This document shows, piece after piece, positions 1 to 35,675 of a stretch of DNA of 35,675 bases. The position numbers and the translations under genes are program-made. The stretch covers positions 1 through 35,675 of the forward strand of contig CAJXQC010000027.1 of assembly GCA_913058495.1 (NCBI GenBank). The letters are read 5' to 3'. The stretch comes from an uncultured Balneola sp. GTDB lineage: Bacteria; Bacteroidota; Rhodothermia; Balneolales; Balneolaceae. Position 1 is the stretch's first letter, and every line of letters begins with the position of its first letter. The notes below the pieces were generated by a model. It did no database searches. It worked only from the letters and a program-made list of their open reading frames with translations, and was not told where the DNA came from.

Positions 1-44
1 CACCTCTCTATTCGTCGGCAGCGTCAGATGTGTATAAGAGACAG
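1..44 (+). other. Illumina Nextera i5 adapter left in the assembly
   Basis: Positions 12-44 match the 33-base Nextera read-1 transposase adapter: TCGTCGGCAGCGTC at 12-25, then the Tn5 mosaic end AGATGTGTATAAGAGACAG at 26-44. Positions 4-11 read CTCTCTAT, which I recall as the i5 index S502, and positions 1-3 (CAC) match the last bases of the P5 oligonucleotide. The whole 44-base block therefore has the order P5 end, index, read-1 adapter. It is synthetic and not part of the genome; genomic sequence begins at 45. Confidence 0.97.
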
Positions 45-55
45 AATTACCATTT

Positions 56-859
56 ATGGAAGATTCATTTACAGAACAGATTTTCAACTCACATAATGAC
101 TGTGTAGAATGTCCATCCAAAGAGGAAGTGAGTTCCTTTTATAAGGACTTACTGGGAACATTATTTCCTGAGTATGCAACTCGGTCTTATGATTCACTTG
201 ATCTGTTTAATCTTCATGTACTAAAATTGAAGGAGGAGTTACATGAAATACTTTATGTCCAACTTAGACGTTCAGATATTGATGCCCGGAAAGTAAATAA
301 AGCTTTTTTTGATGCTATTCCTACCGTTTACAAAAAGCTCAAACAAGACATTAAAGCGATCTATAAAGGTGATCCTGCTGCTATAAGTACTGAAGAAGTT
401 GTGCGATCATATCCCGGTTTTTATGCAATTGCTACATATCGTATAGCTCACGTCTTAACTAAACTGGGTGTAGATATCATTCCTCGTATGTTTACCGAAC
501 ATGCACACAGTGTAACCGGAATTGATATTCACCCGGGTGCAACCATTGGTAATCATTTTTGTATTGACCACGGAACCGGAATTGTAATCGGTGAGACCAC
601 TGTAATCGGAGATCATGTTAAAATCTATCAAGGAGTTACACTCGGAGCTTTAAGTGTTAAAAAGGAAGATGCAAAAACCAAACGCCACCCTACTATTGAA
701 GATTATGTAATAATTTACTCAGGAGCCACCATCCTTGGAGGCAAAACCATTATTGGGGAGAAGAGCATTATCGGTGGCAACGTGTGGATCACCGAAAGTG
801 TAGCTCCAGGAAGTAAAATAAATTATAAGACCCGAACAGTTTCTGAAAGCAACAAATAA
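56..859 (+). CDS. cysE: Serine O-acetyltransferase
   Basis: Transfers acetyl from acetyl-CoA to L-serine, giving O-acetylserine for cysteine synthesis in the cytoplasm. An N-terminal helical region (about 1-130) precedes a left-handed beta-helix of hexapeptide repeats (about 150-250), seen as GIDIHPGATIG, DHGTGIVIGE (171-180, with the family catalytic His at 172) and IIGEKSIIGG. KRHPTIED at 209-216 is also family-typical. The length (267 aa) fits the Bacteroidota/EpsC-like form. It lies 32 bp before cysM, the next enzyme of the pathway, and is probably co-transcribed with it. The frame stays open from 56 back to the adapter junction at 44/45, so a start further upstream, lost with the contig edge, cannot be excluded. 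The usual upstream promoter is also missing. Family call is secure; the start is less so. Confidence 0.93.
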   Translation: MEDSFTEQIFNSHNDCVECPSKEEVSSFYKDLLGTLFPEYATRSYDSLDLFNLHVLKLKEELHEILYVQLRRSDIDARKVNKAFFDAIPTVYKKLKQDIKAIYKGDPAAISTEEVVRSYPGFYAIATYRIAHVLTKLGVDIIPRMFTEHAHSVTGIDIHPGATIGNHFCIDHGTGIVIGETTVIGDHVKIYQGVTLGALSVKKEDAKTKRHPTIEDYVIIYSGATILGGKTIIGEKSIIGGNVWITESVAPGSKINYKTRTVSESNK

Positions 860-891
860 CTAGATACTCATATTTTCAAAACAAGCATAAA

Positions 892-1773
892 ATGACTATT
901 GAACAATTAGTTGGAAATACTCCCCTTGTAAAAATAACTTCTCTTAATCCCAAAAATTCTGTAACGATTTATGGAAAATTGGAGGGACAAAACCCGGGAG
1001 GAAGTGTAAAAGATCGACCGGCTTTAAATATGATTAAAAGCGCTCTTGATCGAAAAGAGATTTCTGTGGGCGATAAACTGATTGAAGCCACCAGTGGAAA
1101 TACAGGAATTGCATTAGCCATGATCGCTCAGGCTCTTGGTGTTCATATGACCTTGATCATGCCGGATGGTGCTACTCCGGAAAGAATCAAAACCATGAGG
1201 GCATATGGTGCGGAAGTAATTTTGACACCCGCTGAAAAAACCATCGAGTACTCCCGACAACTCGCAGATGAAATGGCAGAGAACGGTGATTATCATATTT
1301 TGAATCAGTTTGCCAATCCTGATAATTATAACATGCATTATAAAACCACGGGACCTGAGATATGGAAGGATACACAGCAAAAGATAACACATTTTGTATC
1401 CGCTATGGGAACAACAGGTACAATCATGGGTGTTTCAAGGTATCTGAAAGAACAAAATTCTGATATACAGATTGTAGGAACTCAGCCCACCGACGGTTCC
1501 AGAATCCCCGGAATCAGGAGATGGTCACCTGAGTTTTTGCCAAAGATCTATGAGTCTGAACGGGTAGACCGTATCATTGATGTCAGTGCTGATGAAGCAA
1601 AAGTTATGACTCGCAGATTGGCAAAAGAAGAGGGAATTTTAGCCGGTATGAGTAGCGGGGGAGCCATGACAGCAGCTCTTAAACTGGCTTCGGAAATAAA
1701 AGAAGGCGTGATAGTTTCTATTATTTGTGACCGTGGTGATCGTTATCTGAGTAGCGATCTTTTTGAAGATTAA
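892..1773 (+). CDS. cysM: Cysteine synthase B (O-acetylserine sulfhydrylase)
   Basis: PLP enzyme that makes cysteine from O-acetylserine and sulfide (or thiosulfate). The PLP lysine lies in PGGSVKDR (K40), and the substrate-binding TSGNTG loop is at 67-72. MPDGATPERIKTMRAYGAEV, GIRRWSPEFLPKIY and the C-terminal CDRGDRYLSSDLF resemble CysM more than CysK, and the 293-residue length is also CysM-like. It follows the serine acetyltransferase gene by 32 bp, so the two last steps of cysteine synthesis form one unit. Whether it forms a CysE-CysK style complex cannot be told; the C-terminus of the acetyltransferase (ESNK) lacks the terminal Ile typical of complex-forming CysE. A CysK assignment is the main alternative. 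Confidence 0.93.
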   Translation: MTIEQLVGNTPLVKITSLNPKNSVTIYGKLEGQNPGGSVKDRPALNMIKSALDRKEISVGDKLIEATSGNTGIALAMIAQALGVHMTLIMPDGATPERIKTMRAYGAEVILTPAEKTIEYSRQLADEMAENGDYHILNQFANPDNYNMHYKTTGPEIWKDTQQKITHFVSAMGTTGTIMGVSRYLKEQNSDIQIVGTQPTDGSRIPGIRRWSPEFLPKIYESERVDRIIDVSADEAKVMTRRLAKEEGILAGMSSGGAMTAALKLASEIKEGVIVSIICDRGDRYLSSDLFED

Positions 1774-1845
1774 TTACCAGAGTTTTTCTGCAATTCCAGT
1801 TTGTGAAAAAAGTGAAACTAAATCTACTCAGATATTAATTAGCAC

Positions 1846-1874
1846 GTCCCCTTCCCTTGTTTAAGGGAAGGGAC
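1846..1874. repeat. Long hairpin behind cysM
   Basis: GTCCCCTTCCCTT (1846-1858) pairs with AAGGGAAGGGAC (1863-1874) through 12 base pairs with one bulged C and a GTTT loop. No T-run follows, so it is not a textbook intrinsic terminator, though it could protect or end the cysE-cysM transcript. CCCTTCCCTT-type palindromes are often dispersed intergenic repeats, but no second copy is seen in this window. Confidence 0.7.
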
Positions 1875-1938
1875 AGGGATGGGTTCGCACTTGTACCCAA
1901 TTAAATTATTCTGTTACTTCGATTGAAAAACAAGACCT

Positions 1939-1953
1939 TCGCTACTTTAGCGA
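1939..1953. repeat. Short hairpin upstream of the DUF3592 gene
   Basis: TCGCTA, CTT, TAGCGA forms a 6-bp perfect stem with a 3-base loop, 44 bp before the next start codon. It may be a repeat fragment. The rest of the 223-bp gap 1774-1996 is AT-rich and shows no gene or clear promoter. Confidence 0.45.
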
Positions 1954-1996
1954 CGAGCTGCTATGCACTTTTACAATAACTTTCCTTTATTTTAAT

Positions 1997-2611
1997 ATGG
2001 GTCAAAAAAGTAATTCCAAAAAAAGAACAAGAGAAATTCAAAAACTGCGAACAAATTTTAAAAAAATTCGAGAAAAGGAAAAGCTAAAAACCGCTTCCTT
2101 TACGCTCATTGCTCTTGTTTTTTTTGCTCTTTTAATGATCGTTACTAAAGATTCACCTTTTTGGAAAGCTCAAGCTCCAGTAGTTTTAATCTTTGGACTT
2201 CCTGGTGTTAGTTTTTTGGGTTTTGCTATTCGAAATCTATATCAACAACTTTCAACTCGGAAATGGATATCAACAAAATGTACAATTCTTGTCAAAGACG
2301 AAGAACCTAAAGGTTCAGGAACGGGAGGTACATCGTGGCATTCATTGGTCTATTATACCTATACAGTGGATGATGAGAGCTATATATCAAATAAAATTAG
2401 CTTCGGTTTAATAGGTTTTTCAAATATTTATAAAGCAAAAAAACATTCCCATATTTATAAAGAGAATGAGATAAGACAATGCTGGTATAATCCTGTAACT
2501 CCTTCAATGTCAGTACTGGAAAGAGATTTGTCTTTAAAAAAACCAATCTATCTTTTACTCTATGCGGCTTTATTCTTTGTATTAGGTTTTCTTATAAAAC
2601 TAAATATTTAG
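1997..2611 (+). CDS. DUF3592-type membrane protein, function unknown
   Basis: A 204-residue protein with a strongly basic N-terminus (GQKSNSKKRTREIQKLR), two hydrophobic helices at about 33-50 and 58-78, a soluble middle part and a last helix near 184-202. The middle part carries the DUF3592 pattern: a YYTYTVDDESYISNKISFG strand pair, then an NEIRQCWYNPVTPSMSVLE stretch where the family has its vYYNPxxPxxSvLe motif. No function is established for the family. It stands alone, in the same direction as cysM and convergent with the ABC exporter gene, with hairpin repeats on both sides. The start ATG follows an AT-rich stretch without a visible ribosome binding site. Domain call moderately sure, function unknown. 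Confidence 0.75.
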   Translation: MGQKSNSKKRTREIQKLRTNFKKIREKEKLKTASFTLIALVFFALLMIVTKDSPFWKAQAPVVLIFGLPGVSFLGFAIRNLYQQLSTRKWISTKCTILVKDEEPKGSGTGGTSWHSLVYYTYTVDDESYISNKISFGLIGFSNIYKAKKHSHIYKENEIRQCWYNPVTPSMSVLERDLSLKKPIYLLLYAALFFVLGFLIKLNI

Positions 2612-2627
2612 AAAAATAGCCTATCGC

Positions 2628-2701
2628 AAGCAGAAGCTCCTGCTTCCTATGACAAATTGAAGCAGAGCTTCAACATTGCATTCCGAACGAGACGTTCGGA
2701 A
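2628..2701. repeat. Three successive hairpins between convergent genes
   Basis: AAGCAG 2628-2633 pairs with CTGCTT 2640-2645. GAAGC/GCTTC flank AGA at 2659-2671. TTCCGAACG/CGTTCGGAA flank AGA at 2681-2701, a perfect 9-bp stem. They lie between the 3' ends of the DUF3592 gene and the ABC exporter gene, so a two-way transcription stop is plausible. There is no T-run, and the GAAGC/GCTTC style is typical of dispersed intergenic palindromes, so repeat remnant is the safer label. Confidence 0.65.
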
Positions 2702-2741
2702 CGAGAACTAAGCCAGACACTTGAACTAATTCCGGTACTTC

Positions 2742-4547
2742 TCATCCCAAAGTCTCCCCGGCCAAATCTCTGAACTGTAGTTCATATAAATGGCTGTATA
2801 ATCCGCCTTTGGCTAGTAGTTCGGTATGCGTTCCTTCTTCTACGATTTCGCCTTTATCCAGCACCAGAATTCGGTCTGCATTTTGGATGGTGGATAGTCG
2901 GTGGGCGATCACAAATGTGGTTCTACCTTTCATCAATCGGTTTAAGGCTTCCTGAACTTGTGCTTCCGATTCGGAATCTAGTGAAGAAGTCGCTTCATCT
3001 AATAACAGAATTTCGGGGTTTTTTAAAATTGCACGGGCAATTGCCATTCGCTGTCTTTGTCCACCGCTTAGCTTCACTCCTTTTTCACCGATCAGTGAAT
3101 CATATCCATCGGGATGTTCGATAATAAAATCATGGGCATTCGCATCTTCAGCAGCCTGAATGATCTCCTCATCCGTAGCATCCAGTTTTCCGTACTTCAA
3201 ATTGTCTTTTATGGTAGTACTGAACAGGTGAACTTCCTGCGGCACAATGGATATGTGTTCCCGAAATGATTTAACTTTCAGGTCGCTGATCGGAGTTCCA
3301 TCCAGTTTTATCTCCCCCTTCTCAACATCGTAAAATCTTGGGATCAGATTTAATAATGTCGTCTTTCCTGCTCCACTTGGACCAACCAATGCGATCGTCT
3401 CTCCTGCTTTTGCTTTAAAGCTGATATTCTTTAAAACCGGTCGCTCTTCTTCATACCTGAAACCAACTTCCCTGAATTCCAATTCTCCTTTTACATCGGT
3501 TACTTCAATTGCATCTGGCTTATCATCGATTTCAGGAATTTCATCCAGCAACTCAAAAATTCGCTCAGAAGCTCCGGCTGCGGTATTTACAGCCGTATAC
3601 AATCTGGAAGTCTGGCTGATTGATCTGGAAATATTCAGTGCATAAATAATAAAAGCCACCAGATCTCCTGCACTTAATCGTCCTTCAAGAACTTCTTTCC
3701 CACCGTACCAGAAAATAACTACTAACGTGCCCATAAACATGATTCCCACTCCGCTCCAGAACAATTGAGTAAGCACTACTTTCTTCCGGACGGTTCCGAA
3801 TAATTTCTCAATAGAATCGGAATATCGGGTTACTTCATAGGTTTCCCGAACGAATGCTTTCACCAAACGAACAGCTCCAAGTGCATCTTCTGCCACAGCA
3901 ATAGAATCCGCCAATTCATCCTGAATTCCACGTGACAGCTTTCTGATCTTCTGTCCGAAATAACGAGTCGCAATGGTCACAAACGGCACTGTTACGAAGA
4001 TCACTGCACTTAATCGCCAGTTCAATGCTACCATCAACGATACGGAACCGATCAGCGAAAAAGAGATCGTTAATAATTGTGGTAATGAATCCGTCAATGC
4101 CGTTCTGATGGAACCTACGTCGTTTGTTAATCGTGAAGTGATCTCACCTAAACGTCTCTCCGCAAAGAACTTGAATCCCAATCGATGAAGATGCTCATAT
4201 ACTTTTTTCCGGAGATCAGTGACTACTCTTTCCCCTACCCATTCCAGAAAATAGTTTCCGGTAAAACTGAACAACGATTGAAGCACGAACAACCCTATCA
4301 AGCCAATGGCAAGTAGGTTTAGTAAACTGCCATCACCTTTTTCGAAGACCGCATCCAGTAGTTCTCTTAGTCCAAGCGGAACTGTGAGCCAGATACCTGA
4401 TGCCAGCAGAACAACAACCGTTGCAAAGTAGAACCTTCCTCTGTAAGGCTTACTAAGCGCAAATATTTTGATCAGCGTATCCTTTAAGGAAGCAATGGAG
4501 TGATTTTTTTTGTCTTCTTTTTTATCGGGCATTTGTGTCTTAGTCAT
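2742..4547 (-). CDS. ABC exporter, MsbA/lipid-multidrug type (fused permease-ATPase)
   Basis: A half-transporter of 601 aa with six membrane helices in the first ~320 residues and a C-terminal ATPase, expected to work as a homodimer in the inner membrane. The ATPase shows Walker A GPSGAGKTT, Q-loop IVPQEVHLFSTTIKDNL, signature LSGGQRQR, Walker B ILLLDEATSSLD and H-loop IAHRLST, all intact. Sequence style is closest to MsbA/BmrA-like exporters, so lipid A-core or drug export are the candidates; the substrate cannot be read from the sequence. The gene is monocistronic and converges on the DUF3592 gene. The first ATG (4545-4547) lies inside a palindromic repeat arm; a second in-frame ATG at 4530-4532 may be the true start. 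Confidence 0.92.
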   Translation of the reverse strand: MTKTQMPDKKEDKKNHSIASLKDTLIKIFALSKPYRGRFYFATVVVLLASGIWLTVPLGLRELLDAVFEKGDGSLLNLLAIGLIGLFVLQSLFSFTGNYFLEWVGERVVTDLRKKVYEHLHRLGFKFFAERRLGEITSRLTNDVGSIRTALTDSLPQLLTISFSLIGSVSLMVALNWRLSAVIFVTVPFVTIATRYFGQKIRKLSRGIQDELADSIAVAEDALGAVRLVKAFVRETYEVTRYSDSIEKLFGTVRKKVVLTQLFWSGVGIMFMGTLVVIFWYGGKEVLEGRLSAGDLVAFIIYALNISRSISQTSRLYTAVNTAAGASERIFELLDEIPEIDDKPDAIEVTDVKGELEFREVGFRYEEERPVLKNISFKAKAGETIALVGPSGAGKTTLLNLIPRFYDVEKGEIKLDGTPISDLKVKSFREHISIVPQEVHLFSTTIKDNLKYGKLDATDEEIIQAAEDANAHDFIIEHPDGYDSLIGEKGVKLSGGQRQRMAIARAILKNPEILLLDEATSSLDSESEAQVQEALNRLMKGRTTFVIAHRLSTIQNADRILVLDKGEIVEEGTHTELLAKGGLYSHLYELQFRDLAGETLG

Positions 4548-4657
4548 TCAGAGCGAAAGCGATGAATCTGCAAGTCTGGTTTATACTTAGATTTGCAGAT
4601 CCTTCGGAAGTATCCTCAGGATGACAATATTTAATTACTAATCATCTCAGGATGACA
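4543..4657. repeat. Imperfect palindromic repeat overlapping the exporter start
   Basis: ATCTGCAAGTCT (4566-4577) pairs with AGATTTGCAGAT (4589-4600) with one G-T mismatch. Outside this core, GTCATTCAGAG at 4543-4553 faces CTCAGGATGACA at 4615-4626, giving an imperfect palindrome of about 84 bp. CTCAGGATGACA recurs directly at 4646-4657, like a partial extra copy of the outer end. The style (GATCC-TTCG ... CAGGATGACA) is that of dispersed palindromic elements common in environmental Bacteroidota. The outer left arm contains the annotated start codon of the exporter. Confidence 0.7.
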
Positions 4658-4749
4658 GCTCAAATAAATGCAAAATTAGTGCCAAGTAAACAAGATTTTT
4701 ATCTCGCAATTTGGTATCTACTAAAGACAGTAAAATTCATCACAAAGCT

Positions 4750-5244
4750 ATGGACAGCGAACTACTTACCTGGATCTTTTTAATTGGTGGAGTCATCCTG
4801 ATGTTGCTCGAATTTGTGATACCGAGCGGTATGGCATTGATCTTAGGAACAAGCGGACTCTTGGTTTCACTTGCTCGTTTTCTGGGTTTTTTTGACGACC
4901 CTATTACTGCAACTATGGCATGGATATTTACTTCAGCCGGAATTTCTATTCTGGCAATGCCTTTCATCAGGAAATATTTAAAGGGAGAAACTTCTTATAA
5001 ATTTGCGGATGAAGATTACGAAGCCATGGATCAGATCGTGGAAGTAGTTGAACCGCTGAATGAACATAATGATGAAGGCAGAATTCGGTTTCAGGGAATT
5101 TCATGGCAGGCCAGAACTTTGGAGGGAGAAGTTCCCGCAGGCACAAAAGTTAAGATCAAATATCGAGACAATACCACATGGATCGTAGAACCCGTGGATC
5201 AGATTCAGGAACCGACCTCAGAAAAACTTAAACGCAAAAATTAA
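4750..5244 (+). CDS. NfeD-like membrane protein
   Basis: A 164-residue NfeD short-form protein: three close hydrophobic helices (about 5-23, 26-45, 55-75), then a soluble C-terminal OB-fold domain (about 88-145) with the typical GRIRFQGISWQAR and GTKVKIKYRDNTTWIVEP strands. It lacks the N-terminal ClpP-like protease domain of long NfeD. NfeD proteins partner with stomatin/slipin SPFH proteins, and the gene sits 8 bp ahead of two of them, clearly one operon. I chose ATG 4750 because translation from the TTG at 4711 would add 13 polar residues ahead of a natural membrane start. The role is likely scaffolding or quality control in the inner membrane; the exact task is unknown. Confidence 0.85.
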   Translation: MDSELLTWIFLIGGVILMLLEFVIPSGMALILGTSGLLVSLARFLGFFDDPITATMAWIFTSAGISILAMPFIRKYLKGETSYKFADEDYEAMDQIVEVVEPLNEHNDEGRIRFQGISWQARTLEGEVPAGTKVKIKYRDNTTWIVEPVDQIQEPTSEKLKRKN

Positions 5245-5252
5245 AGGCTATC

Positions 5253-6188
5253 ATGTTTTGGACAAGTGTTCTTATCACATTAGTCGTTCTCTACTTTATA
5301 CTCACCCGATTATTTATCATCGTGGAAATGAGAGAAGAAGTAATACAGGAGCGACTTGGTAAATTCAAAAAGAACTTAAAACCGGGATTTCATTTTCTGG
5401 TTCCGTTTGTGGATCGTCCGGCTTACAGACGCGAAATGCGCGAGCAGGTATTAGACGTTCCAAGTCAAACTTGTATCACCAAAGACAATATTGAAGTGGC
5501 TGTTGATGGATTGGTGTACATTAAAGTGATGGATGCACACAAAGCCAGTTATGGAATCAATAATTATCAGGCGGCGGCTATTAATCTTGCACAAACTACC
5601 ATGCGTTCTGAAGTTGGTAAGATCACATTGGATGATACTTTTTCTGAGCGTGAAGCCATGAATGAAAATATAGTCCGGGAAATTGACAAAGCTGCCGGTC
5701 CATGGGGAATTAAAGTACTCCGATATGAGATCAAAAATATTCGTCCTTCCAATGAGATCGTAGATACCATGGAAAAACAAATGGAAGCAGAACGTGAAAA
5801 ACGTGCAGAGATCACTCATTCCGAAGGTTTTCGTCAGGCAAGGATCAATGAATCAGAAGGTGAGCAACGAAGTCAGATCCTGGTTTCAGAAGGTGCACGT
5901 CAGCGCAGAATCAATGAAGCCAAAGGTAAAGCCAAAGAAATTGAATTGATCGCCAATGCCACAGCAAACGGAATTCAACGAATTGCAGAAGCTATGCAAA
6001 AACCCGGTGGAGAGCTTGCCGTTCGTACAAAATTGGTGGAGCAATATATCGAGCAGTTCGGTTCTATACTTAAAAATTCAAACGTTTCAGTACTGCCTAC
6101 AGAAACTGCAAACTTGAAAACTTTCTTTGAAGGTGTAAGTAAAGTAAGCGATCACACAAAGAGTAAAGAAATTAAAGGAGATAACTAG
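5253..6188 (+). CDS. SPFH/stomatin (slipin, QmcA-like) protein 1
   Basis: A 311-residue membrane-anchored band-7 protein: one N-terminal helix (about 4-24), an SPFH domain (about 25-185) with VIQERLGKFKKNLKPGFHFLVP and VLDVPSQTCITKDNIEVAVD, and then a long charged coiled coil (about 185-245) with repeated SEG.RQ.RINE-type units. Such proteins assemble into large ring or cage oligomers on the membrane and modulate proteases or microdomains. It sits between the NfeD gene (8-bp gap) and a second slipin (2-bp gap), so NfeD and the two slipins are probably made together. The C-terminal 40 residues are variable. Family call firm; physiological role unproven. Confidence 0.92.
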   Translation: MFWTSVLITLVVLYFILTRLFIIVEMREEVIQERLGKFKKNLKPGFHFLVPFVDRPAYRREMREQVLDVPSQTCITKDNIEVAVDGLVYIKVMDAHKASYGINNYQAAAINLAQTTMRSEVGKITLDDTFSEREAMNENIVREIDKAAGPWGIKVLRYEIKNIRPSNEIVDTMEKQMEAEREKRAEITHSEGFRQARINESEGEQRSQILVSEGARQRRINEAKGKAKEIELIANATANGIQRIAEAMQKPGGELAVRTKLVEQYIEQFGSILKNSNVSVLPTETANLKTFFEGVSKVSDHTKSKEIKGDN

Positions 6189-6190
6189 TC

Positions 6191-7126
6191 ATGGAAATTA
6201 TTGAAATTATCAGTCAGGTTCTAGTTGGTCTTTTTACTTTATTCATCATTTTTAAAGTGATCAAGTCTTTACGTCTTGTGCCTAATCAGTATTCATACAT
6301 TGTAGAAAGACTGGGAAATTATCACAAAACACTTGGACCGGGTTTTCATGCTTTGGTTCCTTTTGTAGATAAAGTTGTATACAAACAGGATCTGCGTGAA
6401 GAAACCATCGAAGTAGAACCTCAAGAATGTTTCACTAAAGACAACGTAAAAGTTGAAGTAGATGGCGTGATCTATTTAAGTGTTATGGATCCGGTTAATG
6501 CCAGCTATGGAGTTACGAATTATCGCTATGCTGCCATTCAATTAGCACAAACCACAACCCGATCTGTTATCGGACTTATGGATCTGGATCAGACTTTTGA
6601 AGAGCGAGCGTTCATGAGTAAAGAAGTGGTAAAGGTTCTCAGCGAGATCGAAATGCCGTGGGGAATTAAAGTTCATAGGTATGAGATCAAGAATATTCTT
6701 ACTCCACGAACGGTCCAAAATGCAATGGAGCGACAAATGACAGCGGAGCGTGATCGCCGTGCCGTTATCGCAAAATCCGAAGGGGTTCAAGGCTCTAAAG
6801 TAAATGATGCTGAAGGTATCAAAGCGGAAATGGTGAATATTTCTGAAGCAGAGATGCAGCGACAAGTCAATGAAGCAGAAGGTTTGGCTAATGAAATCGA
6901 ATCTATTGCGACGGCTACCGCCATTTCCATCGAGAAGATTGCTCATGCTTTATCCCAGCCTATGGGAGCAGAAGCTATGAAACTTCGTCTTTCTGAAAAA
7001 TACCTGAATACACTGGAAGGCTTGGGACAGGACAAAAACGACATCATCCTTCCAAAAGATATTTCCAGCTATGATGCAGTAATGAAAGGGTTGTCTTTGG
7101 ATGAGTTTAATGAGGAGAAGAAGTAA
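6191..7126 (+). CDS. SPFH/stomatin (slipin, QmcA-like) protein 2
   Basis: Same length (311 aa) and architecture as the preceding gene: N-terminal helix (about 5-27), SPFH domain with RLGNYHKTLGPGFHALVPFV and EVEPQECFTKDNVKVEVD, and a coiled coil with SEGVQGSKVNDAEGIK-type units. The two are clearly paralogues but well diverged. Position and equal length suggest a tandem duplication followed by specialisation, possibly into one hetero-oligomeric cage, as for the HflK/HflC pair; this last point is inference. The gene closes the NfeD-slipin operon. The end of the operon is followed by an AT-rich repeat, with no clear terminator. Confidence 0.92.
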   Translation: MEIIEIISQVLVGLFTLFIIFKVIKSLRLVPNQYSYIVERLGNYHKTLGPGFHALVPFVDKVVYKQDLREETIEVEPQECFTKDNVKVEVDGVIYLSVMDPVNASYGVTNYRYAAIQLAQTTTRSVIGLMDLDQTFEERAFMSKEVVKVLSEIEMPWGIKVHRYEIKNILTPRTVQNAMERQMTAERDRRAVIAKSEGVQGSKVNDAEGIKAEMVNISEAEMQRQVNEAEGLANEIESIATATAISIEKIAHALSQPMGAEAMKLRLSEKYLNTLEGLGQDKNDIILPKDISSYDAVMKGLSLDEFNEEKK

Positions 7127-7133
7127 GAATATC

Positions 7134-7151
7134 CAATATCCAACAAGGAAT
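7134..7151 (+). repeat. Left copy of an inverted repeat around a small gene
   Basis: CAATATCCAACAAGGAAT; its reverse complement, with one mismatch, is at 7468-7485 on the other side of the 77-residue gene. The pair is 17/18 identical. The left copy is itself embedded in a run of AATATCCAA units (7129-7164). Confidence 0.7.
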
Positions 7152-7189
7152 GTTGAATATCCAATGTAGTCTATTCATTTTTAGATAAT

Positions 7190-7423
7190 ATGCTCTTTAA
7201 TATTGGTGGTTATTTTATTGGCGCTTCTTTCATTATTTTCGCTGGATGGAATCTTATAATCATGTTTCAGGCTATTGGCATGAATCGAGAAGAAAGGAAA
7301 TCTTTTATGAGTGATAAGGTGATAATTGAAAGCAAAAATAGAGTTCTAAAACCAGCAAGACTAACAGGTTATACTTTTTTTGTTTTAGGTTTCCTTATTT
7401 ATTTACTTGGTTACTTTTTTTAA
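7190..7423 (+). CDS. Small two-helix membrane protein, unknown
   Basis: A 77-residue protein with two predicted membrane helices (about 5-29 and 59-77) joined by a basic, polar loop (MNREERKSFMSDKVIIESKNRVLKPARLTGY). No family was recognised. The gene lies in a short interval between the slipin operon and the M23 peptidase gene and is bracketed by an 18-bp inverted repeat (7134-7151 and 7468-7485). Coding potential is supported by uninterrupted helix-loop-helix logic and basic residues on one side of the membrane. There is no clear ribosome binding site. A small, real membrane protein is likely, but a chance ORF is not excluded. Confidence 0.6.
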   Translation: MLFNIGGYFIGASFIIFAGWNLIIMFQAIGMNREERKSFMSDKVIIESKNRVLKPARLTGYTFFVLGFLIYLLGYFF

Positions 7424-7467
7424 GATATAACTTAGTATGTGAATGCTTGTAGAGCTAATCATTGAAT

Positions 7468-7485
7468 ATTCCTTGTTGAATATTG
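7468..7485 (-). repeat. Right copy of the inverted repeat around a small gene
   Basis: ATTCCTTGTTGAATATTG, the reverse complement of the left copy at 7134-7151 apart from one base. It ends 5 bp before the 3' end of the M23 peptidase gene and is followed by further TTGAATA/TTCAATA units. Confidence 0.7.
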
Positions 7486-7490
7486 ATTAT

Positions 7491-8345
7491 TCAATACCCA
7501 ATATAAACTTCGCCTTCTTTGAGCTCTTGAATTCCATCTTTGGTGGCAAATTTGACCGGAACGGAAATAAAGCCCCCTCCCTTCTTTGCTTTTAAAACGG
7601 TAAAGTGAAGATGAGGTCCTGTTACATAACCAGTAGCTCCGGAATATCCTATTCTCTCTCCTGCTTTAATTTTCTGACCTATTCTTACTGAAACACCGTT
7701 TTTTCTGAGATGCGAATATTGAGCAAAAGTTCCATCATCATGTAAAATGGTCACATAATTAGCTTTATCTAAAAATGATTTATCGCTTCCTCCTTTAGAA
7801 TACCTTTCCTCTGTTTCCACAACAATCCCTGCTCTGGAGGAGTAAACTTCTGTTCCTTCTTTCATATTGAAATCCAAAGAATATCGACTTTCCCCGCTAT
7901 GAGAAAAATTTCCGTTGTATCCCTGATCTAAACTATGCTGTTCTCCAATTTTAAAAGGAAGTCTATAACCCATTTTGTCATTATGTTTTGCGAAAATACT
8001 ACCCTGATAGAATATATAACTATACTTCATTTCCCAGGATGATTTTAGGTCTTTAACCTTCAATTCAGCAATTTTTTCTTCAGACCTCCCCTTCAAGACT
8101 GTAACAAGCGGGTTGTTTTCTGATGAAGTCATATTTGTCAGGTCGGCTTCTAATTCTATGGTTACAGGATAGTAATTAGTATTCGATGCGTATAAGGCAA
8201 CTCCGTTTTTTATTTCCCTTTTATCTATGGTGACAGAGTTTTCCTGCATTAACTTGAACCCACTAACAACTACAACTACTGTCAGGGCAACCGCCACCAG
8301 TCTCATTCTTTTAAAATTCTGAAATCTTTCTTTGTTCATTAACAC
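7491..8345 (-). CDS. M23 (LytM-like) zinc metallopeptidase
   Basis: Predicted envelope peptidoglycan endopeptidase or LytM-like regulator. An N-terminal membrane anchor or signal (about 15-32) is followed by a beta-rich spacer and the M23 domain (about 140-265). Zinc ligands are visible as H149 and D158 in HSGESRYSLDF and as HxH in GPHLHF (H245, H247), with H212 in LHDDGTFAQYSHL close to the active site, so the enzyme looks catalytically complete. The spacer (40-130) matches no domain I recognise. A second in-frame ATG two codons downstream (8337-8339) is an equally good start. It diverges from the ECF sigma gene with only 23 bp between annotated starts. It could cut stem-peptide crosslinks during growth; a link to the sigma factor is conjecture. 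Confidence 0.88.
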   Translation of the reverse strand: MLMNKERFQNFKRMRLVAVALTVVVVVSGFKLMQENSVTIDKREIKNGVALYASNTNYYPVTIELEADLTNMTSSENNPLVTVLKGRSEEKIAELKVKDLKSSWEMKYSYIFYQGSIFAKHNDKMGYRLPFKIGEQHSLDQGYNGNFSHSGESRYSLDFNMKEGTEVYSSRAGIVVETEERYSKGGSDKSFLDKANYVTILHDDGTFAQYSHLRKNGVSVRIGQKIKAGERIGYSGATGYVTGPHLHFTVLKAKKGGGFISVPVKFATKDGIQELKEGEVYIGY

Positions 8346-8368
8346 TACTTGGAATTATATTCTCTGAT

Positions 8369-8956
8369 ATGAACTCGCTCTTATTACAACTTATTTTATT
8401 ATTGGCATCAGTAGATTCTGATGAATTAACTGATCCTGAACTTGCTCTTAAAATAAAGAACGGAAATCACGAGGCATTTAAAAAGTTTTTTAACCGATAT
8501 AATGCATTTCTTCTTAATTATTTAATGAAGAGAGGAACCGCTAAAGAAGCTGCTAAAGATCTGGTTCAGCAAGCTTTTGTTATGATATGGGAAAAACGCG
8601 ACGAAATAGACGAAACAAAGTCTCTTCGGGCATTTTTATTCAGAATCGGATATACAAGGATGCTTAATCTTTTCAGAGATCATTCCAAATTCGATGAAGA
8701 AGCGGATCCTGAAGGGAACTCAGCTCATGAAGAACCTGAAGATGAGGAGAACAAAAGAGATGAGCTTAACAACGCAATAGAGAAAGCAGTTTCAGCTATG
8801 CCGGAAAAGAGACAGGAAGTTTTCAGGCTCTGCTTTATTCAGGAATTTACTTATAAGGAAGCCGCTCAGGTACTGGATGTATCTGTTAAAACCATTGAAA
8901 ATCATATGGGACTTGCATTAAAAGATATGCGCGAATCATTAAAACAATACCGCTGA
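8369..8956 (+). CDS. ECF-type RNA polymerase sigma factor
   Basis: Sigma factor with region 2 at about 34-105 (EAFKKFFNRYNAFLLNYL, AAKDLVQQAFVMIWEKRDEI) and region 4 at about 136-190 (MPEKRQEVFRLCFIQEFTYKEAA ... VSVKTIENHMGLALKDM helix-turn-helix), joined by an acidic linker. It belongs with the FecR-like anti-sigma factor and TonB receptor downstream, the usual cell-surface signalling trio of Bacteroidota, although here a lipoprotein gene and a terminator intervene. The first 14 residues (MNSLLLQLILLLAS) are oddly hydrophobic for a sigma factor. Starting at the TTG at 8402 would remove most of them and widen the divergent gap from 23 to about 60 bp. The start is therefore uncertain, the family call is not. 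Confidence 0.92.
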   Translation: MNSLLLQLILLLASVDSDELTDPELALKIKNGNHEAFKKFFNRYNAFLLNYLMKRGTAKEAAKDLVQQAFVMIWEKRDEIDETKSLRAFLFRIGYTRMLNLFRDHSKFDEEADPEGNSAHEEPEDEENKRDELNNAIEKAVSAMPEKRQEVFRLCFIQEFTYKEAAQVLDVSVKTIENHMGLALKDMRESLKQYR

Positions 8957-9075
8957 CTGTTATTTAAAATTTGTTTTTTGATTTTTTTTAAAAAGGATTG
9001 GGGGTATACAATTCTACTCGTGTACTAAAGGCAAATGACACAAATGTCTTTAACAAAACAAAAAGAGAAATCACT

Positions 9076-9975
9076 ATGAAATCTTTACAAAACATATCAA
9101 AACTAACACTACTGGGCTTAAGCCTTTTAGTTACCTTTGCAGCTTGCTCTGCCGTAAATAATGATGTTGAAACCCTTTCGGATGAAGACATCGACCTTGC
9201 CGCTCAAATTATCGGAGAGTCTGTATCTGACGAAAACTCCGGAATCATGAGCAGTATGTATGATGCTGTTTCTACTGTTGACAGTGATGGCATTTCTTAT
9301 GGAAATGATCATAGAAAAGCAGACCCGGATGGCAGAAGTGGGAGAGGAAGAGAAAACAATTATTCCTATTCTTATGATCCTGATACCGGCACACATACGT
9401 TAGAATATAATCGTAGTGTAAATAATGGCGAATTCAGTAAAAGTGTAGCACTACTGAATACTTATATCTTCAAATCTCCTGAAGGTGATTTTATAGCACG
9501 TCCCAGAGCTAATGCCGATTCTATTGAAAGTGTAGACTTTACAGGCAACAAATCAGGTTCCGTAAATTCCCGAAGAGGAAGCTCCGAATTTGCACGTGCA
9601 GATACTTTCGCTATTGCAGGTTTACATAGTACAAGCTCAATAGTTAGTATTGACGGAACACATCATGGAGAAGGTAATGCTTCCGGCTTTAGAAGAGACA
9701 GCGTTCAGGTATCCAGAGACTTTACTGTCGATATTGAGTTCCTAAATGTTGAGATCGAAAAGGACTCTGTTGAAGCTAATGGAAATCTGGAACAAGGCGT
9801 AACCGGAACACTTACTTACAGCATAACATTAAACAAAACTGTTGGTGATGAAGCTGATACTCAAGTAATTGAAGGTACTATTGAACTAGAAGGAGATGGA
9901 ACTGCTCTGCTTAGATTTAAAAAAGTAGCAAAAGTTGTTCGATTCTCACTTAAAGACGGATCATCAGAGGATTAA
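9076..9975 (+). CDS. Putative lipoprotein, unknown function
   Basis: A 299-residue secreted protein with a lipoprotein signal peptide (KSLQNISKLTLLGLSLLV then TFAAC, lipid-bearing Cys at 24). The mature part is rich in Asp, Ser and Gly, has a low-complexity charged stretch (KADPDGRSGRGREN) and many alternating beta-strand patterns towards the C-terminus. No domain was recognised. I start at ATG 9076, after AAAAGAGAAA, because the longer frame from the TTG at 8998 would put 26 polar residues ahead of the signal peptide. It sits between the sigma gene (119-bp gap) and a strong terminator, so it is the last gene of the sigma transcript or a gene of its own. It may be a surface component whose expression the sigma factor controls; that is inference from position. 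Confidence 0.75.
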   Translation: MKSLQNISKLTLLGLSLLVTFAACSAVNNDVETLSDEDIDLAAQIIGESVSDENSGIMSSMYDAVSTVDSDGISYGNDHRKADPDGRSGRGRENNYSYSYDPDTGTHTLEYNRSVNNGEFSKSVALLNTYIFKSPEGDFIARPRANADSIESVDFTGNKSGSVNSRRGSSEFARADTFAIAGLHSTSSIVSIDGTHHGEGNASGFRRDSVQVSRDFTVDIEFLNVEIEKDSVEANGNLEQGVTGTLTYSITLNKTVGDEADTQVIEGTIELEGDGTALLRFKKVAKVVRFSLKDGSSED

Positions 9976-9990
9976 ACTACTAACCACAAC

Positions 9991-10026
9991 GAACTGCAGG
10001 TGGATGATTTAACCTGCAGTTCTTTT
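9991..10026 (+). terminator. Strong intrinsic terminator after the lipoprotein gene
   Basis: GAACTGCAGGT (9991-10001) and ACCTGCAGTTC (10012-10022) form a perfect 11-bp stem around a 10-base loop, followed directly by TTTT. This is the clearest terminator in the window. It ends only 11 bases before the FecR start codon, so FecR and the receptor are cut off from the sigma-lipoprotein transcript unless there is read-through. Confidence 0.9.
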
Positions 10027-10033
10027 ATATTTG
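10026..10033 (+). promoter_or_regulatory. Possible Bacteroidota-type -7 box ahead of fecR
   Basis: TATATTTG fits the TAnnTTTG -7 consensus of Bacteroidota housekeeping promoters. It sits within the T-run and spacer between the terminator and the FecR start at 10038, so transcription would begin at or just after the start codon, giving a leaderless message. No good -33 TTG element is seen at the right distance, and the base composition makes a chance match easy. Confidence 0.25.
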
Positions 10034-10037
10034 AATC

Positions 10038-11009
10038 ATGGAAACTAAAGACCTTTTACCTGAAAACGATCAAGACCTGCTGCTGGCTAAACAGCTGGAT
10101 TCTGCGTTACATTCGGGTGAAGGATTTTCAAGTATTCAGGATCCATTGATTCAATCTCTTTTAGACTATCAGAATAAAGAACATATTCAGATTGACTCTT
10201 TAACTTCAGAATCTTCTGAAATGTGGGATAAAGTGTTTTCAGAAACTAAACCACAAAAGAAAGCCAGAACCATTTCACTTCCAACCCGCAAAAGTAATAC
10301 TTGGGTTTGGGCAACAGCTGCAACAGTATTGCTTGCTGCATTCCTTGGAATTTTTTGGTTTACCAATTTAAACAATCCTGTTTTAGTAGCACAAAGTGGA
10401 ACTGCGATCGAAACGGTTACATTAGCAGATGGGTCTCAAGTTTCTTTGCGCCCGAATTCATCCCTTTACCAAATCGAATTTTCAAACTCTAAAAGAACTT
10501 ACGAACTTGAAGGGGAAGCCTTTTTTAATGTCACTAAAGACACCAAAAGACCTTTTTCAGTTGCTTCAGATAATGGAGTTGTTACTGTCTTGGGAACGCA
10601 ATTCAACCTGAGTACATGGGGAAACGAAACAAAAGTATTTCTTGAAGAAGGAAGTGTGAGACTCGACGATCTCCATCAAAACTCTGTTATTTTAAAGCCG
10701 GGTGAAAAGGCTACTATATCTCAAAATATATTAAGCAATGCATCTCCGGCAGATACAGAAGAATTTAAGGACTGGCTGAATAATGAGATTGTTTTAAAAA
10801 GCACTCCTGTTTCGCAGGTTATAAACGAGATTGAACATCACTTTAAAGCAACCATTGATATTTCGGGTATTAAGAACACATCTGAGCCTATATCCGGTAC
10901 TATTGCATTGGATGAGCTTTCCACCACACTCAATGATCTGGGGATAATATTAGGTGGTACATTCAGAGAAGTAAATTCAAATAGCTTTACGTTTATTCCC
11001 TTAAATTAA
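10038..11009 (+). CDS. FecR-family anti-sigma regulator
   Basis: Inner-membrane anti-sigma/sensor protein of 323 aa: a cytoplasmic N-terminal part of about 88 residues that should bind the sigma factor, one membrane helix (89-109, WVWATAATVLLAAFLGIFWF), a periplasmic FecR domain (about 116-215, with VTLADGSQVSLRPNSSL and YELEGEAFFNVTKDTKRPF) and a C-terminal DUF4974-like domain (about 245-322). In this family the periplasmic part reads the signal from the receptor's N-terminal STN domain and releases the sigma factor. It is 6 bp upstream of the TonB receptor gene, in one transcript. Unusually, it is parted from its sigma gene by a lipoprotein gene and a strong terminator. Confidence 0.9.
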   Translation: METKDLLPENDQDLLLAKQLDSALHSGEGFSSIQDPLIQSLLDYQNKEHIQIDSLTSESSEMWDKVFSETKPQKKARTISLPTRKSNTWVWATAATVLLAAFLGIFWFTNLNNPVLVAQSGTAIETVTLADGSQVSLRPNSSLYQIEFSNSKRTYELEGEAFFNVTKDTKRPFSVASDNGVVTVLGTQFNLSTWGNETKVFLEEGSVRLDDLHQNSVILKPGEKATISQNILSNASPADTEEFKDWLNNEIVLKSTPVSQVINEIEHHFKATIDISGIKNTSEPISGTIALDELSTTLNDLGIILGGTFREVNSNSFTFIPLN

Positions 11010-11015
11010 GGTTTC

Positions 11016-13628
11016 ATGAAAACCTTATTAAAAATAACTTTCTTTCTTTTTTGGGCAGGAATTGCAAACCAAAGCTTTGCACAGAGCTCCTCTTCTCCAA
11101 AAACCTTGTTAGAATTGATCAGTTCTATTGAACAGAATTCCGAAATGAGGTTTTTATACAGAGAAGCACTGGTAAGTAATATAAATATTACTGTTTCTTT
11201 AGACTCCCCCACTCTTTATGAGGATCTCAGATCGCAACTCTCAGAATTAAATATTGGACTTCAGGTAAATCCGGTAAGAAACCAGGCCCTATTATTTAAA
11301 ACCGATAATAAAAATAACAAACAAGATGCTGTTATTTCGGGATATGTTATAGATGCTGAAACCGGAGACCGATTGCCCTATTCTACTATATCATGGTTTG
11401 AGAATGGTGAAATAACAGGAGTAGCTTCCTCAACTTCTGGCACCTTCAGCGCACGGATAAATTCCTCCGGAACATCGATCCCTCTTTTATTTTCATTTGT
11501 GGGATATGAATCAAAACGGGTTGATTTCGACATCTCTTCAAGATCTGAATTGAGTGATATTGCTGTAAGATTGCAACCACGGTTATATGGGGGAAATGAA
11601 ATTATTGTAAATGGTAATGCTCTTTATACTCCTTCAGATTCCGTCTTCAGTAGTTTAATTGAAGCAGGATCTTTTAGTCCGTTGGGAGACAACAATTCCA
11701 CAAAAGCATTGCAGTCACTTCCTTCGGTACTTACAGGTCCCGCTATTGAAGATGGTTTGAATGTGAGAGGGAGCTCTTCAGATGGATTTAGGGTCTTGCT
11801 GGATGGAATCACTCTTTACAATCAAAGCCATTTATTCGGATTACTCGACGGTCTTAATGGAGATGTACTCAGAACCAGCGGTTTCTTTTATGATGTAACG
11901 CCGGCTCAATTTCGGGCACCACTTGGCGGAACACTTACATTTTTAACCAAAACCGGTAATCTGCAAAATTTTGAAAGCTCAGTTGGACTAAGTAACACTG
12001 CTCTAAGCGGCACTTTGGAAGGGCCGATTGTATTAGGGAAATCCAGTTTCCTGTTTTCCGGCCGCCATTCTTACATCGATGATATAAACTGGTTTAACAA
12101 TCAGGGAATCATAAGATACGGACTCGATATAGATCGGAATTATGATTTTCAAAGTGATACAGTCCGCAAGTTTGTAGATCGAAACATCCAAAATATCAAT
12201 GGAAATGCTTTTTTTTACGACTTACATGGTAAATTATATTTTGAAACTACTTCGGGTTCACAATTGATTGCAAGTATGTATTTCGGGAAGGACGAAGCCA
12301 ATCAATCCTATGATCGTCGATTTCAGCAACAATCAGAAGAGTTCAATACAAATAATGAGTGGTCGAGCAAAATGGTTAAAATAGCTTATAACACTCGACT
12401 TCAAAGTGATCTCAATTCCGAAAGCAGCATAGGATTTAGTGATTATTATTCAAATTATCTGAAAGAGGATAACGACTTCCGAAGGCCTGAAAACGACAAT
12501 AACAATCAAAACGCGACTATTGAGATCTTACCGTTCAACTTAGAAAACGAACTTCAGGAATTTCAGATCAATCAGAGATTCAGCAAATCTTTTGAAAGCT
12601 TCGAGTTAGATTTTGGAGTTACTTACAGCGATTTTGAAGTTCTATATACTGAGTTAAGTCCGCGCAACCAATCCTTCAGAAGCAGAAGAACAAGTCAGTT
12701 ACTGGATCTATTCAGTCAGTTTGATTTTGCAAATTCCACCGAAGCTCATGTGAGTTTAGGAAGCAGATTGTATTATTTCAGCAACGGTAAGTATTTGAAA
12801 TGGTCTCCAAGAATTAAAGCGCAATTCTTACCGGAATCTGCAATTTCATTTGGTCTGGGTTTTAGCAAAAACTACCAGTTCCTACATCAGTTGGATTTTT
12901 TGACAGTCAACAGCACTGATTTCTGGGTTATGACAAACAACGAACAGCCTCCTTCTTCAGTTAGTTATTTTACTTCAAACATAAGATTACGGCCTTCAAA
13001 TTCACTTTTTATACAGGTAGAAGGCTATTACAAACTTTTCGAAAATCTGCGAATTCACAGCTTAGCCGATCATTTTATTTCATCCTTTTTTGATGAAGAT
13101 GATACAAACCCATTCCTTTTCAATAATACAGGAGTTGGTAAAGGTGTTGAATTTCTCTTGAAGAAAAGATTTAATCAATTCAGCTTTTCTTCAACCTACA
13201 CTCTGGCTTCTACAGAACTTGAGAATTTGTTGATCAATAACGGCAAGCCTTTTCACCCTTCTTATGACCGGACACATCAGTTTTCCTTGATTGGTGATTT
13301 GGACCTTACTAATGGACTGAGTTTTTACACCTCCTGGAATTTTACAACAGGGACTCCAAATACAGTGCTTTCAAGAGACGAACAAACAGAAACCAGAATC
13401 GGAAATTACTCCAGAGTTGATATTTCACTGAAATATATTCTCAGCACCGGAAATACAGAAAAAGCTGAATTCCTATTCTCTGTTTATAACGTCTTAAACA
13501 CTCAGAACCCTTGGTATTCTGATTTCAAAGCGGGCAGAAGTACAAATAATAACCGAATTGTTTCCGGATTAACCACCGTTTATGATCTTGGTATTCAACC
13601 CAGTTTCAGAGCAAAAATCTATTTTTAA
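11016..13628 (+). CDS. TonB-dependent outer-membrane receptor with STN signalling domain
   Basis: An 870-residue outer-membrane transporter. A signal peptide (1-22, cut before QSSSS) is followed by a secretin/TonB short N-terminal domain (about 28-95), a carboxypeptidase-regulatory-like beta domain (about 105-195, ISGYVIDAETGDRLPYSTIS ... FVGYESKRV), a plug (about 205-310, with NVRGSSSDGFRVLLDGITLY) and a beta-barrel to the C-terminal FRAKIYF, ending in the aromatic residue expected of barrel proteins. The STN domain marks it as a transducer working with FecR. No SusD partner gene follows, so it is not a classic SusCD pair. The substrate (siderophore, vitamin, glycan fragment or peptide) cannot be deduced. 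Its stop codon overlaps that of the convergent histidine kinase gene. Confidence 0.92.
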   Translation: MKTLLKITFFLFWAGIANQSFAQSSSSPKTLLELISSIEQNSEMRFLYREALVSNINITVSLDSPTLYEDLRSQLSELNIGLQVNPVRNQALLFKTDNKNNKQDAVISGYVIDAETGDRLPYSTISWFENGEITGVASSTSGTFSARINSSGTSIPLLFSFVGYESKRVDFDISSRSELSDIAVRLQPRLYGGNEIIVNGNALYTPSDSVFSSLIEAGSFSPLGDNNSTKALQSLPSVLTGPAIEDGLNVRGSSSDGFRVLLDGITLYNQSHLFGLLDGLNGDVLRTSGFFYDVTPAQFRAPLGGTLTFLTKTGNLQNFESSVGLSNTALSGTLEGPIVLGKSSFLFSGRHSYIDDINWFNNQGIIRYGLDIDRNYDFQSDTVRKFVDRNIQNINGNAFFYDLHGKLYFETTSGSQLIASMYFGKDEANQSYDRRFQQQSEEFNTNNEWSSKMVKIAYNTRLQSDLNSESSIGFSDYYSNYLKEDNDFRRPENDNNNQNATIEILPFNLENELQEFQINQRFSKSFESFELDFGVTYSDFEVLYTELSPRNQSFRSRRTSQLLDLFSQFDFANSTEAHVSLGSRLYYFSNGKYLKWSPRIKAQFLPESAISFGLGFSKNYQFLHQLDFLTVNSTDFWVMTNNEQPPSSVSYFTSNIRLRPSNSLFIQVEGYYKLFENLRIHSLADHFISSFFDEDDTNPFLFNNTGVGKGVEFLLKKRFNQFSFSSTYTLASTELENLLINNGKPFHPSYDRTHQFSLIGDLDLTNGLSFYTSWNFTTGTPNTVLSRDEQTETRIGNYSRVDISLKYILSTGNTEKAEFLFSVYNVLNTQNPWYSDFKAGRSTNNNRIVSGLTTVYDLGIQPSFRAKIYF

Positions 13629-14989
13629 AACCTTAACCGGAAAACTGTCTTTCCTTTTTCTGATTCCAGCAGGTACAAACTTCCATTGTGTAGCCTCATA
13701 ATTTGTCTGGATAAACTCAATCCAATTCCCGAGCCCCCTTCCGGAGAGTTCTTGCTTGTTGTATAGAATGGAACAAAAATTTTCTCTGCTGATGACTCCT
13801 TGATCCCCGGTCCATTGTCCTGAACATCTATGAAAGCGTGTCCTGACTCATCAATACCACCTTTTAATATCACTTTTGGATCCTGTCTGTTTTTCAAGAC
13901 TTTGAACGCATTTTTTACAACGTTGATCAAAGATTGCTCTATCAATTGGCTGTCAGCAACTACTTCAATAGAGTCAGATTCGAATTCAGTTTCAACGGTT
14001 ATAGATCTTGAAAGAGCCTCCCCTTTCATTAAATTTTTAACTCTGTCAACAACTTCTTTCAGAAGTACAACATCAAAATCGGGACTTGGAATTTGTGTGA
14101 TGTTCCGGTAAGAATCCACAAAACGCATTAAACCTAAGCTTCTTTTGTTGATCGTCTGAAGTGCTTCCTTTACATCTTCCATTGTTTCTTCCGATATATC
14201 CTTATTGCTTTCTTCGCCCAATAAATTACCCGCTAACATTGAGTTTACTGTATCAGAAAGTGAAGCAATTGGTGTAATGGAATTCATGATTTCATGGGCT
14301 AAAACCTGAGTTAAATTTTGCCATGCTTCCATTTCTTTTTCTTCCAGCTCTGATGAAATGTTACTTAAAGAAATGATCTTATAAAGATCCCCTTTTACTC
14401 TGAACTCGGTAGCAAAAATAGCGATCTGAGATTCTCTGTTCTTTATGGATGTTCTTACCAAAGTTCTGGCTCCGCCTTTCAGATCCTGAACTGCTTCATA
14501 TAATGGCTCACTGATCTTTTTAAGTTGAGACACATTCCTTAAAACGGCTGTTCCCAGAATTTTCTTTGCAGCTGTATTGAACAATTCTATTTCACCATCC
14601 TTATTGAAAGAAAATAATCCGATTCCAATATGCTGAACTACGGTTTCAAGATAGAGGTAGCTCTCTTCTCCTTTAGCTCTCTCCTTATTAAATTTCTCTA
14701 TGATATTGTTGAAAACAGAGTTTAGGGATTCCAGTGATTTCCCAAATCCTTTACCTGAAAAAGATTGAGAGAAGTCATTATAGCTGATTGCTTCAAAAAA
14801 ACGTTTCAGGTTCTTATTCGTTGTTTCTACAAACCTGATCAAATTAATAACCTGCAAAATTATTATCACACCAATAAGAACCAGACTGACGTAGTATTCC
14901 GTATTTATTGCTACATATGTAGCTGTTAACAGTGTTGTAAATAAAAACAGCACTCGTATGATCACCCCAACTCTTAAATTCTTAAGCAT
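13625..14989 (-). CDS. NtrY-like sensor histidine kinase
   Basis: Two membrane helices (about 8-28 and 33-52) with almost no periplasmic loop, a HAMP-like segment, a PAS domain (about 112-215), a HisKA-type dimer region with phospho-acceptor H232 in LAHEIMNSITP, and a HATPase_c domain with N-box NVVKNAF, G1 DNGPGI and G2 GGSGIGLSL. The missing outer domain means it probably senses a membrane or cytoplasmic cue, as for NtrY-like kinases. It is 11 bp downstream of the NtrC-type regulator gene, so kinase and regulator are one transcript. The stop codons of this gene and the TonB receptor share the bases TTAA (13625-13628). The stimulus is unknown. Confidence 0.92.
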   Translation of the reverse strand: MLKNLRVGVIIRVLFLFTTLLTATYVAINTEYYVSLVLIGVIIILQVINLIRFVETTNKNLKRFFEAISYNDFSQSFSGKGFGKSLESLNSVFNNIIEKFNKERAKGEESYLYLETVVQHIGIGLFSFNKDGEIELFNTAAKKILGTAVLRNVSQLKKISEPLYEAVQDLKGGARTLVRTSIKNRESQIAIFATEFRVKGDLYKIISLSNISSELEEKEMEAWQNLTQVLAHEIMNSITPIASLSDTVNSMLAGNLLGEESNKDISEETMEDVKEALQTINKRSLGLMRFVDSYRNITQIPSPDFDVVLLKEVVDRVKNLMKGEALSRSITVETEFESDSIEVVADSQLIEQSLINVVKNAFKVLKNRQDPKVILKGGIDESGHAFIDVQDNGPGIKESSAEKIFVPFYTTSKNSPEGGSGIGLSLSRQIMRLHNGSLYLLESEKGKTVFRLRF

Positions 14990-15000
14990 GGAAATAATAT

Positions 15001-16377
15001 TTAAAGTCCATATTTATCCATTCTCCTGTAAAGTGATGCTCTTGTCAGACCGAGTTCATCTGCTGCTTTAGATATATTGCCCTCGTGCTTTTTCAAGGCC
15101 TTACGAAGAACCATTTTTTCAACTTCTTCCAGATTATAATCGTCGAAAACTACCTGTTCCGTATCGTTCGTTTCCTGAGTGAGTAAAAAGTCTCCCGGAA
15201 GCAATGTATTAGTCTCACTCATTATCACAGCTCGTTCTACAGAATGTTGAAGTTCACGAACATTCCCGGGCCAACTGTGCTTTTCTAATTTTGTAATGGT
15301 TTCTTTTGAACACCCATTTACTTCTTTCTTATACTTTTTAGAATACAGTTTTATGAAATGGTTTGTCAGTGCCTCAATATCTTCTTTCCGATCTCTTAAT
15401 GGAGGCAACTGAATTTCTATTGTATTGATCCTGAATAAAAGATCCTGCCTGAATGTGGACTCAGCTACCATTTCCTTTAAAGACTGATTTGTGGCACATA
15501 CTAATCGTATGTCAATCTCTTTTGATTTTGCAGATCCTACCCTGTTTACCTTTCTGTTTTGTAACACGGTTAGAAGTTTAGCTTGAAGCGAGAGTGGAAG
15601 ATTTCCGATCTCATCCAGAAATAAAGTTCCTCCGTTGGCAAGTTCAAACCTTCCGGCTTTGTCTTCTTTAGCATCTGTAAATGCTCCTTTCACATAACCG
15701 AACAATTCACTCTCAAAAAGAGATTCTGAGATCGCTCCCATATCTACATTCATAAACACATTTTCATGGCGCGCAGATCTTCTGTGAAGAGCTCTGGCAA
15801 TCATCTCTTTACCTGTTCCGTTTTCTCCCAGAATTAACACATTGGCGTCAGTAGCAGCCACTTTCTCAATGGTATTGAATACATTTATCATAGCAGGACT
15901 TCTTCCGATGATATCCCGATAATGATGATCTATATCGCTATTGATCTGCTTTTGTGTCTCTTTTAATTCTGCCACTTCTCTCTTTGAATCTGTAAGTTGC
16001 ATTGCGGACATCACTGTTGTAAGGAGTTTTTCGTTCTTCCAAGGTTTTAATACAAAATCGGTGGCTCCTGCTTTTACGGCTTTTACAGCTTTATCAATAT
16101 CACCATAAGCAGTTATCAGAATTACTGCTATGGAAGGATCTATTTCCAGAATTTTTTGTAGCCAAAAGAAACCTTCCTTACCACTACTCACATCTTCGGT
16201 AAAATTCATGTCTAACAAGATCAGATCGTATCTGTTGTTTTTCAGAAGTGTGGGAATAGAATTAGGATCCTTTTCAGTTTCAATGGATTTCACATGTTGC
16301 TTCAAAAACAATCGAGCTGCCTGCAACACATCGGCATCATCATCTACTACTAAGATCTTTCCTTTCTTGGAGGTCAT
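15001..16377 (-). CDS. NtrC-family sigma-54-dependent response regulator
   Basis: A 458-residue activator: receiver (about 6-120, acidic pocket D12-D14, phospho-acceptor D56 in LILLDMNF, K111), AAA+ domain with Walker A GENGTGKE (184-191), sigma-54 contact loop GAFTDA (231-236) and Walker B TLFLDEIG (251-258), and a Fis-type helix-turn-helix at the end (NISKAADELGLTRASLYRRM). The loop has GAFTDA in place of the canonical GAFTGA, a variant I recall from Bacteroidota members. It diverges from the transporter adaptor gene, and a sigma-54 promoter plus a palindromic site lie between them, so it very likely activates the transporter cluster. The partner kinase is encoded right behind it. Confidence 0.95.
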   Translation of the reverse strand: MTSKKGKILVVDDDADVLQAARLFLKQHVKSIETEKDPNSIPTLLKNNRYDLILLDMNFTEDVSSGKEGFFWLQKILEIDPSIAVILITAYGDIDKAVKAVKAGATDFVLKPWKNEKLLTTVMSAMQLTDSKREVAELKETQKQINSDIDHHYRDIIGRSPAMINVFNTIEKVAATDANVLILGENGTGKEMIARALHRRSARHENVFMNVDMGAISESLFESELFGYVKGAFTDAKEDKAGRFELANGGTLFLDEIGNLPLSLQAKLLTVLQNRKVNRVGSAKSKEIDIRLVCATNQSLKEMVAESTFRQDLLFRINTIEIQLPPLRDRKEDIEALTNHFIKLYSKKYKKEVNGCSKETITKLEKHSWPGNVRELQHSVERAVIMSETNTLLPGDFLLTQETNDTEQVVFDDYNLEEVEKMVLRKALKKHEGNISKAADELGLTRASLYRRMDKYGL

Positions 16378-16482
16378 ATCAATTTGTTAGTTTACATCCC
16401 TTTATCAAATACTGTACCTAAAATGAATTCTATTCATAAAATCAGTTCCAGTTTATATATAGCGAATAGCTAAAAATTCAGG

Positions 16483-16519
16483 TGTTCGATATCGAACAGT
16501 AAGTGTATCAAAATGAACA
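16483..16519 (+). promoter_or_regulatory. Probable activator-binding sites (UAS) of the NtrC-type regulator
   Basis: TGTTCGATATCGAACA at 16483-16498 is a perfect 16-bp palindrome. A degenerate second site, TGTATCAAAATGAACA at 16504-16519, keeps TGT and GAACA and starts exactly 21 bp later, two helical turns. They lie about 65-90 bp upstream of the -24 element, where enhancer sites of NtrC-type activators usually are. That the adjacent regulator binds here is inference. Confidence 0.7.
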
Positions 16520-16572
16520 GTAAAATCCTACTAAAGCCTCAAAAACACTGATCTGACGTGTTTCTGATGCTT

Positions 16573-16588
16573 TGGCACAGTAGTTGAC
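16573..16588 (+). promoter_or_regulatory. Sigma-54 (-24/-12) promoter of the transporter cluster
   Basis: TGGCACAGTAGTTGAC fits TGGCACRNNNNTTGCW with intact -24 GG and correct spacing; the single core mismatch is A for C in the -12 GC. Transcription would start near 16598-16600, leaving a leader of about 40 bases before the adaptor gene at 16640. It lies downstream of the palindromic sites and next to the gene for a sigma-54 activator. The remainder of the 262-bp gap shows no other clear element. Confidence 0.75.
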
Positions 16589-16639
16589 ATTATATAGAGA
16601 AGAAAAACATTCATCTTTAAAAGAGTTTAAGAACAGCCC

Positions 16640-17896
16640 ATGGGAATGGACAAGAAAATTGAAAAGAAAAAATGGACGCCTAAAAAGATTGGCCTCATTG
16701 TTATCGTTTTAGCCTTCATTGGATTTACAATCTACAGCTTTGCTTATATGGATTTCAGATCCACACTCAATGTTGAAAAAGAAAAGTTGACCATTTCTAC
16801 TGTCGCTGAAAATTCGTTTCAGGAGTTTATTCAGGTCTCGGGAACTGTTCAACCAATTCGTACCATTTTTCTGGATGCCCTTGAAGGTGGAGTGATCAAA
16901 TCAGTTAACCTCGAATCCGGAACCACTGTAGAAAGAGGTGACACCATCGCTGTTTTAACGAATTCTTCTCTTCAATTAAGTGTACTTCAGCAGGAAGCAA
17001 GTCTTTATGATCAGATCAACAACGTCAGAAATTCCCGTTTGAATCTGGAACAGAATAACCTTCGGTTGAAAGAACAATTGATAAGTGTAGAAAATCAATT
17101 GAACCTTGCTAAGCCTGAATTTGAAAGACAAAAATCTTTATATGAGAAAAGCCTCACTTCTGAACAGGAGTTTCAACAGGCTAAAGAAAATTATGAGTAC
17201 CAAAAAAAGAGATATGAAATAAGTTCCGAGTCCTTTAAACGCGATTCAGTTCAAACAAGATCACAACTAAGACAACTTGATGAATCCGAAAAACGAATGT
17301 TCAGAAGTCTGGATGGAGTTCAGGCTATTCTTGAAAATCTGATCGTGACTGCTCCAATTAACGGACAACTTACTACCGTGGAATTACAACAAGGTCAATC
17401 CATTAACAGAGGTGAAAGAATTGGTCAGGTAGACATTCTGGATAATTATAAGATCAGAGTTGGTGTGGATGAGTTTCATTTGTCCAGAATCACTACCGGT
17501 TTGGAAGGCTCTTTCAATTTCGCCGGCGAAACCCATGAATTAGTTATAACGAAGGTTTATCCGGTTATCAATAATGGTCAATTTCAGGTTGATATGGAAT
17601 TTGTGAATGAGTCGCCGTCCGGATTAAGAAGAGGACAAACAGCAAGAATTCGGCTAGAACTTGGAGAATCATCAAATGCTTTGCTTTTACCAAGAGGCGG
17701 TTTTTATCAAACCACAGGTGGAAATTGGGTTTTTAAATTGAATGAAGATGGCACTCAGGCAGTGAAGCAAAATATCAGATTGGGTCGTCTTAACCCTGAG
17801 TATTACGAAGTATTGTCGGGATTAGAGGCTGGTGATAAAGTAATTACATCAAGCTATGACACTTTTGGAGATAATGAGGTTTTGGAGTTGAATTAA
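16640..17896 (+). CDS. Membrane-fusion adaptor (HlyD/MacA-type) of an ABC export system
   Basis: A 418-residue periplasmic adaptor: basic N-terminus, membrane anchor (about 16-36), a lipoyl/barrel-sandwich half (GVIKSVNLESGTTVERGDTIAVL), a long coiled-coil hairpin (about 110-215), the second lipoyl half (IVTAPINGQLTTVELQQGQSINRGERIG), a beta-barrel and a membrane-proximal domain (GLEAGDKVITS). Such adaptors link an inner-membrane transporter to an outer-membrane channel. It is the first gene behind the sigma-54 promoter and the only adaptor for all the permeases downstream. No TolC-like gene is in the window. A second ATG two codons in (16646) could be the start. The stop codon lies in a hairpin bordering the inserted four-helix gene. 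Confidence 0.93.
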   Translation: MGMDKKIEKKKWTPKKIGLIVIVLAFIGFTIYSFAYMDFRSTLNVEKEKLTISTVAENSFQEFIQVSGTVQPIRTIFLDALEGGVIKSVNLESGTTVERGDTIAVLTNSSLQLSVLQQEASLYDQINNVRNSRLNLEQNNLRLKEQLISVENQLNLAKPEFERQKSLYEKSLTSEQEFQQAKENYEYQKKRYEISSESFKRDSVQTRSQLRQLDESEKRMFRSLDGVQAILENLIVTAPINGQLTTVELQQGQSINRGERIGQVDILDNYKIRVGVDEFHLSRITTGLEGSFNFAGETHELVITKVYPVINNGQFQVDMEFVNESPSGLRRGQTARIRLELGESSNALLLPRGGFYQTTGGNWVFKLNEDGTQAVKQNIRLGRLNPEYYEVLSGLEAGDKVITSSYDTFGDNEVLELN

Positions 17897-17926
17897 CAGC
17901 TATTAGCTGACAGCATTTAGCTGTTA
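17894..17926. repeat. Hairpin at the shared 3' ends of the adaptor and four-helix genes
   Basis: TAACAGCTA (17894-17902) pairs with TAGCTGTTA (17918-17926). The left arm starts with the stop codon of the adaptor gene, and the right arm overlaps the stop of the minus-strand four-helix gene. It contains AGCTATTAGCT (17898-17908), which is found inverted on the far side of the four-helix gene. It could serve as a two-way terminator or mark an insertion boundary. Confidence 0.7.
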
Positions 17927-18279
17927 GTTCTTTGTACTTGTTTATGAAGCGAAGTTAACATCTTCATTACTTCATCAACAGAAACAGATAGTTCTTTACA
18001 CATTTTGTTTGAAATATAGTTTAGGTCTCTGGCCAGAATTATTTGATATCTCAATTCTGATGCAGAGCCTAATGAAATATTTAAAAAATGAGCCATTTGA
18101 GATTGACTGGTTCGTCCACATCCCTCAGCAATGTTTGTTGGGATAGAAGATGAAGACCTTCGAATTTGGCTTGTTAGTCCGTAAATCTCTGATCTTGGAA
18201 AATCGGAGGTAAGCTCATAGACAGATAACGTTAACTCATGGCTTTTTTGCCATACTAAAAGACTTTTAAAATCACGCAT
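17917..18279 (-). CDS. Four-helix-bundle protein (23S rRNA intervening-sequence family)
   Basis: A 120-residue protein with the family hallmarks LLVWQKSHELTLSVYELT, FPRSEIYGLTSQIRRSSSSI, PTNIAEGCGRTSQ and ISLGSASELRYQIILA; length and order fit the complete family (TIGR02436-type). The founding members are encoded within intervening sequences of 23S rRNA genes and form pentamers of four-helix bundles; their function is uncertain. Here it lies antisense between the adaptor gene and its ATPase gene, which in such systems are normally adjacent, and is framed by AGCTATTAGCT repeats on both sides. This looks like insertion of a small mobile or passenger unit into the operon. No transposase is seen. 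Confidence 0.93.
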   Translation of the reverse strand: MRDFKSLLVWQKSHELTLSVYELTSDFPRSEIYGLTSQIRRSSSSIPTNIAEGCGRTSQSQMAHFLNISLGSASELRYQIILARDLNYISNKMCKELSVSVDEVMKMLTSLHKQVQRTNS

Positions 18280-18290
18280 AAGAATAATGT

Positions 18291-18343
18291 TTACTTGGTT
18301 ACTAAAAGCTAATAGCTAATAGCTAATAGCTTTAACCAAGTAA
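18291..18343. repeat. Inverted repeat with a tandem AGCTAAT core
   Basis: TTACTTGGTTA (18291-18301) and TAACCAAGTAA (18333-18343) are perfect 11-bp inverted arms. Between them AGCTAAT is repeated three times plus AGCT (18307-18331), the reverse complement of the AGCTATTAGCT motif at 17898-17908. The element lies just upstream of the four-helix gene and 64 bp before the ATPase gene. It is probably the other boundary of the inserted unit. Confidence 0.8.
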
Positions 18344-18406
18344 GACACACTCAACCAAATTCCTTACAAAAATTTAAATAAATACTTAACACAAACTAAC
18401 TGAACA

Positions 18407-19096
18407 ATGATACAAGCAAAAAACCTCAAAAAAGTCTACTCAACGGAAGAAGTAGAAACAACTGCTTTGAACAACGTGAACATCGAGATCAAAGAAGGTG
18501 AGTTCGTAGCCATCATGGGTCCTTCAGGTTGTGGAAAATCCACTTTGCTGAATATTATGGGCTTGCTGGATAATCCTAGTGACGGCGAATATCATTTTCT
18601 TGGACATGATGTTTCTAACAAGACGGAAAGGGAACGAGCTCAGCTTCGCAAAGGAAATATCGGATTCATCTTTCAAAGCTTTAATCTGATCGACGAGCTT
18701 ACTGTATTCGAAAATGTTGAACTCCCTCTTCTCTATCTGGGAATGTCTGCTGATGAACGAAAAGAAAAAGCAGAAGCTGCTTTGGAAAGAATGAGTATGA
18801 TGCATCGCCGTAATCACTTTCCTCAACAATTGTCCGGTGGACAGCAGCAACGTGTAGCCATTGCCCGGGCAGTAGTAGCAAATGCTAAACTGATCCTTGC
18901 CGATGAGCCTACCGGTAATCTGGACTCTGATCACGGTAATGAAGTAATGAAAGTTCTTGCAGAGTTAAATGAGCAGGGAACGACAATTGTAATGGTAACT
19001 CACTCCCCTCATGATGCGGACTATGCGATGCGCGTAATTCACCTATTTGATGGACATGTAGTTACTGAAAATATGCAGGAAGGCTTTCACGTCTAA
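18407..19096 (+). CDS. ABC transporter ATPase, MacB/LolD type (ATPase 1)
   Basis: A 229-residue stand-alone ATPase with every catalytic element: Walker [10 protein letters not shown] (39-47), Q-loop [18 protein letters not shown], signature [14 protein letters not shown], Walker [15 protein letters not shown] with an intact D-loop, and H-loop [11 protein letters not shown]. The sequence is of the LolD/MacB/FtsE group that powers FtsX-type permeases. It is 20 bp ahead of the first of four tandem permease genes and is the likely engine for them. The preceding gap (18280-18406) holds only the repeat described separately; no promoter was recognised, so expression may depend on read-through from the adaptor gene. 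Confidence 0.95.
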
Positions 19097-19116
19097 AACT
19101 ATTAAAGGTATCTGTC

Positions 19117-21576
19117 ATGCTTAAGAATTATATAAAAATCGCCCTTCGAAGTCTTTTTAAACAAAAGATGTACTCCTTTATCAATATTTCAGGATTAGCT
19201 TTAGGAGTTGCTTGTTGTGCGTTGATCCTGCTCTATACAACTAATGAATGGAGTTTTGATAAATTTCACTCCAAATCAGACAGGATTTATCGTGCATGGA
19301 CATTAGAAGATTATGGAGAAGGTGATATTTATTTCAATACAGTTACGCCATTTGTATTGAAACCTACTCTTGAGCAAAGTATACCTGAAGTTGATCAAAT
19401 TGCCCGGCGATATGTATTCAATGATCTTGTTAAACGATCTGAATCTGATGAGTCTTTTTCAACTTCAATACAAGCAGTAGACCCTGAGTTCTTTTCCATT
19501 TTTGATTTTGAATTATTAAGGGGCGACTCTGAACAGATTTTCTCCGGACTGAATGAAGTTGTACTTACACCGGAATTGGCAAACCAATACTTCGAGAATG
19601 AAGATCCATTACAAAAAACTCTTTTAGTAATGATGGGAGGTGAATTCCAGGCATTTACAGTTACCGGAATAATAGAAGAGCCTCCAACTAATTCCAGTAT
19701 TCAATACGGATTACTTATCCCGATGGAAAAGGCGCAGACAGTTCTAAATCCAAACTCATTACTGAATTGGTATAGCGTTACTCCTGAGACATATGTTCTT
19801 TTAAATGAGCAGGCCGATTTAACCGCTGTGCAAGCAAAGTTCCCTGCTATGATGGAGCAAGCACTCGGTGAGGATTACAATGAAGGAGAATATGAAGTTG
19901 GCCTCCAACCTATCACTGATATTCATTTAAATACAGAGTTTCCGGTTGGAATTGCTTCCGTAAGTGATCCAACCTACTCCTACATTTTAGGAGCGATCGC
20001 TCTTTTAATACTCATCATCGCTTGTGTCAACTTTATGACCTTGTCGATAAGCCGTTCTACTTCAAGAGCTAAAGAAGTTGGAATCAGAAAAACGATTGGA
20101 GCTGAACGTCATCACCTAATGTACCAGTTTTGGGGAGAAGCTCTGTTAATGACTGTCTTTTCAGTAAGCCTTGGTGTGTTAATCTCTGAATTCCTTCTGC
20201 CTTTTTTTAACCAACTTTCAGGAACACAGCTTTCACTTCAGCTAAGTTTAAACACAATTCTACTCTATTCAGGATTAGCTCTTTTTATCAGCTTGATTGC
20301 CGGTATTTATCCGGCTCTTGTTCTGTCAAACTTTAAACCTATTGAAGTACTCAAAGGTAAGCTTCAGATAAAAGGAGATAAAAATATTTTCAGAAAAGGA
20401 ATGGTTGTATTCCAATTCACTATTTCCATTTTTCTGATCGCCAGTACTCTTATGGTTAATAAACAATTGGATTTTCTTCGTTCAAAAGATCTGGGGTTCC
20501 AAAAAGAAGAAGTCGTGATCCTGCAAACAGGTCTCCAGCTTGGGCCACAGATGGGATTCTCTCAAATAACACAGGAGTCTGTTCGCAAAAAAGAACTCTT
20601 TGAAAGTCAAATCTCAGCTAATTCAAGTGTTCTGGATCTGGCTTCTTCTATTTATACACCTGCACAACAAGGTTGGATAGGGGTTGATTTTAAAGATGCT
20701 GATCAGCAAACAAGACGGATGAATATCAATTTTGTAGATGCTGATTATCTGAATATGATGGGGATTGAAGTAACTGAGGGCAGAAGTTTTTCTGATGAAA
20801 TTACTTCTGACAAACGCAGAGCAATTATTGTTAATAAGGCTTTGGTAGATGATTATGGCTGGGATAATGCCATTGGGAAAAAGCTTCCCGGGAGTAACTT
20901 TGAAGACCACGAGATCATAGGTGTAGTTGAAAACTTCAATTATCAATCCTTACGCACCTCTGTTGAACCTTTGGCAATGTCTATCAACCCTTCTTTGCTA
21001 TTAAGCGGTATTGCTAATATCGGTTTCTTTAACTCTCCTTCACCTAGAATTTCATTAAAAATAAGCTCTGAAAACATCCCTGAAACGATCAGAGAAATTG
21101 AACAAACCTGGGCGGCTGTGTCACCCGGAACACCGTTTGATTTTCAATTTTTGGATAGTTCTATTGACAGTCAGTATCGACAAGAAGAAAGATTACAAAA
21201 AATAGCCGTATCAGGCTCAGCCTTAGCTATTATCATTGCTTGTCTCGGTCTTTTTGGTCTCGCTTCGCTAATGATCTCAAGAAGAGTTAAAGAGATTGGC
21301 ATCAGAAAAGTTCTCGGTGCTTCAGCTACCAGCATAACCCTTTTAGTAAATAAAGAATTTACGGTTCTTGTACTTGTATCCATCCTTTTAGCTGTACCGA
21401 TGGCATGGTATGCTATTTCTGTTTGGCTTGATGATTTTGCCTACAAAGCCGACATGGGTTTTTGGTTGTATGTGCTTGCCGGAGGAATCGCAATTTTTAT
21501 TTCCTGGGCTACCATAAGTATTCAATCTATTAAAGCAGCACAGATAAATCCGGTTAAGAGTCTCAAATCCGAATAG
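19117..21576 (+). CDS. Double FtsX/MacB-type ABC permease 1
   Basis: An 819-residue inner-membrane permease made of two FtsX halves in one chain. Half one: helix near 19-40, periplasmic MacB_PCD-like domain (about 50-280), three helices (about 285-405) with the coupling motif KEVGIRKTIGA near 318. Half two: helix near 422-445, second periplasmic domain (about 455-690), three helices to the end with KEIGIRKVLGAS near 724. The chain ends NPVKSLKSE. MacB and LolC/E dimerise from single FtsX units, so this chain may be a built-in dimer. In MacB-type systems such permeases drive export by shape change in the periplasm instead of by passing the substrate through the membrane. It follows ATPase 1 by 20 bp and is the likely primary partner. 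Confidence 0.9.
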   Translation: MLKNYIKIALRSLFKQKMYSFINISGLALGVACCALILLYTTNEWSFDKFHSKSDRIYRAWTLEDYGEGDIYFNTVTPFVLKPTLEQSIPEVDQIARRYVFNDLVKRSESDESFSTSIQAVDPEFFSIFDFELLRGDSEQIFSGLNEVVLTPELANQYFENEDPLQKTLLVMMGGEFQAFTVTGIIEEPPTNSSIQYGLLIPMEKAQTVLNPNSLLNWYSVTPETYVLLNEQADLTAVQAKFPAMMEQALGEDYNEGEYEVGLQPITDIHLNTEFPVGIASVSDPTYSYILGAIALLILIIACVNFMTLSISRSTSRAKEVGIRKTIGAERHHLMYQFWGEALLMTVFSVSLGVLISEFLLPFFNQLSGTQLSLQLSLNTILLYSGLALFISLIAGIYPALVLSNFKPIEVLKGKLQIKGDKNIFRKGMVVFQFTISIFLIASTLMVNKQLDFLRSKDLGFQKEEVVILQTGLQLGPQMGFSQITQESVRKKELFESQISANSSVLDLASSIYTPAQQGWIGVDFKDADQQTRRMNINFVDADYLNMMGIEVTEGRSFSDEITSDKRRAIIVNKALVDDYGWDNAIGKKLPGSNFEDHEIIGVVENFNYQSLRTSVEPLAMSINPSLLLSGIANIGFFNSPSPRISLKISSENIPETIREIEQTWAAVSPGTPFDFQFLDSSIDSQYRQEERLQKIAVSGSALAIIIACLGLFGLASLMISRRVKEIGIRKVLGASATSITLLVNKEFTVLVLVSILLAVPMAWYAISVWLDDFAYKADMGFWLYVLAGGIAIFISWATISIQSIKAAQINPVKSLKSE

Positions 21577-21588
21577 GGAGAATTAGCT

Positions 21589-24000
21589 ATGTTCAAAAAC
21601 TATATAAAAATTGCGTTTAGAAATCTCTTAAAGAATAAGAGCCAAACGGTCATCAATGTTGGTGGACTAACACTCGGTATAATCTGTGCTATTGTCATTT
21701 TCCTGATTATTCAATTCGATCTCAGCTTCGATAAATGGCATGAAGATCCTGATAGAATTTATCGTGTTGTACGGCATGAAACTGAATTCGGAAAAAGTGT
21801 TTACTATCGGGGAGGTCCATATCCACTTGCTGAAGCTGTCAGAAATGATGTTACCGGTATTGAGTATTCCACTTTAGTTTTTAATAACCTTGCTAACGAG
21901 CCAATCATATCATATTACGATAATGGCAATCTTGTTAAGAAATTAAAAGAAAGTGATTTTGCTTTTGTTGATCCCGATTACTTCAACATCTTAACTTATA
22001 CCTGGCTATCAGGAAATCCTGAAACTGCCATTAAAAATCCTAATACTGCTGTTGTTACTCAAAGTTTTGCCCTGAAATTATTTGGCACAACTGATGTTTT
22101 AGGCAAATCAGTAGTCTTTAATGGTGGTACAGCCGCAGATATTGAAATCACGGGCGTAGTTAAGGATATGCCTGAAAATTCAGACTTCCCTTTCACATTT
22201 ATTGGTGCTAACTCAACCATGGACAGAAATGGAGAAACGGCAGAAAATCCAAGTTGGGGAAGTAACTCAAGCTCTATGCAAACCTACGTCAAGTTGGAGC
22301 CCGGTTTTTCAGAAGAACAGATCAATGAACAACTTGAAGCACTGATTGTAAAATATCGAAACGAGGAAGTTGCTGCTGAACTAGATCTCTTTCTGCAACC
22401 TCTTTCCGAAATTCATTTTGACAGCCGTTTCAGTAATTATAATGGACGTGTCATAGAAAAAAGCATGTTGTTAGCTCTTGGTATAATTGGTCTTTTTTTA
22501 CTTATAGCAGCTTGTATCAACTTCATAAACCTTAATACAGCAATTGCAGTAAGCAGATCGAAAGAAGTAGGCTTACGAAAAACCTTAGGAGGAACAAAAT
22601 CTCAATTAATGCTTCATTTTTTTGGAGAAACAGCTTTTATAACTCTAATAGCATTAGTTTTGGGAGTAGGTTTATCAGAAATCGTTCTTCAAAATATATC
22701 TCCTGTTTTAGGATTTTCTCCTGAGATGAACCTCTTATCTAATGTTGAATTACAGCTCTTTATTGTATCAATTTTCCTGCTGGTAACGTTGCTTGCGGGT
22801 TGGTATCCGGCTCAATATCTCTCCAATTTTAATCCAATAGAAGCCATCCGAAATAAGATCCAGTCAAACTATGGGAGAGGTCTTACTTTAAGAAGAGGAT
22901 TGATCGTAGTGCAATTTACCATTACTCAGGTATTAATTATTTGCACATTAATAATGGCTTCCCAGATAAGATATTTTCAAAATCAGGATTTAGGTTTTGA
23001 GAAAGAAGCCGTTGTTCAAGTTCCCATCCAAAATGAGAATATGCCCATTCTTAATGTTTTTAAAAGCTCATTACTGAATAAAACTACTATTCAAAATGTC
23101 AGCTTTTCTAATACAGGGACCACAAATAACAGTGTTTGGGGTGGGAATTATATAATGATCGAAGACTCCATCAGGCATGAAAATTCAGGTCAAGTCAAAT
23201 TCATCGATGAAAATTTTATTGATACCTATGGACTTACCTTACTGGCTGGTACAAACATACAACCATCTGATACTGTTAACGCTTATATAGTGAATCAGTC
23301 ATTTGCGAAAGAAGTTGGGTATGGAGATAACCTTTCAGGCTTGATTGGTAAAACAACTTCCATGTGGGGAACAGAAGCTCCGATTGTTGGAGTAGTTAAA
23401 GACTTTAATACTCAATCTTTACATGAAGGCTTGGCCCCTGTTTTATTAGCTCCCAGAAAAAGCTTCTTTCTTTCCGCTGTTAAAATTAACACTGCCAGAA
23501 CTAAAGAAGCTTTGGGTGATATCGAAAGAGCTTTTAATACAGCGTTTCCGGATCTGGTATTTGAATATTCATTTCTGGATGAATCAATAGAAAGCATGTA
23601 TGAAGATGAACAACGTACAGCCAAGATCATGAACGCATTTACTTTAATTGCTATCATAATTGGCTCTTTGGGTCTATTTGGGCTTGTTTCTTACATGTCA
23701 ACAACCAGAACCAAAGAAATAGGTGTTCGAAAAGTACTGGGTGCAAACCTACTGGATATTCTAAAATTATTTGGAACAGAACTAGCTCTTTTAACAGGAA
23801 TCTCGTTTGTGATAGCAGCCCCTATTTCATGGTATTTGATGAGAAACTGGCTTGAAGAATTTGCTTATAAAATTGAGCTGGGAATTGGAATATTTCTACT
23901 TGCACTTTCGGGAATCTTATTGATATCTGTATTAACCATAGGATATAAGTCGCTCAGAGCTGCTCTTTCCAATCCAATTGAATCCTTAAAAAGCGAATAG
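21589..24000 (+). CDS. Double FtsX/MacB-type ABC permease 2
   Basis: An 803-residue relative of permease 1 with the same two-half plan: start MFKNYIKIAFRNLLKNKSQT, first helix near 20-42, coupling motifs KEVGLRKTLGG near 324 and KEIGVRKVLGAN near 708, end NPIESLKSE. The periplasmic domains differ strongly from those of the neighbours, the part expected to contact adaptor and substrate. The gene lies 12 bp behind permease 1, after GGGAGA as a fair ribosome binding site. Its last bases belong to a 45-bp sequence repeated exactly at the end of permease 3. No own ATPase gene follows directly. Confidence 0.9.
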   Translation: MFKNYIKIAFRNLLKNKSQTVINVGGLTLGIICAIVIFLIIQFDLSFDKWHEDPDRIYRVVRHETEFGKSVYYRGGPYPLAEAVRNDVTGIEYSTLVFNNLANEPIISYYDNGNLVKKLKESDFAFVDPDYFNILTYTWLSGNPETAIKNPNTAVVTQSFALKLFGTTDVLGKSVVFNGGTAADIEITGVVKDMPENSDFPFTFIGANSTMDRNGETAENPSWGSNSSSMQTYVKLEPGFSEEQINEQLEALIVKYRNEEVAAELDLFLQPLSEIHFDSRFSNYNGRVIEKSMLLALGIIGLFLLIAACINFINLNTAIAVSRSKEVGLRKTLGGTKSQLMLHFFGETAFITLIALVLGVGLSEIVLQNISPVLGFSPEMNLLSNVELQLFIVSIFLLVTLLAGWYPAQYLSNFNPIEAIRNKIQSNYGRGLTLRRGLIVVQFTITQVLIICTLIMASQIRYFQNQDLGFEKEAVVQVPIQNENMPILNVFKSSLLNKTTIQNVSFSNTGTTNNSVWGGNYIMIEDSIRHENSGQVKFIDENFIDTYGLTLLAGTNIQPSDTVNAYIVNQSFAKEVGYGDNLSGLIGKTTSMWGTEAPIVGVVKDFNTQSLHEGLAPVLLAPRKSFFLSAVKINTARTKEALGDIERAFNTAFPDLVFEYSFLDESIESMYEDEQRTAKIMNAFTLIAIIIGSLGLFGLVSYMSTTRTKEIGVRKVLGANLLDILKLFGTELALLTGISFVIAAPISWYLMRNWLEEFAYKIELGIGIFLLALSGILLISVLTIGYKSLRAALSNPIESLKSE

Positions 24001-24022
24001 GAAAATTATGTTTAGAAATTAT
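23978..24022 (+). repeat. 45-bp exact direct repeat, copy 1 (permease 2/3 junction)
   Basis: Runs from the last codons of permease 2, through the 7-bp gap, into the first five codons of permease 3. It begins TTGAATCCTTAAAAAGCGAA and ends TTATGTTTAGAAATTAT. It is identical, base for base, to 26346-26390; identity stops sharply on both sides. Confidence 0.97.
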
Positions 24023-26368
24023 ATCAAGATCGCCTTGCGAAATTTGAAAAAAGATAAGGGATACACCCTTATAAACTTAATAGGGCTCAGTATGGGTATA
24101 GGAGTCTGTCTTATTATTTTCATTTTCCTCCAATTTCACTTGAGCTTTGATTCTTTTAATAAAAAAGCTGCTAATATATATCGTGTAACCACCTCAGAAC
24201 AAGGACCTGATGGTGATTTTCGTAGTACCGGAAGTATGGAGGGTGCGCTTGCACAAACCCTGTTAGATGAAATTCCTGAAGTGCGGGCGTCAGTAAGAGC
24301 TAGCAGATATGGTAAAACATTAATTACCATAGGTAATGAGAATTTCTATGAAGAGAATATTCTAAGAACCGATCCCTCTTTATTCGACATTTTCACATTC
24401 CCATTTTCACAGGGTGATCCGAAAACGGCACTTTCTGATAAATCCAATATAGTATTAACAAAGTCTGTCGCGCAAAAATACTTTAGGGAACAAAACCCCA
24501 TAGGTCAGGAGATTGTCTTTAATGAAAGAAATCGATACATCGTTACCGGAATTGTAGAAGATCCCCCAGCACAATCACATATCAATTTTTCTATGGTTAT
24601 AAATATACCGGACTCTCTCTCCGGAAGATCGATAATGGATTGGAACTGGCTTCGCTCTTTCCACACTTATGTTTTACTCGATGAACAAGCTTCCCCGAAC
24701 GATGTAGAAGCAAAAATTCCAAGTATCCTTGAAGGTAAAATGGCATTAGGAAATGCTGAGTTTCACCTCCAGTCATTAACGGATATTCATTTAAAATCAG
24801 ATTTAGGATGGGAACTGTTTCCGGAACGCATTTTCAGTATTAATTATATATACCTTTTCAGTATTGTAGGAATATTTATTTTACTAATTGCCTGCATAAA
24901 CTATGTGAACCTCGCGACCGCCCGGGCTACTACCCGATTAAAGGAAGTTGGTGTAAGAAAAGCTGCAGGTGCCCAACAAGGAAATTTGTTCTGGCAATTT
25001 ACCGGAGAAATTTTGTTACTCACCTTTACATCCGCTGTATTCTCTCTTGGACTTGTTGAGCTTCTACTTCCCTACGTGAATAAATTAATGGACCTCCAAC
25101 TTTCTTCAATAGTCATATGGTCTCCGTTATTCATAACCGGATTTATCTCTTTCATATTTCTGATTGGAATCATCTCCGGAACCTATCCCGCATTTATTCT
25201 TTCGTCTTTTAAACCGGCTGAGATTTTTAAAGGCAACGGAAAATTACTAACCAGTGAAGGATTACGTAAGGGATTGGTGGTATTCCAATTTTCCGTCAGT
25301 ATGATCTTAATTATAAGTACGATTATCATAGATCAACAATTGACTTATTTCCAAGACAAAAACCTTGGTTTAAATACTGAACAAGTATTGAATATTTCGC
25401 TTGAATCAACCAAAACAAGAGAACTCGGAAATGTTTTTCTTGAAAAGCTCGCAAATCACTCCAACATAGAATCAGTTTCAGCATCCGGAGACCTGCCCGG
25501 AAACAGTGGTACTACTTTATACTTATATCCTTTCGAGGATCAAGAATTACCCATGCCTGCGCGTTACATGAGTATAGACCCACAATTTATTAAAACCATG
25601 GAAATGGAATTGATTGCAGGCACAAACCTTACAATACCAAATACAAAATCAGAGCAAATTTCAGTAATTGTAAATGAAACTGTAGTAAAAGAAATGGGCT
25701 GGAAGCCTGATGAAGCTATAAACCAACGACTAGATAGATTTGTAATAATTGGTGTCGTCAAAGATTTTCATTTTGAATCCCTTGAACAAGAAATCCGTCC
25801 TGCTGTTATGGCTCCACTTGGTGATGCTAATCCAGATTATATCTCCGCCCGGCTTAGCCCTTCAAATATTTCAGAGACGATGGATTGGATAAGAAAAGAA
25901 TGGGATACAGTAGCGGATTCTTATCCTCTTCAATTTACGTTTATGGATGATACTTTCGAAAGTCTTTATAGGTCAGAAGAACGATTGGGAATACTTTTTA
26001 CCGTCTTTTGCATTATAACAATCATTATCGCATGTCTCGGTTTATTTGGCTTGATGGCATTTATGGCAACAAAACGTACCAAAGAAATAGGCATCCGAAA
26101 GGTTTTGGGAGCTTCCATTGTCGATATCGTAACCCTTCTCTCGAAAGATTTTATCAAGCTTGTCGTTCTTGGTTTTGTCATTGCAATCCCTATTGCTTGG
26201 TATGCTACAAATCAATGGCTTGCAGACTTTGCTTATCGCATCGAAGTTAGTGTCGATATTTTTGCTTTTACTGGAATTTCAGCAATTCTAATATCCTTTT
26301 TTACAATAAGTTGGCAGGCTATTAAATCAGCTCTGTCAAATCCGGTTGAATCCTTAAAAAGCGAATAG
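24008..26368 (+). CDS. Double FtsX/MacB-type ABC permease 3
   Basis: The shortest of the set (786 aa): start MFRNYIKIALRNLKKDKGYT, helix near 20-42, coupling motifs KEVGVRKAAGAQ near 311 and KEIGIRKVLGAS near 690, eight membrane helices in all, end NPVESLKSE. The first coupling motif (RKAAGA) departs from the RKtlGg/RKxLGa form of the neighbours, so contact with the ATPase through the first half may differ. The gene is bounded on both sides by the 45-bp direct repeat and can thus be viewed as a unit of 2368 bp that recombination could delete or duplicate cleanly. AGGAAA precedes the start codon. Confidence 0.9.
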   Translation: MFRNYIKIALRNLKKDKGYTLINLIGLSMGIGVCLIIFIFLQFHLSFDSFNKKAANIYRVTTSEQGPDGDFRSTGSMEGALAQTLLDEIPEVRASVRASRYGKTLITIGNENFYEENILRTDPSLFDIFTFPFSQGDPKTALSDKSNIVLTKSVAQKYFREQNPIGQEIVFNERNRYIVTGIVEDPPAQSHINFSMVINIPDSLSGRSIMDWNWLRSFHTYVLLDEQASPNDVEAKIPSILEGKMALGNAEFHLQSLTDIHLKSDLGWELFPERIFSINYIYLFSIVGIFILLIACINYVNLATARATTRLKEVGVRKAAGAQQGNLFWQFTGEILLLTFTSAVFSLGLVELLLPYVNKLMDLQLSSIVIWSPLFITGFISFIFLIGIISGTYPAFILSSFKPAEIFKGNGKLLTSEGLRKGLVVFQFSVSMILIISTIIIDQQLTYFQDKNLGLNTEQVLNISLESTKTRELGNVFLEKLANHSNIESVSASGDLPGNSGTTLYLYPFEDQELPMPARYMSIDPQFIKTMEMELIAGTNLTIPNTKSEQISVIVNETVVKEMGWKPDEAINQRLDRFVIIGVVKDFHFESLEQEIRPAVMAPLGDANPDYISARLSPSNISETMDWIRKEWDTVADSYPLQFTFMDDTFESLYRSEERLGILFTVFCIITIIIACLGLFGLMAFMATKRTKEIGIRKVLGASIVDIVTLLSKDFIKLVVLGFVIAIPIAWYATNQWLADFAYRIEVSVDIFAFTGISAILISFFTISWQAIKSALSNPVESLKSE

Positions 26369-26390
26369 GAAAATTATGTTTAGAAATTAT
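26346..26390 (+). repeat. 45-bp exact direct repeat, copy 2 (permease 3/4 junction)
   Basis: Second copy of the sequence at 23978-24022, spanning the end of permease 3, the 7-bp gap and the first five codons of permease 4. The start-to-start distance of the copies is 2368 bp, one permease gene plus its spacer. Confidence 0.97.
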
Positions 26391-28820
26391 TTAAAAATTA
26401 CCCTTAGAAATCTCTGGAAAAATAAGAGTTATTCTTTTATAAATATTTTTGGTCTCGCTGTTGGTTTGGCAAGCTGTATTGTGATTTTGTTATATGTAAC
26501 AAATGAATTGAGCTACGACAAACATCACAAAAAAGCAGACAGAATTGCCCGAGTAGCTTCCTTTATTGATTTCTCAGGTAGTTATTTAGAGCTGGCTACA
26601 ACCTCTGCCCCAATGGGACCCACATTAAAAAACGACTACGCTGCTGTTGAAGATATGGTTCGTTTCAGACCAAGAGGAGAATTTCATGTACGCTCAGGAG
26701 ATACAAATATTAAAGAAACAGACATCATATTTAGTGATCCTACCGTCTTTAATGTTTTCACAATTCCGGTAATTCATGGTGATGCGGAGACCGCGCTTTT
26801 AGAGCCTTACACGATGGCCATCTCCAAATCAAAAGCGCTGAAATATTTTGGGAAAGAAAATGTTGTTGGGGAGTCATTGTTGCTGGATGATGAGCATTCT
26901 TACAAGATTACAGCAATCTATGAAGACATGCCCCCTGCTTCCCATTTCAATTTTGAGTTTCTTCTTTCAATGGAAACAAACTCAGATGAAGCTAATAATG
27001 GTGTCTGGCTTAGCAATAACTTCAGAACGTATTTACTGCTCAAAGAAGGAACTGATTTAAAAGCTTTTGAAGAGAACTTTAAAAGCATCAAAAAAACTTA
27101 CGTAGAGCCCCAGTTAATTCAGTTTACCGGTAACGGGCTTGACGAATTTGAGGAAGCAGGAAACAGTTTGCATTACCAGCTCCAACCACTTACTGATATT
27201 CATCTTCATTCAGATTTAGTTGCTGAATTCAAACCGAATGGAAATATAAACTATGTATTTCTCTTCTCAGGTCTGGCCGCTTTTATTCTTATTCTGGCTT
27301 GTATCAATTTTATGAATCTTTCTACTGCACGTTCAGTGAAAAGAGCCAAAGAAGTTGGTATCCGTAAATCCTTAGGTTCGCTAAGAAAACAATTAGTTGG
27401 TCAGTTCTTTACCGAATCCATGTTGTTATGTCTTTTCTCTTTTTTGATCGCTCTCCTGCTTGTAGAACTAACACTTCCCTTCTTCAGTAATTTGTCAGGA
27501 ACCCATCTTGTTACAAATTATTTTTCTGACAGCACTTTAATTACTTCTATTATAAGTATAGTCCTGATTACCGGACTGCTGTCAGGAAGTTACCCGGCCA
27601 TCATGCTTTCAGGTTTCAAACCAATTAAGGTCTTAAAAGGAGCTTTTCAACATAAAGAAAAGAGCAAATTTAGAAGTACGCTAGTAGTTTTTCAGTTCAG
27701 TGTTTCTTTAGTAGTGATTATCGGATTACTGGTTATCAATAAGCAGCTGGAATTTATCCAAAATCAATCTTTAGGATTTCAGAAAGAACAAACAATTATC
27801 GTTCATGATGCTTATATGCTTAGCTCCAATCTTCAGGCCTACAAAGATCAATTATTAAACGAACAAGAGTTTAAGAGTTCCACTGTTTCCAGTTATTTGC
27901 CCGTAAGCGGATTTTCTATGAACGACCAGACCTTCTGGCCTAAAGGAGAAGATCCGATTCAGGGGAATAACTCATCTCTGCAGGTTTGGCGTGTTGATGA
28001 AGATTATATTCCAACATTGGGAATGGAAATTATTGAAGGTAGGAATTTTTCTAAAGAAAGAGGATCGGATGGAAATACTGTAATTCTAAATGAAGCGTTA
28101 GCTCAACGATTTGGTTTTGAAGATCCTGTCGGAGAAATAATTACAACCTTTACACAAAATCCGGATGGCTCTTTTGATAATGAAAACCTGAGGGAGTTTA
28201 CCATAATAGGAATAGTAAAGAATTTCCATTTCAGATCACTCAAAGAAAACATCTCACCTTTGGGGCTTTTCAAGGGAGCTAGCCGTGGAAATGTCATCTT
28301 TAAAATTGATGCAAAGAATGCTTCAATCGCGCTTTCCAAGCTTGAAAATACCTGGACTGAAATGGCTCCGGGTCAACCTTTCAGCTATTCTTTTTTAGAT
28401 GACCGATTTGACCAAATGTACAGATCTGAGAACCGTGTCAGCAATCTGGTATTTGCCTTTTCTGTCTTGATCATTGTTATCGCTTGCCTTGGTTTATTCG
28501 GACTTTCAGCATACAGCGCCGAACAACGCACCAAAGAAATTGGAATCCGGAAAGTGCTTGGTGCAAATGTCGCAGGAATCGTTTCGCTTGTATCACGTGA
28601 TTTTATAAAACTGATCCTGATCAGCTTTTTTATTGCAGCTCCTATTGGATATTTCATCATGCAAAAGTGGCTGACAGAATTCACTTACAAAACCAATATC
28701 GGTTTTGATGTTTTTCTGATTTCAGGGATTGGAATAATTGTGATCGCTGTCATTACAGTAAGCTGGCAATCAGTAAAAGCCGCTCTTGCAAATCCTGTCA
28801 AATCACTGAAAAGTGAATAA
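26376..28820 (+). CDS. Double FtsX/MacB-type ABC permease 4
   Basis: An 814-residue permease with the shared plan: start MFRNYLKITLRNLWKNKSYS, first helix near 20-42, coupling motifs KEVGIRKSLGS near 325 and KEIGIRKVLGAN near 718, end NPVKSLKSE. Its first five codons and upstream spacer are identical to those of permease 3, whereas the rest is clearly divergent. It is followed after 17 bp by the second ATPase gene, so it may be that ATPase's partner, or the ATPase may serve all permeases. The set of four permeases in a row (19117-28820) has gaps of only 7-12 bp, consistent with a single transcript. Confidence 0.9.
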   Translation: MFRNYLKITLRNLWKNKSYSFINIFGLAVGLASCIVILLYVTNELSYDKHHKKADRIARVASFIDFSGSYLELATTSAPMGPTLKNDYAAVEDMVRFRPRGEFHVRSGDTNIKETDIIFSDPTVFNVFTIPVIHGDAETALLEPYTMAISKSKALKYFGKENVVGESLLLDDEHSYKITAIYEDMPPASHFNFEFLLSMETNSDEANNGVWLSNNFRTYLLLKEGTDLKAFEENFKSIKKTYVEPQLIQFTGNGLDEFEEAGNSLHYQLQPLTDIHLHSDLVAEFKPNGNINYVFLFSGLAAFILILACINFMNLSTARSVKRAKEVGIRKSLGSLRKQLVGQFFTESMLLCLFSFLIALLLVELTLPFFSNLSGTHLVTNYFSDSTLITSIISIVLITGLLSGSYPAIMLSGFKPIKVLKGAFQHKEKSKFRSTLVVFQFSVSLVVIIGLLVINKQLEFIQNQSLGFQKEQTIIVHDAYMLSSNLQAYKDQLLNEQEFKSSTVSSYLPVSGFSMNDQTFWPKGEDPIQGNNSSLQVWRVDEDYIPTLGMEIIEGRNFSKERGSDGNTVILNEALAQRFGFEDPVGEIITTFTQNPDGSFDNENLREFTIIGIVKNFHFRSLKENISPLGLFKGASRGNVIFKIDAKNASIALSKLENTWTEMAPGQPFSYSFLDDRFDQMYRSENRVSNLVFAFSVLIIVIACLGLFGLSAYSAEQRTKEIGIRKVLGANVAGIVSLVSRDFIKLILISFFIAAPIGYFIMQKWLTEFTYKTNIGFDVFLISGIGIIVIAVITVSWQSVKAALANPVKSLKSE

Positions 28821-28837
28821 AGTTACAAAATAAATAC

Positions 28838-29524
28838 ATGATCAAACTCAGAAACATAGACAGATACATCGACAAAAGACTTCAACGAAACTTCATCCTT
28901 AAAGGAATTGATCTGGATATTGAAGAAGGAGATTTTGTAAGTATCATGGGACCAAGCGGAGCCGGGAAATCTACTTTGCTTAATATTATTGGTTTTCTGG
29001 ATGACGCTAATGAAGGCGAGTATTATTTCCTCGATGAACCTGTTCACAGTCTGAATGAAAGGCAAAAGTCGGAATATCATCGATCTTATATTGGTTTTGT
29101 TTTTCAGGCGTATCATTTGATTGATGAACTTACGGTATATGAAAACATTGAAATGCCTCTCCTCTATCGAAAAGTAAAAGGCAGTCAGCGGAAAAGCATG
29201 GTAGCGGACATGCTGGATCGATTTAATATTGTGGCTAAAAAAGATCTGTTTCCAAATCAGCTCTCCGGTGGACAACAGCAATTGGTTGGAGTAGCGCGCG
29301 CTTTGATCGGAAGTCCTAAGCTTATCTTAGCTGATGAACCGACCGGTAATCTCCATTCGGATCAAAGCAAAGAGATCATGGAGACCTTTAAGAAATTAAA
29401 CAAAGAAGACGGAGTTACTATTATTCAGGTAACTCATTCTGATGAAATGGCGTCTTATGGAGATCGGGTTATCAATCTTCAGGATGGAGCTGTCACTGAA
29501 AACAATCCTTATGAGGAGGAATGA
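28838..29524 (+). CDS. Divergent ABC ATPase (ATPase 2)
   Basis: A 228-residue ATPase of the same LolD/MacB group. Walker [11 protein letters not shown]-loop [25 protein letters not shown] signature core, Walker [11 protein letters not shown] and H-loop IQVTHSDEM are kept. Two places depart from ATPase 1 and the family: [15 protein letters not shown] where R-V-A-I-A is usual, and a D-loop reading NLHSD with His for the conserved Asp. The core catalytic residues remain, so it may still hydrolyse ATP, possibly more slowly or only in a mixed dimer. It ends in an ATGA overlap region with the next small gene, preceded by an excellent ribosome binding site, so the two are translationally linked. Confidence 0.92.
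29514..29519 (+). promoter_or_regulatory. Strong ribosome binding site deciding the start of the next gene
   Basis: AGGAGG, the only perfect Shine-Dalgarno core I noticed ahead of a gene in this window. It is 1 base from the ATG at 29521 but 7 bases from the ATG at 29527, which makes 29527 the start. It lies within the last codons of ATPase 2. Confidence 0.8.
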
Positions 29525-29526
29525 TC

Positions 29527-29799
29527 ATGCAAAACGTAAGAGTACAATTCACTATACCTAATGTAGAAAAAGTTGCTAACCTTGATATTCACGTTAACGG
29601 AGAACAGAGAAGTCTCAAATTTCGAGTTGAAACTTTCGACTGGGATTCTGATAATGGCAGTTCCGAGGACCTGGTAAATATTCTGAGAGACCGAATACAA
29701 AACTATGATTCTCAATGGGAATTATATCATATTGGTGCCCCGCAAGAACATAGTATACCTGTTACATTTCGATTCAATGAAAATAATTCTGAGAACTAA
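29527..29799 (+). CDS. Small soluble protein of unknown function linked to ATPase 2
   Basis: A 90-residue protein without signal peptide or membrane helix. It begins with alternating strands (NVRVQFTIPNVEKVANLDIHVN), has a charged middle (FDWDSDNGSSEDLVNILRDRIQNY, a likely helix) and ends with strands (SIPVTFRFNENN), so a compact alpha-beta fold is likely. No family was recognised. It starts 2 bp after the ATPase 2 stop, with the start chosen by the AGGAGG spacing, and its end overlaps the start of the serine hydrolase gene by 23 bp. This tight packing implies stoichiometric, coupled expression. It could be a regulator or subunit of the ATPase; that is inference from position only. Confidence 0.75.
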   Translation: MQNVRVQFTIPNVEKVANLDIHVNGEQRSLKFRVETFDWDSDNGSSEDLVNILRDRIQNYDSQWELYHIGAPQEHSIPVTFRFNENNSEN

Positions 29800-30817
29800 G
29801 TTTTTTATAAAGATCAGTATTCTCCTTTTGGGGTGCTTGTTTTTAGTTGATTCAGAGCTGAAAAGTCAATCTATTGATAAATCTGAACTAAACTCCATCT
29901 CCCAAAAAGCGGAACAGATTGAACGGGTTCGGGCCCTTATAATTCATCAAAATGGTGAAACACTCACAGAAAAATCCTTTAATGGGAGAGATCTGAACCA
30001 TCCTTTTAATATTAAGTCGGCCTCTAAAAGTATTATTGGTTTATTAACGGGAATTGCCATTGAAAATGGATTTATCCCTTCCATTGAAGAGCCGATAAAA
30101 ACATATTTCCCTGAATATTTTGAAGATAATCCAGACTCCATTAAGGAATCTATTACCATCCGCAACTTGCTCACTATGCAAACAGGTTTGAGATCAACTA
30201 GCTCCGGTAACTACGGAGCGTGGGTAATTAGTGATAATTGGGTTGAATACGCTCTGGATCAGGATTTTGTATCTCAAATAGACGGAAGAATGGTCTATAG
30301 TACCGGAACCTCTCACCTTCTATCTGTTATTATTTCGAAAGCAAGTGGAATGTCTACAAAGGCGTTTGCTGAAAAATACCTATTCGGCCCTATGAACATT
30401 CGTGTGGGCGGTTGGGATAAAGATCCACAGGGAAATTATATGGGCGGAAATAATATTGCTTTAAAACCTGCTGATTTACTTAAGATCGGTCAATTAATGC
30501 TCGACAATGGTAGATATGATGATGAACAACTCATTTCAAAAGATTGGGTGAGTGACTCATTCGGCACATATACCTACAGCAACTATAATCCATATGGATA
30601 CGGATATCAATGGTGGAACCAAACTATTGGTGGCTATAAAACTTTTTTTGCCTGGGGAAGCGGTGGGCAGTATATATTTATAATCCCTGAATTAGAAACA
30701 GTTGTGGTAATCACTTCTTCGACAGCAACTACAGATCGTAGTAGAAGTTATAAGACGCCTGTCTTTGAGCTTGTTCAATTTGATATAATCCCTTTTCTTG
30801 AAGCACGTATTAACTGA
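29777..30817 (+). CDS. Secreted serine hydrolase (beta-lactamase/PBP-like, class C fold)
   Basis: A 346-residue envelope protein of the PF00144-type serine hydrolases. An N-terminal signal or anchor (KIILRTKFFIKISILLLGCLFL) precedes the catalytic domain, with SxxK as S81-A-S-K84, second motif Y174-S-T176 where class C enzymes have YxN, and a C-terminal WGSGGQ (293-298) in the place of the KTG-type strand. The Asn-to-Thr change argues against a true beta-lactamase; an esterase, amidase or D-amino-acid peptidase is more likely. I start at ATG 29777, because translation from 29705 would place a non-signal stretch ahead of the signal peptide. It overlaps the preceding small gene, so it belongs to the transport operon. 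It may trim or activate an exported product. Confidence 0.87.
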   Translation: MKIILRTKFFIKISILLLGCLFLVDSELKSQSIDKSELNSISQKAEQIERVRALIIHQNGETLTEKSFNGRDLNHPFNIKSASKSIIGLLTGIAIENGFIPSIEEPIKTYFPEYFEDNPDSIKESITIRNLLTMQTGLRSTSSGNYGAWVISDNWVEYALDQDFVSQIDGRMVYSTGTSHLLSVIISKASGMSTKAFAEKYLFGPMNIRVGGWDKDPQGNYMGGNNIALKPADLLKIGQLMLDNGRYDDEQLISKDWVSDSFGTYTYSNYNPYGYGYQWWNQTIGGYKTFFAWGSGGQYIFIIPELETVVVITSSTATTDRSRSYKTPVFELVQFDIIPFLEARIN

Positions 30818-31029
30818 CGAAAGAATTATTTAATTAGAAACCAGACAACAGAAAAAGCATTTTTATTTCAAGTTACCTGTGTATTAGCTAATTATTTATT
30901 ATTTGTAACAAACACTTCTTACGTTACTCTATTACCTGTACGAGAATAAATTTCTCAGGGGAACAAAAAAATAACCGGCTTAGGTATTTGTAGCAAATTT
31001 TCTGAGTTGCTGTCTGTCAGGATTCATGC
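30818..31029. other. 212-bp AT-rich gap between hydrolase and permease 5
   Basis: The largest gene-free gap in the plus-strand transport cluster downstream of ATPase 1. TTACCTGT occurs directly at 30873-30880 and 30932-30939. No terminator hairpin, sigma-54 box or ORF was found. It probably contains a separate promoter for permease 5, but none can be named from sequence alone. Confidence 0.4.
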
Positions 31030-33492
31030 ATGTTTAAAAACTATATTAAGATTGCAATAAGGAATCTCCTTAAGAATAGGGTGTATTCTCTTATAAATAT
31101 TTTAGGGCTATCTATTGGTCTTGCAACAAGCTTGCTGATATTGCTATATGTAGTAAATGAATGGAACTATGATCAATTTCACAGTAAGTCTGAACGGATT
31201 TTTCGGGTTGTTCAAACAATGGAATCTGAAAATAATAGTGAAGCAGACGCTTCTACACCCTTTCTTCTGGGACCTGTTTTAGATGCCGAATTCCCTGATC
31301 TGATTGAAAGTACAGTTCGGCTTTATAATCTGCAGGACGAATCTCATACCTTCAGGAACAAACAAAAAGGAGTCTCTTTTAAGGAAACGAATTTTTATTT
31401 CGTTGATTCTACTTTTTTTAACGTTTTTTCTGCGGGTCTCATTAGAGGAAATCCATCTGAAGTTTTAAAAAACCCCGGCTCACTTGTTATTAGTGAAGAA
31501 CTTTCTGAAAAATACTTTGGTAACGAAGATCCTGTTGGCAAAACACTTAATTATAAAGGTATTCTTGATCTGACCGTAACCGGTATTATGAAAACATGGC
31601 CGGATCAATCTCATATGGATATTGATCTTATTGCTTCCTTTAGCAGCGTTAATGCAATCTACGAAGCGGATCAGGAATATGATCAGAGTTGGCTCTGGAA
31701 CCCCATTTGGACTTACCTTCTTCTCAATGAGGGAGTTGATCCTGATGATATAGAAGCTCAATTCTCTACAATCGAAGAAAATTATTTTTACGCTTATTCA
31801 GGTTGGCCGGCAGATGAAGAAGTAACTCTTTCTCTTCAGCCTATCACTGATATTCATTTGCACTCCGCTCTTGAACAGGAAATGGAAATAAACAGCTCTA
31901 TTGTTTATCTCTATATATTATTAGTTGTAGCAGGATTTATCCTGATCATTGCCTGCATAAACTTTATGAACTTATCTACCGCCCGATCTCTGGAACGAAG
32001 CAGGGAAGTTGGAATGAGAAAAGTACTGGGAGGCTACAGAAAGCAATTATTCTATCAATTTATTGGAGAATCTTTCCTCATATGCCTGATTGCAATAGTA
32101 ATCGGTATTTTAATGGTTTTTGCTTCCTTACCTTACTTTGGAGAAATGGTAGGAAAAGATCTTTCATTAAATCTTTTCTCACATTTTGCAATTATCCCGG
32201 GACTTCTGCTGCTCACTATATTTGTGGGATTATTTGCCGGATCTTACCCTGCTATTTATCTTTCCTCCTTTGAGCCTGTACAAGTACTGAAGGGTTCCAT
32301 TGTACAAGGAAGAAAAAGCGCCTTGTTCCGTAAAATGTTAGTCACCTTTCAGTTTACTCTTTCAATAATTTTAATTATTGGCACCGCTGTTATTTATAAA
32401 CAGATCCAGTTTATTCAGGAGAAAGACCTGGGGTTTGATGAAAGTTCAGTTATTCTACTCCCAACCAAACAAAACCTTATAGCCTGGGAGTTTGAGACCT
32501 TTAAAGAGCGTGTACTTTCATTTTCACAAATCGAATCCATGACCGGCTTAAGTAAAGTTATTGGCTCTGAAAAACAGGAAAACTACCATTATGTACCGGA
32601 AAAGTTTGGTGAAAGCAATGATGAATTAAATCTCGCATTTCATACTACACATGACTTGGTAGAAACTTTTGATCTGAAACTAATTGCCGGCCGGTCTTTT
32701 TCCAAAGATTTTCCAACTGATGCGGAGCAGGCCGTACTGATCAATCGTAAAATGCTGGAAAAGCTGGAGCTGAATAACCCCGATGAAGCCTTAGGAGAAG
32801 TATTCTACTTTTACCCTAAGGACGGTGGAAGAAAAGCTAAGTCAGTAATTGGTGTTTTGGAAGACTTTAATTACGCCTCGCTTAAAAGAGAAATTGAACC
32901 ACTTACTATTTCATTAGTCGAGGGCACCTTCCCTTTTTTGGGTTTTATAGAACACACAGCAGTGGAAATCGCTCCCGGAAATCCGAAAGAAGCACTGGCA
33001 CATATAGAAGAAGTTTGGAAAGAAATGAATCCGGTTGACCCATTTGAATTTCAGTTTCTAGATGATCGTTTAGCTGAGATCTATGAAGCCGAAGATACCA
33101 TGAGTACACTTTCTATTGCTTTTTCGATACTCTGTATTCTTATTGCTTCACTTGGGCTGCTTGGGCTGGCATCATATTCCGCTCAGCTTAAGGAAAAAGA
33201 GATCGGGATCAGAAAAAGTCTTGGTGCCTCTGTTTCTGATATCGTTAAGTTATTGTCCAAAGACTTCCTTGCTCTTATTGCGATTGCAAATCTCATTGCC
33301 TGGCCTCTCACTTTCATTATAGCACAAAACTGGTTGGAAAACTTTCCGTATCGATTTGATATCGCGACAAACCTTCCTGTTATTTTTATAGGATCCGGTA
33401 TTTTTATAATGATCATCGCGCTTGCAACGATCAGTTACCATGCTTTACGAGCCGCTCTGGTTAATCCTGTTGATGCAATTCAAAATAATTAG
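31030..33492 (+). CDS. Double FtsX/MacB-type ABC permease 5
   Basis: An 820-residue double FtsX permease: start MFKNYIKIAIRNLLKNRVYS, first helix near 20-42, coupling motifs REVGMRKVLGG near 324 and KEIGIRKSLGAS near 722, eight helices. It ends NPVDAIQNN, unlike the SLKSE ends of the four tandem permeases, and is set apart from them by the ATPase 2 block and a 212-bp gap, so it may be regulated separately or be a later addition. The start ATG at 31030 follows CAGGA; a nearby ATG at 31026 is out of frame. It has no ATPase gene of its own and would have to share ATPase 1 or 2. Confidence 0.9.
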   Translation: MFKNYIKIAIRNLLKNRVYSLINILGLSIGLATSLLILLYVVNEWNYDQFHSKSERIFRVVQTMESENNSEADASTPFLLGPVLDAEFPDLIESTVRLYNLQDESHTFRNKQKGVSFKETNFYFVDSTFFNVFSAGLIRGNPSEVLKNPGSLVISEELSEKYFGNEDPVGKTLNYKGILDLTVTGIMKTWPDQSHMDIDLIASFSSVNAIYEADQEYDQSWLWNPIWTYLLLNEGVDPDDIEAQFSTIEENYFYAYSGWPADEEVTLSLQPITDIHLHSALEQEMEINSSIVYLYILLVVAGFILIIACINFMNLSTARSLERSREVGMRKVLGGYRKQLFYQFIGESFLICLIAIVIGILMVFASLPYFGEMVGKDLSLNLFSHFAIIPGLLLLTIFVGLFAGSYPAIYLSSFEPVQVLKGSIVQGRKSALFRKMLVTFQFTLSIILIIGTAVIYKQIQFIQEKDLGFDESSVILLPTKQNLIAWEFETFKERVLSFSQIESMTGLSKVIGSEKQENYHYVPEKFGESNDELNLAFHTTHDLVETFDLKLIAGRSFSKDFPTDAEQAVLINRKMLEKLELNNPDEALGEVFYFYPKDGGRKAKSVIGVLEDFNYASLKREIEPLTISLVEGTFPFLGFIEHTAVEIAPGNPKEALAHIEEVWKEMNPVDPFEFQFLDDRLAEIYEAEDTMSTLSIAFSILCILIASLGLLGLASYSAQLKEKEIGIRKSLGASVSDIVKLLSKDFLALIAIANLIAWPLTFIIAQNWLENFPYRFDIATNLPVIFIGSGIFIMIIALATISYHALRAALVNPVDAIQNN

Positions 33493-33496
33493 GAAG

Positions 33497-33530
33497 ACAG
33501 TTAATCAGCATTATTCCGAAACTGTTTTTT
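33497..33530 (+). terminator. Weak terminator after permease 5
   Basis: ACAGTT (33497-33502) pairs with AACTGT (33520-33525) over a 17-base loop, and a run of six T follows. The stem is short and AT-rich, so efficiency is doubtful, but the position directly behind the last transporter gene is apt. Confidence 0.45.
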
Positions 33531-33553
33531 CATTTTTATAGTTAAGTTCAGTG

Positions 33554-34432
33554 ATGGCAAATAAACTATCTCTTACTGCATCCTACATAGCTGTAAAGTT
33601 TTACGGGTTGACATTAAATCCCAAAATCGCTTCTTTTTTCACCCCTTTTACAATCAGTTTCTATGAAAAGGTAGTGTCTTATTTGCCTGCCAAACTAAGC
33701 TGGAATCAGAAAGCATTCCGATCACGATTTTGGAGAAGTTTCTTTGTCTGGTGGGAAGAATTACTACTTCCCGGAGATCTGATGCATATCATCTCCCGAA
33801 AATATTATGTCGAACATGCTGTTCAGAAAGCAATCAATGAGGGCTGTGAGCAACTTGTAATTCTTGGTTCAGGCTTTGATCATCTCGGATCATTATTTGC
33901 TGCTAAAAATATACCATCATTCGAGATAGATACTCCTTCCATGATTCAGCATAAACAGAGAATGCTTACTCAAAATGGTTTTAAATTAGAACATCTGAAC
34001 TTGTGCCCTATTGACCCTGCCAACCAAAACATAAATGAAGTACTTTTAGAATCGGGTGAATTTGATCCCACTAAAAAAACCGTTTTTCTTGCGGAAGGCT
34101 TCTTCGATTATTTATCTCTTGATAGTACCCGGGCTATTTTGGACAACATCTCCTCTGCCGGTACGGATCTTAAACTGATCAGTACGTTTTTTGATCTCGG
34201 TGAATTGAACTTCTTCCATCGGTTTATGTTTACTAGCGGAGTAGCAATGGTTGGAGAGACATTAAAACTTCCTCTAAGCAGAAAAGAGTTTATTGACCTG
34301 CTGAATGAGTTTGATATCAAAACTGAAAATGAGACCAGCTATTCAAAGATCGAACAGGAACTGATCTCAAAAATGGAAATTGACCTTCCGGTACTTAAAG
34401 GGTTTTATATTCTGGAAAGCTCCAAATGTTAA
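33554..34432 (+). CDS. SAM-dependent methyltransferase, LCMT/PF04072-like
   Basis: A 292-residue class I methyltransferase. The SAM-binding motif I is LVILGSGFDHLG (101-112), followed by the acidic post-I motif SFEIDTPSM (D126) and FLAEGFFDYL, an arrangement typical of the leucine carboxyl methyltransferase/polyketide O-methyltransferase family found widely in bacteria. The substrate is unknown; bacterial members methylate carboxyl or hydroxyl groups of small molecules. I use ATG 33554 over the GTG one codon earlier. Its stop codon abuts that of the transglycosylase gene on the other strand with no gap. It lies behind a weak terminator and so may not belong to the transport operon. Confidence 0.83.
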   Translation: MANKLSLTASYIAVKFYGLTLNPKIASFFTPFTISFYEKVVSYLPAKLSWNQKAFRSRFWRSFFVWWEELLLPGDLMHIISRKYYVEHAVQKAINEGCEQLVILGSGFDHLGSLFAAKNIPSFEIDTPSMIQHKQRMLTQNGFKLEHLNLCPIDPANQNINEVLLESGEFDPTKKTVFLAEGFFDYLSLDSTRAILDNISSAGTDLKLISTFFDLGELNFFHRFMFTSGVAMVGETLKLPLSRKEFIDLLNEFDIKTENETSYSKIEQELISKMEIDLPVLKGFYILESSKC

Positions 34433-35383
34433 TTAGAATCTGAATTCACGATTCTTTACTGAATCTGTAGCTGAACTATCAGGTTTTTCTTTATTATTTG
34501 AACTTACATCACTTAGCGAAAGACCTACTCTGGAAATCTGAATTCTGTTTATGAAAGGAGCATCAAAAGTAAAAGAAGAATCTGTTTGTACCGAGTCTTG
34601 CACAACTTCAGGTTCTGGGTAATTGTAATAAGTAATTCCGCTCAGGTTCATCATATTCTTCAGTATCCAATCCTTTCTTTCCTTCACATATGGTGAAGCA
34701 GGCTCCACTCTCATTCTTTTAGGATTAGGAAGAACAGCAGCCATACGCGCCGACTCATCGTCTTTTAAAAGTTCAGCTTCTTTATTAAAAAAGTGATCCG
34801 AAGCTTTTCCTACTCCATAAACACCCGGACCAAATTCAGCTATATTCAGATAGACTTCCAACACACGTTCTTTTCCCCAAAGTGCATCTATGGTTAAAGC
34901 CAGTCCTGCTTCCACACCTTTTCTCACGAAGTTCTTATCGCTACTCAAGAAAAGATTTTTAGCAACTTGTTGTGTGATGGTACTGGCTCCACGGACTCTC
35001 ACACCTTCTTCCATTTCCTGATACGCTTCAGCGATAGCCACCAGATCAATTCCGGGGTGTTCCCAAAACTTTTGATCTTCTGATGCAACTACAGCCCATT
35101 TAATATTTTGTGGGATATCTTCATACTCTACCCATCTTTCTTTCAGGCTGTATCTTTCCACTCCAACCTCTTCCCAGTCTTCCTGAAGAGTAAATGCCGT
35201 AAAAGATGGATTCACCCATTTCAAAGACCAAAGCATTACAAAAGCCATTACAGTAAATACAACCAGACTTATTGAAGTCCACTTTAATGTCTTTTTTGTA
35301 TAAACCCAGGTTTTTGCAGCAATTTCCTTAAGATCGGTTTTTTGCCCCTCATTTTCCGAATGTTCAAAATCTATGTATTCCAT
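34433..35383 (-). CDS. mtgA: Monofunctional peptidoglycan transglycosylase
   Basis: A GT51 enzyme that polymerises lipid II into glycan strands at the outer face of the inner membrane. A membrane helix at about 36-56 precedes the GT51 domain (about 75-245), with the catalytic Glu in SEDQKFWEHPGID (E102), RGASTITQQVAKNLFL (131-146) and KERVLEVYLNIAEFGPGVYGV. No transpeptidase domain follows, so it is monofunctional. It is longer than usual (316 aa) because of a Ser/Asp-rich, apparently disordered C-terminal tail of about 70 residues. A shorter cytoplasmic N-terminus (about 35 aa) is acidic. The gene converges on the methyltransferase gene without spacer. Confidence 0.93.
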   Translation of the reverse strand: MEYIDFEHSENEGQKTDLKEIAAKTWVYTKKTLKWTSISLVVFTVMAFVMLWSLKWVNPSFTAFTLQEDWEEVGVERYSLKERWVEYEDIPQNIKWAVVASEDQKFWEHPGIDLVAIAEAYQEMEEGVRVRGASTITQQVAKNLFLSSDKNFVRKGVEAGLALTIDALWGKERVLEVYLNIAEFGPGVYGVGKASDHFFNKEAELLKDDESARMAAVLPNPKRMRVEPASPYVKERKDWILKNMMNLSGITYYNYPEPEVVQDSVQTDSSFTFDAPFINRIQISRVGLSLSDVSSNNKEKPDSSATDSVKNREFRF

Positions 35384-35529
35384 ATGCTCTTGTAGACCTT
35401 TTAACGGATTTTGTTCTGAGATTTAACGTTTTTGATTGAACTTTATGTAAACAATATGGGATATTCTTGGAGATCTTAAATAATTCGTTGCCAATTTAGT
35501 AGTGATAGTTCGAAGAATCATTGCCCTTA

Positions 35530-35675
35530 GTATTTAAGACGGAGAAGTGAGCGTGATCCGGAGGCGCCTGCGAAGCAGGAATAATCCTTTCTGGTGAAAA
35601 ACCTAGAACTGCATCTGATCGAACGAAGACCTTTAGGATTATTCAGCGTAGGATCAGTGAGCCCGTCTTAAATAC
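35530..35675. repeat. 146-bp imperfect palindrome with 13-bp terminal inverted repeats
   Basis: GTATTTAAGACGG (35530-35542) is exactly inverted at 35663-35675, the last base of the window. Nested inside in matching order are TGATCC/GGATCA (35554-35559, 35651-35656) and AATAATCCT/AGGATTATT (35580-35588, 35635-35643). A separate small hairpin, CCTGC-GAA-GCAGG, is at 35567-35579. No ORF is present. It has the form of a MITE-like or structured repeat element. The rest of the gap 35384-35529 is AT-rich with no feature recognised. Confidence 0.8.

Follow-up and report, generated by a model that had tools for sequence, protein, structure and literature searches.

The four-helix-bundle gene and its frame

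The window analysed in this study, a contig stretch of 35,675 nucleotides from an uncultured Balneola sp., contains a four-helix-bundle (FHB) gene that lies between the genes for an HlyD-type adaptor and an ABC-transporter ATPase and is antisense to both (Table 1). The arrangement had been described in an earlier note made from this sequence and is confirmed here. The protein scores 138 bits against PF05635 (cut-off 33.8) and 133.6 bits against TIGR02436 (cut-off 24). At an E-value of 0.001, Pfam returned PF05635 and bAvd and nothing else; domain scans found no catalytic domain in the protein, and its relatives in the PDB (2gsc and 2rld) have five chains each. We know of no established function for PF05635. 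The family was found in 90 of 118 sampled genomes of the window's phylum (87 over the cut-off), and the 3.40-Mb source genome carries 11 FHB genes. An Rfam scan of the window gave no match at the gathering score. Positions 19117-33492 of the window contain five large ORFs for MacB/FtsX-like permeases, interspersed with a second ATPase gene (named by eye).

Table 1. Features of the FHB locus, in window coordinates
Feature	Position	Strand	Basis
HlyD/CusB-type adaptor gene (flank)	16640-17896	+	domain scan
Whole unit, from adaptor stop codon to motif; ends approximate	17897-18367	-	empty sites in G003 and G006
3' heptad array AGCTATTAGCTGACAGCATTTAGCTGTTAGT, in inverse orientation to the gene; includes the FHB stop codon; hairpin	17898-17928		pair I1; fold z -3.9
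Terminator-like hairpin ending the adaptor gene, made by the 3' array	17905-17929	+	terminator scan
Four-helix-bundle (23S rRNA IVP / S23-like) gene, 120 aa	17917-18279	-	PF05635, TIGR02436; omega
Outer arm TTACTTGGTTA, encloses the 5' array	18291-18301		pair I7
5' heptad array ACTAAAAGCTAATAGCTAATAGCTAATAGCT; reads as TTAGCTA words on the strand of the gene	18301-18331		repeat search
Outer arm TAACCAAGTAA, encloses the 5' array	18333-18343		pair I7
Motif GTAAGGAATT-N11-GTCTTA toward the FHB gene, promoter- or operator-like	18341-18367	-	motif search
ABC-transporter ATPase gene (flank)	18407-19096	+	domain scan

The sequence AGCTATTAGCT lies at 17898-17908 and its inverse, AGCTAATAGCT, at 18307-18317, 18314-18324 and 18321-18331; the two heptad arrays are 81% complementary over 31 nt (pair I1), and the outer arms form a perfect 11-bp pair (I7). 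The repeat search thus reproduced the repeats and inverted arms that the earlier note had described, and its picture of a gene framed by repeats holds as far as their positions go, but the 3' repeat extends into the terminal part of the gene and contains its stop codon. The end that it gave the unit, 18343, did not hold, as the unit extends on to the motif at 18341-18367. Folded as single-stranded DNA, both flanks of the window gene gave better folds than all 200 shuffles, and the fold z-score was -6.1 for 18285-18367 on the minus strand. RNA of the window unit folded into two separate hairpins rather than a single long stem, which counts against the model of a mobile unit developed below; with longer flanks it forms 19 arm-to-arm pairs. 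A terminator scan of 17800-18500 gave one match (0.3 expected from shuffles), and no sigma-70 promoter was predicted at the locus. It is plausible that the window unit affects expression of the ATPase gene, as the earlier note had suggested, because the adaptor and ATPase genes are 10 bp apart in another genome of the genus (G003) and the 3' array is terminator-like behind the adaptor gene.

The earlier note had also proposed a search for further FHB genes with the same flanks. Among the 11 copies, AGCTATTAGCT proved to be the word of the window copy alone; since the copies carry different heptad words, such a search would have missed most units. The 11-mer has eight exact sites in the genome, four of them at the window unit (reversed-pattern control, none), and was rejected as a family signature. 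The other four sites comprise one intergenic hairpin, two positions inside ORFs, and one hairpin that takes in the final codons of an ORF where two genes converge.

Period-7 arrays around FHB genes

The flanks of FHB genes are degenerate arrays of period 7. Flank autocorrelation at lag 7 was 0.39 and 0.37, compared to 0.26 in controls, and among lags 2-15 just 7 and 14 were prominent; noncoding DNA near FHB genes itself has a slight lag-7 excess (0.304). A cross-phylum sample of 80 related loci from many phyla yielded 79 usable loci (one was too short) and, after exclusion of its four Balneola rows, a diverse set of 75 rows. After deduplication at 75% identity, heptad arrays were found upstream of 38 of 44 FHB genes, downstream of 30, and on at least one side of 43, compared to 7 of 58 noncoding controls from the same loci. 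The commonest form is YAGNNNN. YAG pairs in the deduplicated set were oriented predominantly in sense upstream of the gene (99 sense versus 29 antisense) and in antisense downstream (120 antisense versus 24 sense), and GC-richer words are also present (L153, L185 and L193). Balneola words are often of other types (GAAT, CAAC, AAGAT), and the period-7 signal is weaker there (44-46% of flanks versus 4% of controls); 17 of 25 further FHB loci of the phylum are flanked by an array on one side or both. Flank indels of at least 4 bp were multiples of 7 in 7 of 42 cases, where six were expected, which counts against the unit model, and slippage by heptad units was rejected as a general process; at site cl12, G002 lacks exactly 21 bp. 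Perfect heptad tandems that differ in copy number between G000 and G004 occur without an FHB gene at the cl14 site (L345/L347; GTGAAAG x3 and AGTGAAA-type x6, CTCAACA x3 and x6). When 20 of the 80 cross-phylum loci were searched with Rfam for FHB copies embedded in 23S rRNA, the only match was a T-box leader (L170:1312-1554) directly upstream of the FHB gene on an Anaerolineae contig.

The two flanks of a copy also resemble each other. When the 150 bp ahead of the FHB domain and the reverse-complemented 150 bp behind it were compared, own-flank pairs of the 11 source-genome copies, taken as a set, had a mean score of 19.5, compared to 11.5 (sd 3.0) for swapped pairs (0 of 20,000 permutations). 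The window copy scored 22, and three of the 11, considered one by one, differ from the swapped mean by less than two sd (c7, 12; c14b, 13; c10, 16). Arms are alike within a copy and mostly unrelated between copies, with one word shared by c14a, c3 and c5. Across the 79 cross-phylum loci the means were 18.4 for own pairs, 11.6 for swapped pairs and 9.8 for 206 control ORFs (0 of 20,000 permutations); individually, only 29 of the 79 lay above the 95th percentile of swapped pairs and 12 above the 99th, proportions that count against the model. RNA folding of 98 units gave 28.6 arm-to-arm pairs with own flanks compared to 17.6 with swapped ones (p 9e-6).

FHB genes are under purifying selection, with a median omega of 0.06 and a maximum of 0.21 over 63 orthologue pairs of the genus (over 68% aa identity, dS between 0.1 and 1.8). 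Heptad words changed less often along the FHB tree than when shuffled (15 versus 33.8 changes), as they did in the deduplicated set (11 versus 16.0) and within the window's GTDB phylum (6 versus 10.2; 22 labelled of 43 rows), in each case with 0 of 200 shuffles; the 43 rows combine the NCBI Bacteroidota rows with additional loci of the phylum, and words labelled 'other' were not counted in the tree tests. Phylum clusters too, so the agreement between word and clade is partly confounded, and the AGT word alone showed no clustering within the window's phylum (141 of 500); both results count against the model. Because of them, the agreement is suggestive of, and does not prove, recognition of the arrays by FHB proteins.

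Arrays also occur without the gene. A strict scan of 700 kb of noncoding DNA (220 kb from G000, 180 kb from G005, 220 kb from G007 and 80 kb from G003) found 13 arrays of period 7 and one for periods 5, 6, 8 and 9 altogether. Eight of the 13 were in G000 and five in G005, with no FHB gene in the scanned array tiles. None was found in the 220 kb of G007, which has one FHB, or in the 80 kb of G003, which has 11 FHBs and no AGC match; the G003 result counts against the unit model. The same is true of the arrays found by pattern, which are mostly without an FHB gene (2 of 30 AGC loci have one no more than 1.5 kb away). In 118 genomes, AGC arrays were present in 33 of the 90 with FHB and 4 of the 28 without (p 0.035), a weak association. 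G096, outside the 90, had 79 AGC-array matches, and among the matches listed all were TCAGCAC tandems. Three copies of TAACTGA occurred in 18 of 394 genomes; an FHB gene lay within 1.5 kb of 2 of 20 distinct TAACTGA sites, compared to none for 35 control tiles of 20 kb.

Turnover at fixed sites and a shared motif

A survey of the genus gave 83 FHB matches in eight genomes, of which 81, at 22 sites, were used in the site analysis; one of the two excluded is a degraded copy at recA in G005 (23.6 bits). Two FHB copies (G000:C3:140950-141264 and G007:C3:143571-143885) carry one in-frame stop each, the latter being the sole match in G007. The window locus was found in seven of the genomes, a search for the adaptor in G007 having given no match. 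Four of the seven carry the window FHB (G000, G002, G004 and G005), one (G001) carries a different FHB (63% aa identity), and two have none. In G003 the adaptor and ATPase genes are separated by 10 bp, and in G006 a perfect 17-bp hairpin takes the place of the FHB gene; in both, the entire stretch between the two genes is absent, at a divergence too high for base-level ends, as is the motif at 18341-18367. This distribution supports the small mobile or passenger unit suggested in the earlier note, and the contrary case that it had named, in which all relatives carry the gene here without repeats, did not occur, the gene being absent from two of the seven.

Comparison of G000 with G004 and G005 shows the window gene to be 99-100% identical (100%, rounded, with G005), the 3' region 98% and the far flanks 91-94%, while the 12-75 bp before the FHB domain are only 76% (G004) and 79% (G005) identical. 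The close genomes G000, G001, G002, G004 and G005 have 15 sites with an FHB gene in at least two of them. At six of these sites (0-4 and 10) one FHB has taken the place of another: the proteins are 36-69% identical in amino acids, and the far flanks of those pairs 83-96% identical. At site 2, the FHB DNA of G007 is 94% identical to that of G000, compared to 73-78% for the flanks. The best match of any copy at another site did not exceed 76% identity; no recent copying or transposition within a genome was seen, which counts against the unit model, and the low value suggests that FHB genes have spread between genomes rather than by copying inside one.

Seven sites bear on mobility: the window, recA, c3, c16, c10, c14b and cl12. 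In G003, G006 and G007 the motif immediately precedes recA with no FHB between them, and in G000 and G005 an FHB unit lies between motif and recA. TCTTAC stands at both ends of this unit and is a direct repeat in the comparison with G003 only; a target-site duplication was thus not firmly found, and this too counts against the model. At c16 the neighbouring genes abut in G003 and G006, and G007 retains an FHB-like remnant (by eye). At c3, G007 is without an array, and arrays or hairpins lacking an FHB are present in G001, G002, G004, G005 and G006. Arrays without the gene were likewise found at c10 (G001), c14b (G004 and G005) and cl12 (G000, G001 and G002). FHB units can therefore occupy sites that are array-free in other genomes, and gene-less arrays are frequent too. 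Terminal inverted repeats, as used to recognise MITEs and insertion sequences, are imperfect in the window copy and almost perfect over 37-38 bp in the G004 unit at cl12, where they enclose the motif.

The motif GTAAGGA-N12..18-GTCTTA had 20 matches in G000, compared to five for a reversed control. Downstream of these matches are ssb, radC followed by FHB, a ComM-like Mg-chelatase gene followed by FHB, FHB followed by recA, FHB followed by recN, the window FHB, two DUF559 genes, three GIY-YIG genes (one with a broken frame), five Y1/RAYT-like genes, one phage-integrase-family gene and three without an assignment (L326, L330 and L333). The names recA, recN and ssb were given by eye, and ten motif-linked proteins were scanned with Pfam; the three Y1/RAYT-like proteins among them all match Y1_Tnp, L328 over the cut-off and the other two just under it. 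Elsewhere, ssb, radC, comM and recA are competence genes; the region upstream of recA presumably has a LexA-like box. A looser form of the motif was found within 260 bp upstream of 30 of the 81 FHB copies (8 of 22 sites), compared to 38 of 4284 control windows, and the limited share of copies counts against the unit model.

A candidate mobile unit, its rivals and its relatives

The anatomy of the unit recurs across phyla, and at fixed sites it is present in some genomes, absent from others and replaced by other alleles in yet others. On balance, we consider it likely that these loci are single-gene mobile units, each comprising a sense heptad array, an FHB gene and an inverted array, often with the motif in or beside an array, and that the FHB protein binds the arrays and the unit spreads. 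The protein, probably a pentamer, would bind its own arrays at their YAG-type heptads, in the form of hairpin DNA or RNA, and by doing so protect or present the unit. Spread would be mainly between strains and species, perhaps during a state of DNA uptake or recombination signalled by the GTAAGGAAT-GTCTTAC motif. Since no catalytic domain was found in FHB, pasting may fall to host recombination or to a co-regulated transposase.

Several other explanations of these patterns deserve consideration. Intervening sequences of rRNA sit at hairpin loops, and heptad hairpins could similarly be a target, with FHB genes settling in pre-existing intergenic palindromes. Genomes without the gene do often show a heptad array or hairpin at the corresponding position (the window site in G006, c10 in G001 with a shared left arm, c14b, cl12, and c3 in five genomes), and the arrays in FHB-less noncoding tiles of G000 and G005 fit as well; we nevertheless regard this as somewhat unlikely, as there are empty sites without an evident array (the window and recA in G003, c16 in G003 and G006, c3 in G007), and neither the agreement of word with FHB clade nor the occupancy of 43 of 44 cross-phylum genes is expected of a mere target. 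REPs are moved in trans by hairpin-recognising transposases of the Y1/RAYT type, and such enzymes, co-regulated with FHB genes, might move FHB units in the same way. Five Y1/RAYT-like genes (by eye) in G000 share the motif, some with palindromic ends of their own, but those palindromes are not heptad arrays (by eye), and movement by these enzymes seems unlikely.

The strong purifying selection on FHB and the position of its genes in G000, ahead of recA and recN and following radC and comM (recA and recN by eye), would also suit a resident regulator whose operators or mRNA structures are the arrays and whose presence and absence reflect loss only. Loss does not account for replacement by proteins of 36-69% identity at six of 15 sites, or for FHB DNA shared by G007 and G000 at far higher identity than its flanks, which makes a resident regulator very unlikely. 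That the repeats are chance low-complexity sequence in an AT-rich genome is exceedingly improbable: several words are AT-rich and noncoding DNA near FHB genes has its own lag-7 excess, but period 7 accounts for 13 arrays against one for the other periods of 5-9 in 700 kb, GC-richer words exist, and the permutation tests on 11 copies and on 79 loci point the same way.

Comparison with known systems places the proposed mobile unit among several partial relatives. The FHB protein has distant similarity to Avd of diversity-generating retroelements (PF22296, 39.6 bits; NF033474, 36.4 bits), below the respective cut-offs of 40 and 80. In REP/RAYT systems, a gene is framed by hairpins and gene-less hairpins are found in the genome, as is the case here; unlike REPtrons, however, the FHB unit has no Y1 HUH transposase gene, its protein matching PF05635 and bAvd, and its frame is a period-7 array rather than a tagged palindrome. 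The 23S rRNA intervening sequence of Coxiella, in the available text of its description, has a 28-bp terminal stem with terminal inverted repeats and an S23 gene between complementary ends, with heptameric GACAGAT direct repeats just upstream of the ORF (PMC4990558). The window unit likewise has an IVP ORF between complementary ends and may be a free-standing version of such an intervening sequence. It differs in lying between protein genes, the adaptor and ATPase, and not within rRNA (no Rfam match in the window); in addition, arrays vary from copy to copy and several units have a promoter-like motif. Searches of one open-access library, judged by titles and the beginnings of abstracts, gave no report besides that on Coxiella that joins FHB or S23 genes to heptad repeats; FHB genes are among the unique genes of one Arthrospira strain, according to the available text of PMC8700078.

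Orphan intergenic TAACTGA heptamers have been described from Beggiatoaceae, Cyanobacteria and Bacteroidetes, and the available text reports no evident mechanism of spread, a suspicion of horizontal spread, and no identified binding protein (PMC4679880). They resemble the FHB arrays in being intergenic heptamers whose reverse complement, TCAGTTA, is a YAG heptad; on the other hand, the main text of PMC4679880 has no mention of 23S, four-helix, intervening or S23, and only the 2 of 20 TAACTGA sites given above had an FHB gene nearby. As a tentative proposal, which is possible rather than probable, FHB/S23/IVP proteins could be the cognate binding proteins of intergenic YAG heptads in a phylum-spanning mobile repeat system like RAYT/REP, with 23S rRNA intervening sequences as the branch that resides in rRNA and orphan heptamers, TAACTGA among them, as footprints without a gene. 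The polar heptad frame provides a concrete candidate ligand for PF05635 and ties rRNA intervening sequences to free-standing genes, and FHB becomes a candidate binding protein for heptamers reported without an evident mechanism of spread in the available text of PMC4679880. The motif that some FHB genes have in common with ssb, recA, radC, comM, transposase and integrase genes opens the timing and path of spread to testing.

Some genes other than FHB that follow the GTAAGGAAT-GTCTTAC motif, namely L320 (DUF559), L322 and L334 (Y1-type) and L323 (GIY-YIG), have their own palindromic inverted ends, which are not heptads (by eye); these four may represent a group of mobile single-gene units linked to the motif. 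The same motif stands ahead of the phage-integrase-family gene at L331:852-1814 on the minus strand, whose product has an N-terminal SAM-like domain and is integron-integrase-like by eye.
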